Below, piece after piece: positions 1 to 64,000 of a stretch of DNA of 64,000 bases. Each line of letters starts with the position of its first letter. Positions within the stretch are counted from its first letter, which is position 1. The notes beneath the pieces are model-generated. The model worked only from the letters and a program-made list of their open reading frames with translations, was not told the DNA's origin and did no database searches. The stretch comes from Ascaphus truei (taxonomy: Eukaryota > Chordata > Amphibia > Anura > Ascaphidae). A program made the translations under genes and the position numbers. The stretch lies in NCBI GenBank assembly GCA_036426205.1, contig WSYH01002453.1, positions 1 through 64,000 of the forward strand. The letters are read 5' to 3'.

Positions 1-1
1 C

Positions 2-1276
2 CCAAAGCCAGATGGTACAACAAGGTTTTGTAATGACTACCGGAAACTAAACGCGGTGTCAAAATTTGATACTTACCCTATGCCCAGGGTAGATGAACTT
101 GTAGAGAGACTGGGCAAAGCCCGATATCTCACAACCCTAGACCTAACAAAAGGGTACTGGCAGGTTCCCCTCACAGAAAGGGCAAAAGAAAAGACAGCCT
201 TCTCAACCCCAGACGGCCTCTTTCAGTATAGGGTGCTGCCTTTTGGCTTACATGGAGCTCCCGCCACATTCCAAAGAATGATGGATAAAATTTTAAAACC
301 ACATGCTCGGTATGCTGCTGCCTACCTGGATGATGTGGTAATCCATAGTGAAGATTGGCAATCCCACCTTCCAAAGGTCCAAGCTGTGCTCGACGCAGTT
401 CGGTCTGCTGGACTAACTGCTAACCCCGCTAAATGCACCATTGGTCTGGAGGAGGCCAAGTATCTGGGGTATTCTATTGGCAGAGGTTTACTCAAACCCC
501 AAACACTCAAAGTGGAGGCGATACAAGGTTGGCCAAGGCCAGTTACAAAAAAACAAGTAAGGACCTTTTTGGGGTTAATTGGGTACTATAGAAGGTTTAT
601 TCCCAATTTTGCGACTAAGGCAACCCCACTAACCGACCTCACAAAAGCAAGAGGACCACTTATGGTAAAGTGGTCCCCCGAAACCGAACAGGCCTTTAGA
701 AGCCTGAAAGAAGCTCTCTGTGCCCAACCAGTGTTGGTCACACCTGACTTCTCCAAAGAGTTCGTAGTCCAAACCGACGCATCTGAGGTAGGGCTGGGGG
801 CGGTACTCTCCCAGGAGTCTCAAGGTGAGGAACACCCCATCCTTTATTTAAGTAGGAAACTAAATCCCCAGGAGAAAAATTACTCCATAGTAGAGAAAGA
901 GTGTCTCGCAATAAAGTGGGCTGTAGAGACGCTCAAATACTACCTGTTGGGGAGAAAATTCCGGTTGGTCACAGATCATGCACCCCTTACCTGGATGTGT
1001 CAAAACAGGGAAAAGAATGCTAGAGTGACCAGGTGGTTCCTAAGCCTACAACCCTTTAAATTTTCTGTGGAACACAGGTCAGGGCACAAACATGGCAATG
1101 CTGACGGGTTGTCAAGGATGCACTCCCTAATATCCATGGTCGCTCATCCCTCAGGGTCTGAGCTGGGGGGGAGGATATGTGACAGAAACCAGGGGATGGT
1201 AATAAATTCCATATATAGGGCTCCCAGGATACTGAACAGTTTCTATCCTGTCTGGCCTGGGAGTGCAGCCTTATAA
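2..1276 (+). CDS. Ty3/Gypsy pol C-terminus: reverse transcriptase and RNase H (5' partial)
   Basis: An uninterrupted frame enters the window at base 2 and runs about 424 codons to a TAA at 1274-1276. The RT fingers/palm come first (KPDGTTRFCNDYRKLNAV, then LDLTKGYWQVPL). The catalytic YLDD is encoded at about 323-334, and GYYRRF at about 592. RNase H follows with TDASEVGLGAVLSQ, a KECLAI segment and TDHAPLTW, ending near NADGLSR at about 1090-1117. In most Ty3/Gypsy elements an integrase follows, but here the frame runs into a polypurine tract and LTR. That matches the Gmr1-like domain order (integrase before RT). The frame stops inside the LTR, so the last about 32 residues are LTR-encoded. 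No frameshift or stop suggests a fairly young copy. The 5' part (gag, protease, integrase) lies outside the window. Confidence 0.93.
   Translation, partial: PKPDGTTRFCNDYRKLNAVSKFDTYPMPRVDELVERLGKARYLTTLDLTKGYWQVPLTERAKEKTAFSTPDGLFQYRVLPFGLHGAPATFQRMMDKILKPHARYAAAYLDDVVIHSEDWQSHLPKVQAVLDAVRSAGLTANPAKCTIGLEEAKYLGYSIGRGLLKPQTLKVEAIQGWPRPVTKKQVRTFLGLIGYYRRFIPNFATKATPLTDLTKARGPLMVKWSPETEQAFRSLKEALCAQPVLVTPDFSKEFVVQTDASEVGLGAVLSQESQGEEHPILYLSRKLNPQEKNYSIVEKECLAIKWAVETLKYYLLGRKFRLVTDHAPLTWMCQNREKNARVTRWFLSLQPFKFSVEHRSGHKHGNADGLSRMHSLISMVAHPSGSELGGRICDRNQGMVINSIYRAPRILNSFYPVWPGSAAL
1163..1177 (+). other. Polypurine tract of the Gypsy element
   Basis: A G-rich run (ggggggaggata) sits immediately 5' of the LTR start at 1178. 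This is the expected position of the plus-strand primer for reverse transcription. Confidence 0.7.
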
Positions 1277-1757
1277 TACATGCACTCCATCCCACAGTTT
1301 TGGGCAAGCGCTGGAACTGAGGGATTTCTGTCACCTGTCATGCTAATTAGAAATCAGGTATGTAAGACTGATTTCCTGTTTGCTCTTGGCTCTTCTCCAG
1401 AGCCTGGAAGGCTGCTGAACACAGTGGGGAGAAGCCCCTTCCCCACACAGGTTCAATTGTTCTATTCATTTGGCTAACTCTGCAAAAGTACCTTGTTTTG
1501 TTGTTGGAAAGAGGAAAAGCCACTTCCACCCTGAGTTAGGGAAATCTAAGTTAAGTTATCGCTCAGGTGAGCAGCTTTTGTTTTGATGTGTTTTGTTGTA
1601 TGCACTGTGGCAGTCCCAGTGCCTGGGACTGAATAAACCAGGCACAGCCTATTTAAAGGAACAGTACGTGACGCCTCCTCATTTAACCTACCCCAAAAGA
1701 CCGTGTTCTAACCGTCCCGGACAAGCAGCGGAGCCCCGGAGTAAGCTGTTTGTCACA
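1178..1757 (+). repeat. 3' LTR of the Gypsy element (580 bp)
   Basis: The LTR starts TGTGACAG just after the polypurine tract and ends TTTGTCACA, giving a TGTGACA/TGTCACA terminal inverted repeat. Inside are an AATAAA at about 1632 and a TATTTAAA box at about 1650. The upstream LTR is outside the window, so the pair cannot be compared. The element landed in or next to an AT dinucleotide tract, so a target duplication cannot be read. Confidence 0.8.
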
Positions 1758-1794
<37 letters not shown>

Positions 1795-1860
1795 ATATAC
1801 ACTTTATATATATATATTTATGAGAGATATATTTTTATATATATATATAGATACACACGT
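1758..1860. repeat. AT / CA dinucleotide microsatellite
   Basis: Alternating TA followed by a short CA run and further TA blocks. Low-complexity sequence flanking the LTR. Confidence 0.9.
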
Positions 1861-2283
1861 ATTTAAACTCATGCAGACAGGGAGTTAACCAGACTTTCAA
1901 ATACACACAGAAATGTATGTGGGAAAAAAACATTTCATTTTGCAGGTGTGTGTATTTACTGATATGGCTGTCTAAGCACTATTTTCACACAGTGCTCTTT
2001 GTTATTTTGCAAGAAAACTCAATGTTACTGAATTAAAAGTGTAGGAATGTTTTCAGAAACGAGATAAAAAAAGGATACAGTTTTGTCCCACATGCGGCTA
2101 TCACAAACCACAAATGTTCAAGCAATTAAAACTACACATCCAATTGGCGTTTGAAATAAGGAGTTACAGTTTATAGTTTTGTTGACCTTGAAAAGGAAAC
2201 ACAGCAATTTGTTAGCCATTGAGCAGTTTCATTTTGATGAGCAAAGAACAGATACCTGCACACATCTTTTGTGCTAATCTGCA
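1861..2283. other. Upstream region of forkhead-like gene 1; no other gene seen
   Basis: AT-rich unique-looking sequence with no convincing TATA box or repeat. It would contain the promoter and 5' UTR of the gene starting at 2284. An in-frame TAA at 2275-2277 rules out an N-terminal extension in this exon. Confidence 0.5.
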
Positions 2284-2952
2284 ATGGCTGATGAATTCGT
2301 GACAAATATGAATCCGAATTTAGGGTATAAATACATGGTATCAGAAGCTATTTTGAGAACTTGCGGACACCAAGCGAGCACATGCCAAATCTATGATTTG
2401 ATTCGAGCAAAATATCCTTATTACCAAGACCGTGGGCATGCGCGCAATTTTAATTCCTCAATAAGATTCACTTTATCAACTAATGACTTTTTTGAACGTG
2501 TGCAGGATAAGCTAGAAGACAACTATGGTTTCTGGAAGATTGCCAAAGAAAAACATTTCACCGTGAAAGAGGGCACATATATTGTGGTTAAAGGCATATT
2601 TATTCCTAATGCCAATAGCAATGGATCCGCTACTACTGTTCCGTGTGAATCGATACCTGCTGCAATATCTGCACCCTCCATTCCTGAAACCCACATTGTA
2701 CAACAACAAAAGTACTATGATTATGTACCAAGCCTTTCAGCTGAAAATGCATTGGAATGGGAACCAGAAGAAATGAACCTACCTCCCGACCAATTGTTTG
2801 AAGAAAGCAGTGGCGATTCCTATGAGCGCTTCATGGAGGAGATGTGTGTCATACTGGATTCAGCGGGTGGGTCAAGCGTGGATGAAAAAGCCTTGCATTT
2901 CTGGAGCGACCAGTTGCAGCCAGACGAAGAGTTAATTCTAGAAGAATGGTAA
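2284..2952 (+). CDS. Divergent forkhead (winged-helix) domain protein, single exon, intact
   Basis: The protein has 222 residues. Residues about 13-88 follow the forkhead pattern: helix 1 (GYKYMVSEAIL), then QIYDLIRAKYPYY matching the GIYEFIMERFPYY region, then recognition helix 3 (NSSIRFTLSTNDFF against NSIRHNLSLNECF), and the wing with GFWKI against YWTL. In helix 3 the usually invariant Asn and His are Ser58 and Phe62, so DNA specificity may differ from classical FOX proteins. The C-terminal 130 residues are Pro/Ser then strongly acidic (EWEPEEM, PDEELILEEW), which resembles an activation tail. ATG 2284 has purines at -3 and +4 and is preceded by an in-frame stop. A nuclear DNA-binding role is inferred. 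I cannot assign a FOX class. It could be a germline-expressed orphan FOX gene, an intronless retrogene, or transposon cargo like the copy at 13.3 kb. Confidence 0.8.
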   Translation: MADEFVTNMNPNLGYKYMVSEAILRTCGHQASTCQIYDLIRAKYPYYQDRGHARNFNSSIRFTLSTNDFFERVQDKLEDNYGFWKIAKEKHFTVKEGTYIVVKGIFIPNANSNGSATTVPCESIPAAISAPSIPETHIVQQQKYYDYVPSLSAENALEWEPEEMNLPPDQLFEESSGDSYERFMEEMCVILDSAGGSSVDEKALHFWSDQLQPDEELILEEW

Positions 2953-4327
2953 ATATAACAACCGTTATGAGTTGACTCTGCGTTTAAATGTTTTTTTTTT
3001 TTGTAACCACCATTTTCCCTTTCAATGCGTGGATACAGCGTAACATTGCAGACTGCATAACATGTAGCGATCACAAAGAAATTGTTTCGGAATACAATAT
3101 AGTATAACCTGAAAGAGTAGTACACATTGCTGACGGAATAAATATACGTACTTTCCTATCACTTTAAACATATTAGCAACATTTTACCCTAACTCTAACA
3201 CATACCTGTTTTGTTATCATGCTACATCTACAACATTTAAAAGCGGGTCCACCACGTATGACGTGGGACCCTTGTCATGGCCCAAGGCGTCCTTAAAAAG
3301 GATTACGGATGTAAGTCCCACCCCCAAGCGACGTGCGCGCCTCAAAGCCTATTGGCTGTCATGTTTTGTTATAGTAACGGTAACTGCAGTGTGTCATGTG
3401 TGCGGCTCAGTGTTTGTAGGCGTCAACTGGGCGTTAGCCGAATGTTAATTGAGTGGGAGGAGTGTTAGCGTGCGTTTCACGCTGGTTTAACATGACGTCA
3501 CACGTATTGCATTTGCGCATTGTGTTATCGGCCGTCCTTTCTGTCCAAACACGTCTGTTTAAAAAGAATACAGATGTACTCGTTTAGAACGAATGTAGTT
3601 TCGTATTCATTGTATTTGAAATAAAGATTTTATGTTTAATGGTATTTTCAAGATGTATTGAACGCACAACGTACGCTTTGTTTTGCGCATGCGCTAACAG
3701 TTAGTGCAGCCAAGCGTAAAGTGCGTGCGCACACTAAGATGTGCACGCACATTTTTCAGTATACAGGCAACTTTCACATCATATACATAGTTATGCCTGC
3801 TACAAATTTAAAGAAACATTACATACTGATGTACACTTGTACTTCTAACATATAAGTGAGTGACGTGTGTATGTACACAATCATATAGAGCTGTGTAATG
3901 CGTTGTCACGGATACATATATAGTAAGGTGCCATATTTGACCATCATGTGTTTGCTGTATTTCAGAGATGTCGGGGAAGATACAATCGGATCAATGTATG
4001 ATTTCAGAAGAGTCTACCTTTATATGAGATGATTGTGAGGAGGAGCCACCGACTACTATACTACATATGGAACTAATTTTATATTGCTTGCAGCGCTTAT
4101 TAACAAACAATTAAAAATGTGATACCCTTATGCCTATATTGCATAAGCACTTAATTAACATAATGATGTTGCAAAATAGTGCCTCATGAATTTTTATTGA
4201 GTGTTCTTTAATGACTACTATCATTTTATGGCATGGTGTGTTTTATATATAACAACCATTCCCACTCTGCTAACACATTTGTGTATTCTATTGTGTAATG
4301 GAACGTATGACTGTCGAAACTATGTAA
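2953..4327. other. Downstream of forkhead-like gene 1; no coding gene seen
   Basis: AATAAA motifs at about 3137 and 3620 could serve as polyadenylation signals for the gene ending at 2952. The segment includes a CpG-richer block (3238-3510, listed separately); the rest is AT-rich without a supported ORF. Confidence 0.5.
3238..3510. promoter_or_regulatory. CpG-rich block with imperfect palindrome, CCAAT and CRE-like site
   Basis: Local base composition differs from its AT-rich surroundings. It opens with an imperfect palindrome (gggtcc...cacgta/tacgtg-type...gggaccc, 3245-3271), followed by an ATTGGCT CCAAT box at about 3351 and a full TGACGTCA at 3494-3501. It could be a promoter or a transposon end. 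No transcript can be assigned. Confidence 0.25.
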
Positions 4328-4597
4328 CAATAATAATAATAATAATAATAATTATAATATGAGCATGTTCATGTATAGCGCTGCTAGTTGTACACAGCGC
4401 TTTACAGACACATTTTTCAGGCTGAGGTCCCTGGCCCGTGGAACTTACAATTTATTTTTTGCCGCCTGAGGCACAGGGAGATAAAGTGACTTGCCCAAGG
4501 TCACAAGGAGCCGACACCGGGAATTGAACCAGACTCCCCTGCTTCAAACTCTCAGTGCCAGTGTGTGTCTTTACTCACTGAGCCACTCCTTCTCCCA
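4328..4597 (-). repeat. tRNA-derived SINE with MIR-like core and (ATT)n tail, reversed
   Basis: Read on the minus strand from 4597, it has an A-box-like TGGCTCAGTGAGT, a B-box-like GGTTCAATTCC, then a CORE/MIR-like stretch (CCTTGGGCAAGTCACTT). It then has a GTAAAGCGCTG...CAGCGCTATA tail and an (ATT)n/(TAA)n terminus at 4328-4352. The order head, core, tail, microsatellite is diagnostic of a tRNA SINE. The B box departs from a functional tRNA, so this is not a tRNA gene. Confidence 0.8.
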
Positions 4598-6178
4598 ATG
4601 TAAAGGACACTTACAACCAACTAGCCATTTATTGTTTAAAATCTCTTGTTACATGGGTATGTTGATAAAATGGTTTGGGACTGTAGCAAATAATGTTATT
4701 GGCCAGATGTTGTGGTCCCCTACAATGCATGATGTTCTGAATATGACATCAACATCATGTAATGAAGTACGTTTCTGTGTATATTTCATTAACCTAACTA
4801 ACTATAGTTTACTGTGTTTATTAAACGTTCTAAAAATACATAGTATAGTCAATATGATGATATAAGCTACCATAATAAAGCTGGTGTTATCATTTGTCGG
4901 TGTTATACATGGATCCTACACAAATTGATACAGACACAAACAGTTGTCTTAAAAAGTGTGTCTATGCTAATGTGCACGTGATTGACGTTACAATTGTGAG
5001 AATACTTGATAATTATCATCATGATAATGATGAAGTGACGTGATTTATATTCCTAAAATATTACCAACATTGTCATATTGGTAAATTAGAAATGCTAAAT
5101 GACTGTAACATTTGCGACAAAATTGTGTTTTCTGTTAACAGTTTTACACTTGGTACATGTAGGACACATCCACACACGTGTGATTTATACATACACATGT
5201 CACTAATTTAAATTAATGTTGACTATTAATTCCTAGCATTAAAAAACACCTACATTGCTAAATATAAGATGTAGTACGCATTGTTGTGATTACAGGCATT
5301 CATGCATGGAGTGTTATGATCAGTCAATTTCATCCGTGATGAATGAGCTCCCGTAAGTAAAGAAATAACTACAGTTATCCCCTTGTCTCCAAACACCTCT
5401 ATATTACATTAATGGAATTTATAAGGAAACATACATAAAATGTGATGAAATGGGAGTAATCATTTTCTAATACAATGCACATGAAAGCTCAAGAGTAGCT
5501 AAATGCATATACATGATACAGAAAGTACATATATGTTACATTTGTGTTTAAACCAATATGTTGGGTTTTGAGTTCAAATAATTATAGGAAGATTGATGTA
5601 GGCACATCTTATGAGAGATGTCAGCAAATATACATACCATGATCAGTCATACTGGAGATATACCTATAATGCAAAGGAACAATATATAAATTGCAAACAT
5701 TGACATGCCATCTTCAGTACCGTAAACAACACAGCAAAGTGTGTATTTGGTGTTGAATGTGCAACACCATGTATATTTAATCACATTCCAAATGTAAATC
5801 AGCCTGGTGTACACATCATATGGATGTACATGTTACACTGCACCAATAACATTGTATGTAAGCATACTAGAAGCATGAATGAGTATGGGCATAATATGTG
5901 TATTGTGTTAGCATAAGGAACAACACAATGCTAAAATATTAGTGCTTTGTTACCCCAGTTGTATTCACATACACACAACTAAAGTACAATTGAAGAGGGA
6001 TTATATAACCTGTGCAACAATAACATACCGGTGCCACATCCCTTTGTGCACACAGCAGAGAAAAGAAAGGTGTGCAACCCATATTCATCTGTGTCCTACC
6101 AGAAGGGTATATAAAAAAACATTATTGTTAAGATAACATAATGTAAGTATAAAAGTAGAACTTGGAACATATATGTTT
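4598..6178. other. No gene recognised
   Basis: AT-rich sequence with short unsupported ORFs only. It may be the 3' flank or non-coding interior of the Harbinger element whose transposase ends at 6179, but I found no matching terminal repeat here and no second (Myb/SANT-like) Harbinger ORF. Confidence 0.4.
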
Positions 6179-7496
6179 TTACTTACAAGAAAAAAATGAA
6201 TTGATGAGATTCTGGCGTGTCTGGCCACCACTGGCTGTTTGTTCATTTTCAGCAGCTACATGGGTGGGATGCTCGTCTACCAAAGGCTCAGCTAGGTCTG
6301 ATTGTACATTGTGCCTGAGTGCAACATTGTGCAAAATGCAACAGGCAAGGATAATATCAGACACTTTTTGAGGCTTGTATAGAAGAGCCCCACCAGTTCT
6401 GTCCAGACACCTAAATCTGGTCTTGAGTAGGCCAAATGTCCTCTCTATAACAGATCTTGTAGATATATGGGCTGCATTGTACCTCTCCTCTGCTTCAGTT
6501 TGAGGGTTTAGCACCGGAGTCAAGAGCCACGGCCTAATTCCGTATCCTGAGTCACCTATAATGAATGGAGCACACATAAGCTGACATTAGTGATCAAATT
6601 GTACAATGCCAACATTCCTACATAAAAATGTGTTTTGTGTTAGAACATGTAAATGTGTACTCACCCAGCAGCCAACCATGTTCAAAATGTCCCTCTTCGA
6701 ACGCATGGAAGACTGAAGAGTTCCTCAGGATAGAGGAATCGTGACTGGAACCAGGGAATTTGGGTACCACATGCATTATCCTCATCGTCGCATCACATAC
6801 CACCTGTACATTGAGTGAATGGTAGTGCTTACGATTGCGGTACACATGCTCACTCTGACTAGGTGCAATCAAAGCAACATGTGTGCAATCGATTGCACCC
6901 AGCACACATGGTATCCCTGCTATATTATAAAAGCCAGTCCTGACTTCCAGCCACTCTGTCGCCTCTGTAGGAAAATGAATATAATTCCTAGCGCGTCTAT
7001 TGAGTGCATAGAGAAACTGGGTCAAGGCCCGCGAGAATGTAGATTGCGAGACCCCGCCCACTATGCCCACAGTTGTCTGGTATGACGCGGAAGCAAGATA
7101 ATGTAATGAGCACAGCATTTTAACAAGCCCAGGGACTGCACGACCTCTGGCTGTGAAAAAATCTAAATCTCCCCTTATCTCCTGATAAAGAGATAAGATT
7201 GCTGCTGAACTCAAACGATAGCGACTTACAATCTCCTCCTCACTCATCCCATCTAACAGGGTTCTCTCCCTGTACAGACGCGGACGAGGCACAACTTGTC
7301 TCCTCTGTCTTCTCCTCTGATCTCCTGTCCCTCTACCTGTCCCTCGTCCTGTCCCTCTCCCTGTCCCTGTCGTATCCGCGTGACTGTCCCTGTCACTGTC
7401 CCTCGGTGTGTCCCTCCCTTGCCCTATATGATTCTCTTGATCATCAAGCATGTCATAGAAAAGAATGTTCCTCCGTCTCCTAAACAATCTCAACAT
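6179..7496 (-). CDS. PIF/Harbinger transposase (HARBI1-like), two exons
   Basis: Exon 1 is complement 6665-7496 and exon 2 complement 6179-6555. The 109-bp intron 6556-6664 has a GTGAGT donor and ATTATAG acceptor, and splicing yields a continuous GWLLGDSGYG junction. The 402-residue product carries the DDE catalytic triad of the family: D203 in LGAIDCTHV, D253 in GSSHDSSIL and E315 in SVIERTFGLLK, plus the family motif ILHNVA. It would cut and paste its own element, with 3-bp target duplications typical of Harbinger. The N-terminus (residues about 43-68) is a low-complexity Gly-Thr-Arg stretch followed by an Arg-rich patch that could aid nuclear entry or DNA binding. No stop or frameshift is seen. 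The partner Myb-like protein normally needed by Harbinger elements was not found nearby. Confidence 0.9.
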
Positions 7497-8469
7497 TTTG
7501 AAATGAGTAGCTGTGAATGAGCAGGTAATGGGCGTCCTTTAAATAGGTATGTGATGATGTCAGGTGACATAGTAAAATGCAAGGTGTTACATTAACATAA
7601 TAAAGTACTTCTGTGGCAAGCTGTGTGCAGTTGTTGTTATAAGTATTTGTTGTGTGTATTCTGCAGGGAATGATGATATTTGCCAATGATGTGACGTGAA
7701 GCTTTGTACAAACATTGCTTGCAAATAAATAGTTGCATGTGCAATGCATGTAACACTTGTGAACGCAACAGTCAGTCATGTAATTAGACAAAAAGGCTGA
7801 GATTGACGTGGGAAAAGTTTTGTGTAACATGTGTAATTAGGCATGTTATTGTGACATGTTGACAACAATGAATAGTCGTGTGCATATGCATGCATTTCTG
7901 TAAGGAGGATAGTTGGTATAGAATGAGTTTACAAGGTGTCCCAATGATGAATTACTGTACATGTGTGTATAAGTTAGGTTGAAGTGCTTGTAATGCAACG
8001 GTTACAATGTAAACATGCAATGTGATTGATCGTCCAATAAGTGACGTCATGAAAATAGGGAGGACCAAACGTAGATGTAAACATGAGAATTTAGATGTAC
8101 ATGAACGTTTAAAGATGCGTGACACATTACAAGCATTGTGTAATGTAAAAGAACATGAATATACGGTGTATGTGTTAGATGTGTGACATGTGTAACATCA
8201 TGTAAATAATTGTCGCTCAGTTCAGTAAAATGTGTGATATGATGTGAGGTTCTCCTTTAAGAGTTGAGTATAGTATTTTCCCTTGACACATCATCACATG
8301 ATGAGTAATGTGACCCGCAAATGCTGAAAACATGTAAAAGTATAATCTTATGCAAATTATACACGTCAGCTGTGACACAATGCATGGAATGCCCCCACAC
8401 TGTAATGCAAATGACGTTTGTATTGTGAGCAATGAAACGTAAACAGTACTATACTGTTATACGTCCCCG
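7497..8469. other. Upstream of Harbinger transposase; no gene recognised
   Basis: AT-rich with many TGTAACATG-like short repeats. It should contain the minus-strand promoter of the transposase gene. No confident TATA box or second ORF was found. Confidence 0.4.
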
Positions 8470-8828
8470 CTCCATTGACTCCATTGATGTACAGAAGTTT
8501 TTTTTTTCTAAGTGCCGTTCCGGCAGCCTTAGCGATCGTTCTCCCCTCCAAACTGCCAACTTTAGTTGGCGGGAGAAATTGGCCATAACATCTCAATTTC
8601 GTAGTGCCGATCAGCCCCGATAAGCTGTTTTTTTTTGTTGAATCCAGCCGATTTAAAAAAGTGGCGATCAGTGGCGAAAACAGGCTTATCGGCAGCCGAC
8701 TGGCCATAACAAAATAATCGGCTCCGAAACATGGCGAAATCAAGCACTTATCGGCGCTTACTGAATCTCAAACCCAATTTTGGCTATAAAATGGCGATAA
8801 TTCCTTTATCAACGCTTACTGCATGAGG
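8470..8828. repeat. Transposon-end-like block with repeated GCCGAT/GATAAG motifs
   Basis: This GC-richer block holds many short copies of CCGATAAG, TTATCGGC, GGCGATAA and GGCCATAAC in both orientations and stops abruptly at gcttactgcatgaggccc (to about 8828). Such subterminal motif arrays are typical of class II element ends, and it lies at the far side of the Harbinger transposase. The matching left end is not found in the window, so linkage to Harbinger is inference. Confidence 0.4.
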
Positions 8829-8844
8829 CCCTATGTCCTTACTC

Positions 8845-8965
8845 ATTAGTAGATCTGTGCTGGGCCTTCTGACGTAGCTTCATCTTGTCATTCCGAGTTT
8901 GTCTTGTCGTGGGTCTCTTGCCTTTTCCACCCGCTCGAATCTCTCCGGGCCCCTCTGCAAGGATA
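8845..8965 (-). other. Possible 3' terminal exon with basic product (unassigned)
   Basis: On the minus strand a pyrimidine-rich stretch with CCTTGCAG near 8958-8966 precedes an open segment rich in Lys/Arg/Gln (for example GKGKRPTTRQTRNDK) ending at TAA near 8841. This looks like a last coding exon or a basic retroelement tail, but no family is recognised and no upstream exon is identified. Confidence 0.2.
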
Positions 8966-9234
8966 TGGGAAAGGGAACAAACACCAAGGGACAGGGGGGT
9001 AGACAAATACACAACACAACATACAATAACAATTAATATTTCTCGGCGTATTCTTGCATCTCTCCTTTCGCCGATACTTCTGCCTCTGGGTTTTTGGCTC
9101 TTGTGCCGGATGTCCAGTCTTGGGGCGTGATGTTTAACACCCCTCCCTGACCATCTAACCCCAAAGGTCGCGCCCGTGCACCTAGGGGTTTTTCTCCCCC
9201 GCGATAGCGCCAGGCCCATGTAGACTTCGGAGCA

Positions 9235-10110
9235 GGCTTCCCCCCTCTGCTCCCCCCCCGCTTCCCTTAAACTACTAAATCTTCCTATCTACCAAACTTT
9301 TGCTAAACCCAACAGGTCCCGTTCGCCTCGTTGCCCCTTCTTTAGAGGCTTCGTCTAAGTCCTCCTGAATAGACCCCCTGATATGTCTCTAATTTGTCCC
9401 TCCCCATAGTGTCCCCTTTTTGATATTTCTTTATTTTTGATCTTCCTAGCTTCGGGCCCTACGACTGTCTCTCTCCACCTTCTACTCACGTCTCTCTCCT
9501 TGTCCCTTTTTCTTCTTTAGCTCACGCTCCTTTATCTACCCCGTCACTTACTTTGTTCTCATCACTCCTGGTCCCCCCCTCTCTACCTTTCCTAGTACGA
9601 CCTGCTTGTGCCTTCCACTTCCCCCTATCCCTCTACCTCCCTCTTATCTACCTCCCCTTTCCTGTTCTATCACTTTCATCCCTCCTTCTTCTTAAGGTGC
9701 CCCCCTCGGATGACTCCCCACTCTATCTACATACTTGAACCTTCTACTTCCTTCGTTATCCTAATCCCTTCCCTGTGTTCTATCTATTCTTCGTCCTGCC
9801 TACTTACTCCCTCTCTCAGTCTCCTACCTTATCCCACCCTAATCCTGCCTTCCTCCTTCCCTCTATTTTTCTATTAACCTCCTATCATCCCATTCTGATC
9901 CTACCTGCATCTTCCTTCGTCTCCGTCGCTTCTGTGCTGCCCTCCTCATCTCCCCCCTTTCCTTTAAACTATCTGGGACCCCCCTTTTCCATTCCCCTTA
10001 TGCCCTTGTCTCTCTCTCCACCTTCCTCCTCCGCCCCGCTACTTCCCAAACCTTCTCCTCTTGTCAGTTGCCGTCTTTTGCTTTCCTCCGCATCTTTGAC
10101 CTGTTTAAAT
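9235..10110 (+). other. Long pyrimidine-biased tract
   Basis: About 0.9 kb of strongly C/T-rich plus strand (purine-rich minus strand) without simple periodicity. ORFs across it are Pro/Ser/Leu-rich and look like composition artefacts. It resembles the purine-rich 3' or leader regions of some retroelements. No gene is called. Confidence 0.6.
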
Positions 10111-10495
10111 TTGCCCGCCGGGAGCTGGGACTGTCTAACTCATGCCGGTGAGGGCCTTTCCGTTTCCCCCGCTCCGGCGCGTCTTGGTCACCTCTCGGGT
10201 CCTTCTGTTACTCCTTGCCTCCTCCAAGATGGCGTCTGTTTTGCCGGTTCCGCCCCCTTCCTGCTGACGTCTTTCCGGCCGCCGCCATTTTGGATCCAGC
10301 TTTCTCCCGATACAGAGGTGCTTGCGCGCTCTCCCGGCTCTCGCCCAAACCTGCCATCCGGCTCCTGCGTGTCACCGTGGACTCCATCAGCCTCGTGTTG
10401 CACCGCCATCTTCTGCGACGAGCTCCATCTTGGACACCATGGGGACATCTGCTTTTTCTTCATCTCCACGATCCGGACTCTCAGGGGGTAAGTGA
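10111..10495 (+). promoter_or_regulatory. CpG-rich leader with YY1-like motifs and a splice donor
   Basis: The segment contains several CCAT/ATGG YY1-like contexts (AAGATGGCG, GCCGCCATTTTGG, CGCCATCTT, CTCCATCTTGG) and ends CAGGGG|GTAAGTGAG at about 10487. This looks like a promoter plus non-coding first exon on the plus strand. The same motifs are common in LINE and LTR promoters. It lies beside a minus-strand L1 ORF1, and a link is unproven. Confidence 0.35.
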
Positions 10496-10649
10496 GTTCG
10501 TAGCTTATTAACTAGCCACTTTCAACAGTCTATTAGGGCATAGATCAACGATGTCTCTTTCATCTGTGGGCATTGGGACCTGTTGTAGTTAACTTCGTAG
10601 CGCAACCAAACAGCTACATAACTCTGAACTTTAGTTTTAACTCACATTT

Positions 10650-11610
10650 TTAGGTTTTATCTTTCTGCGCTCGGGGGGACTTTGGGGTCTGTGACCAGAT
10701 GAGGTCCGGGGTTGGACTCGCCGGGTCAGCAGCTATGGGGCCTTCTCCCAGTCCCAGCTTGCCCAAGAAAGAGGGTCCATCTTCCGGGACCTTGATGGTG
10801 AAGGTTCTGCCTCCCCGAGCTACTTGTAAGCCGAAGGGGAAGGTCCACCGGTATCTGACTCCTTTCTCCCTCAGGGTTCTGGTGATGGGCAGTAGGTTTC
10901 TCCGGCGGGCCAGTGTTATTGGGGACAGGTCCTGGAACACCGAGAGCCGCACTCCTTCATGTTCCACAACAGGTAGGGGCCTGGTTTTATTAAGAATGGT
11001 TTCTTTTGTTTTATAATAGTGTAAACGTATTACTATGTCCCTCGGTTGCTCGTTTTGTAAAGGTTTAGCTCTCAGTGCCCTGTGGCATCTGTCCATTGCC
11101 AGGGTGTCTTTCGGGTTTTCAGGGAGCAGTGTCTCCATCCAGTGCATAATATATTCCTCACAGTCCAAGACACTCTCCGGGACCCCTCTTATCCTGAGGT
11201 TATTTCGCCTGTCGCGATTTTCAGCATCTTCTTGACGCTCCTTTAATTCATTAATTTGTTCTTGTAAGTCAATAGTTTTTTTTATCCTGTCTCCGGATGG
11301 CTCTTATAGATTGGTCCACTTTTGTTTCCAGAACTCCTGTCCTTTCACCCAGTCCGGACACTTCCCTTTTCAGCTCTTTTATTTCAGCTTGAAAGAAAGC
11401 TTTAAGATCAGTGCAAAGTCTAGTTATGTCGCATTGTCTTGCCGGCAGTTGTTCCTGCAGGGTTAATTCCTCCTCCTCCCCGTCGTGTTCAGTTTCTGAG
11501 CCGGCGTTTGAAACCGGCGCCATTTCTGAGCCTGCACCGCGCGGCCCCGGTCTGCCAAAATATTCTGGTAGCCCTCGTTTTTTTGTCGTTTTGGGGGTCT
11601 TCCGTGACAT
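10650..11610 (-). pseudogene. L1-type LINE ORF1 (nucleic-acid-binding, coiled-coil trimer protein), frameshifted
   Basis: Two minus-strand frames together match L1 ORF1p. The N-terminal frame (11610-11269) has MSRKTPKTTKK and a heptad-rich segment ending RTGVLETKVDQSI. The C-terminal frame (11168-10650) has the conserved DRCHRALRAKP, PRDIVIRLHYYKTKE, FQDLSPITLARRR and GVRYRWTFPFGL segments of the RRM/CTD. A frameshift separates them near 11170-11270. The protein would coat L1 RNA as a trimer. The expected ORF2 (endonuclease-RT) does not follow on the minus strand, so the copy is a fragment. The 5' leader runs to about 11730-11755, where it meets the coiled-coil gene fragment. Confidence 0.85.
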
Positions 11611-11735
11611 CCTGGTTAATTGTTTAATCTTTATATGAGTTTGTGTGCCGTTTGGTGTGGAATTTGGTAGATTTTACGTGATATATCGGGAAGCGAGGCA
11701 AGGAGCTCTCAGACTAGGCTGCCATACTCCTTGCC
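11611..11735 (-). other. L1 5' leader
   Basis: Sequence between ORF1 and the junction with the coiled-coil gene, beginning on the minus strand near AGTATGGCAGCCTAGTCTG. The exact 5' boundary is uncertain by about 25 bases. Confidence 0.5.
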
Positions 11736-12785
11736 GTCGCGCATGCGCCTCGAGATCCCTGTTTTTTTGAGTGCGTCTTGCAAGTCTCTTCTCAGGGAAT
11801 TTATCTGCGCACTTTGCTTTCTCTGGGTTTGTATCAGTGTCTCCTTCATATTCTGGAGCTCTGTAATTGTTGTTGTCAAGGTTGCCGCTGTGTCTGTTTT
11901 CTCCTTGGTGTATTGAATCAAGGGAATTGTATTGAATCTGGTGACATGCAGCATGGCCTTTAGCTCCTCATACTGCTCTGTGGGGACACACTGGGTATTC
12001 AGACGTTTCTTTAGCGCTTGTACCTCTTTAGCAGCCTGCAGAATTTCTTCCTGCAGAGTTCGCTTCTTCTCCTTGGCATTCTAGAGGTGTGTATGCAAAC
12101 CTTGTAGCTGGTTCTGCAGTCAGTGCTCTGCTTCAACCTTTTCACCTTCCAGTAGTTTCTTTATTTTTTCCAGCTCATGGAGCTTTTCATTCTTTCTATT
12201 GATGTGGTTTGTCAACTCAGAATTTTCTTATTCTTGTTTAAAATTTTCTCTTTTTACAGTCTCTGTAATATTCAGGGCCTCCTTGTAGTCCGTCTTCCAT
12301 TTTCGCACCTCTGCTTGGAGACTGACTGTCTCCTGGCGTGAGACTTCCATCTCTAGGTTGAGAGTCTGATGCTTCTTCTGAGAGACTTTGAGATCTATAC
12401 TAAGATTGACAATAGTTTTTTAGAATTGTCCAGCTCCTCAGCGAGACTGTAAAGTTCCGTTTTGGAGACTGCCAGTTTTTTGCGGCAGCTGCCGATCTCA
12501 TGGTGGGAGGCATCCAGTGCTGTGCGGAGAGTATGAACCTCTTTCTGGGATATGTCCCCCTCTGTCCGGACTCCGTTGACCTCCTGGTGTGAGGCTTTCA
12601 GTTCTATGTGGAGAGTGTGAACCTCATTCTTAGAGACTTCCACCTCTCTATGGCACTTGCGAACCTTTTTCTGAAAGACTGAAATCTCTTTCAGTGCCTC
12701 CTCATATTTCTGCTTCAGATTAGCAATCAGTCTATCAGATTTGCTCTGTTTTTCATCCATGGTGGTAATAGTAGCGTTTGCTGTA
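11728..12785 (-). pseudogene. Coiled-coil gene family member A, 3' half (split by the Tc1-type element)
   Basis: Minus-strand frames encode long heptad-rich helices: complement 12760-12395 (residues such as DRLIANLKQKYEEALKEI, then about 14-residue repeats of the type KxEVxTLxxELxxSxxEV) and, after stops and frameshifts, a segment to about 11735 (ITELQNMKETLIQTQRKQ). DNA around 11945-12200 closely parallels 57880-58200 (shared gagctcctcatxctg...), showing it belongs to the family at 56.8-58.8 kb. Its upstream half lies at 24404-25465. Removing the element between them gives an in-frame junction (...TDLDTANATITTMDEK) that also matches the copy at 53.7 kb. Its left end is cut by the L1 fragment. 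Function is unknown; a structural or Gag-like role is possible. Confidence 0.7.
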
Positions 12786-12810
12786 CTGATGGGACGGCGG
12801 TTACTCGAAC
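12786..12810 (+). repeat. Left terminal inverted repeat of the Tc1-type element
   Basis: Pairs with 24379-24403 (two mismatches in 25). Preceded by TA. Confidence 0.8.
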
Positions 12811-13311
12811 GGATCGCAAATCAGTTTTCGTGTTGACCGCTTTATTCCATTCGGTATTTCCGCGTTTTGACCACTATTCATGCCGCGTTCGCGCAATCCG
12901 GCACCGGGCAGCCACACTCGGTTGATCTGTTTAATTTAATGGTTTATTGTTTCTTTGGACGCAATTCTTTGCATATCCACCATGTGGCAGAGGTTAATGA
13001 ATTATAATTTGGTTGCTATTCTTTGCGTATCCGCCAGGTGGCAGAAATTGATGCATTTAATGAATTGTATTGAATTGTAATGTGCATGCTACAGTGCTAC
13101 AGTATACAGTATTTTGTTACAATGTAAGGGTGCAGGTGTTTAAAACAGATAGCACCCACATCTATACTGGTACATACTTACAGTGGCCCATTGTGAATTG
13201 ACCTTGATTTTTCGAAGACATTATTAAATTAGGCGTTCTTAATAAAAAGCTTTAAATACTTAATGTGTGCCTTTTTCTTTCCCCGCACAATAGCTGAGCT
13301 GAGTGGACATT
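12811..13311. other. Left subterminal region and upstream region of forkhead-like gene 2
   Basis: Two related segments (attctttgcatatccaccatg and attctttgcgtatccgcca, near 12966 and 13018) form a short direct repeat. A pyrimidine tract ending CACAATAG at about 13293 could be a 3' splice site just before ATG 13312. No other gene is seen. Confidence 0.45.
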
Positions 13312-13942
13312 ATGGCTACACCAGAGGCGTATAAAAATCTGACTGTAGTTATGCATTTTTAATATATTCGGCAATAAATGCTGCAGCAGATAAAATGGCG
13401 ACTGTATCTGAAATATATGAATATTTCATTTCGAACTACGATTTTTACAAGGTTTCACCAGACGTTTATAAGTGGAAGCGCGCGATAAGAAAAACCTTAA
13501 GTAACGATCAGTGTTTTTGTCGCATTGCCCCTAATGCCGGAGAGATTTGCAGGTATTGGGGTGTCATGCCAGAATTTCACAGTATGTTTGATCATGGCAA
13601 TTTCAAAAGAAGAAATGTCGGTTTTAACCCATATAAGAATCGTCAATCCCGATCCAGCAATGTGCCGGCAACAGCACCAGCACTGGCCGGTCCGACCGTC
13701 AGTGATAACCTGGTGAACGGCAATCTTTTGTACCTGTCCCCGCCTGAATACTTGGAAAATTTCCAGCCTGGCATGATTTCGCGTACAGGTACCAGCAAGC
13801 TTGCATTTACCAGTACCAAAATATTTTCCCGCTTCATCAGTTGTTAACTACAAGTGTTCCAGGTCAGCTGTCACCTGTCAACTATAATGCAAACTTGAGG
13901 AGTCACAGTGAGTCATCACCTCCCGTTTGGCAAAGTTTATAA
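13312..13942 (+). pseudogene. Forkhead-like (winged-helix) gene 2, inside the Tc1-type element
   Basis: ATG 13312 opens MATPEAYK. A one-base loss in the A5 run at 13333-13337 shifts the frame, after which codons from 13335 read KSDCSYAFLIYSAI, then MATVSEIYEYFISNYDFY, then KWKRAIRKTLSNDQCF, then RYWGV. This is a complete forkhead domain (compare KPPYSYIALI, LSGIYEFI, WQNSIRHNLSLNECF, YWTL). In helix 3 the DNA-contacting Asn, Ser and His are Arg, Ala and Lys. A second shift near 13790 is likely, because the next frame continues plausibly (HQLLTTSVPGQLSPVNY) to a TAA at 13940-13942. The full product would be about 210 residues, close to gene 1 (222). A DNA-binding role is inferred, perhaps recognising element ends or regulating transposase. 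A shorter ORF alone could start at 13395. Confidence 0.7.
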
Positions 13943-14949
13943 TGAAGGTAAATATACAGTACAGTAATGTACTACACTGTATTAAACTATACTATACTGT
14001 ACAGTACATGACAGTATTACTGTAAGTTTAGAGCTGCAGTTCAAGCTTTCATGTGTCAAAACAAAATTATTTTTTAAACAATACTGTACGTACTTTACAG
14101 GGCATCTATACAATACTGTATGCGAGTTGAGGGGATGTTTCTCTGTTGAGTGCACTCTGAAGAATGATTTGATTGGCCGTCGAAGTACCTGACGTTGCAG
14201 CTTAAAAATGTAGGGAGAGGGTGGGGTTGAAGAGTCAGAGCCAATCAGAAGTTTGTTCTCATCCTACAGACACAGATGTAGGATATTGCTTGAACGGCTG
14301 CTTTAATTCCCAATGACACGACTTGACGCATGCGCAATACCATTAATAATAGCATATTTGTTTCTTTTTCCCCAGAAAATAAACTTTGACATCAAGCGGA
14401 AAAAGACAAAAGAAGGGATTTGGATGGACCTCCAATATCGCTTTTTTTTTAAAGTTGCTTGCACATTGTTTGCCATGTAGGCAAACATTTAGTGACAGTA
14501 CCATTTTTATTGATAGAACAATTGTGAGCTTTATAGAAAACCTTATACTGTACTGTATGCTGCTTTTTTAATATTCAAATGTTTTTCTTACATTGTACAC
14601 TACTGTCATCTTCACAACTTTTCTTATAAACACCAAAAATAAAAATGTATATCTTTTATTCTATACAGCATGTATTATTTATTATTCAATGCTTTCCACT
14701 TTTGCAACAGACTACTGTTTTTTCTTTTACTGCGTGTACTGTACTGTGCTGTATGTCTCATTTTGACATTTTTTTTAATAACAGGTAAGAGAAATGCCCT
14801 TGCATTACATTACAGTATGTGAAGTGCAATGCTTTGTTAAACTGTTAATTAGTATTTCAGGTCTGCAAAAGGGGGTTGGTCAAAAAATACATTTTAATTT
14901 TTTAATTCAGGTTTAACAAATATATATTTTTGGGGGTTACAGTATGAGA
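13943..14949. other. Non-coding interior of the Tc1-type element
   Basis: AT-rich with many TACAGTA/TACTGTA motifs and two CCAAT boxes (near 14171 and 14243). Bases about 14818-14890 are a diverged direct repeat of about 15661-15730 (gtgaagtgcaatgctttg ... aggtctgca). No gene is seen. Confidence 0.5.
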
Positions 14950-15149
14950 TTCAAACAGTACTGTTGCTTTTTAATTCCACACTAGTCATGTACGTTCTTT
15001 CTGAGGGGGTGGCATACTGTAGTACTGTGATTTTTATTTGGGGGTGTGGGTATCAAAACATTATGATGACCTATTGAGAATATGTCTTTGAACTACAGAA
15101 CAGCTTTGAACTTCATACAGATCGCACAGCTCGCACCCCCTCCCCCCCG

Positions 15150-15199
<50 letters not shown>

Positions 15200-15900
15200 C
15201 TCAATGATTTCAACTTCTTATCAACACCTCTGACAAACCATGCACCATGCCACGCATGCGCAAGTGCGATAAGCTAAGCCCTTCTAACTTGCCTTTTCTT
15301 CAACACAACACTTCCAACCCACTAGTAATAAGATTAACATGTTGTGTGAGATACAGGCTGAGCTAAGCAAGCCCTTCAAAAACTGCTATTGTACTGTAAC
15401 AAAACAAGTCAACTTGAAGTTCAAAGCTTATCAACAACACAACAACAGAGCCCTCCAACAGAGCCATTCACGTAAATGTGCTGTTGCGTTATTATCCTGA
15501 GCTGGGCAGAAGACATGTTGGATAATCCTTAATGCAGGAAAATAGTATTTTTCTATAGAATTTTATTGCATTATTAACAGAAATGATTGATTAAACAATA
15601 AAAATATAATAATTTGTATAAAACATTTTTTGTTTTTCTATATATTGTTTTCCAAACTAATGTGAAGTGCAATGCTTTGTTTGTTGAATTTCAGGTCTGC
15701 AAGAGGGGGTCAGTTTAAAAAATAGAATTATTTTTTAATGCATAATACAGTACAAAAAAAAATACAGTAGCTCTTGTCTTTCTCTTCGTTATGGCATTGC
15801 GATTTGGGAGGAGATCGACGAGAGAGGGGGCTGCAGCTCTGAAAATTCAGTATTTCAAAAGATTTTTTTTAAAACAAATTTTGTATTATTTATTTTTTTA
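14950..15900 (+). repeat. Left long inverted arm
   Basis: Over about 0.95 kb the sequence is the reverse complement of 22885-23785, with shared landmarks such as caagtcaacttgaagttcaa, the catgcgcaagtgcgataagc segment and the gtgaagtgcaatgctttg segment. It contains a CA microsatellite at 15151-15197. The arms flank the two divergent genes and are not at the element ends. Confidence 0.85.
15151..15197. repeat. CA microsatellite
   Basis: About 23 uninterrupted CA units inside the left arm. The partner position in the right arm (near 23600) is a G/GT-rich run. Confidence 0.95.
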
Positions 15901-16574
15901 TAGTTTCTCTCACAGCTCTCATAATTGTTGGGGTAACACGGAAAAAACGCTCCACTTCATTCAAAATGGTCTTTCTTAAATTTGCTGGCAGAGCATTCTT
16001 TCTTTTGTTTCCTTCATTATTTACATTGTGGGTCCATCTCAAAAGTGATGGTGTGTTTAAATATTGACAGGGCAAATTTATGGGCTGCACCAGCACTTCC
16101 AGTCTTGTATTTCTCCAGGGCGTGCTGGGTCAGGTCAGTCAAGATGATGTCCGGCAGCGTTACAATCCTGGGTGCTGGTGTACTTCTTGCAGCGTGCGAG
16201 GGTAGGCGGTCTGGGAGGATGCTTTCCTCCTGTCATGGCCTTACTGAAGTTGACATCTCATCCTCAAAGGCATACTGGTACAGACGATCTGGTGATGGAG
16301 CGGGGGGGTCTTGGTGAGGGAAGCGTGAAGGTTACATCATGCAGGTCACCCTTCTGCTCCTGCGTCGGACATACTTGTTCAGGGACAGGAACTCGCAGCA
16401 AAGAATACATCCCCACAATCTTCCTTTCCATTTTCTCCATGTTCCTTCCCATTTTCTCCATATTTTTTTCTATTTTCTCCATGCGCATATCCATACTCAA
16501 CATGGTCTCCAAAAGAAGATCAACCTTTTGATCCGTGCTGTAGACATTTGCATAGGTAGGTGGTGGAGGAGATG

Positions 16575-16800
16575 ATCAGGGGGTGGCCAGGAGAACAGCG
16601 TCGAGGATGGTTGGTGGAGCTGGTGACCAGGGGGTTGGCAGGAGAGCATCCTCAATGATGGGTTGGGGAGCAGGTCGGCAGGGGGTTGACAGGAGAGCAG
16701 CAGCATCAAGGATAGGTTGTGGAGCAGGTCAGCAGGGGGTTGACAGGAGAGCAGCAGCGTCGTGGATGGGTTGAGGAGCAGGTGAGCGGGGGGGGGGGTG
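16575..16800. repeat. Minisatellite (about 55-bp unit, about 4 copies)
   Basis: Units contain ggagcaggt.agcagggggtt and gacaggagagcagcagc with small changes, followed by a G9 run at about 16790. It encodes the Pro/Ser linker of the BEN-like product on the minus strand. Confidence 0.85.
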
Positions 16801-17070
16801 CAAGGAGCGGATCGGGACTCCACTTGACTTGCACTGTTCTAAGGGCGCCAAATTTCTTCTTCACAAAATAAGGCCCAGGTGTCTTAACCTTTGAAGCCTT
16901 CGGAACATTTTCTTTATTCTGCTTTGGTTTTCGCTTAGGTTTTGGCTGGGAAACAGCTTCCGCCTTTCGCTTGGCCGGCACGGCAGAACATAAACATATA
17001 TAACCTATTCTGCTCTCCTATTACTTAAGGTGGTAAAAATCAAGGTGCAACAGAGGAAAAAATTGTATAG

Positions 17071-17161
17071 TTACACAAATTGGTCCCAAAGGGATCAAGA
17101 AAAAGACCATCCAAATGCATGCACTCTATGATAGTATAGAACTGATATGGTAAGTATACAG
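17071..17161 (+). repeat. Left inverted repeat of the PLE
   Basis: Near-identical in inverse orientation to 20203-20298, with one short indel. Inverted terminal tails of this kind are known from Penelope elements. Confidence 0.8.
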
Positions 17162-17214
17162 AAATTACAATGGCTTCTATGGAGATATCAGGGTCTTAAT
17201 AAAAACAAAAATAT

Positions 17215-18629
17215 TTGGATGTGGATGTGGATGTGGAGAATCTATACTCCAGTATACCACATACTTTGGGGTTGAAAGCAGTTAATTAATTTTTTGAGAG
17301 CAAGAGATGAACGTGTTGTACCTCATAATGCCTTTGTCATCAAAATGTTAGACTATACCCTCAGCCACAATTTCTTTTTATTTGACAGGTCAATTTACCT
17401 ACAAATACAAGGTACCGCCATGTGGACCACCTGTGCTCCCACCTACGCCAATTTATATCTAGGCTGGTGGGAGGAAACGGTGGTCTTCATGGCGGAAAAT
17501 GACAGATATTCAACATACATACAAATGTGGCTGAGGTATATAGATTACAGTTTGCTCTTCTCGAATGGCCCAGAACCTTTACTATATGAATTTATCAATA
17601 CTCTGAACAAAAATGGAAATAATCTAAGACTCACTTACCAAGTATGAAAAGAGAAAATAGAATTCCTAGACATTACCATTTTAAAAAATATAAATGGCGA
17701 CTTACAAACAAGCATCTATAGAAAACCGACCGCAACCAATAACCTTTTGGAAGCACGGAGTAACCATCCAAAACATATTACCAATAATATTCCGTTTGGC
17801 CAATTCCTCCGGCTACGCCGAAACTGTTCAACATTGAGCGAATTTAAACTCCAAGCCTTAGACATGAAATCTAGACTTCATGAATGTGGATACAGCAAGA
17901 CCTTGACACACAAAGCCTATCATAAAGCTTTAATATCTAATAGATCCAGACTCCTAGCTCCGAAACCACAAGGACAACTAGATGCAAAGATCAGATTTAT
18001 AAGCACTTTCTCAAATCAGTCAAAACAAATCAAGAATATCCTCCAGAGACATTGGAACATCTTACTGGAGGAAAGTCCTTTCAGATTATCCTCCAACTGG
18101 GTATAGAAGAGCTAGGAATATTGGAGACAGTCTGGTAAAAAGTCATTTTCAAACGCAATCAACCAGAACCTGGCTGGTGGATAGACCTTTGGGATCCTAT
18201 CCATGCTCACATTGTAAGGCCTGTAAAGCCATGAAAGTTACAAAAATATTCACAAAAACATCAAAGACAGTCTCACACAAGATAAAAAGTTTTATTAACT
18301 GCGAAACAACAGGTGTAATTTACTTGATCACATGTATCTGCGGAAAAGCATATGGAGGCAAGACTCATAGACAACTAAAAAAGCAGATATTGGAACATCT
18401 AGGGGACAAAAGGAACTCACAAGAAACCCCAGTTGCCACACATGTTCTACAATGCCATAATGGCAATAGTGATATATTATCCTTTGCAGGCATTGAAAAT
18501 GTCACATTAGGTCCCAGAAAGGGCAATTGGAACAAACGACTATTACAGAGGGAATGTCGCTGGATATTCCAGCTACAGACACTAAACCCTCAGGGATTGA
18601 ACGAGGGTTACATCTACTCGTCTTTCTAA
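17215..18629 (+). pseudogene. Penelope-like RT with C-terminal GIY-YIG endonuclease, degraded
   Basis: RT motif A is visible at about 17225 (ENLYSSIPHTLGL), followed by LQIQGTAMWTTCAPTYANLYLGWWE (split here as QGTAMWTTCAP and NLYLGWWE). The catalytic motif reads RYIDYSLLF, so the second Asp of YxDD is Tyr. In-frame stops occur at 17645 and 18104, and a frameshift lies near 18090. The linker includes a CSHCKAC zinc-binding motif. The GIY-YIG endonuclease follows (GVIYLITCICGKAYGGKT, with THRQLKKQILEH), ending at 18629 after LQTLNPQGLNEGY. The enzyme would nick DNA with the GIY-YIG domain and prime reverse transcription. N-terminal RT motifs are absent (5' truncation). It resembles Neptune/Poseidon-type elements of fish and frogs. 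Confidence 0.88.
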
Positions 18630-19275
18630 TCATTGCAACCACTTCATCACTTAAGGGTTAGTTTGGGAATTGGTATATAGTTTAATTATCAGCACGATCT
18701 GTATTGACCATTTAAGGGCAGATCACCTATTTTAGTAGTCACATTCCTACACATATACACTTAGTGGTTGCCCCCTTTTTTCAAACCATCTTTGCATCCA
18801 TTCACCAATATCACAATTTTCACTTATTAGATTGATATCATGTTCTATTTATATAGAATTAGTTAAAATTTATTATTAATTCATTATATATTACCTTTTA
18901 TCTAATTATTTTTTATTATCATTCACTAGTTAGTTATTTAATTAGTAGATGGTCTGCATTGTCCAATAGGGGCAGACCACATAGAGTTAATCACATTCCT
19001 AGACATTACAATGTATTATATTTGATCATAACCTTTGTTCCATTGCCCTTCTGGGGACCCTTTGGTTCACATCTTTATACCCTCATATCTCCCATCAGTC
19101 TCAACAATAATAAATATTATACCTAAAGCCATCTATTTTCATTTAATTTGGTCCGAGATTTAGAGAAGCCTATTGGTTCTAACTCTGCTCACTCCAATAG
19201 GCGAAGAAGACCAAGGTCACGCTTCTTAGGAGCATAAATATCACGTATACAGGGCCTTACCTTTAGACTCCTCCT
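18630..19275. other. PLE 3' non-coding region
   Basis: AT-rich sequence with no ORF. It contains an inverted CCAAT pair (agcctattggttc ... ctccaataggcg, 19169-19204) just upstream of the stem-loop motif. Confidence 0.5.
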
Positions 19276-19312
19276 CATCGGAAGAAGCGAGTTGCCTCGC
19301 GAAAAGCGCGTC
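19276..19312 (+). ncRNA. Hammerhead-like stem-loop motif of a PLE
   Basis: The order is a GGAAGA core-like segment, stem GCGAG-TTGC-CTCGC, then GAAAAGCGCG. PLEs are known to carry hammerhead ribozymes (core CUGANGA, stem II, GAAA). This copy departs from the CUGANGA consensus, so cleavage activity is doubtful. Confidence 0.35.
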
Positions 19313-20202
19313 ATGAAGTAGAGCGTCACGTTCGGTGTCGTCATCGAAGCTCGACATCAGCCATCTGAATATGGCTTGTATTTTCGCCTCCTTCACTCCT
19401 GACCCGCCACGGCAGGGTGGTTGTATTTATACATATATACTCTGTGTTCCATTACAAACTGCCTCTCCTCTTAGGCAGTTTTTTACACATCTTTGTGGAC
19501 ACCTACTATTTGAGTGGATATCAATTGCTGTACCTCTCATTATGGAGATTGGTAGTGTCAGTTTCCACTACACGTGATGTTGTATTAATAGCTTGGGTAT
19601 TACAGAGAAAGAAGGCTAAAACACTATTGAATTATATGTGTTTTTGGGGACAAGTGTTTACTTAAGGTTACTAACAAAGACTCCTATATCAGCATTTCAA
19701 CTAAGTTTGGATTGTATTTGTCTATGCGGATAGGACAACTCTGGTGAAAATAATTTTATAATACAAACACTTTATACATCCTATACATCCACAATTCAGA
19801 CACATTTAGTGCAAATTCCATATGCAAATTTGCAAAAAGTCTACTAGAAGACTAAATGCACTAAAGTGTAAAAGAAATTGGGTGCCAAAAGAGAATGTGC
19901 TATATACTACACCGAATCCGGAAAAGGAGCATATATGTTACTATACCTGCAAGTATCCTAGATAATAAGTCGCGAAATTTGCAATTCAGTAACTCACTCA
20001 GAGAAAATAAGACTGATTATCTCATGTGTTTCAGTAAAGTCACTTGAAGAAAATATATATACAGTGCCATAAATTACTTTTTGGAGATTAATAATACTCC
20101 GCTGATGTCGAAGTAATATTGGATTTTACCACCTTGGGTAAAATAAACAAAATAAAAGCCTATATACATTTGGCAATAAAGACAAACAATATTACCACTC
20201 CT

Positions 20203-20298
20203 CTGTATACTTACCATATCAGTTATATACTATCATAGAGTACTGTACATGCATTTGGAGGGTCTTTTTCTTGATCCCTTTGGGACCAATTTGTGTAA
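20203..20298 (-). repeat. Right inverted repeat of the PLE
   Basis: Reverse complement of 17071-17161. It ends one base from the 14-bp target duplication. Confidence 0.8.
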
Positions 20299-20354
20299 CC
20301 CGGCACGGCAGAAGCAAGCTGGTTCCTGCTTTCGTAGAATCGGGGGTGATCCAT

Positions 20355-20659
20355 GGAAACAGAAGGACTAATACACAATGCAGTATCTGGACAAGAGAAA
20401 GTTCAGATAGAGATCAGTGTGTGTGAGAGTCTATGCAATTTGTCTCACCTTTTATTTGAAATTTTTCGCGGGCATGGACACGAGGTGCAGGTGTTAAAAG
20501 TGGGCGTACTGTGTACTAATCCTGTCGAGTGACGTTGAGGCACATTAAATTAAAGTATAAATACACCATCCATTTTGTGTATTCAATGCACATTCAATAC
20601 ACATCGAATTCACATCGAATTGCTCTGTGTGTGCTCGCATTTTTTTTCTAACAGCAGCG
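20355..20659. promoter_or_regulatory. Divergent promoter between BEN-like gene and transposase
   Basis: About 305 bp separates the two start codons, which point away from each other. It holds an E2F-like TTTTTCGCGGGC (about 20462), a TATAAATA box (about 20557) suitable for the plus-strand transposase, and a short tandem repeat of attcaatacacatcgaa/attcacatcgaa (about 20592-20620). Confidence 0.45.
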
Positions 20660-22332
20660 ATGCCAAATAATTTTTTTTTTCAAAAGATCTCAGCTTGAGA
20701 ATAAAGGATATGTACCAGAATGGACACAGCATTTTACAGATCCAACGCTGGTACAGTAGTACTTCTTATCCTCCATACTGTAACTCTAACAACATCTTGT
20801 ACTGTTCTGTATGCCTGTGTCTGCCTGTGTGTTCTGTATGCCTGTGGTAACTAATAATCCTCCATTTACTGTACACACACACCCACAAAGCATCAACAGT
20901 ACAGTACTGTATGTCACCAGCTTTTATGCCAGTGATTGGGTGATACAGTAGGAGTGACTGAGTGTTTGACAGTGCAGTCTGTTGGGATGCTTTATTTGAG
21001 GGAGGGACGCTTAATTTGCCTACTGTAACACATGGTTCTGTTTTTCTTTACACTGTAGGGCGACAACACTTCTGGTGGACCAAATGAGTGAACAGAATGA
21101 TCACGTGTGCCACAAGGGTAAAGAATGCACTAGAGGCAATTCACAAAATAAAAGCATCTGTGACAAACATCAGGCAGATGAGACGGAAATTGGGATGGAA
21201 ATATGGGCGTGTTAAGTAAGTACTATACAGTTCTTGTTTAGCCTTCTATTTTCATGTTAGGCTCCCTCCTAGCCTACTGTACAATAGGGTTGGCCAACTG
21301 TACTGTATGTAATACTGTCCATACTGTATACTGTATTGTTTCAATACATTACTGTTAGTTTTCTATACTGTACAGTAGATGTATTTGACATATTTTTTCG
21401 TTTTTTGAGTGCTGGGAACCATCATACTGTATCTCCAGTATTTAGTACCTCTAACATTAATCCTTGTCATTACAGACCGTATCCTATGATAAGGGAAGCC
21501 AACAAAATAAAAAGAGTGGACCAGGCATGGGCATGGATCGAAAGTGGCGAGACTTTCCAGGATGTCATCTTTACTGATGAGACAAATGTAGCGCTTGAGA
21601 GATTTGCCCATTTTGCATTCTACAAAAAAGGACGCCTATCTCTGAAGCTGCATCCCAAGCACCCAGTGAAGATGCATGTGTGGGGTGCCGTCTCTTGACA
21701 AGGACCAGCATGCATCATGATCTTTGAAGGTAAAATAATGCACAAATACACATGCTGTGCCTGTGGCCTTGCCTCATGCACTGGACAGCTTTACCGTACA
21801 GTATTTTGCACCCTAATGTTACTGTACATTTTTATTTTCTTGTTTCCAGGAATCATGAATAAAGCGTTCTTCCAAGATCACATAATTTCACATGTTGTCG
21901 AATACATTAGGAATGATTTCCCATCTGGTCACCGGTTCTTCCATGACAATGATCCGAAACACACAGCGTCAACAGCTCACATTCTTGCCAGCGGTATCAA
22001 CTGGGTTGAGACGCCAGCAGAGTAAGTTGGGTAACCATTTCTCATTGTTTTACACAGTTTATATCTCCTTACAGTAAGTAATTAACTTTTTTTTCTCCCC
22101 TCCTACTGTATTCCAGTTCACCAGATTTTAATCCCATCAAAATGGTATGGCATGAGTTGAAGGATTATATCAGAAAAGTGTGGAAACCATCATAAAAGGA
22201 TGAATTGGAGAAAGGGATACTGCATTTCTGGAAAACATACTCACCGTAGCCAGATGTAATAAATATATCGATCATATTGCGACTGTGTTGCCAATTGTTA
22301 TACAACGTAATGGCGAGGCCTCGGGAAAGTAA
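20660..22332 (+). pseudogene. Tc1/mariner-family transposase with introns, degraded
   Basis: The exons I can place are 20660-about 20755 (helix-turn-helix, LSLRIKDMYQNGHSILQIQRW, split as LSLRIKDMYQNG and HSILQIQRW), about 21060-21215 (NIRQMRRKLGWKYGRV), 21477-21729, 21850-22021 and 22117-22332. Introns have GTAAGT/ACAG, GTAAAA/CCAG and GTAAGT/CCAG borders, and splicing restores [22 protein letters not shown] and ETPADSPDFNPIK. Catalytic motifs are VIFTDET (first D) and [11 protein letters not shown] (second D). The usual NPIE Glu is Lys (NPIKMVWHELK), in this copy and the one at 62 kb. The C-terminus (KYIDHI-type...VIQRNGEASGK) matches Tc1 relatives ending HLRKVIPKVIEL. Lesions are a T10-tract shift after ATG 20660 and stops at about 21089, 21697 and 22192. 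Confidence 0.82.
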
Positions 22333-22334
22333 TA

Positions 22335-22930
22335 AGGCACAGGTAAGTATCATACAGGTAAGTATGGCCCTAAAAATATCCATGTCTGCATTTATTGTTT
22401 CTTTTCATTTTCAGAACTGCCGCAATGAAAAAAGGAAGGGGGGGGGGCGTGTATAAGATAATAGTACGGTGTTCATGTACAAACCAGCCTGTATCTTACA
22501 CAAACCCCCCTCTCCCACCCTCTCTCAGTAGTTACTGTATAGAAATTCGTGTTTGCCAAAAAAACAAACAAGAAAAAATGTTTTAAAAAAATATTTTGAA
22601 ATAAATACTGTATTGTTATTGTTTTAACCATTTATTTCTGTTAATCAGGCACAGGTAAGTATGATACAGGCACTTTACAGCACTGTAAGTACTGTATGGC
22701 ACTCAAACTAACCATGTCTGCATTTATTGTTTCTTTTCATTTTCAGAACTGCTGCAATGAAAAACAAAGGGGGGGGGATGTGTAAGATAATAGTACGAGG
22801 TTCATGTACAAACCAGTCTGTATCTGACACAAACCCCCCTCTCCCACCCTCTCTCAGTAGTTACAGTATAGAAATTTGTGTTTGCCATAAAAAAACATAG
22901 TAATAAAAAAATTGTTTTAAAAAAAATCTT
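22335..22930 (+). repeat. Tandem duplication (two units of about 300 bp) containing a GTAAGT...TTTCAG unit
   Basis: Bases about 22335-22640 and 22648-22930 share gcacaggtaagtat, gcatttattgtttcttttca, the AACTGC.GCAATGAAAA segment, a G-run and acaaacccccctctcccacc. Each unit looks like an intron followed by a short exon in the transposase 3' region. Confidence 0.75.
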
Positions 22931-23785
22931 TTGAAATACTGTATTTTCAGAGCTGCAGCCCCTTCTCTCCCTGATCTACCCCCATCTCGCAATGCCATAA
23001 CGAAGAGAAAGACAAGAGCTACTGTATTGTACTTTTGTACTGTATTATGCATTAAAAAATAATTCTATTTTTTAAACTGACCCCCTCTTGCATACCTGAA
23101 ATTCTTATGAACAGTTCAACAAACAAAGCATTGCACTTCACATTAGTTTGGGAAACAATATATACAAAAAAAAAAAAAGTTTTATAAAAATTATTATATT
23201 TATATTGTTTAATCAATCATTTCTGTTAATAATGCAATACAATTCTATAGAAAAATACTATTTTCCTGCATTAAGGATTATCTAACATGTCTTCTGCCCA
23301 ACTCATGATAATCACTCAACAGTACATTTACGTGAATGGCTCTGTTGGAGGGCTCTGTTGCTGTGTTGTTGATAAGCTTTGAACTTCAAGTTGACTTGTT
23401 TTGTTACAGTACAATAGCAGTTTTAGAAGGGCTTGCTTAGCTCAGCCTGTATCTCACACAACATGTTAATCTTATTACTAGTGGGGGGTGAGTGTTGTGT
23501 TGAAGAAAAGGCAAGTTAGAAAAGCTTAGCTTATCGCACTTGCGCATGCGTGGCTTGGTTTATCAGAGGTGTTGATAAGAAGTTGAAATCCTTGAGCCCT
23601 GTGTGTGTGGGGGGGGCTGGGGGGGGGGGGGTGCGAGCTGTATGAAGGTCATCATAATAATGTTTTGATCCCCACACCCCCAAATAAAAAGCACAGTACT
23701 ACAGTATGCCACCCACCTCAGAAATAACGTACATGAATAGTGTGGAATTAAAAAGCAACAGTGCTGTGTGATTCTCATAATATCC
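22885..23785 (-). repeat. Right long inverted arm
   Basis: Reverse complement of 14950-15900 (see that entry). Similarity ends near 23785, beyond which the two sides are unrelated until the 25-bp termini. Confidence 0.85.
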
Positions 23786-24378
23786 ATAATTGCTATGCAA
23801 GCCCATTTCGAGAAAAGAAAAATAAATACTGTTAAAAAAAAAGGGAAGTCATACAGTATACGCATGCGCAGGAATGTACTATAAGGCCACGCTCGGGAAG
23901 ATTCAAACCAGAAAGCCATTCATTATAAATGAATGGTGTGGGAGAGGTGTACTGTAGATAAGAAGTTGAAATCCTAGAGCCTTGTGTGTGTGCGGGGGCG
24001 AGAGCGCTGTACTGTATGATGGATTATCAGTCCAAATAAATATTTTCAAAGGTCATAATGTTTAATGCGCAGAAATATGATACTGTGACACGCCTACAGT
24101 ATGCGTTTCACACTGCTCTGTGTATAATACAGATACAGTACGCACAGTACAGTACACACGCTGCTCTGTGTATAATACAGACATTGAATTGCTATTGGAT
24201 TTTTATGACAACAACTCGCGATCGCCCACTTGAGTTTCTCGACGGTATTGCAGACAACGCTAAAATGCCCTTTTCTTACCCGGACAAAACGATAAACAAG
24301 CCGCGTGTTTAAGTCGGCACGATTCAAATAAATTGCGCGCCATCTAATGGGTATTCCGATCTACACACCGCGTTAAAT
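23786..24378. other. Right subterminal region of the Tc1-type element
   Basis: Contains repeated ctctgtgtataatacaga blocks (about 24115 and 24164). A conserved segment at 24184-24262 (gacaaca.ctcgcgatcgccc) recurs in opposite orientation at about 48130-48212. The ORF across 24058-24312 is not conserved in the other copy. Confidence 0.55.
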
Positions 24379-24403
24379 GTTCGAATAACGGCCGTCCCAT
24401 CAG
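24379..24403 (-). repeat. Right terminal inverted repeat of the Tc1-type element
   Basis: Partner of 12786-12810. Followed by CA, probably a mutated TA target duplication. Confidence 0.8.
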
Positions 24404-24910
24404 CATCTAGATCTGTCCTTAGATCCTCCAAGTCGGTCCTGGATTCAGAGTACATTGCGAGAACAGTCTTCTGTAGCTCAGCATTGTATTTCCTCTCCAG
24501 TTTCAATTGTTCCCGGAGCAGATCACAGTCACGCCTGGCAATTTTCAGGGCATCTTAGGGCTGGTCAAGGAAACATAACTCATTGGTTCCGGCTCCGTTT
24601 CCCTGGTATGGTTGGTTGCGCGTTTCTCACTATTAGCACCGGACAGACACTTCTTTTTGGTACACGACTTCTGCCTTGGGCCCTCTGGATATTCGGTCAT
24701 CCGCAGGACAAATTCTCCATTTTCTCTAGGCTGCAGAGCATCTCGGACCCCCTTTTCCTCCCCGGGATCTGCAGATGTGTCTGTTCCTTCCACGGTAAGT
24801 GAAGACCCTTTTTTATTTCCGCCTTTTTGTTTTTGACGACTCCGTCCCATCAGGGATACTGGGGTCTCCGTCTTTATTTGAAACTTCAGCAGCTTCACTC
24901 TATCCACCAT
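24404..24910 (-). pseudogene. Coiled-coil gene family member A, 5' half
   Basis: The minus-strand frame from 24910 encodes a basic N-terminal region (MGRSRQKQKGGNKKG) and a charged segment. After a frameshift near 24545 it continues ALKIARRDCDLLREQLKLER, then ELQKTVLAMYSESRTDL, up to the Tc1-type element at 24404. The ALKIARRDCDLL...LKLER segment aligns with LQAAQKAIDCLYGRLDKEQ (58.5 kb) and ALQTARHDCFLLYEQLDKEQ (53.6 kb), so three family copies share this heptad start. The gene continues at 12785. Function is unknown. Lys-rich head plus long coiled coil could be a structural or Gag-like protein. Confidence 0.7.
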
Positions 24911-25027
24911 GTTTTCCTTGCAGTTGCGTTAGGTGACGTAAATATTCAGCGATCTGCTGTTCCCGCTCTTCCTCCTGCCGATCACATTCGTCATCATAGA
25001 GAGCGGTCTTTTCGGTTCGTACCGAGG

Positions 25028-25465
25028 TCAGGCACCCCCACCATTCTTGGGGTGTTTTGTGGATGTGACTCGGTTCGGGTTCCTCGTAAGAGATGTCTTC
25101 CTCCTTATCGGACCAGAAGGGCCACTCTTCCGTGGGGTAGGATAATTACAGGAATGCCGCATCTTGTCCTCCATTTTGGGGCAACCAGGTGTATTTTTCT
25201 TCCTGACCTCAGGAGGCGCTATTGCAACTGTTATCACTGTATTTGCTAGAACCCAAAATGGTGGTAGTCCTACAGGTGGGCATATTTTGCTTGTAGAGGT
25301 CGCAGCTCTCACAGGCATCTCTGTAGACTTTTTCTTCCCTTGGGTAAGTTTTAAAACATCAGCAGTCCTGTGTATGCATTCACTCTCATAATCTGAATAA
25401 GGCCTCTAGGGACACTTCTCCGGGTGGTGTGGTTCTTTACACCAGCAACACATTTTCTTCCCCAT
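25028..25465 (-). pseudogene. Zinc-knuckle-like and basic segment upstream of the coiled-coil gene
   Basis: One minus-strand frame from ATG 25463-25465 reads MGKKMCCWCKEPHHPEKCP, a Cys/His cluster close to a CCHC zinc knuckle (CX2CX4HX3C). A stop at 25406-25408 follows, then the frame continues in register with Lys/Pro-rich sequence (KLTQGKKKS, APPEVRKKNTPG) to 25028. It lies between a Leu-tRNA-type primer site (26330) and the coiled-coil segment, so it may belong to the same retroelement product. No family is assigned. Confidence 0.4.
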
Positions 25466-26329
25466 TTTTGCAGTGTCTGTATTTCATTTCAGCTGGGCGG
25501 CCATTTTAAATTCCCAGGGTTTTTTTTCCACACAGGTGTATTCTTCACCTTGACCTATTGGGGCACTATTTCTTTCAATACAATGCTTGCTAGCTGCCCA
25601 TTTCCTTGCTTCAGCAGAGGCATTAGCCTCACACCATTTTCTTCCAAAATCAGTACCTTGCGTCAGTCACAGTCGGTAAAAGTTTCCCATATTCAGCACA
25701 GTCTTGCATCAACTTTCCCACTTTTCTGCATATACTCCATTCACAGCTGGTAGTTCTATGTGGTGTGGCAGCCTTTACTTCCAGAATCAGTACCGCTCAT
25801 GGGTCACCGTCTGTATTCACTGCTTCAGCGCAATTATTTTTTTTTTTTTTTTAAAGAAAACAATAAACAAAGCCTTGCTCCTCTGGAGCACTAACTCACT
25901 TCTTGAATCCTTACTACGGCTGGAATGCAAAGCCCCTTTATCAGCAACCATATTACACACCATTGTGATAGGAAAGTAAGGTTTACCTGCTTCAGCAGTC
26001 TCTCTCTCTCCTCTTGGGATGGGGAAAAGAGTCCATCTGTGGTTGTGTGGCTTTCTTCAGTGCAGTGTAGATTTCCTGCCTGGATGTGTATCCCTTTAAT
26101 GCTGGTCCCTGCTGCATGTGATTCTTTGCATTGTTGCTCAGGCTGTTTGCAGGAACTATATGCAGGAAAATAAGCACAACATTTTCACGAGCAGTGTAAT
26201 TTTGCTGCCTGGATGTGTTTCTTTGGTTTTGTTGCTCAGACTGTTTGCAGGAACTATGCAAGCAAAAGCACAACAATTTTCACAGGCAGTCTCAGGTGCC
26301 CCTTTAAACTTCAAGGGCCACCTCTCAAA
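25466..26329 (-). other. Leader region of an LTR element with internal direct repeats
   Basis: Contains at least two copies of gcaggaactat.gcaggaaaa-like and tgtttgcaggaactatgca segments (about 26145-26270), and a T15 run near 25839. Only short unsupported ORFs. Position between primer site and coding segment suggests a 5' leader. Confidence 0.4.
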
Positions 26330-26346
26330 CCCAACTTCTGACACCA
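26330..26346 (-). other. Primer-binding site complementary to tRNA-Leu
   Basis: On the minus strand TGGTGTCAGAAGTTGGG begins 2 bases after the LTR end. It complements the 3' end of vertebrate tRNA-Leu (...CCACTTCTGACACCA) with one extra T. Confidence 0.6.
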
Positions 26347-26348
26347 TA

Positions 26349-27017
26349 TGTAAGAGGACATGTGCAGAGGTATGCAATGTAGACTGTTTTAAGGTGAAAT
26401 TAAAATAAGGCTTTATTGCGCCTGTCCCTTTAAACACGGCAAACATGTGAAAATCTGCAAACAAAATCTGCTCCACTTTGTAGTATATTTACACCTGCAG
26501 TCCAGCCCTCTTTAACTGCGTGGTTAGTGCAGCGATTCATCAGCCCAAATCATAGACATTTATATATAGATAACAGTCTTATAAGAAAAGTCTTATCTGT
26601 CTCTTGTAGCTGTAGGGGAAGGCTTCTCTGTTCACCCTTGTGTGCTAAGGTAATGTCAGGATTCAGGTTTAGATCTTGTCCCCTTTGTCATGTTGTCAGC
26701 TTACAACTCAAGACATCTGTTTGTTCCACATGTCAGCCCAGTTGTGGACTAAGGAACTCTCTGTCTTTCTGCTTCCTGGGTCAGCTCAGCTCATGTGTTA
26801 GTTCAGGATGAATCTCTTCTTCCTGTCTCAGAGGCTGGCTTTTTCTGACATCTGTAATCAGCCAGGTGATGTTGGTTAATTGTCTACCAGCAGTTAAACA
26901 CCACACTGCTGGATTAGAGGCCCATTTTTGAACAGGGATAAGTCCCCCTGTAGAATTTATATTAGTGTTAGGGACCCTTGAGATATGGTCTGCTGTGTAG
27001 TGGCTCAGGGGCTTACA
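26349..27017 (-). repeat. LTR (669 bp), apparent 5' LTR of the element carrying coiled-coil gene A
   Basis: On the plus strand it runs TGTAAGAGG...GGGGCTTACA, a TGTAAG/CTTACA inverted terminus. The primer site lies at its left, so the element is on the minus strand. It interrupts a Gmr1-family LTR (27018-28071). No second copy is seen in the window. Confidence 0.6.
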
Positions 27018-28071
27018 ACACTTTGTCTAAAATGTTAAACTAAAAGACCATTTTATTTAATAGATGTCTATACATAAATATTTAGGCACTATACTGTGTA
27101 TAAGTTTCACTGGATGTGCACTGAGCTCTGTCTGTGTTTCATGTTCTGTCTCTGGTTTTAAATATATACTGTCTGCTAAGAGCATGCATGAACCTCACAC
27201 CTGAGCTACTTAGCATACCAGGTCCAACCTCTTACCTGGCGACAGTAAGTCTGGGGTTTGGCTATCAAGTGTTAAGCGTCCATACTTCACACCAGTATCT
27301 GGTACATACAAATATTCTGGCCACCCTAACACCTCGGGTCTCTGAGGCTTTTCAACTACGGAATTCTCTATACACTGGGGCACCAATTTAGCTGGGTGCC
27401 CTTTGAAGTACGGAGATGAAAAATCCTTCAACTCATTCATCCATAACAAATGGGCATGTTAATGGATTCATTGCCGGATCGTCAGGAAAGGGTTCCTGCC
27501 TTTGCATTGAAAACACCATTGCAATACAGTTTATTTATAAATGTATGTTCTGCTTATGCAACAGATATAAAACACATTTGTATCTTCATTTTTTCTTTTT
27601 ACCTAGCTGCACTCCAAAAATTAGAGTGCTAGCTCTTTCCTAGCACAAGTTCTCCACTTAATTGAAGGGGCTCTGTGATGTGGGCTGCAGTTTGACCTAT
27701 AGTCGGTCTGGGTTACAAGCCGGCATACAATGTATCCATCCTGGCTTTGATCGGTAACCGCAGACACGCACCACCAATTCTGCTTAAATGGATAACGAGA
27801 CAGCCGGAAAGATTGTAGTAAGAAAGCACTTCAGCTAAGCCACAGACCACTTATTCAATTGACTATGCGGTTTCAACGTCAGTGGTCTGGAAACTGATAC
27901 CTATCTTTAATACAGCTACTTACTCTCAGGCACACTTCTTCAATGTAGTGCTTGGAACAGCGCTAGAAGCTCCCACTTGTGTCGCAAATACAGTTAGCAC
28001 ATTTCTCATTCATACATTTAACTGCAGCTAGCTACCTTTATTATTGGCCTAATAACCCTCTCACCGCCACA
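27018..28071 (-). repeat. Gmr1-family LTR, copy i
   Basis: Shares ordered blocks with the LTRs at 31.0 and 34.3 kb (ctctgaggcttttcaact; ctttgaagtacggaga) and ends CACCGCCACA at 28071 beside a polypurine tract, with RNase H coding on the far side. The outer end is lost at the LTR junction at 27017. Confidence 0.65.
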
Positions 28072-28670
28072 CCTCCCCAACTCAAGGCGCAGGCCCTGCC
28101 CCGACCACATCGTACAGTGGTTGGGTTGGCCTGGCAGCTCTTGAGGTTGTTAGCTCACAAGGATTGTCCTGGTGAGAAAGTCCATCCACATTGCCATGTT
28201 CACTGCCCTTCTTATGCTGGGTGGGGAAGTCAAATTCTTGAAAACCAAGACTTCAGCGCAGTAATTTGGCATTTTCCCCCAACACCCTTTGGAGCCAACT
28301 TAACGGGTTGTGGTCCGTGATCACAGTGAATGGTCGACCATAGAGATAAGTCTGAAGCTTTATCAGTGCCCATACGATCGCCAAAAACTCCTACTCAATG
28401 GTGGCATTAGCTACCTCTCTGGGCAGCAACTTGCAGCTTAGATACACCACTGGGTGTTCACTGCCCTCCTCCCCCACTTGGCTTAGTACAGCACCAATGC
28501 CATTGTCCGAGGAATCGGTCTGCACCAAAAACTTTTTGGAGTAGTCTGGTGCAGCTAGGATAGGGGCACTGGCCAGTGCAGACTTCAGAGCCTGGAAGGA
28601 GACTTCACAGGCAGGAGACCAGACTACCAGCCCAGACTTCCGCTTCAGGGTCAAGTCAGTCAGGGGTTTG
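28072..28670 (-). pseudogene. Gmr1-like RT-RNase H fragment
   Basis: The minus frame 28654-28391 reads WSPACEVSFQALKSALASAPI, split here as WSPACEVSFQALK and SALASAPILAAPDYS, then QTDSSDNGIGAVLSQ and HPVVYLSCKLLPREV. Beyond it to 28072 the remaining RNase H is recognisable at DNA level (compare 35820-36170), with a stop where KECLAI is expected. It is cut off at 28671 by another LTR. It would have encoded the replication enzyme of the same family as 35.8-37.5 kb. Confidence 0.8.
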
Positions 28671-29457
28671 TGTCACAGTGGACCAGAATTTATCAACACT
28701 TTTTTATATTTTTGGGATTCTCGATTGAACACGACAAGGAGGCAATTTTTTTAAAAATGTATTTCCTTGATAGACAAACACACGACAGATTAAGAATACA
28801 CTTAACACAACACTTACTAGGATGGGAAAACGAAATAAATTGTCCTTTGCAAGAAAGCGCAAGAAATGCAGTCTCTGGATTAAAGTCTGTTTTGCTAGAT
28901 CGCAAGTTGCCGATCTAATATCTCCGTCAAATGAAGAAAGTTTGTAGTAGTTCGTAAGAATTAGTTCGGGAGTCACCATGGCTAATGAATTCCGGAGTTT
29001 GGGGTAAATCCTTAGTTGCGATGTTGTTACCCCCTAGCATCCTAGAACCGCTACCGCTGTACTCGAACAGAATCTTGTGCAAAGTTTGGATATGTCATGA
29101 TTCACACAGGGGATAGCTCGGTGGGCAGTTTTATAGGGTTCACAGACCTATATATACTGTAACATGCATGCCAAACCCCTCGGTGGGAACAATTAACTCA
29201 CCAATCTCCGATTTGCCCATAGTTTGTAAAACCGGGCAAAAAGACTTTCCTGTTTACACCACGCATGTGTTAGCTTGACACCCATGTGACTTAGCATACC
29301 TGGGGTTCACCCCTTAACTGGCGACCCTTAATCTGGGGTTTGTCTCCAAGGTGTGAATGGCTCATGCTGAGTACCGAGATCTGGCACTCAGCAACATCCC
29401 GGCCATTTTCACACTTTGGATCTCTGAGGCTTTTCATCCCTGCACTCCACTAGACAA
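28671..29457 (-). repeat. Gmr1-family LTR, copy ii (truncated)
   Basis: Starts TGTCACAGTGGACC and parallels 34347 onward (tgtcacgatggacgg, then tagacaaacacacgacag / tagacagacacacgacaa, ggggatagctc). It is broken near 29457 where integrase coding starts. The LTR and integrase would not normally be adjacent, so a rearrangement or nested insertion is implied. Confidence 0.7.
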
Positions 29458-29459
29458 AC

Positions 29460-30113
29460 ATAGTTGCACTCGTTCATCTTTCAGAGTACCGGATACGGTC
29501 TCAACTAGGCAGCCATCAATTTGTTCTCCCGAGTTGGTTTGAGAACAAGTACTTGCTGTCCTGGGATGAACTCTCTGCTACGGGCATTCTGATCATACCA
29601 AGCCTTCTGCTTGGTCTGAGCAGCCCAAAGGTGGTCCTGTGCCAACCCCATGAGCATCTCTAACCAGTCTCTGAGATATACCACATATTGAAGCACAGAA
29701 GCATCAGTATTGGTAGTCTCCCCTTCCCATCCCTCCCTGAATAGGTCCAGAGGTCCCCATACCCTGCGACCATATAGTAGCTCAAAGTGAGAAAAGCCTG
29801 TAGATTCTTTTGGTACCTCTCGGTATGCAAACAGCAAATGCTGCAGGTGAATCTCCCAGTCTTTGCCTATGTAAAGGTTCGCAGCATCTGCTTAAGGGTA
29901 CTGTTGAACCTCTCACATAGTACATTGGTTTGGGGTTGGTAAGGGGTCGTGTGCTGGTTCTTCACCCTGCATGCATCCCAGAGACACTGGAGCAATTCAC
30001 TCATGAATTGCGACCCCTGATCGGTTAGGATCTCGCTAGGGAAACCTACCCTAGTAAAAATGGTCAATAATGCTTTAGCTACTGCCATTGCATTCATGAT
30101 GGCAATGCTCACA
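29460..30113 (-). pseudogene. Gmr1-like integrase fragment
   Basis: Minus frames 30112-29867 and 29837-29505 encode the central and C-terminal integrase: GFPSEILTDQGSQFMSELL with the second catalytic Asp, CERFN with the catalytic Glu, then LLFAYREVP, FELLYGRRVWGP and the SH3-like VLVLKPTRENK segment. A frameshift near 29850 and loss of the zinc finger and first Asp mark it as a remnant. It parallels 38413-39612. Confidence 0.85.
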
Positions 30114-30187
30114 GCATTATAAATATTGTAGGAGCACTTATGTAAAATAACACATCAATTTATTTATTTATAATGCTGTGAGCATTA
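30104..30187. repeat. Short foldback: about 21-bp inverted repeat
   Basis: aatgctcacagcattataa (30108-30126) is mirrored by ttataatgctgtgagcatt (30168-30186), separated by about 41 bp. It lies exactly where the integrase remnant ends, so it may be a small insertion or a MITE-like end. Confidence 0.65.
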
Positions 30188-30189
30188 AT

Positions 30190-31045
30190 TTTAATTATAC
30201 CACCCATAGTTCACAATTAAGAAGATGTATATTGTTATGGGCTACAAGATTTTACAATTTATGAAGAGGTTTTTTTAAGAATATACTTGTTAGATGCTTA
30301 GAGGTCAATATGCTGAGAATGTATGTAAAGATTATTAGAAGGTAATTGAATATCAGCTGTATATCATAAGAGATTGAATTTGCACTATAAATATGTTGTA
30401 CCCACACCTAACACTACATCACTGAGGAAGCCATTTGGCGAAATGCGTTTGGTGACTGTTTTTGGACATTTGGACCCACCGTACCCTGAGTGAGCATCAT
30501 TTTGCCCAATCAGATTTCTGAATCAGACGGACACACACACATGCGCAGACCGAGTCCCCATCAGAGGATGTGACATGGGAGAGGGCTCCAGACTGCGCCC
30601 AAGCCTGGAGGAACCTCCACATACTGTGAGCTGCTGAATTGAACGCTGAGACGGCGTCCACAAGGAACAATGTGGAGATTGCTCCTGCATACGCTGGGGA
30701 CATATTCACTGAGCCTATTTTATTGAACGTTTGTGAGTAGAACTTTTAACACTGTCTGTTTATCTCTAATAAAACGGTATTATGCTATGTCCTTCTCCTC
30801 TCCATCCTTAAGGTATACCAGAAGGCAACATGGAGAAGAACACATCGTGGGAAACAGACACAGGCAAGTGTAAAGATCCACAATCTGTTTCACTAGTTCT
30901 TTCTTTTTTTCTGCTTAATTTTTACCTATATTACACCGCTTGTCTGGGGTTTGCCCTTCCCCTGATTTCAGTTTTTTCCACATATATCTTGGAGAGGAAG
31001 ATCATTGAGACCACGCGCCGGACTACACTTTTGTCTCTAAAAGGT
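30190..31045 (+). mobile_element. Penelope-like element fragment (non-coding end)
   Basis: Recognised by the stem-loop motif at 30420-30452 and a following AATAAAACGG (about 30766). It joins a truncated Gmr1-family LTR near 31045. No RT or endonuclease coding is seen. Confidence 0.5.
30420..30452 (+). ncRNA. Hammerhead-like stem-loop motif, PLE
   Basis: CTGAGGA matches the CUGANGA core, followed by A, stem GCC-ATTT-GGC, then GAAATGCGTTT. This is the best core match of the five in the window. The extra A before stem II and the U-rich stem III are deviations. Confidence 0.4.
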
Positions 31046-32298
31046 AAAAAGTTTGTTCTGGTTCGTTGGGGTTCGTTCTGAGATCCCCAGCGCTAATGAA
31101 TTCCCGAAGTAAGGGTAAATCCTTGGTTACGATGTTTTAACCCCTTGCGTTCTGGAACCGCTTTCGCTGTACTTGGACGGGATCTTGAATCACGCTTGGA
31201 TAAATCATGAATCATCCCGGGGATAGCTCGGCAGGCAGGTTTATAGGGTTTACAGTCCTATCATTAACATGCGGGCCCAATCCCCTCCATGGGAACATTT
31301 AACCCTCCTATCCCCGACTTGCCCGGTGTTAGCAGAACGGGCAAAAAGGGCTTTCTGGTTTGCAAAGCGCATGTGTCAGCCTGACACATAGGCAGTTTAC
31401 CATACCGGGGTCCACCCCTTATCTGTTGACGCTCAGTCTGGGGTTTGGTCACAAAGTGTGAATGGCCCATGCTGAGTATCGGTAGTACTGGTATCTGGCA
31501 CTCAGCAACATCCCGGCCACTTTCACACTTTGGATCTCTGAGGCTTTTCAACTCCGGTCTTCACTAGACTCAGAGGCTCCCACTTAGCAGGGGCTCTTTG
31601 AAGTACGGAGAGGAAAATACCCTCAGCTCATTCACCCTTAGCATATTTGCATGCTAAAGGATATTTCCCGGGCTTACATAAAAAGTTTATCCTGAATGTA
31701 CATTTAAAACTAACAGTATACTACAGAATATGTTATGTTTGTGCCACTACTGTAAATTTCATATGTGTGTGTAGGGTTTCTTTATCCTGAGCTCACTCCG
31801 TTCGCAAGTTAGCTTACTTAATTAAAAGGGCTATTATGTGGGTTCAGTGGTTAACCTAGTTCTCACGTCAATATAATTTCCCCCTTTCAAATTAAGAAGC
31901 TAACAAGGCAACAGATACATTCTGTCAGGAACCACTTCAGTTTAAACCGCAAACTACTACTTCAATTAACCTTGCAGTTTTAAGATCGAGAGCTCAGAAA
32001 TGGATAACTATACTTTCAACACGGCCACCCGTACATAGCCACGCATCTTCATTCAGCGCTTGGTTCAGCGCTCACAGTGCCATCTTGTGTCTGAAAACCA
32101 TTTGGCACAGTTTGTATTAATTCTTATTACTACAGTCAGGGAATAGACAGCAAAATGGGGACAAGAAGGATGGTGTAGGGGAAAATATATCAGTGTGATG
32201 CACATACATTTAACCCCTTCACTCCCAATGCGATTTAGGTTTAATCAGCCGGGTATAATGCCTTTATTAATGGCCTGATTAATCCTTTCATCGCCACA
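31046..32298 (-). repeat. Gmr1-family LTR, copy iii (truncated)
   Basis: Shares aatgaattcccgaagt, ggggatagctcgg, cagcaacatcccggcca and ctttgaagtacggagagg with other copies and ends TTCATCGCCACA at 32298. It then directly abuts integrase N-terminal coding, as a solo LTR or nested copy would. Confidence 0.7.
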
Positions 32299-32755
32299 GT
32301 GGGCTACCCGCAACAACTGCTGCCTATACTCCGTGGGTATCACTAGCTTTTGCTTGCCGGTCCAGAACTCATCTAAACCTGTTGTCCCTTGCTCTCTATA
32401 CAGGAGCCTGCGGTGCCACAATAATTAATCCGACCCATCCCCTGGCTTAGACTCGGATGCTCAAAGTCTCATGCCCTGCAGGCTGGGGTCGGATCGCACC
32501 GCATATTCCACTAGATGGGTACCTAGCTCTGGCCACCCGCTCGTCAAGACTAATTCGGGGGGACTGGGAACAAGTAAAGGGAACAGTAAGTCAGGGTCAG
32601 TGTGCGACTTAGTCTGGCTTATCTGTCTGGTCTCCGCAGGGACCCCTAGAACTGTAGGTCCCAAATGCAGGGGGACAGGGGCTGGTTCCGCTGCGACCTT
32701 GGCTGCCAGGCTCCTGGTGATCGCTGCAACATGGTCCAGCTCAGTTGTGAAAACA
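32299..32755 (-). pseudogene. Gmr1-like protease-integrase junction, copy 1
   Basis: Minus-strand coding remnant equivalent to 33771-34160 and to 39280-39610: SPPELVLTSGWPELGTH, DPSLQGMRL and upstream PVPLHLGPTVLG-type sequence. Bases 32363-32755 are nearly identical to 33771-34160. Confidence 0.75.
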
Positions 32756-33057
32756 AAAATAAAAAAATACTTTATTATATTGTATATGTTTTTATGACAT
32801 ATGTTTATTCATAGATCAAAACTTATGCATTACTAAAAGTTAATTATCAACAATAACATTAGTTGAATACATTAATATGATAAATATTGTTGAACAACTT
32901 TTTTCCTCAATCTATACATGTAACCTCCATTTCAGATTTTAGATTCGCTACATTATGTATTTGTATGTTATTCATGTTTTGTTGTACTTGATTTAATATG
33001 TTTTTACTATGTTAGTTTTAACTTGTTTAGTTCATCCCCACATGATTTTCTTGAAAG

Positions 33058-33180
33058 TCTACCCCCCCCCTATCCCCCTTCCCCCTTCCCCCCTTCCCCC
33101 CTCCCCTCCCTTTCCCTCCCCCTCACTTCCCTTCCCCTTCACCTCCCTCTCTTCCCCTCCCCTCCTTCCTCGCCTCCCTG
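33058..33180 (+). repeat. C-rich low-complexity tract
   Basis: Nearly pure CCCTTCC/CCCTCCC pyrimidines over about 120 bp. Confidence 0.95.
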
Positions 33181-33354
33181 GATACCCTATTAGTACTATA
33201 TAGCCTGGTATCGCTCTGGGAGGATTGAGGATTCTTTTGTTATTGTTTATAGTCGTTGCCTAGCAACGACGCGTTACGTGTCGGCAGAGGGGTCTGGGCG
33301 CTGAAGCTAGATGCGCGTCATTCCCCTTATCCTCAGGCATACCTAGGGCAGTCA

Positions 33355-33570
33355 GCGTTCCTATTGGCTGGGAGTCTCAGCCAATGAGGCTATAGTGTGG
33401 CGATTTTCGCGCCAAAATGAGTAGCGCGATGACGCAGGGGGATGTACATCACTCCCCTTCAAACATATATACGGCAGTTAGTCATTCTATGCGCTGGGAG
33501 TCCAAGCCAATTAGATCACATATCAGCGATTTTCGCGCCAAAAACGGGGAGCGCGATGACGTAGGGGGGC
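33355..33570 (+). promoter_or_regulatory. Duplicated CCAAT + E2F-site module in the PLE
   Basis: Two copies of a unit: tgggagt..., CCAAT (agccaatga / agccaatta), then a perfect TTTTCGCGCCAAAA (about 33404 and 33530), then gcgcgatgacg.aggggg. TTTCGCGCCAAA is the full palindromic E2F consensus. This is probably the element promoter, with replication/cell-cycle control as inference. Confidence 0.5.
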
Positions 33571-33621
33571 GGGCTTAGCCCTTTAAATCAGTGTGGATGA
33601 ATGGCGTGGATCAGCTCTATG

Positions 33622-33651
33622 ACTAAGGACTATACCAGTCCGAAACGCGTC
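33622..33651 (+). ncRNA. Hammerhead-like stem-loop motif, PLE
   Basis: CTAAGGACTATACCAGTCC followed by GAAACGCGTC. The ACGCGT after GAA could form the zero-loop stem III known from PLE hammerheads, with C as the cleavage base. The core G is A (CTAA), so this copy is probably inactive. Confidence 0.4.
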
Positions 33652-33770
33652 AGAGTGTGTGTCCCCTGTACCATGCTGTTTCAATAAAGTATATTTTTAA
33701 ACTACACCTTGCTGGTCCTCTACCCTATTTTGCTGTGCACCACAGGAATCTTTGGATTTCAACTTCTATG

Positions 33771-34346
33771 CAGAACTCATCTAAACCTGTTGTCCCTTGT
33801 TCTCTATACAGGAGCCCGCGGTGCCACAATAATTAATCCGACCCATCCCCTGGCTTAGACTCGGATGCTCAAAGTCTCATGCCCTGCAGGCTGGGGTCGG
33901 ATCGCACCGCATCCCTAGATTGGGTACCTAGCTCTGGCCACCCGCTCGTCAAGACTAATTCGGGGGGACTGGGAACAGGTAAAGGGAACAGTAAGTCAGG
34001 GTCAGTGTGCGACTTAGTCTGGCTTATCTGTCTGGTCTCCGCAGGGACCCCTAGAACTGTAGGTCCCAAATGCAGGGGGACAGGGGCTGGTTCCGCTGCG
34101 ACCTTGGCTGCCAGGCTCCTGGTGATCGCTGCAACATGGTCCAGCTCAGTTGTGAAAACACGGGTCATGCCCCAGGTCATTGCCAAGGAGGATCTTGGCA
34201 TCAAACCCGGGCAATATCCCCACCTCCCTCATGCCACGTCCGGACCTCCAATCCAAAAATACCCGGGCTACCTGGATGAACCGCGGTCCTCCATCTGGCA
34301 TGGTCACTTGCATGCCAGTGCCCGGGACAAATCCTCTGGCCACACC
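33771..34346 (-). pseudogene. Gmr1-like protease and protease-integrase linker, copy 2
   Basis: Minus-strand coding equivalent to 45261-45809: VPGTGMQVTMPDGGPRFIQVA (as VPGTGMQVTMPDGG and RFIQVARVFLDW), GRGMREVGILPGFDAKILLGN, then AAITRSLAAK and the linker SGWPELGT that leads into integrase. The protease active site lies beyond 34346, replaced by the LTR. Linker and integrase start are contiguous, directly showing protease-then-integrase order. Confidence 0.8.
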
Positions 34347-35815
34347 TGTCACGATGGACGGACTTTTTCAACATTTTTATATTTTGGGGATCTCGATTGA
34401 GCACACAAGTTGAGCAAAATAAACTGACATTTATTTCATTGATAGACAGACACACGACAACCTTAGAATACATTTGACAAACACTTACTTAGGGAGATAA
34501 TGGGATAAAATGTCCAGAGACTAAACAAAGCACCGGAAAAATGTCTTTTAAAATGCAGTCTTTTTCCAAGGGTCGCAAGTTGCCAGTCCAATATGTCCGT
34601 GAGTAATGCAAAGTTCGACTAACGAATTCCCGAAGCAGAGTTAGGTCCTATTAGAAGCGAGGTGGTAATTCGATTACATGGTAAAAGAAAGACAATGGGG
34701 ATAGCTCAGAGGGCATGTATATAGGGTCTGATAGCATATCTACAACATACCCGCCCAATCCCCTTTGTGGGAACCTCCAACCCACCAATCTCCAACTTGC
34801 CCACAGTTTACAGAGTGGGCACTACAGGGATTTCCGCTTGGTTCAGCGCCTTTGCCAATCTGACACTTTGTCTGCTTACCATATGGATACTCCCCTTTTT
34901 CCTGTCGTCTCCCAGACTAGGAGTTGGACCCAAGGTGTGAATTAGCCCAGATAACTAACAGGATCTGCCATTCAGCGAGAATCCCGGCTAATTAACACTT
35001 TGCGGCTCTGGGGGCTTTCATCCGCAACACTTCTCTAGACCCATAGGCCACAACAGGGGTCTCTGAAGTTTAGAGAAGAAAGGGCCCCCAGCTCATGTGT
35101 GTATAACATTTGTTCACTGGATGCCTTACAAAGGCAGGTAGAAAAAATCGTATCCTGCCTGTACATTTAAAACTGCAGACAGAGGGACACTTTATTAAAA
35201 ATATGTGTTCCACTTATCCCAAAGTTATATTTTTAATATGTGTGCTTCGGGTGTTACTTTGGGGCTGCATACCAAAAATCAGGGTGGTAGCCCATTCCGT
35301 TCCCAAGTTAGGTGCTCCTCTTTGAAATTGCAATGCTGGGCTATGTGCTTCCCACGTCAATTGACTTTTGGTGAGCCTATTTCCCACGGCAATTGCCTGC
35401 CGCCTTTCAAGTTACGCTCCTAACCAGGACTTGATACATTTGTAACCGGTACCCACTTGAGTCTGAACCGCAGCCCTTTCATTCATTTGACCTTGCGGTT
35501 GCGAGTTCAAGCCTCAGTAATGGATACCTATGTTACTCAATGGAACAAAGAGACCATGAAACGTTTCTCCAATTAACTTGTGGCTCGGCTCTCGCAGCGC
35601 TATCTTGTGCCTATAAAACAGTAAACAGGTATAAAATGGAATTCAGTACTGCAGGCACATACAATCCTGCAAAACGGGGACAATAAGGTACAGAGGGGAA
35701 ATAATACATGTGTAGTGCATATGAAATTAAACCCTTCATCCCCAATATGAAATATGGTTAACCAGACGAGCATTCTGCCTTTATTAATGCACTGATTAAC
35801 CCTATTTTCGCTACA
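34347..35815 (-). repeat. Gmr1-family LTR, copy iv (1,469 bp, complete)
   Basis: Plus strand TGTCACGATGG...TTTTCGCTACA. On the minus strand it is preceded by the polypurine tract gtgggggagg (35816-35825) and the RNase H of the element, so it is the 3' LTR. It is the most complete LTR of this family here. Confidence 0.8.
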
Positions 35816-37498
35816 CCTCCCCCACTCACAGCCCAAGGTCTGCCCTGGCCACCTCGTCTGGTGGTTGGGCTGACTTGATGGTTTTTGGTCAGAAATTCAT
35901 GGGAATTGTCCTGCCGGGAGAGGTCATCAGCATTACCATGCTCGTTGCGTTTCTTGTGCTGAATAGTGAAATTGAATTCTTGCAAGGCAAGACTCCAGCG
36001 CAAGAGTTTGGCATTCTCTCCCGACACCCTCTGTAACCAACTAAGGGGGTTATGGTCTGTGATAACAGTGAAGGATCTGCCATACAGATAGGGCTGGAGT
36101 TTTTTGAGAGCCCATACTATGGCCAGACATTCCTTCTCAATAGTGCCATAGGCCACTTCTCTGGACAGCAGCTCGAGGCTCAGATAAACCACTGGATGTT
36201 CACTGCCCTCCTCCCCCACCTGGCTGAGCACAGCCCCAATGCCAAAGTCTGAGGCATCAGTCTGCACCAGGAACCTTTTTGAATAATCTGGAGCAGCGAG
36301 GATGGGTGCACTGGCCAATGCAGTCTTCAAATCCTGAAATGCTTTTTCACAGGCTGGAGACCAGACTACCAGCACAGACAGTTGCTTCTGGGTCAAGTCA
36401 GTCAGGGGTTTGGCAATGGCACTATACTGTGGAACAAACTTTCTATAGTAGCCTGCGGTGCTTAGGAAAGCCATAACCTGCTTCTTGGTTTTGGGAGTGG
36501 GCTACTGCACTGCTGCCTCTACCTTAGCTGGTTCTGGCTTGAGGTGGCCTCCACCCATCCTATGCCCTTTGTACCAGACTTCCGCCATCCCTACTAAGCA
36601 CTTGGTAGGATTTAAGGTGAGAAATACCTCCCTAATCCTGGCTAGCACCGCAGCTACATGAATTAAATGTGATTCCCAAGAGTTCCTGAACACAGCAGTA
36701 TCATCCAGTTATGCCCTTGCAAACCCTTTCATTCCATCTAGCAAACGATTGACCAGGCGTTGGAAGGTAGCCGGTGCATTCTTCATCCCAAATGGCATCA
36801 CTAAAAACTCATAGAGGCCACTTGGGGTGATGAAAGCCGACTTCTCCCTAGCCTCCTGGGTCAAGGGGATCTACCAGTACCCTTTACTGTGATCCATGGT
36901 GGTCAGATACCTTGCCCCCGCGAGTTCATCCAGCAACTCATCGATGCGGGGCATGGGTAGGCATCTGAAACCGTACCTGCGTTGAGCTGCTGGTGGTCCA
37001 CAAAGAACAGGGTGGTCCCATCCTTCTTAGGTACTAGGACTACCGGACAAGCCCAAGGGATGGTAGATGGTACAATTACCCCTAGGGCCAGCATCTTCTC
37101 TGCTTCCCTTTCTATACTGCCCTTCATCTCGGCTGAGACTCGGTAAGCATGCTTGTGTAGGGGTCACAAATTCAGTGTAATACTGGGTGATCAGTAATGT
37201 GTGCCCTCCCTGGCTTATCTGTGAACAGAGCCCAATACTGCTCTAGCATAGCCCTGGGATCTGCTTTCTGCCTGACACTCAGCTGAGACCCTATCTCCAC
37301 CTGCTCTATGGTACCCCCTGCCTAGCCTCCCCTTGGATATCTGGCAGAGCATTGCTCGCCGGATCCCCCATCGGTGGGCTGCAAATGGCTAGCACTGATG
37401 CCACACTCGGAGCTACATACTCCTTGAGCATGTTGATATGATAGATTGTGGTCCTCCCTGTCTCAGCATCTATCTCAGCATCTACCTGTACAACATAG
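35816..37498 (-). pseudogene. Gmr1-like reverse transcriptase-RNase H
   Basis: From the integrase side it reads HYVVQVDAEIDAETGRTTIYH linker (as HYVVQVDAE and AETGRTTIYHINML, 37500-37400), MLALGVIVPSTIPWACPVVLVPK (as LALGVIVPSTIPWACP, about 37095), a catalytic motif reading stop-LDD at about 36700 (Tyr codon lost), TLNPTKCLVG, GYYRKFVPQYS, TDASDFGIGAVLSQ, EKECLAIVWAL, TDHNPLSWL and HGNADDLSR. RNase H then meets the polypurine tract and 3' LTR with no integrase after it. Stops and frameshifts between 36480 and 37130 inactivate it. It is the downstream part of the element whose integrase is at 38413-39612. Confidence 0.88.
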
Positions 37499-38412
37499 TG
37501 TAAGGAATCCGCTCCTGGCTTTGATTTGCCTTGCAGACCTCTGCAGTTACAAAGGCTTCCTCTGGCAATCAATGACACATGTGCTGCCTCTCATTGAAGC
37601 TTCTGCCTGTGCTCCGTCATTAGAGGAATGCTCACACACCCTCCCCCTGTGGTTGGATCTCCGCCCTTTATATGCTGGGCTTTGGCACTGAATCAGAGCC
37701 GAGCATAATCCTTCTCTGGATGTTACTGTCTCTGCCACAAGCCGCCTGACTTGTCTCCTTGTGTACTAACCTCTCTAATTATTGTTAATAGTTCCTGCTT
37801 TCCTTAGGCCTGCTGCTAATCTCCATGCAGAGGCCTGTGTTTCCTGAGTATCCTGAGGCCTGCTGCTACTCTCCACGTAAAGGCCTGTGTTCTCGTCTAT
37901 CCTGTGGCCTGCTGCTACTCTCCACGCAGAGGCCTGTTCCAGACTCCTGTGCTGAAGCGTTGGTTTGCCAGCACTGGTCCTGGTACCTGCTGCATTCTCC
38001 CCTAGCAGAGGTTACCAGTCATTTCCAGAGGCCTGCCGCTATTCTCCACGAAGAGGCCTGGTTTGGACTTCTGTGCTGAAGCATTGGTTTTTCCCCGACG
38101 CTGCCCCGCGGTGTATTTCAGCCAGACTGCTGTCTCCCCCTGCTGAGACCGGCATTATGGGCCGAGGCCACTCCTCATGCAGAGGCCACTCCCGCGCTCA
38201 AGCTCCTAAGCTGAAGCTGGGAACTCCTGTCTACCTGTTGCCAAACTCCTTCTTGAATAACAACGATGCTGCCCTCTCTAATCCTGACCCTGCTATGTAC
38301 GACTACGAACTGCACACTCCGGATCAGTCTGTGCGGACTAAGGTCGGTGATTATATAACCCCACCTCAGCCCCGCGGTCCGGTCCCAGTTTGTGGCGAGC
38401 ACAATCGTAACA
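37499..38412 (+). repeat. Solo LTR (914 bp) in the Gmr1 integrase/RT junction
   Basis: Starts TGTAAGGAATCC, ends CAATCGTAACA. The flanks are catag and tatag (near-identical 5-bp target duplication). Removing it joins MNECNY to VVQVDA, as expected. The end (gtttgtggcgagcac...) resembles that of the chromovirus LTR at 40.3 kb, so it is a related Gypsy LTR. It carries about three ggcctgctgctactctccac repeat units (37865-37940). Confidence 0.75.
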
Positions 38413-39612
38413 TATAGTTGCACTCGTTCATCTTTCGTAGTACCAGTTTCGGTCCCAACCAGGCAGCCATTAATTTGTTCTCCCGAGTGGGTTTGAGAAC
38501 AAGTACTTGCTGTCCTGGGATAAACTCTACTACGATCATTCTGATCATACCAAGTCTCCTGCTTGGTCTTAGCAACCCTAAGGTTATCCTGCGCCAACCC
38601 CATGAACATCTCTAACCGGTCTCTGAGATCTACCACATATTGAAGCCCAGAAGTGTCCCTCCCAGAATAGGTCCTGAGGTCCCCGTACCTTCCTACCATA
38701 TAGCAGCTCAAAGGGAGAAAAGCCTTTAGATTCTTGCTGTACCTCTCGGTACGCAAACAGCAAGTGCTGCAGGTGAATCTCCCAGTCCTTCCCCTCTGCC
38801 TCTATAAACATCCTAAGCATCTGCTTTAAGGTATCATTGAACCTCTCACATAGTCCATTGGTTTGGGGGTGGTAAGGGGTCGTGCGCTGGTTCTTCACCC
38901 CGCATGCATCCCAGAAATACTGTAGCAATTCACTCATGAATTGTGACCCTTGGTCGGTTAGGACCTCGCTAGGGAAACCTAACCTAGTAAAAATGTATAT
39001 CAACACCGTAGCCACTGCCTTAGCATCAGTAGTAGCCAGTGCCTCAAGGTACCGGGTGGCAAAATCCACAACCGTGAGAATGTAGCGCTTCCCTGTCCAG
39101 CTTGGAATCATAAGAGGCCCCACAAGGTCCATTGCCACCCATTGAAAGGGTTCCCCTATCACCAGTAACGGTCTCAGGGTTGCTTTCACATGATCACCCG
39201 CCACACGATCACCCACCTTACCTACTAGCTGGCAGGCATCACAGGAGCGGCAGAAATCTGCCACCTCGCTGGATGCCCCTGGCCAGCAGTAATGCTGCAA
39301 GAGCCAGGCTTTCGTGCGTCCGACCCCCTGATGCACCACAAGCAGGTTGGTGTGGGCAAACCGTAATAACTGTTGCCTGTACCCCGTGGGTACCACTAAC
39401 TGTCGCTTGCCAGTCCAAACCTTATCTAACCCTGTAGCCCCCCGCTCACTACACAAAAGCACGTGGTGCCACAGGTAGTAATCAGACCCCTCATTTGGCT
39501 TAGACTCGGACGCCCGAAGTCTCATGCACTCCCAGGTGGGATCAGATTGCACCGCTTCCCTAAACTGAGTGCCTAATTCTGGCCACCCCCCCATCATACC
39601 TGAGTCAGGGGG
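38413..39612 (-). pseudogene. Gmr1-like integrase (nearly intact)
   Basis: The minus frame entering at the chromovirus junction 39612 reads SGWPELGTQFREAVQSDP, then the HHCC zinc finger (HTNLLVVHQ ... CRSCDACQ), the first Asp in WVAMDLVGPL, the second in LTDQGSQF, the Glu in NGLCERFND, and LLFAYREVQ ... LLYGRKVRGP. A frameshift near 38640 leads to VLVLKPTRENKLMAAW and KMNECNY at 38413. The enzyme would insert element cDNA. It lies upstream of the RT in the minus-strand direction, confirming integrase-before-RT order. Upstream it is cut by the chromovirus exactly between protease and integrase. Confidence 0.9.
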
Positions 39613-40337
39613 TGTAAGCACCGCTGCCAGATCCCGCCCGGCTGGTGGGTCACATGGCAGAGCCACTAACCCGCGCACTGCCAAGCTGGTGCGCGCACGC
39701 TCTGAGGTTTGCCATCATCGCCTCCCACATGGAGGAATCTCGGCCGTGCGCCCGCGTAACGTCAGTGCTCCACGCATCGCGTACGTGCGCAGGTCGCCCG
39801 GCACCCAATCAAGAGAGAACCCAGGAATACCTCACCTGAACGCTGTTTCAGCTACTTACCTTCCTGGTGCTATTGGAGGATTAGATCACACCCCTGCATA
39901 GTAATTGGATCCTTCACTGTTATATACTTACTCCTGCCTTTCCTTCCCTGCTGAGCATGAACTCCTATTATGCATTGTGCTTACTGCTGCTCTTTCGTTG
40001 TGCCTTGTACCCTGCTTGCCATTGACCTGTCTGTTCTCTCCTGTCCTGACCTTCAACTGCTCTACGGATTCCCACGCTCTCCAATGCTTGACACCGGCTC
40101 CGTCCCTTGACCATTCTACCTTCGCAAACCCTGGACCTTGGCAAACGGATATCTACCATCCTCTACTTTCCAACACAGAACTACGGCAAGCACCCTGATT
40201 ACCCTGACCTCTCCAACCCTACTACGCTGTATGACTACGTATTCCGGACCGGACTGCGTGGTTGTGGGTCGGTGTCTTTCCATCCCCATCTCTGCCCCGC
40301 AGTCTTTAGTCCTGTTTGTGGTAAGTGCAGCGTGACA
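39613..40337 (+). repeat. 5' LTR of the chromovirus
   Basis: TGTAAGCACCGC...GCAGCGTGACA. A TATATACTTACTCC TATA-like region near 39924. Pairs with 44539-45260. Confidence 0.92.
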
Positions 40338-40339
40338 AT

Positions 40340-41243
40340 ATGCTCAGCCCAACAAACATGGACCCCACGGAAGTGGGCCGACGTTTAGACACACATGAGG
40401 AATGCTTCCAGCAACTTACCGGAACAGTCGCACTTAAGGAACAACTAGTCTCCCAACTCAAACAAGACGTTGACACACTTACCGAGCAAGTTAGCCACCT
40501 GACCTTGTCAACAGCCAACCCCGGTCTACTCGCAACCGCTCCCGCCTACCTCTGAGCCGCGACTGCCTACGCCCAATCGGTATGCAGGGGATCCCACCAG
40601 TTGTCAGGGGGTTCTGAACCAGTGTTCTATACAGTTTGAGCTGCTTCCCTCTCACTTCCCTTCCACACGATCAAAGGTGGCGTACATACTCTCCTTGCTG
40701 ACTGACGGCGCTCTGGCATGGGCCTCTCCCATCTGGGAGCAACGCCCCGATCTTATGTCAGATTTCGCCCTCTTCATCGCTGAGTTCAGAAGGGTGTTTG
40801 ACACTCCGGGGCGTAAGGTTACCGCTGCATCTACTCTGCTTAATATTTCCCAGGGAGACCGTACCGTGGCTTGCTATGCCCTGGAATTTTGGACGGTGGC
40901 TACGGAGACCGGCTGGAATGATGAGGCCCTATCTGCAGTCTTCTGGCAGGGCCTGTCCGAACGTTTGAAGGACGAACTGGCACCCCTCGATCGCCCCGCT
41001 GGATTTGATGACCTGGTAACTCTTTGCATCCACATGGATCAGCGTCTCCAAGAGAGAAAGATGGAGAGAAACAAACATCCTTGAGGTATACAATCACCCT
41101 CCTTTTCCACCATAGGTCCTGTAGTCCCCACAGCTCCCGCTCTAGACGTACCCATGCAGCTGGGAGGGACTAGTCTTTCACCTACTGAGAGGCAACGGAG
41201 AAGACGGGCGGGTTTGTGTCTCTACTGAGGCCACAACGGACAC
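40340..41243 (+). pseudogene. Chromovirus gag, frameshifted
   Basis: ATG 40340 (MLSPTNMDPTEVGRRL) starts 3 bases after the LTR and encodes an N-terminal coiled coil to a stop at 40553. A frameshift then leads to RLPTPNRYAGDPTSCQG and YILSLLTDGALAWASPIWEQ, the retrotransposon Gag capsid fold, ending at 41084. The zinc knuckle near 41215-41260 reads CLY-stop-GHNGHLVIEC: the second Cys codon of CX2CX4HX4C has become TGA. No TGG-type primer site follows the LTR; self-priming as in sushi/Tf1 relatives is possible but not shown. Confidence 0.85.
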
Positions 41244-43060
41244 TTGGTGATCGAATGTCTGGTGAAATGCCATAACCCAGTTAGAGTTAGGAGGATCACG
41301 CTGGGCACCGAAACCTATCCCCCTCCTCAACCCTCTACTAGGATTTACCTACCCATCTCCATATCCAGTGAGACCTTCACAGTTAATACACAGGCCTTTC
41401 TAGATTCAGGGTCAGGGGGAAACTTTGTTAATCAGGAGTTTGTGATCAAGAAAAGGATACCCTTGGTACCCAAAGATCGAGTGGTAGGCTTTGAAGCCTG
41501 TGTTCATTTCCCTTCAAACTACACCCATCAGGATCTCGACCGGAGACTTCCACTCCGAGACCATAACACTGGACGTTATCCACACCCCCCACACCCTCTC
41601 CATGGACATTATTCTGGGATTTCCGTGGCTCCAGATCCACTATCCGGTCATCAACTGGACAGAGTCCATGCATTTACGATGGAGTTTCTATGCTTGGAAC
41701 TTTGTATGTCCGACCCTAAGGCAGTGGCAGGCATGGAGGTCACGGATCCTGACAAGATACAACTGCCGGTAGTATATGAAGACTTCCGCGATGTATTCGA
41801 CAAAAGCCAGGTGGAGGAACTTCCGCCACATCATGCGTGCGATTGTCCGATTGATCTTCTACCCGGCGCCATTCCCCCGAGGGGAGGATCATATCCATTG
41901 TCTATACCTGAGACCAAGACTCTGAGACAATATATCCAGGAGAACCTCCAGAGGGGGTTCATTCAAAAATCCTCATCGCCTGCAGGGGCAGGTTTCTTCT
42001 TTGTCAATTAGAAGGACGGAACCCTCAGACCCTGCATAGACTATCGCGGTCTCAATAAACTCACCATAAAAAATCGCTACCCCCTTCCGTTGATAGCTAA
42101 ATTGGTTGACAAACTTCAAGGAGCAAGGATTTTCACGAAATTGAATCTCAGAGGAGCCTATAATCTGGTCAGAATCAGACAAGGAGACGAATGGAAGACT
42201 GCATTCAATACTCGCGATGGCACTATGAGTACCGGGTCATGCTGTTTAGTCTATGTAACGCCCCTGCTGTCTTCCAAGACTTTGTCAATGAAATCTTCAG
42301 AGACCGTTATGTGATAGTATACCTGGACGATATTCTAATTTTTTCCAGATCCACGCCTGAACATACGGCTCACATCAAGTAAGTCTTACAGAGAGAACCA
42401 CTGGTTCGCCTAGCTCGAGAAATGTCAATTCCAACAAAGATCCACTATATCTGATACCGGCCTCGCTATGGACCCTACCAAGGTCAAAGCCGTACTCGAG
42501 TGGCCCTATCCTCTGTCCCTCAAGGCTATCCAATGTTTTCTTGGCTTCGCCAACTATTACCGGAGGTTCATTCAGGGATTCTTATCGGTAGTAGCACCCA
42601 TCACGGCACTGACCCAGAATGGGGAAGATCCTACTAATTGGTCTAACGAGGCTCTCCAGGCCTTCGAGAGGATAAAGAAGGCATTCGCCTCAGCACCCAT
42701 CTTGGTACACCCAGACCCTACATTACCATTTTCTTTGGAGGTTGATGCCTCTGATGTAGGAGCAGGAGCTATACTCTCCCAAAGAAAGAATCCTCAAGCT
42801 CCACTCCACCCCTGTGCGTATTTCTCTAAAAAGTTTTCCTCCGCACAAAGAAATTACGATGCAGGAAACCGCGATCTCCTTGCGATCAAAATGGCCTTAG
42901 AGGAGTAGAGACACTTACTTGAGGGTACTGAGACGCCAGTCACGATATTAACAGACCATAAAAATTTGCTTTATATTGAGGGAGCATGTCGACTTGGTTC
43001 TCGGCAGGCACGATGGTCCTTATTTTTAACTTCGTTATCTCCTATTTTCCAGGGTCTAAG
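41244..43060 (+). pseudogene. Chromovirus protease, reverse transcriptase and RNase H
   Basis: Protease active site DSGSGGNF at about 41404. The RT begins around LPPHHACDCPIDLLPGA (about 41820) and RGFIQKSSSPAGAGFFFVN, has a stop where KDG follows (42009), then [24 protein letters not shown] and the intact catalytic [12 protein letters not shown] (about 42312-42350). RNase H has EVDASDVGAGAILSQ and LLAIKMALEE, with a stop at 42906, then [13 protein letters not shown]. Several frameshifts (near 41500, 42240, 42400) separate the pieces. It is in the order protease-RT-RNase H-integrase, unlike the neighbouring Gmr1 elements. Confidence 0.9.
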
Positions 43061-44500
43061 AACTTAAAAGCCAATGCTTTGTCCCGGCAATTCCTGGTAG
43101 AGGATAACAAGGTGGAACAGCAGGAGACCATTCTCCTGTCCACTTGCATTGTGGCAGCTAATTTTTCAGTGCATTGTCTGAGATTACCTGGGCCCAGACC
43201 AACATCCCAGCAGGACTCAAGGTTCCGGAGAACCGCTTGTTCACTCCCCTTCGATACCAAAGGAGTGTCATGGAATGGGAACATTCGTCCAAGACAGCTT
43301 GTCATCCTGGCACTAAAAGAACTACCGAGCTTATAGAACGCACCATCTATAGGCCCAACATGCGGAGAGACATACAGGGTTTCGCAACTACATGCACCAC
43401 ATATGCACGGAATAAAACTCCACGCAACAAGTCTGTGGGTCTCTTTCAAACTTTACCCATCCCGGAACGTCCATGGACACATATATCTATGGACTTTATC
43501 GTTGAGTTGCCCAAGTCTAGCGGTATGGATACCATCCTTTTAGTGGTGGACAGGTTTTCGAAACAGGCACACTTCATACCTATGAAGGGTCTACCCACCG
43601 CCCCCATGTTGTCCAACATTTTCATTAGGGAGATCTTCAGGTTAAATGGGACCCCCCAGGTCATAGTATCTGACAGAGGATCCCAATTCAACTCCCGGTT
43701 CTGGAGGGCGTTTTGTTAAAGTCTGGATGTCACACTGCACTTTTCATCAGGCTACCACCCTCAGACCAATGGGCAAACTGAACGCACTAATCAGTCATTG
43801 GAGCAATTTTTAAGGTGTTTTATTTCTGATACACAAGACAACTGGGCAGAACGGCTTCCTTGGGCAGAATTCTCCCATAATAATCTCTGGAACGATTCAT
43901 CTCAACAGTCACCATTCCTGGTCAATTATGGCTTCCCTCCTTCTGCGCTTCCTTCTCTTATCCCGAAGTCTGGAGTTCTGGCCGCAGAGGACAGGATCCT
44001 ACACTTACAAGACTTGTGGCAGAAGATCCAACTGAACCTACGGCACGCTGGTAAACTACATAAGAGACAAGCGGATCGTCACCGCAGAGAGATCCCAGGG
44101 TATTCTGTAGGACAAAAGGTCTGGTTATCCAAAAAAAAACATTCGTTTAAAGGTAACTTCACCCAAACTGGCACCGAGCTTTATCGGACCATTCCTAATC
44201 ACAGAACTGCCAAAAAATAAGAAGATTCCCTCCGTCTTTCATTCCTCCCTTCTGAAATCCTGCCTTCAAGACTCACTCTCCAGAAGACAACAAACCCCTA
44301 CGCAACCCATACTGGTGGAGGGCCAACAGGAAAATGAGGTGCAGACCATTCTCAACTCCAGAATGTCCAGAGGAGGATTGCAGTATCTCGTACATTGGAA
44401 GGGCTTTGGCCCAGAGGTGAGAGAGTGGATTCCTCATTGACAGCTACATGCTAACCGTCTAATTCATGCCTTCCACCGTAAATATCCGACTAAACCACGC
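43061..44500 (+). pseudogene. Chromovirus integrase with C-terminal chromodomain
   Basis: The zinc-finger region is degraded near 43180-43400. The catalytic core has ISMDFIVELPKS (first Asp), VSDRGSQFNSRFWRAFC (second Asp), and after a stop at 43717 the NGQTERTNQSLEQFL segment (Glu, about 43770-43805). GYSVGQKVWLS follows. The chromodomain at about 44305-44440 reads EVQTILNSRMSRGGLQYLVHWK, here split as EVQTILNSRM and LQYLVHWKGFGPEV, then EWIPH and a stop. Chromodomains in this position steer integration to particular chromatin. Stops and frameshifts inactivate it. Confidence 0.88.
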
Positions 44501-44524
44501 ATGGGTCGCCCGAAGGTCTTCCCT

Positions 44525-44535
44525 CAAGGGAGGGA
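44525..44535 (+). other. Polypurine tract of the chromovirus
   Basis: aagggagggat immediately before the 3' LTR. Confidence 0.8.
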
Positions 44536-44538
44536 TAC

Positions 44539-45260
44539 TGTAAGCGCCGCCTCCGGATCCCGCCTGGCTGACGCTTCACACGGCAGAGCATCTCACCCGC
44601 GCACTGCCAAGCTGGTGCGCGTACGCTCTGAGGTTTGCTGTCGGCGCCTCCCACAGGGAAGAATCTCGGCCGTGCGCATATGTGACGTCAACGCTCCGTG
44701 CCACGCATCGCTCAGCACCCAATCAAGGGAGAACCCAGGAATACCTCATCTGAACGCTGTTTCAGCTACTTACTTTCCTGGTGCTATTGGAGGATCAGAT
44801 CACACCCCTGCACAGTAATTGGATCCATCTCCCTTATATACTTACTCCTTACTGACTTTCCTTCCCTGCTGAGCATAAACTCCTGTTTATACATTGTGCT
44901 CACTGCTGCTGTTTTGTTGTGCCTTGTACCCTGCTTGCCTTTGACCTGTCTGTTCTCTCCTGTACTGACCTTTGGCTGTTCTACGGATTCCCAAGCTCTC
45001 CAACGCTTGACCCCGGCTTTGTCCCTTGACCATTCTACCTTCGCAAACCCTGGACCTTGGCTAACGGATATCTAACATCCTCCACTCTCCAACACTGAAC
45101 CATGGCAAGTACCCTGATTACCCTGACCTCTCCAACCCTACTACGCTATACGACTTGGAATACGCATTCTGGACCGGACTGCATGGTTGTGGGTCATGTT
45201 TTTCCAACCCTACCTTAGCCCCGCTGTCTTAGTCCTGTGTGTGGTGAGCGCAGCGTGACA
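44539..45260 (+). repeat. 3' LTR of the chromovirus
   Basis: TGTAAGCGCC...GCAGCGTGACA, followed by target duplication ggggg at 45261-45265. Confidence 0.92.
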
Positions 45261-45809
45261 GGGGGACAGGGAACGGGGACATGTGTCAGTGTCAGAAGCG
45301 GACTGAGGCTGGCTTACCTGTCTGGTCTCCACAGAGACTGCTGGAACTGTAGGTTCCAAATGCAGGGGGACAGGGGCTGCTGCTGTGATCTTTGCTGCCT
45401 GGCTCCTGGTAATTGCTGGAACCGGTGCAGCAGGTGTCAGCTCAGTAGTAAAAACACACGTAACATGCCCCAGATAATTGCCAAGGAGCACCTCAGTATC
45501 CAACCCAGGTGATACCCCCACCTCCCTCATGCCACGACCCGCCCCCCAGTCCAAAACGACCTGGGCAACTTGGAGTGACCGCGGTCCTCTGTTTGGCATG
45601 GTCACTTGCATCCCGGTGCCCGGGAGCAAATCCTCTGGCTGCACCAAATCAGGGTGAACCAGAGACACAGTGGCACCGGAGTCCAGCAACCCATCTGCTT
45701 GCCGGTCTCCGATGCTCGCCCTCTGCAGATGCTTCTGCTGGGCATCGTTGGGTTGCAACCCAACTGGTGCAACCTGATATACAAAGAAAATAAAAGCGCA
45801 GACGCACAT
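45261..45809 (-). pseudogene. Gmr1-like protease
   Basis: The minus frame reads VAPVGLQPNDAQQKHLQRASI, split as VAPVGLQPNDAQQ and RASIGDRQADG, then the aspartic-protease active site LLDSGATVSLVHPDLV, then PGTGMQVTMPNRGP, GMREVGVSPGLDTEVLLGN and AAPVPAITRSQAAK, ending CPRSLSP at the chromovirus. It would cleave the element's polyprotein. No stop is seen over about 180 residues. Next in the minus-strand direction, after removing the chromovirus, is the integrase. Upstream it is cut off from gag by PLE sequence. Confidence 0.85.
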
Positions 45810-46324
45810 AGTGAAGTATGTAAAATAAATATATATATATACTGTTAGGGTAAGATATCTGCGTACATCAGATCAAATAATAATCAGCATTTCATGTGCA
45901 ATGACATGGGTTACCCGACGTCACACAGCCACTGCTGGACCGCAGGATTTCCACTTTGCTTCCTTTAGGAAGATCTTTGTCTGGGAGCACACCACCACGG
46001 CACTTGGGGAACACCCTCCGCTTGTCTCCAGGGTGCAGATAAGGAGCCTTTGCAGGTCAGGGCCGTCGGGAACCGCCGCTCCGTCTGGCTTGCCGCCGAT
46101 GGGACGCCCTCAGGGGTCAGAACTATTCAAATCACCACCGGGCTAGTTTATCAAATGTCCCGTACTGTATGTAATTCACGACCGGACGCAAAGTGAGGAT
46201 GGCCGTAAAGTGAGATATTGCGTCACTTCAGTATAGCCGAGATCCACAGATTTTGAAAGACTCAAAGCTAATATCAGCACGCAGATTATGAATTCAATAT
46301 TCTTAAGGGCTATAAAATCTATCC

Positions 46325-46358
46325 AACACGTTTCGTAGCGTAAGCTACTTCATTAGGG
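46325..46358 (-). ncRNA. Hammerhead-like stem-loop motif, PLE
   Basis: Minus strand CTAATGA, A, stem GTAGC-TTAC-GCTAC, then GAAACGTGTT. It has the same architecture as the motifs at 19.3, 30.4, 33.6 and 63.3 kb. Core G is A. Confidence 0.4.
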
Positions 46359-46599
46359 ATATTGGATTAATGAATTGCAAACATATAAATACCCTATAAC
46401 CACATTTGATAGGTCAATCCGGAAAGCATAATGAGCCAATTAGATTTGTACTAAACAGCATCCCACATATGTAGGTATAATCAGGTCATTAGTAACCTCC
46501 ATGCTTATCAGGTTTAACCCCATCAGGTGTGGTCAGGATACCATTACAAATTAAACTTTTATTTATCAAATAACACATAAGTAGAAAAACTATATATAT

Positions 46600-46753
46600 A
46601 GTGTTCGACAAACCTATACATTTGCACACCCCGGGTGAGTGGATTTAACATCGTGGCAAGCTCCTATTGGCCCAAGCAGCACACGTGTGATACTAGGTGG
46701 CGAGTAGATTTTTTTGTTCGGCGAGTAGATTTTTTGGTGAATTGTCGACCACT
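46600..46753. mobile_element. Small MITE-like element (about 154 bp)
   Basis: Ends agtgttcgacaaac and (reverse complement) agtggtcgacaatt are imperfect inverted repeats in a TATA-rich site. The interior contains a duplicated ggcgagtagattttt. A TA target suggests a Tc1/mariner-mobilised MITE. Confidence 0.45.
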
Positions 46754-46763
46754 GTGAATATAT

Positions 46764-46766
46764 ATT

Positions 46767-46816
<50 letters not shown>

Positions 46817-46830
46817 TATATATTATATAA
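46764..46830. repeat. TA microsatellite
   Basis: Long alternating TA run with two short interruptions. Confidence 0.95.
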
Positions 46831-47215
46831 TAAAACGCCATATATGGTCAATAAAAAGATATAAATGGCTCTGAAATAAAACAGACAATCAGTTAGTGCC
46901 TTATAAGAGAACTAAACAAATATGTAGGATATAACAAATATTTATAATGAACAAGTTCCAGATCTTACACATACATTTTGCCAGACAAAACACAGAAAAT
47001 TGATCTTTAGGACACGTTCTTTAACAGACACCATAGGTCTATATTTTCATTTAGACCATTAATACCTAAAGTTTTAAGTTTTTGTATCCAGTATGTTTCT
47101 TGAACCGAAACATCCTTTAATCTATCACCTCCTCGTCTACTCCGAGGTATATGTTTAATCCCTTTAAAGGTTAGGGATGATGGATCTTTATTATGATGGG
47201 TAGAATAATGGTGAT

Positions 47216-48166
47216 TTACGCTGTGAGTCTGTAGGGCATTTTTATATTTCTCACATGTTCTTGGATGCAGAGTTTAAGACTGTGCTTCGTGCGGCCTACA
47301 TATTGCAAGCCGCACGGACACTCTAATAAATACACTACAAAACTACAGTTTATAAAATCTGTAATGTTATACAGTTTTTGATTCTTACATGACTTAAATG
47401 TTTTTCTTACAGGATGAAGGAATCTAAAACCTGATGCCTTCCACTCTCCACTGCAGGTCCTGAGGTGGTTAGGCTTAGTGCCTCTGTGGTCATCCCTCTG
47501 TTGGCGAGCATCACGGCTTCGCTTGGTCCCTCCGATGGTGACAGTCGCACACGGGCAACCTGGTTTTGCTGCTTGGGACCGGTGCCCCTGATGGGGTCCT
47601 GTGGACCAGTCCCAGTCCGGGCAATCGGGTCTAAGGTGCCCGAACTTGTTGCAGGAAAAACACCTTCTCTCGTGTTTAAATTCTGCAGCTTTTGGCGCTT
47701 TGCTTGCTGCTGCAGTTTTAATTGTCCACTGAGGGGTAGTTTTAGTTGCCTGGGCTGCTCGGGCCCCTCCTTTGGGAACTGCTGGCTCATCCAAAGCAAT
47801 TCTGCTGGCCACATATTCATCGGTCATCCGGGTAGCGTCCTCCCAGATCTTAGGTTTGCGGTCAAAGATCCACGCCCTTACAGTGGGTGGAAACCGCTGC
47901 ATCAGCTGCTTCTGGAAAACCAGGTCCAGTAAGGTATGGTATTTGGTAGCCCCATACCCCATTGGGTTCCATGCCTCACCATGCTGTTGGCATACAGCTG
48001 TGCCAGCCTTTATTCTAAAGTAGCCTAATCCAAGCCACTCTGATAACCGCTGCCAGACGCGCTCTGTTTTCCAACCGTTTAGAAATTGACTTTTTTTTTC
48101 GATCAGATTTCGATATATTTGCGATCGTTTTTTTAGCATTGTCTGCAAAACCGTCTGGAAACTCAA
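47216..48166 (-). CDS. Open chimeric ORF: Gmr1-like Gag (SCAN-like capsid + zinc knuckle) fused to a PLE GIY-YIG tail
   Basis: A single 316-codon minus-strand frame. Residues about 1-30 (48166-48076) come from Tc1-type-element sequence. About 31-250 are Gag: GYGATKYHTLLDLVFQKQL and QRFPPTVRAWIFDRKPKIWE follow the pattern of the SCAN domain, known to derive from Gmr1-like capsid. A Gln/Ala/Lys linker and the CCHC knuckle CFSCNKFGHLRPDC follow. From about residue 253 (47409) the frame passes in register into the PLE GIY-YIG (VVYLLECPCGLQYVGRTKHS). The joins come from nested insertions and no stop has yet arisen. Whether it is expressed is unknown. It is likely a chance ORF, but a readable capsid-nuclease fusion. 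Confidence 0.8.
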   Translation of the reverse strand: MSFQTVLQTMLKKRSQIYRNLIEKKSQFLNGWKTERVWQRLSEWLGLGYFRIKAGTAVCQQHGEAWNPMGYGATKYHTLLDLVFQKQLMQRFPPTVRAWIFDRKPKIWEDATRMTDEYVASRIALDEPAVPKGGARAAQATKTTPQWTIKTAAASKAPKAAEFKHERRCFSCNKFGHLRPDCPDWDWSTGPHQGHRSQAAKPGCPCATVTIGGTKRSRDARQQRDDHRGTKPNHLRTCSGEWKASGFRFLHPVRKTFKSCKNQKLYNITDFINCSFVVYLLECPCGLQYVGRTKHSLKLCIQEHVRNIKMPYRLTA

Positions 48167-49269
48167 GTGGGCGATCGCGAGCTGTTGTCTTAAAAGTCTA
48201 ATAGCAATTCAACTTACAGCCATACATTTCTATAGCACAACATGTTAACTCTAAGATTAACGAAAAGAACCCAGTTAACTGCACTCAAAGTAATATTAAT
48301 AGCTAAATTAGCCTGGGATACCAATTGTCCCACTATATGAGGTAGAATCACCCCTACCTAGTGACACACTAGAGTGAGTCAGAGCTCACATAAACCAATC
48401 ATTCAAAAAATAAAAATAAATAATATTTATTAATTATGACAACCGCGACGATTATAATTACAAAACGAACAAATACTAAAATCCCTATGGGGTGTTGAAT
48501 AGAGACCTGTCTTGTGTAAGTCAATTGATGAGATATTACTCAAATAACAGGATTATTATCCTCAACATACACCAGTTAATAAATGCAGTGGTTGGTAGCC
48601 GTACATTTCTGCAAGTCTGTGTGTGCGTGCAGAGTAATTGTAAATTTGAAGATTTATATTTGAAGCAGAGATTAATTAACATTCCGAGTTCATACTGTAT
48701 ACGGTAGTATGAGGCTCCTTAGCCATACACATAAAAAATATGAGGACACATACTGTACTGTATACATGATACTAAAGAGAAAAGAAGTACAGTATTACAA
48801 AAATATAACGCTGCGTCTTCTTCCGAATTTAAAGTTATCACATTTCTATATGTATTATTTATTAATCAATACTTTTGCTCGGCTTGCTCTTCATTTCATA
48901 CTGTTTTTATTTTATGTGCATGCGTGTATGTCTCATTGGAACGTTGTAGAAATGCATTTGCGTGTCATCCTACTGTATTTCTGCGCATGCGTGTATGTCT
49001 CATTGGAACCTTGTTGAAACGCACATTTGTATCATCACATTTATGCGCATGCGTGTATGACTTCCCATTCAATATTCTGAGAATCAATCACTACTGTAGC
49101 TTTTTAATTCTACACTAGTCATGTATGTACTTTATGAGGTGGGTGGCATACTGTGATTTTTATTTGGGGGTGTAGGGATCAAAACATAATTATGACCTGT
49201 TGAAAATATTTCTTTGAACTGATAATCCAGCAAAAATCACCCCCCCCCCCCGCACACACACAATGCTAA
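48076..49269 (-). mobile_element. Fragment of a second Tc1-type element copy (right end and arm)
   Basis: Bases about 48130-48212 match, inverted, the right subterminal segment at 24184-24262 (ctcgcgatcgccc core). Bases 48820-49262 match the inverted arms (tttttaattctacactagtcatgta; tggcatactgtgatttttatttgggggtg as separate blocks). It contains three gcgcatgcgtgtatg repeats (48918-49050). No transposase is present, and its outer end lies within the Gmr1 gag. Confidence 0.6.
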
Positions 49270-49587
49270 TGTCACGGGGGACTCCTGTGGCGGGTAGGAT
49301 CTTGGTGGCCGGAACAGCACGAGCGTAGTAGGGGTCACAAGCAGGGGTCCAAGGCAGGCGGCAGGTAGCGAAGTCAGGTACAAGCAGAGGTCTGAGGCAG
49401 GCGGCAGGTAGCAAAGTCAGGAAACAAGCAGAGGTCCGAGGCAGGCGGCAGGTAGCGAAGTCAGGTAACAAGCAGAGGTCGGCAACGAGGAGACTGGAAC
49501 AGGACAGGGGAGCAAGGACAGGTCTGGGGGCAGGGAGTGAGAACAGGAACAAACAGGGACAAGCCAGATTACCAGCAAGGGCTTCTG
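49270..49587 (-). repeat. LTR-like repeat with internal about 40-bp minisatellite, copy 1 (partial)
   Basis: Starts TGTCACGGGGGACTCCTGTGG, here given as tgtcacgggggactcctgtg, and contains three to four units of the type aggcaggcggcaggtagcga / agtcaggtaacaagcagagg. Truncated near 49587. Same family as 52416 and 59972. Confidence 0.75.
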
Positions 49588-50309
49588 GGGCTTTGCATAG
49601 CCATTTGAATATCTCCCAACCGTGTACCTGAGGTGCACTTTGTTTCAGCAGTGGCATGTCTCCATAATTTATTTGGAGGGACGTCTGAGGGGATAAATAT
49701 ATATATATATATATATATATAACTGGAGACACTAACTAAATTACAAAAATCTCTCTCTCCCTCCCCCTCCATAATCCAAAATTCCAAAGGGCAGGACTCT
49801 AGGAACTATCTTGAGGAGGAAAAAGAAGCAAATGAGAACCATAGCAATTGAGCTTCCTTGTAAAACTGCTTCTGTATCTGGTACCTCAATCACAATCCCA
49901 CCCAGCTCACCCCACCTCGGACCCTTCACACCCCACAAAGGATCAGCTCCAGTCTAAGTTTAACTGGTGCCTTGTTCATGGCATTGTCAGTGATTCTTTT
50001 TTACAATTTTTATGCCAGTACATCTTGCTGTGGCCAGACCTGTCACTGATTGTGCACAGGTACCGGAGTAGGAGCATAGACTGGACTTAATGGTCCCAAA
50101 AATGTACCTGGTGCTAATGGGAATAGACCATGTGGTGAGGGGCATGGATGGTCTCTATTTCCTTGAGGACAGATTGTGGCAAGAGAGAACATGACATTTG
50201 AAGGAAGTCTCTTCTCCCGCCTGTGTGCTTCCAAGCAATACCCAGATGGTGGGAAGCCCATGCAGCCTGTACATACCATTCTGCTTATTCTGTGACTATG
50301 ACATTGTGC
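49588..50309. other. No gene recognised
   Basis: Includes a short TA run at 49697-49722. The rest looks unique with no supported ORF. Confidence 0.4.
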
Positions 50310-51892
50310 CTATGACCCCTATGCAAGAAAAACTGCCAGAGTTGTCCCAATCTTCAAAAGTGGGAACAAAAACACTGTCTCAAACTACAGGCCAATATCA
50401 CTTCTCCCAATTGTATCCAAAGTCATGGAAAATTGTGTCCACTCCCAATTAAGCGATTATTATACCAAGACAAATTTCCCTATCCAATTCCAATCTGGCT
50501 TTCGCCCCAAACACTCCACCGTAACTACCCTGCTACAAGTTTGCAATGAAATCAAGTGTGGGATGGATCGGGGACAACTCACTGGTGCAGTATTCCTAGA
50601 TTTTGCAAAGGCTTTTGATACTGTTGATCATGCTATCCTGCTTAACAAACTCCAGAGCTCTGGAATAGGGAAGCATGCTTTAAACTGGTTTCAGTCCTAC
50701 CTATCGGGGAGATCCAACATGTGTCCATCTCAGGCTCTAAATCCAACCCCCTGGATATCACCTGTTGTGTCCCGCAAGGCTTTGTTCTGGGGCCCCTACT
50801 CTTCTCAGTGTTCATCAATGATCTTGTAAGGAAGCCTCAATACATATGTATGCAGATGACACAAACCTTTATGCACACAGCCATAGCCTCTCTGACCTTC
50901 AACACATACTTCAGTCTGACTTTTTGAGACTCGAAAACTGGATTTCCCACAACAAACTGTTTTTAAACACTGACAAGACTGTAACAATGGTATTTGGGAC
51001 CAAGACTAAATTTTTAAAGCTTCCAGCGACTGAGCTCCAGATTAGAACCAAGGCTAACACCACCCTAACTCCTGTCACTAGTTTTAAATACCTGGGCATA
51101 TGGTTTGACTCCCAATTAACATTCGGGATGCAGATTGATACCCTGACAACCAAGTCCAATGCCAAACTAGGGGTACTTTACAGGAACAAATCCTCCCTAA
51201 GTCTCCTGGTCAGAAAGCGTATCGCACAGCAGATGCTAATGCCAATTATTTACTATGGAGACATAGTATATGGCTCAGCACCTCATACCCACCTTAGCAA
51301 ACTTGACATCCTTTATAATTCAATTTGTCGTTTTGTTCTCCAATGTAACTACAACACACATCACTGCGAAATGCTCAAAGAACTAGATTGGTCATCACTC
51401 GAGTCTAGGCGCAAAGTTCACCTATCCAGTCTTGCCTTTAAATTCTTTATGGGCAAGCTACACAGCTATCTGAACAAGCTCCTCACCCCTACCACATGCA
51501 GCACTTATCATCTGAGATCAGACTCCAAAACACTGTTCATGGTCCCAAGGCTCAACAAAGTATCCGGCCGTTCCTCCTTCTCTTACCGTGCACCCCAAAA
51601 CTGGAACAAACTACCAGAGACTCTCACATCCACCACCAGTTTAAGTTCTTTCAATTCTAAGGCTGTCTCACATTTTAATCTGGTCTGTAACTGTTCGTAC
51701 GCCCATAATATATATTTTCTTTAACTGTGCATGCAATATCTTGTATATAATGTATACCCTGTTCATTTATGTAACTGTATTTGTAACCATGTATTATTTG
51801 TCTTAACTCTGTGCCCAGAACATACTTGAAAACGAGAGGTAACTCTCAATGTATTACTTCCTGGTAAAATATTTTATAAATAAATAAATATG
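50310..51892 (+). pseudogene. L2/CR1-group LINE, 5'-truncated reverse transcriptase
   Basis: The RT opens RVVPIFKSGNKN and NYRPISLLPIVSKVMEN (about 50335-50435), then FRPKHSTVTTLL, AVFLDFAKAFDTVDHAIL, split as AVFLDFAKAF and DTVDHAILLNKL, and WFQSYLSGR. Two frameshifts (near 50720 and 50840) lead to VPQGFVLGPLLFSVFINDL and the catalytic MYADDTNLYAHS, then SFKYLGIWFD. The C-terminus has RSSFSYRAP and WNKLPETL, typical of L2/CR1 elements, ending at 51724. The 3' tail ends in AATAAATAAATA (about 51877-51890). The endonuclease and ORF1 are missing, as usual for truncated insertions. Confidence 0.92.
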
Positions 51893-52415
51893 CTACTGTC
51901 ACTGACTTGAAAGAAACTGTCATCCTTGAGCATTACAGTATGTGTGACTGTTTGTCAATGTACATCTATGACAACTGAACCACAGAGGCATAAACAAACC
52001 TGTATCCCAGTCAGTTTAGATCCAGTAGATCACACCCCTCTTTCCATAATACCCAGGTAAACTTTGGAAAGATATGCTAGATGCTGCATGGGACAGCCAC
52101 GTTGATCTGTCCAATTAAATTTCCAACATCATGTGCCTTCTAAACTTTATTCAGACTGATCCAGAAATGTGAACGTTGATGGCTACCGTGGTAAGAAGTC
52201 TATACCTAAAAATTTGTAGAGAGCAATTTTAGATGCAATTGGGAAGCATTATAAATACACTACTGCAAAATTCAAGAATGTGAAACACACCATTAATGGA
52301 CTATTAGGGCATCTGAGGACTGTGGGCTGGAGTAATCAGTGACTGAAACTGATGAAAAGTTTACATTTTGTAATAAATACAGTTTATTGTTTAACTATGT
52401 CCAGGTGCAACTCAG
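51893..52415. other. No gene recognised
   Basis: Unique-looking sequence with no supported ORF or repeat boundary. An AATAAATACAG at about 52374 precedes the LTR. Confidence 0.4.
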
Positions 52416-52979
52416 TGTCACGGGGGACTCCTGTGGCGGGTAGGATCTCGGTGGCCGGAACAGCATGAGCATAGTAGGGGTCACAAGCAGGGGTCCAAGG
52501 CAGGCAGCAGGTAGCGAAGTCAGGTACAAGCAGAGGTCCGAGGCAGGCGGCAGGTAGCGAAGTCAGGAAACAAGCAGAGGTCCGAGGCAGGCGGCAGGTA
52601 GCGAAGTCAGGTAACAAGCAGAGGTCGGCAACGAGGAGACCGGAACAGGACAGGGGAGCAAGGACAGGTCTGGAGGCAGGGACTGAGAACAGGAACAAAC
52701 AGGGACAAGCCAGATTACCAGCAAGGGCTTTACTGTGAACAGACTTCTATAATACAGGTACCGGTACAGAAACAGATCAGGATCAGAGGCATGTGCATAG
52801 GAGTCTGACTTCAAGCAAAGGCAAAGGAAACAGACAGGAAGCAGAGCTATAAGACAGAGAGAGGAGCAACAAGAAGAAAGACAGACAGACAGAGAGGAAC
52901 CCAGAGGAAACAGAAGGCAGCAGCACACCCGGTGGACAAAGAAGAACTATGGCTAGGCTCCAGGTCTAGGAGACCCTCA
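52416..52979 (-). repeat. LTR-like repeat with internal minisatellite, copy 2 (solo, about 564 bp)
   Basis: TGTCACGGGGG...GACCCTCAG. Nearly the whole length aligns with 59972-60510. Minisatellite units lie at about 52495-52620. No internal region adjoins, so it is likely a solo LTR. Confidence 0.75.
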
Positions 52980-53519
52980 GTATTTAAGTGTTGTTTGGGT
53001 GTGCTGATTTTTAATGATGCCAATGTTTTAATCCTCCTTTTGTAGATTGAGAAATCTTCTGAATGTCAACACTGCTCGTGTAGAACCCACATCCAGCGAC
53101 ACAGAGAACAACTGCTTTCTTGTCATCTCTTTGCATTGGTGCTCCGGCACACGTGCATTAATTGGATGAAACACACAGAGCATGATTTCCATCCAGCATG
53201 TGTAGCGTGCACATGTGCAGTAATTAAATAGAACATATACTGTGCATTCCATTCATTTGACATATACCTCTACCACACATGTGCACAAATTTAGTGGAAT
53301 GCATTTCTATTTCACCCAGTATACATAGAGCATGCTGTGCAGCTGTATGTACAGACAAAGTAGCACAGCACTTAATTAATTATCTATCTCTTGTTTATCT
53401 TGCAGGTGGAACTGTACAGAGGTTCTAATTGTGAGGTTGTGTACCCAGAAGGTGCATCTATTCAGTTCTGAGTGAGAAACCATTAACAAACAGTAGTGGA
53501 TAAAGAATTAAAAAGAGCG
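52980..53519. other. No gene recognised
   Basis: A pyrimidine tract with CTTGCAG at about 53398-53405 could be a splice acceptor upstream of the coiled-coil remnant. Nothing else is supported. Confidence 0.35.
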
Positions 53520-53930
53520 ATGATCATGAGTCACACTGAAAATGCACTGCAAACTGCAAGGCATGACTGTTTTCTCCTCTATGAACAATTGGATAAGGAG
53601 CAATAAGCCAAGGCTGAGCTAGAGGTGTCTCTTTGCAGTGATCGCAAACTGTGTATCTTTGGAGAAAACAAAGCATCACTTGCAGAACGAGTTGAAGGAC
53701 GCAACAACTAGTTTGGAGACAACAAACGCTGTTGTTGCCACCATGGACAAGAAGGAGAGAAAGTCTCATAACGTGATTTTTGACTGAAAGTAGAGGTATG
53801 AGATCTCTCGGAAAGAGGTTTGCAGTCTCAGCACAGAGCTGAAACCCACTCGCCACAAGGTTCGCTGTCTCAGCACAGAGGTGTGTAAATCGATGGATTC
53901 TCGAGATGGATTTCTCGATGGATAAAACGG
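53520..53930 (+). pseudogene. Coiled-coil gene family member B, degraded
   Basis: Plus-strand frames, broken by stops, encode ALQTARHDCFLLYEQLDKEQ, then ASLAERVEG, TTNAVVATMDKKERKSHNV and YEISRKEVCSLSTELK with RCLSTEV. The first segment matches members A and C. TTNAVVATMDKK matches TANATITTMDEK at 12.76 kb, and the SxKEVxxLxxEL repeats match 12.5-12.7 kb. It is on the opposite strand to A and C. At least five stops or shifts in 400 bp make it a pseudogene. Confidence 0.7.
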
Positions 53931-56734
53931 TGGCTATTGTTTCTCCAAAATTCCGCTCTTAACGTATTTTTGTCATCAGGTCTTTTTTACAATACATCAT
54001 GTTTTAAACTCATTTCTTAGTACCTAGTAATTTTTGGAAGCTGCATTTTAACAAATAGTTTTCTAATTTTCACTAACTAACTTTTTACAAATTTACAGTG
54101 CTACAGTATACATGAACCTGAGGTTTAAATCCCAGTTGAAATGCATAACTTTAAGACTTCTAAATTTAGTCTTAAATAGTACCAGGTACAAAACCAGTTT
54201 TCAACAGTGTTTCTTTCATTTGAACTCCTGATAATACAGATAAAATAAATCCCTGACAATATCAGTCAAAGCTCATGCCTTATCAGTGCTTACCAGTGTT
54301 GTTCTCCAGATCTAAAACTTGGGAAGCAAAATAAACTTGTGCAGTTTGCTTTATTAAAGGTGTGAATTTACCAAAAGAAGACTGCAAGGAAAGTTTACAT
54401 TTTACTGTTTATATTTTTATTGTACTTACGGATATACAGTAGTGTAAGTCAGTGTTTGCACTACATCTAATTCCTTGAACCACACTGTATCTTAAAGAGA
54501 CAGTGTCAGTCTGCCACAAGACAGAGGGCATGTGTAGCCACAACTTAGGAATTATTTAGTCAAGCTGAATCTGTATATGTTATTTGCCTTGGATGGTTAT
54601 CCCAATCCCAAAGTAATGTGGGAAAATGTTGCACACCAATAATCAAAAATAAATATAAGATACTAATACTGGAGCTCTCTTACTCGATGAGGGAAGGCCT
54701 TCTGCAATCCAGGTACAGGATGAACAAGAAAGGAAGAGTAGCAGCTCGAAGCATTTTATAAATGCAATAATTTATTGAAGCCAAATAAAGTGGCCATAAT
54801 TTATTTGGTTTCAATAAGTTATTGCATGTATACAATCCATGGAGCCTCTACTCTTCCTTTTTTGTGTATCACCATCACAAAGCCATATTACTGTACATTT
54901 TGGGACTGCCGTAAAACACTACCTTATTTATTATGATGTTACATATAAATTCAAAATCAAACTGATAATGCAGAAACCCATAGAATGGTAATATGATTAT
55001 AGTATAATATATTATTATTATACTTTTTGTGTGCATAAAAGCAAAATAGTGACACAATTAAGTGTTAGATTTATTATTAGGGAATTATTATATAACCATG
55101 ATCCTGATGGTTTAAATCAGTGCTGGATTAGAAAACATTTTAAAGTGTACATATATATAATGACTTAAGAATGATCAAATATCAACATTTAAGCATATAA
55201 CATCTGTACTATATACAGTATAATAATATAATGTTATTAGCTTAGCTTTATAGTGAGACTCATAGTGAACAATTGCATTTAACTGTCAGAGCAACTGCAA
55301 TTAAATAAGCAGGGGGGGACACAGACCGGGGCTGCTCGAAGGCTTTTCTTGGGCTGGATTTGACCCACAGGCTGCAATTTGAAGAACCATGGTTTAAATT
55401 ATTCGAAATTGATACATTGCAAGAGAGATGGTCTCCAGTGTTACAATGTTGCCTCGGGAACAGTGTATAATACTTTGACAATGGACTCATAATTTGCAAT
55501 ATATCATTCATATACAAACATACTAATTTAGTACCTGTCTTTAGCAACATTAGGAATTGGAAACTATTAATGATTCCACAGTATATGTTAAATTCTGCTG
55601 TAGCTCTAAAAATCTTTTGTTTAATCAAAAATCAGAAGCAAAGGGCATGTACTTATTTATCTTCCAGTCAAGGCTAATCTGTTTAAAGAAAGTTGTTTCT
55701 ATGTCAACTATAGTATATACAGTAACACATCACTGCATTCAAACAGCTGATCATAAACATATCCATAAATAAGACTTGTTTATATGTCATTTATTAGGAA
55801 TGCAAAATTCTAGATTGAAAAATAACAAGTAAACAAAACATTGTAATTCTAATTCATTCATACTTGTGATTTCATTTTGTATATTTGTCAGTCCATAAAT
55901 TTCATGTTTGTGATTCATGGTGCAGTACATGAATAAAGCATGAAGAATTGAAGCATGGAAATTAGGCTTGAGTAATAGGGGAATGACCATGAATATTCAT
56001 GTAGTAATATTAGATACTTGTTCTATGGATTCACTAGAATCTAGGTTAGATGATTAACGCAAATGATACATTTAAATGTCCCACACTAAAAAATAATACC
56101 AAGGACATGTTGCTAGACCTGAGTTCGAATTACTTTGCCTTCTAAATTCAATTAGAGGGTTTCTAGGTTACAGGGTACTATAAGGATTCCATATAATTCT
56201 AGTAAATAATGTGTCCCTTCAATTGATCTGGAATAGAAATGATTTAGTCTCCAATATAGGGAAGCAAATGGTTGAAGCAGATATAGATATGCAGTCTATC
56301 AAATTATTTTTTTTAAGAAGGATTGACACTACCAAATTGAAAGTATTGAAAATGCATACAAAAGATATCTTGAAAATGTGTTTGATTTCTCACTAGACAT
56401 TGAAACCTGTCCACATGCAGTTGTTTCCTTGAATCCAAACGAACCAAAATATGCAAAATATGCACAAAGCAGCGCACTGCCCAGGGACACAGGTGTATCA
56501 AAAGTAAAAAAATAGATTTATTGTCAGTCAGACAGCAAATATAACAAGGTAGTGATAGGCTACCGCTCACCATAAATTTGGAATAAAATTGGCTGGTAAA
56601 TAGGGATAGGGTGCATACGGGATAGGTGATTAAGCTGAAAAGGGTGGTAGGTCACAGAGGTGGCCTTAAAGACTCCTATTTGCACTCACTTGACCAGTTA
56701 ACTTAGGCTAGGAAAAATTCAATCCTTGGAGATA
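53931..56734. other. No gene recognised
   Basis: About 2.8 kb of AT-rich sequence with short ORFs only. It holds one foldback (54727-54860) and no recognisable element coding. Confidence 0.45.
54727..54860. repeat. Imperfect foldback (hairpin-forming) repeat
   Basis: ggaagagtagcagctc ... tgcaataatttattgaa is mirrored by ttcaataagttattgca ... gcctctactcttcc around a centre near 54797. This would be a MITE-like or inverted duplication. Confidence 0.55.
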
Positions 56735-56806
56735 AACAGAAGGCAGCAGCACACCCGGTGGACAAAGAAGAACTATGGCTAGCCAGGAGGTCAAGGAGAC
56801 CCTGAC
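56735..56806 (-). repeat. LTR fragment at the 3' side of coiled-coil gene C
   Basis: Matches the end of the LTR at 60430-60510 (agcagcacacccggtggaca; actatggctag; gaccctgaca). On the minus strand it starts TGTCAGGGTCTCC directly after the polypurine tract. Confidence 0.65.
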
Positions 56807-56821
56807 ATTACTCCCCCCTTT
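56807..56821 (-). other. Polypurine tract-like sequence
   Basis: Minus strand gaaaggggggagtaa lies between the coiled-coil stop region and LTR start TGTCAGGG, the expected spot for a retroelement plus-strand primer. Confidence 0.5.
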
Positions 56822-58828
56822 CAAGAGCGTTCTCCGGATGATCCTCCAGGCTCTTCCCGGAGGCCTTGATGGAACGGCGACTCAAGGTGACCCACCTCGG
56901 GTGGCCTGTCAGTGGGCAGAGGGTACTCCACAGGTACATTGGGTGCTGCAAGAAACATCCGAATGGGTGCGTTCAACCCAAAATCAGGGACAGAGACATC
57001 AGGAACATGGGCAACAAGGACGGGTGCAGCTTTTCCACATGAGTCAGTGGGGACACAGAGTTGGCTCACCATGGTCTCCTCTTGCGACTGCCGTTTCGTG
57101 GCATCAACCAATGAAAGATCAGCTATTTGAGTTTTCAGCTCTTGAAGCTGTCCTTCTGCACTTCTTTTCCCACTCAAGGCAGTTGTCAGTTCAGCTTCTT
57201 TGGAGTTGAGTCGCGACTCCATCTCTCCCAGCTGACTTGGAACAAGGCTTAAATATGTTTCATCTGCTTCATTTCTGATCTGCAGCTGCCGGTACGCCTC
57301 CCGGGCCTTGTTCAGCTCCAGCTGCACCCGGACCTTATCACGGGCTTTGTGGTCCAATAATTTGCAGGCATCGGCCATTTTGACCTCATAGCGCAGTGTC
57401 AGGCCAGCCACTTGACAGACTGACACCTTCTCTCTCTCCTCCTTTTTGGCAAGCTGTGTCTTGAGCTCAGTGATCTGCACCTGCAGCGCTGTGAGTTGCT
57501 GAGATGTGTGTTCAGCTGTTAGCTTTAACTTTTCCATCTTTAGGCGTTGCTGCAATTTCCACTCCTCAGCGAGAGACCCCTGGTTGAGTGTATTTTTCAA
57601 TTTTCCACTCAGGGCTTTCATCTCTTTACTGTGATCATTTTGAGCTTGCTTCCATGCATCCCTCATTACGTCTTGGAGCTCTGACAATACCTTTGCCAAG
57701 GTATCAGCTGCCTGCCTTTTCCAGGTCTCTTCTCCTGGGTGTACTGACTGTTAGAGATGGAGCAGTGTCTCTGCTCCTCCAACTCTTTTTTCAGTTTCTG
57801 GACCGCCTTGTGTTCCAACTCATATAGGGTTACCTGGGCTCTAAGCTCCTTCTCCAGCGAGGCTCTGGTTATGCTCAGTGTGGCCTTCAGCTCCTCATGC
57901 TGTTCTTTGGGGGGGACACTGGGTACTTAAATACTCTTGCAGCATCTTTATCTTGTAGGCAGTCTGGAAACTTTCTTCCTGCAGAACTCGCTGCTTTTCT
58001 TCAGCATTCACCCATTTCTCCTTCGTGTCCTGCAGATGTGTACGCAGTTCTTGCAGCTGACTCTGCAGCATATTTTCTGCTTGTGTGCGCCGCTCCATGG
58101 AGACACGTTCTTCTTGCAGCATTCTCTCTGCATTCTGCAGTGCTGTCTGCATGTCTAACTTTTCCTGGGCCAACTGTTTCTTCTCCTCTCCTAATTCATG
58201 GAGTTTCTTATCTCCTTCACTGACTTGGACATAGAGATTCTTGCACTCCTGGGTTACCATTTCAAAACTGCTATTTAACCCTTCGAAGATCTCTCTCAAA
58301 GAACGTAGTTCTGTGTTAATTGGCAATTCTTCTCCTCAGAGGCTTCCAGTTTTGCGCCAACTTGAGCCATGAAACTCTGGTACTGGGCATTATCAGCATA
58401 GGCCTTCTCCAGCTTGCTTGACAGGATCACCCTGTCCCTCTCCAACTGCTCTTTTTCTTTCTTCTGGAGAACACAATTAGCCATTGCTGAGGATAGACAG
58501 CTTTGTAGTGCAGCCTTGGCTTCTTGCTCCTTATCTAATCGTCCATAAAGACAATCAATCGCTTTCTGTGCAGCTTGAAGCGTCTGAGTAGGGGCATCTT
58601 TCTTTTCTTCCACTATTCTTTGGATACGTCTGTGAGTTGCCTTAAGCTGCAGCATATCTCTTTCATCAAATGCAGACTTTGGGGTTACATTTTTAATCTT
58701 AATTCCTTCTGCAACTTCCACAGTAATGCCTCCCTTCTTTTTCTTCTTCTTCCTTGCTTTGAGAAGTTCTGAAGAATCAGTGGTACTGTGTTCACATTTA
58801 CTGCTCAAGACTGTTGAGTGGGAGCCAT
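56821..58828 (-). pseudogene. Coiled-coil gene family member C (about 660 codons, lightly frameshifted)
   Basis: A probable ATG is complement 58826-58828 (MAPTQQS), then after a one-base shift near 58808 the frame reads SSKCEHSTTDSSELL, a poly-Lys stretch (KARKKKKKKGG) and VEGIK-type sequence. Long heptad repeats follow (LQAAQKAIDCLYGRLDKEQ, LERDRVILSSKLEKAY). Shifts near 58310 and at about 57700-57895 separate ELRSLREIFEGLNSS, AERMLQEERVSMERR and the last block (LSGKLKNTLNQG, KLKLTAEHTSQQL, ARDKVRVQLELNK). The C-terminus is not helical but Pro-rich (PLPTDRPPEVGHLE) and ends EEPGGSSGERS. A polypurine tract and LTR follow. A Lys-rich head, about 550-residue coiled coil and Pro-rich tail suggest a structural or Gag-like protein. 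No known family recognised. Confidence 0.7.
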
Positions 58829-58899
58829 AATTTCAGACATGGGGAAACCACACTTCCCAAGAAACCAGTAAAGAGGAAATGTGTTTTTAAAACAGAAGC

Positions 58900-59470
58900 A
58901 TTAAAATGAACAACAGGAATATTAGACACAGCGAGACACAAGATAGGAGAGCTGACCTTTTGAGACTTTAGCATCAGTCACAGAGATTTATAAATTCAAG
59001 GAAAAAAACATAGACAGAGAAACCCTGCAGTTTAAATCTGAAACTTTAGAAATCAGGCATAGAAATATCATAGACAGCAGGAAATTACTACAGAGAAAAC
59101 TTGCAGTTAGATCTGAAACTTTTGACATCAGACATAGGAATATCAGACAGAGAACCCTGCAGTTAAATCTGAAACTTTAGATATNNNCTATCCAGGCGTA
59201 GGGATATCAGACAGAGAAACAACTGCAGTTAATCTGAAACCTTAGATATCGGCATAGAAATATATAGACAGCAGGAAACTAATACAGAGAAAACTTGCAG
59301 TTAGATCTGAAATTTTTGACATCGGACATATGAATATCAGACAGAGAACCCTGCAGTTAAATCTGAAACTTTAGATATCAGCGTAGGGATATCAGACAGA
59401 GAACCCTGCAGTTAAATCTGAACCTTTGATATCAGGCTTAGGGATATCATACTGTTGTTGCAGAGAAACA
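58900..59470. repeat. Minisatellite with about 60- and 120-bp periods; contains NNN
   Basis: Repeated blocks ttgcagttaaatctgaaac, gacatcagacataggaata and tagacagcaggaaa in alternating order, at least six copies. Bases 59185-59187 are NNN, probably an assembly ambiguity in the repeat. It lies just 5' (minus-strand sense) of coiled-coil gene C. Confidence 0.85.
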
Positions 59471-59971
59471 ACCTTTAGGGGAACTTGCAGTAAACCTGAC
59501 ACCTTAGAACCAATCAGGAGAAGAACTACAGATTGCAGGAAAAATCACAGTATGCAGTAACAAATAATGGAAGCACTCTTGTCTTTTGAAATGGGAACCC
59601 TGTGAACAGCAGTGGTCCAACCAGGGATGCAGAACAACCTTGTCCAGGAATGAAAAGTCAGAGTCTAAAGGTGCAACAGGTACTGCAAGGGTTAACCCAG
59701 GCACTCCACAAAAAAAATCTCAAAGAAAGGTGCACTTGTTCTCTGCAGCAACATTTCTAGCCTCAGCAAAAATGTTTTTTTTCGTTATGAACGCAATAAT
59801 TCTTGCAGAACACTTAGCAGCAAAAAAAAAACCTTCCCAACTGGGATTTCCAAAAAAGAACGAAAGTACTTTATCTTCAACCATGCGGATGGTGGTCTGC
59901 TGCAGCAGCAGGAAAGGGTGCAGGCAGAAGAAGAATCTGTTCCAGCGAGGTCCAAGTGGCCTTTGCTTTCT
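59471..59971. other. Leader region between LTR and minisatellite; no gene recognised
   Basis: No supported ORF. On the minus strand no TGG-type primer site directly follows the LTR end at 59972, so the LTR/internal relation is plausible but unproven. Confidence 0.35.
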
Positions 59972-60510
59972 GTCACGGGGACTCCTGTGGCGGGTAGGAT
60001 ATCGGTGGCCGGAACAGCACAGCGTAGTAGGGGTCACAAGCAGGGGTCCAGGCAGCGGCAGGTAGCGAAGTCAGGTACAAGCAGAGGTCCGAGGCACGGC
60101 AGGTAGCGAAGTCAGGAAACAAACAGAGGTCCAGGCAGCGCAGGTAGCGAAGTCAGGTAACAAGAAGAGGTTGGCAACGAGGAACTGGAACGGACAGGGA
60201 GCAAGGACAGGTCTGGGGCAGGGACTGAGAACAGGAACAAACAGGGCAAGCCAGATTACCAAGCAGGGCTTTACTGTGAACAGACTTCTATATACGGGTA
60301 CAGGTACAGAAACAGATCAGGATCAGAGGCATGGCATAGGAGCTGACTTCAAGCAAAGGCAAGGAAACAGACAGGAAGCAGAGCTAAAACAAGAGAGGAG
60401 CAACAGAAGAAAGACAACAGACAGAGAGGAACCCAGAGGAAACAGAAGCAGCAGCACACCCGGTGGACAGAAGAACTATGGCTAGGCAGGAGGACTAGGA
60501 GACCCTGACA
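59972..60510 (-). repeat. LTR-like repeat with internal minisatellite, copy 3 (539 bp)
   Basis: TGTCACGGGGACTCC...GACCCTGACA with TGTCA/TGACA termini. Its minus-strand start equals the fragment at 56735-56806, so the two may be 5' and truncated 3' LTRs of one 3.8-kb element enclosing coiled-coil gene C. The right flank is Tc1-type arm sequence. Confidence 0.65.
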
Positions 60511-62182
60511 GCAAAGTATTTCTACTTCTTATCGACACCTCTCCCACACATTCATTTGTAATGGTTGGCTTTGTGGCTTAGTTTAATGGTTTAATCTTCC
60601 CGATCGTGTTCTCACATTTCTGCGGCATGCATTCATTTGTATTTATTTGTATTGGCGAGAATGTCTCATCCATCCACCCCAAACACCGAAGCCATTCTTT
60701 AAAATCTTTGAGGCTTTGTTTATGGTAACGGATGCGCATGTGTGATAATCCCTTCTCGAATGACTCATCCACGCACATACTGGTACCAGAGCATTTCAAG
60801 TTTAAGGGTCGGTGGTAACTAGCACACCTTCAACCCCCCCCCCATCCCCCACCACTTCAAACACAAAGCCTTACGACTGTTCAAGAAATGTTTTATCCAC
60901 ACATTCCCGAAATGAATATGTTAATCTGATAAGCCCTTCTTGGCAACTAGTGTAAGCCACCCCTAACCACTTCACACACAAACCCAACCCCTTCTTGAAG
61001 AATCCTCCCCCCCACATTCAAAGTGAATTTAATTAAAGTTCAAAGAAAAAGACATACTGTAATCTGAATCATGTTTTTGATAAGTTACCAATTTTTGCCA
61101 TTCTTTCTTTTTCTTTTGGGGTGTGAGGGGTGTTTCAATGATGATCGTGAATTTAAAGAATTTTTATTTTATTTTAACAGGATAAAAAATACAAATATCA
61201 TGAATAATACCAATTTTGTCTTTCTATACTAATCTACTTTACTTCTTTGTAACGGTAGCACCTGTCATCACTTCAGCAGCAGCACCTGACATGACATCAT
61301 GAATGGATAATCATGGAAGATTGAAAATACAAATAATCATGAATAATCCAAATTTAAAATATAAAAATAGTAATACAAATTTTCAGACTTTATCTCCTTC
61401 GTCATGTCCGCTTTGCATTCTGTAGTTCATTGAAGAGGGTGGGTTTTGTGTAAATTATGACTTTTGATACACTATACACACAGTTCACTAATTTTACACA
61501 TATACCCACCCTCCCCCTGCCCGTCCTTTTTTAGTGCAGCTCTCTCTGAAAAGAAAAAACCATGATTACAGTTAAGTGCATATAATGGCATTGTGTACAG
61601 TATCACTTCTCCAAATTGGACTATGCATTTACTACTGTCAAACTATTGTACACTGGAACTCTATACTACATTATAACTACTATATACTACTGTACATTAC
61701 TTCGTAACAAGATTTGTAGTGCAGCTCTCTCTGTAAACAAAAAAATGAGTGCAGTTAAGTGCATATACTGTAAAACAATCTGTGCCATACTTACCTGTAT
61801 CATATTTGGTGTACCTTTACTTACCATACTACATTACTGTACTGTACCTTACTACCTTCCTGATGCATGCCCATTACGCTCTATCACAATGGGCAACACA
61901 GTCACAATATGATCTTATATTTATTACATCTTTCGAGTACATTTTTCCAAAAACTCAGTACAATGCCATCCACCAATTCATCCTTTTTTTGAGGGTTTCA
62001 CCACTTTTCGGATATGATCCTTCAGCTGATGCCATATCATTTTGATAGGATTGAAGGCGGCGATCTGTCATTGGAGGGGGAAAAGAAGGATAATATAGTT
62101 AAAGAGATAGACAGTAAACATTGTAAAAAATGAGAAACAGTTACCGTACTTACTCCGCTGGCGTCTTCCACCAGTTGATACC
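60511..62182 (-). mobile_element. Fragment of a third Tc1-type element copy
   Basis: 60511-61200 resembles the inverted-arm sequence at 23.5-23.98 kb (cttcttatcgacacctctcccacacattcatt region). 61850-62182 holds transposase exons on the minus strand. It is interrupted at 62183 by LTR-like sequence. 61.2-61.85 kb corresponds to the transposase 3' non-coding part (two copies of a gtgcagctctctctg unit at 61535 and 61718). Confidence 0.6.
61850..62182 (-). pseudogene. Tc1/mariner-family transposase remnant (last two exons)
   Basis: On the minus strand GINWWKTPAE-type coding ends at a GTAAGT donor (about 62160), followed by an intron ending AATGACAG, then an exon with FNPIKMIWHQLKDHIRKV, KPSKKDELVDGIV-like sequence (as KKDELVDGIV) and FWKNVL. 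The intron sits at the same place as in the copy at 22022-22116. NPIK replaces the usual NPIE, as in the first copy. A one-base loss in the SPDF segment and the truncated 5' side make it a remnant. Confidence 0.75.
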
Positions 62183-63180
62183 TGTCACGGTGGAACAGAA
62201 CTTATATATAATAACCGGGCCAAATTGAACAATATTAGGATATAGTGACTGAATGTGTATTTCTTTATGACAGAACCGCCTATACATCAAGCAAATAACA
62301 TTACAGAAATATATACCCTTACTGGGGGTTGATAATGAGATATTCAGTCGAATGCAGCTCCTTAGTTGTTACAGTCACACATCAAGGAATAAGGGGTGCA
62401 ACAGATTATATAGATGCAGGCCCCCATTCCTCAACTCAGTTCAGTTATTGGTGAACAATTACCTTGTCCCACATACTGGTTGACAGGTAACGTGAGAAGC
62501 AGGGTTTACCCAATCTTCTTATATACCCCTCCCCTGGTACTACTTGGCCAGACCATTTATAAAAAAATATGACAGAGACCTGGGTGCATTCGTTCTAGTA
62601 AAATGCTTATTGGGGCATAGACCCTTCCTGTAGGGTGTTACATTTGACAGGTCACAATGGTTAGTGTCCATCGTGTGATATTTGGCTCCATATGCAATGA
62701 GGGCGAGTACCCTCCATTGATGTACAGGTTTTTCTGACCTCTGGCTAACTTCTCTACAGGGTACCAGAGGAGTACAGTACATCACAAAGCCTTTCAAGGA
62801 GCTTCCTTTGATTGTACAATTACATATCAAAGCTGCCATCAGGCAAGCTTTCGCCCTATATCCATACTTATAGGAAAAACAGAGATAACTCATAACTATA
62901 TTTCCAATGTGAGTAATCAGATTGACAATATGTATGTGACGTGTTCTTGGCATTGTAAAACATATCCAATGTCACCTTTCTAGCATAAACACATACAGAG
63001 ATATGATTCAAGGGATTTACATTATAACATACACGGTTAACCCCTATCTCCACAATGACTCGCCTTGATTGCTTCATTAACACATCAGAGGACTCATGAA
63101 ACGCGCACTGCCTTTCTGAATAATAATATGGCATAATCTATACATGGTGAAATAATACTTTCTATTGGTATGAAGGGGTT
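62183..63180. repeat. LTR-like repeat, unclassified
   Basis: Begins TGTCACGGTGGAACAG exactly where the transposase exon breaks off, resembling the start of the Gmr1-family LTRs (TGTCACGATGG). No coding and no clear far end. Confidence 0.35.
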
Positions 63181-63332
63181 AACAATCCCTGGGCCGTCTG
63201 TTAAAGGTGGGATTTAACTTGTGTACAATTATCCAATGCAGTGTGTGTGCAGCACACAAGCAGAAGTTGAAAGAGAGCAGGTCTGCAGAAAAAATCTTAA
63301 TGACAAGCCATAAAATAGAGGTTGTAAGCCTT

Positions 63333-63369
63333 GAACGCGTTTCGTGCAGTTTATGCACTTTATCAAGAA
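63333..63369 (-). ncRNA. Hammerhead-like stem-loop motif, PLE
   Basis: Minus strand TTGATAA, A, stem GTGC-ATAAACT-GCAC, then GAAACGCGTT. Same layout as the other four motifs. Confidence 0.4.
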
Positions 63370-63411
63370 GTGCCTCACACGATATACAGAACATTTAAAT
63401 ATAGCTGACTG

Positions 63412-63480
63412 CCGTTTTTGGCGCCACAAATGACGTCATCTATCCATATTAACCAATGGAAATCACTCGTATCGCGCATG
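63412..63480 (-). promoter_or_regulatory. E2F / CRE / CCAAT cluster in the PLE
   Basis: Within 70 bp: tttttggcgcca (E2F-type), atgacgtcat (full CRE), ccaatgg (CCAAT) and cgcgcatgcgc. The set resembles the module at 33.36-33.57 kb and lies beside a stem-loop motif there too. Confidence 0.4.
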
Positions 63481-64000
63481 CGCCGAACCGACAGGCACAG
63501 AGGAACCCCCACTCCACGGCAGCACCAATCGAGACTCCAGGGAAGAAAACTCCCTCCGCAGCCATGACGAGTCGAGCATAGAAGCGCAAGACAACACCCA
63601 CCCCGTCCGGCCCGCGCATGCGCAACGACGAGGCTAGAGCTAAAAATCAGCTCCCCTCTGTCCACATTATACACATGTGCATAACTCAAGGTAACATTAC
63701 CACCAGGCTCCCATAGCAACAACATGCACGCGCATCCATATATGCAGGAGCAATAACAGAACCACGCACTCAATGTTAAGCATGTACAGCTCAATAATAA
63801 GGTATGTGTAGGAAGATATCGAGGTAGAGCTAATATTTGCACGCAACAACAGAGCAAAAACATATCCATACAAAAATGTTAACCCAATAATGGGAAATAT
63901 GATTTATAAGGGTATGTTTTATATACCAATGTAAAACATGTGCACAACCCTCTGGAGGTTATTGAGGTCAAATCATAGCTACTACATCATCATTTTGAAA

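What the first reader, a model, noticed from the sequence alone, without database searches (positions are those of the whole stretch)
12786..24403. A Tc1/mariner-type transposon carrying a forkhead-like gene, a BEN-like gene and a multi-exon transposase
Seen: 25-bp inverted termini (23/25 match), TA-type target, and a cargo of three genes: forkhead-like, BEN-like/coiled-coil and a divergent spliced transposase. Known: Tc1/mariner elements are normally 1-3 kb with one intronless ORF. Inference: two DNA-binding cargo proteins could act in end recognition, targeting or control of transposase transcription. Fragments of the same family recur at 48 and 60 kb, so it is a family, not a single accident. 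This is my best candidate for an undescribed system.
Basis: partly seen in the sequence, partly recalled or inferred. Interest (0 to 1): 0.92.

Follow-up and report, generated by a model that had tools for sequence, protein, structure and literature searches.

The report
Frog Tc1 transposon carrying forkhead gene
A jumping-gene family with many copies in a frog genome (most likely the tailed frog Ascaphus truei) carries, besides its predicted cut-and-paste enzyme, a gene with a forkhead domain and a second conserved gene, which likely help or control its jumping; elements of this kind normally carry one gene.

Summary
The finding holds. 12786-24403 is a Tc1-like DNA transposon with 25-bp inverted ends. 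All 15 other left-end copies fetched have TA directly outside that end and hold forkhead sequence. One copy, 9,818 bp long, has both ends and, decayed, all three genes: forkhead (+), a coiled-coil gene (-) and a five-exon transposase (+). A ~3.3-kb insertion inflates the window copy. A diverged subfamily with other end sequences keeps the same gene order. Between subfamilies the forkhead domain (pN/pS 0.31-0.33), the second gene's C-terminal part (0.45-0.48) and the transposase (0.27-0.32) show purifying selection; wrong-frame controls are 0.76-1.72. This is a three-gene transposon, not chance enclosure. The forkhead call is firm (Pfam E 2e-16). The BEN call is not confirmed by Pfam, PDB or a fold prediction. 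The transposase's nearest solved structure is Sleeping Beauty, but its triad spacing is DD32E. The accessory proteins' roles are inferred. The paper searches made here turned up no such element. Beside it, at 1780-8831, lies a young repeat with another intact forkhead ORF and a Harbinger-type transposase.

The parts
12784..12785 (.). TA target duplicate, left
   Evidence: sequence; TA at the same place in 15 of 15 other fetched copies
24404..24405 (.). right target duplicate, decayed TA to CA
   Evidence: sequence; TA here in six fetched copies with the full right end, and after a CATCGG end in p3.8; frame open when one TA is kept
12786..12810 (+). left terminal inverted repeat
24379..24403 (-). 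right terminal inverted repeat
13009..13045 (+). conserved non-coding block in the left end; 13031-13045 fits a recalled CTCF core consensus at 14 of 15 positions
   Evidence: most conserved 37-bp stretch between subfamilies, 84-92% against 56% mean
13312..13942 (+). forkhead-domain gene, ATG to TAA, at least two frameshifts in this copy; family protein about 210 aa
   Evidence: PF00250 E 2.3e-16 (also 17)
14943..15901 (.). left arm of an internal inverted repeat, about 1 kb
   Evidence: the same kind of arms in copy c6
22887..23779 (.). right arm of the internal inverted repeat
15890..16987 (-). 3' part of the second gene: coiled coil (by eye), then a conserved C-terminal domain of about 100 aa (BEN-like by eye only)
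   Evidence: BEN not confirmed
20314..20354 (-). 5' end of the second gene (start codon), cut off by the nested insertion
   Evidence: contiguous with 16987 in copy c6
16989..20299 (.). nested insertion flanked by a 13-14 bp direct repeat (16975-16988 and 20300-20313); ORFs look Penelope-like (recalled; no supporting Pfam match for the two ORFs scanned)
   Evidence: site empty in copies c1, c6, c7, c9, c10 and p7.5
20660..20751 (+). transposase exon 1, truncated by a deletion of about 110 bp
21059..21215 (+). transposase exon 2
21476..21729 (+). transposase exon 3
21850..22021 (+). transposase exon 4
22117..22332 (+). transposase exon 5; third catalytic codon reads AAA (K) here, GAA (E) at nine sites in other copies
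47995..49267 (-). right end of a broken copy of the related subfamily B (TA at 47993-47994)
60515..62188 (-). more of what looks like that copy, with 3' transposase exons

Best explanation
This is a Tc1-like DNA transposon whose copies carry, between TA-flanked inverted ends, a forkhead-domain gene, a second conserved coiled-coil gene and a five-exon transposase gene; the transposase is predicted to cut and paste the element, and the two other proteins likely act as its own DNA-binding helpers. Shown: ends, TA target, gene content and order in two subfamilies, forkhead and DDE domains, selection on all three genes; the exon joins are read from the sequence, without RNA evidence. Inferred: the transposase cuts at the inverted ends. 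The forkhead protein, whose recognition helix differs from canonical FOX proteins but is nearly the same in both subfamilies, would bind element DNA; the conserved block upstream of its gene is the leading candidate site, for it or for a host factor. There it would control expression of the element or bring the ends and transposase together. The coiled-coil protein would be an oligomerising partner.
For: Ends and TA. Complete copies: c6 (9,818 bp) has both ends and, decayed, all three genes; p7.5 (7,533 bp) too, but without the 3' end of the transposase. Gene content of 15 left-end copies, brought in by end queries that hold no gene: forkhead 15 of 15, second gene 8 of 15, transposase 7 of 15; two further left-end loci not among the 15, L006 and L008, also have TA and forkhead sequence. 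Subfamily B, 51-56% identical in the forkhead protein, has other end sequences with TA outside; one B copy with both ends (c8:2808-15358, two forkhead copies) has the same order and strands. pN/pS between subfamilies: forkhead domain 0.31-0.33, second gene C-terminal part 0.45-0.48, transposase 0.27-0.32, all 95% bootstrap ranges below 1; wrong frames 0.76-1.72 for these sets. Seven annotated A. truei hypothetical proteins are relatives of the forkhead protein. Conserved left-end block.
Against: No function was tested. The TGTTTAY core motif is not enriched in the element (3 found, 5.8 expected). The forkhead tail (0.74, range 0.54-1.01) and the first part of the second gene (0.64, 0.48-0.84) are weakly or not constrained. 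One wrong-frame value for the second gene's C-terminal part is 0.76, so its contrast is the weakest; two B copies of it compared with each other give 1.92. Subfamily B values rest on single decayed copies: 3 for forkhead, 2 for the second gene, 2 for the transposase. Single A copies against their consensus average 0.90 for forkhead, 0.68 for the second gene and 0.71 for the transposase, so dead-copy drift is clear only for forkhead. The block upstream of the forkhead gene may bind a host factor (CTCF-like), not an element protein. No intact complete copy was seen among those read.
Confidence: 0.72

Rival explanations
1. The accessory genes are an anti-silencing or expression module: the forkhead and coiled-coil proteins act on chromatin at the element to keep it transcribed, and take no part in the cutting reaction.
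For: [quoted passage not shown] The conserved left-end block lies upstream of the forkhead gene and resembles a CTCF core (consensus recalled).
Against: No chromatin enzyme domain was found by Pfam in the forkhead protein or in the parts of the second gene scanned. No expression data were available.
Confidence: 0.35
2. Passenger cargo: the forkhead and second gene were captured once and merely ride along.
For: Internally deleted copies without most of them exist (p2.9, p3.8). The forkhead tail is only weakly constrained.
Against: Selection on the forkhead domain and on the second gene between subfamilies, with the same order kept.
Confidence: 0.1
3. The proteins serve a host function and the transposon only spreads host regulatory genes.
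For: Relatives of the forkhead are annotated as hypothetical proteins in A. truei.
Against: The forkhead copies sampled drift with an average ratio of 0.90, and the annotated pieces are 79-201 aa and mostly truncated.
Confidence: 0.05

Closest known systems
Tc1-like transposons (Sleeping Beauty and relatives)
   Same: DDE_3 catalytic domain; the only PDB match below E 0.01 is Sleeping Beauty, E 2.4e-16; TA target; inverted ends
   Different: Triad spacing 32 instead of 34; five exons; two further genes; full length near 8-10 kb
Xenopus laevis LOC121396371 transposase (P0001)
   Same: 56% identical over 85% of the window query; DD32E; joined with P0002 to the A. truei clade at 93/92 in the tree
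   Different: No forkhead relative outside A. truei was found apart from one ordinary FOXL protein, in a search that scored 7990 candidates; the surroundings of P0001 could not be read
Newly named Tc1/mariner families Traveler DD35E, Incomer DD36E, Intruder DD38E, TRT DD37E (search listing and start of abstracts only)
   Same: Tc1/mariner families set apart by triad spacing
   Different: None of these is DD32E; the listing, which puts papers holding more terms first, showed none with 'DD32E'
Fungal DNA transposons with TET/JBP genes; HarbingerS with SET; Vandal anti-silencing protein (passages of PMC12730594)
   Same: Accessory regulatory genes carried by DNA transposons of several superfamilies
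   Different: Other proteins, other superfamilies; the paper's text holds no mention of Tc1 or mariner
PIF/Harbinger elements with a Myb/SANT protein (passage of PMC12730594)
   Same: Transposase plus a separate DNA-binding protein
   Different: Unrelated transposase and a different DNA-binding fold

Membership tests
Tc1/mariner superfamily | DDE/D transposase of the DDE_3 type | tested here: met
   PF13358 E 2.7e-17 for the family consensus, 63.4 bits against 28.6; Sleeping Beauty E 2.4e-16
Tc1/mariner superfamily | TA target duplication | tested here: met
   TA left of 16 of 16 copies counting the window; TA right of the six fetched copies with the full right end and after a CATCGG end in p3.8; window right side reads CA
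Tc1/mariner superfamily | terminal inverted repeats | tested here: met
   23 of 25
Tc1/mariner superfamily | N-terminal helix-turn-helix DNA-binding region | tested here: inconclusive
   no Pfam HTH hit for the consensus; the X. laevis relative matches HTH models below their cut-offs
Tc1 family proper (DD34E) | 34 residues between second D and E | tested here: not met
   32 in the consensus; of 75 proteins with the motif among 100 held, 71 have 34, 3 have 32, 1 has 35
Tc1 family proper (DD34E) | one intronless gene, 1-3 kb (usual, not strictly defining) | tested here: not met
   three genes, five exons, copies of 7.5 and 9.8 kb with all three genes
Forkhead domain proteins | PF00250 above gathering score | tested here: met
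   60.1 bits against 27, E 2.3e-16; PDB best FOXL2 E 7e-14
Forkhead domain proteins | Asn and His base contacts in the recognition helix (recalled) | tested here: not met
   WQNSIRHN of FOXL2 aligns with WKRAIRKT; four subfamily B copies read WKRAI followed by RKK, RKK, RKM and KKR
BEN domain proteins | PF10523 above cut-off | tested here: not met
   E 0.19, 12.4 bits against 23.2, in 1 of 9 members; none for the consensus
BEN domain proteins | BEN fold | tested here: inconclusive
   single-sequence model mean pLDDT 54; PDB profile search none up to E 10

The most novel reading that the evidence does not exclude
A three-protein Tc1-type transposition system: a captured forkhead transcription factor, retooled in its recognition helix, is a working component that with a coiled-coil partner recognises the element and directs or licenses transposition. 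Forkhead genes were recruited separately by at least two unrelated transposon superfamilies in the same frog, the second being the Harbinger-type repeat beside it.
Probability: 0.3. Interest if true: 0.9.

Novelty: new variant of a known kind. Interest (0 to 1): 0.8.

Why it matters
Tc1/mariner transposases, Sleeping Beauty among them, are thought of as self-sufficient one-gene machines. A family that keeps two further genes under selection would show that this superfamily can also become a multi-protein system, and would give a natural case of a transposon capturing a developmental transcription-factor domain, the reverse of the known fusion of transposases to host genes. It makes testable whether forkhead proteins can steer a TA-targeting transposase.

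Tried and rejected
Chance enclosure of host genes: rejected, since forkhead sequence is inside the same ends in 15 of 15 fetched copies and in subfamily B. Dead ancestral triad (NPIK in both window copies): rejected, the motif reads GAA (E) at nine sites in other copies and AAA only at the two window sites; the change is at a CpG. Forkhead motif enrichment: negative. BEN: not confirmed by Pfam, PDB or fold prediction. DD32E as a clean clade: not borne out, since P0004 (32) groups with fish proteins, of which P0008 and P0014 fit 34, at 86/80. Viral contigs for forkhead and transposase: no relatives. First forkhead protein search, window sequence alone: none of 42 candidates; a profile of both subfamilies found 8. 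Ten paper searches (listings only) showed no description of such an element; passages were read in four papers. The forkhead of the broken copy at 48-62 kb was not found up to 73.9 kb. A genome-wide search for host BEN genes was tried repeatedly and never answered.
Full report
What was checked. The 25-bp arms are at 12786-12810 and 24379-24403, with none expected by chance. Left flank TA, right flank CA. Joining the flanks with one TA gives an open frame of a coiled-coil ORF on the minus strand that the element interrupts; the other two frames have stops near the junction. The window copy therefore has real boundaries.

Which genome. The window's own genome (2.82 Gb) has a contig of 248,248,485 bases, the same length as the longest contig listed for an annotated Ascaphus truei protein found later (P0094). 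I infer A. truei.

Family. The left 315 bp has 1794 first-look candidates and the right 254 bp 2840; 40 of each were scored, at 94-100% and 95-100%. I fetched 10 left-end copies (c1-c10, 15-16 kb each) and five with paired ends (p8.9, p7.5, p6.1, p3.8, p2.9). All 15 have TA left of the end. On the right, c6, c10, p8.9, p7.5, p6.1 and p2.9 have TA; p3.8 ends CATCGG then TA, a changed end. c1-c5 and c7-c9 do not show the right end in the fetched stretch. Two more left-end loci, L006 and L008 (1.5-kb flanks only), also have TA and forkhead sequence.

Gene content by tblastn, n = 15: forkhead 15 (p2.9 only its first 49 codons); second gene 8 (c1, c5, c6, c7, c9, c10, p8.9, p7.5); transposase 7 (c1, c6, c7, c9, c10 exon 1 only, p7.5 without its 3' end, p6.1 3' half). 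In c9 exons 2-5 are of the diverged type (56-58% identity). At least parts of all three: c1, c6, c7, c9, c10, p7.5. The end queries that brought these copies in hold no gene, so gene content was not selected for. p3.8 and p2.9 are internally deleted.

The insertion at 16989-20299 is later: c1, c6, c7, c9, c10 and p7.5 read across its site with 1-14 bases between, c10 with a further gap in the second gene. It is flanked by a 13-14 bp direct repeat. I recall Penelope-like features in its ORFs; Pfam gave no supporting match for the two scanned.

Subfamily B. In the fetched stretches of c1, c2, c5, c8 and c9 lie relatives about 68-76% identical in DNA. Their ends, found by comparing them with each other, begin TA|CWGCTGCGGC or variants of it. 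The c8 copy runs 2808-15358 with TA on both sides and has forkhead twice, then the second gene on the other strand, then transposase; c1 has forkhead and transposase between its ends. The window's 48-62 kb copy belongs here, right end at 47995, broken by insertions and apparently continuing to about 66.6 kb.

Selection. A consensus against single B copies, pN/pS with 2000 bootstraps: forkhead domain 0.31, 0.33, 0.31; forkhead tail 0.74 (0.54-1.01); second gene C-terminal part 0.45, 0.48; its first part 0.64 (0.48-0.84); transposase 0.32, 0.27. Wrong frames: 1.14-1.59 forkhead domain, 1.27-1.70 tail, 0.76-1.0 second gene C-terminal part, 0.76 and 1.3 its first part, 1.21-1.72 transposase. The Jukes-Cantor ratios are mostly lower, but synonymous change is near saturation, so I use the raw ratios. 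The c8 forkhead entry merges two tandem copies. Single copies against the A consensus average 0.90 for forkhead (15 copies), 0.68 for the second gene (8) and 0.71 for the transposase (6): drift of dead copies is clear for forkhead, less so for the others.

Proteins. The recognition helix WKRAIRKT replaces FOX WQNSIRHN; WKRAI is kept in four of four subfamily B copies, followed by RKK, RKK, RKM and KKR. Transposase: five exons, GT-AG by eye (the c6 copy itself has lost the first donor), DDE_3, Sleeping Beauty as nearest solved structure. DD32E occurs in P0001 (X. laevis), P0002, P0004 and here, against 34 in 71 of 75. A tree of 25 of the 92 transposase hits plus six rows from these loci puts the A. 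truei rows in one clade, 100/98; eight of its nine rows are decayed copies or truncated gene models. P0004 falls outside with fish proteins, two of which fit 34, so the spacing does not mark one clean clade. Second gene: proline-rich repeats and a coiled coil (by eye), then a conserved C-terminal domain; BEN not confirmed.

A non-coding clue. In the left end, the 37 bp at element position 224-260 are the most conserved stretch in all three A-B comparisons, 84-92% against 56% overall, and a similar repeat lies 54 bp before it in A. It matches a CTCF core consensus that I recalled at 14 of 15 positions in 10 of 16 A copies counting the window, and at best 13 of 15 in the other six; of 500 shuffles of the c6 left end 3 had at most one mismatch. 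It could serve a host factor or an element protein.

Mechanism. Shown: ends, target, genes, constraint. Inferred: transposase cuts at the ends; forkhead and coiled-coil proteins are DNA-binding helpers. Against an ordinary FOX role: TGTTTAY is not enriched. An anti-silencing role is the main rival (passages).

Beside it. 1780-8831 is a repeat unit of about 7 kb with an intact 222-aa forkhead ORF (PF00250 E 3.1e-14) and a DDE_Tnp_4 transposase; two other full copies are 98.4 and 98.9% identical, with the forkhead ORF intact in both and an early stop in the transposase of one, and 40 of 40 scored forkhead copies out of 1340 candidates, the window's included, are 98-100% identical. Its right end looks Harbinger-like (recalled); its left end stops at a CA repeat and is unresolved, so its ends and target duplication are not shown.

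Noticed in passing
1780-8831: Young repeat unit with an intact forkhead ORF (2284-2952, +) and a Harbinger-type transposase (6179-7538, -); two other full copies at 98.4 and 98.9% identity. A second transposon-like unit with a forkhead gene.
   Followed up: partly
13009-13045 and 12977-12991: CTCF-like sites (consensus recalled) in the left non-coding end; the first lies in the best conserved stretch between subfamilies.
   Followed up: partly
52121-52300: Another relative of the second gene's C-terminal domain (38% identity, E 8e-9), placed so that it does not fit the broken copy around it.
   Followed up: no
14943-15901 and 22887-23779: Internal inverted arms of about 1 kb bracket the second gene and the transposase but leave the forkhead gene outside; also present in copy c6, not in p7.5, which lacks the right part.
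   Followed up: partly
50302-51724: ORFs of a nested LINE-like element; the first matches reverse transcriptase (RVT_1 E 2e-17).
   Followed up: no
L042 (contig 64001-73900), about 69.1-70.3 kb of the contig: A further fragment with 3' transposase exons of the same family just outside the window.
   Followed up: no
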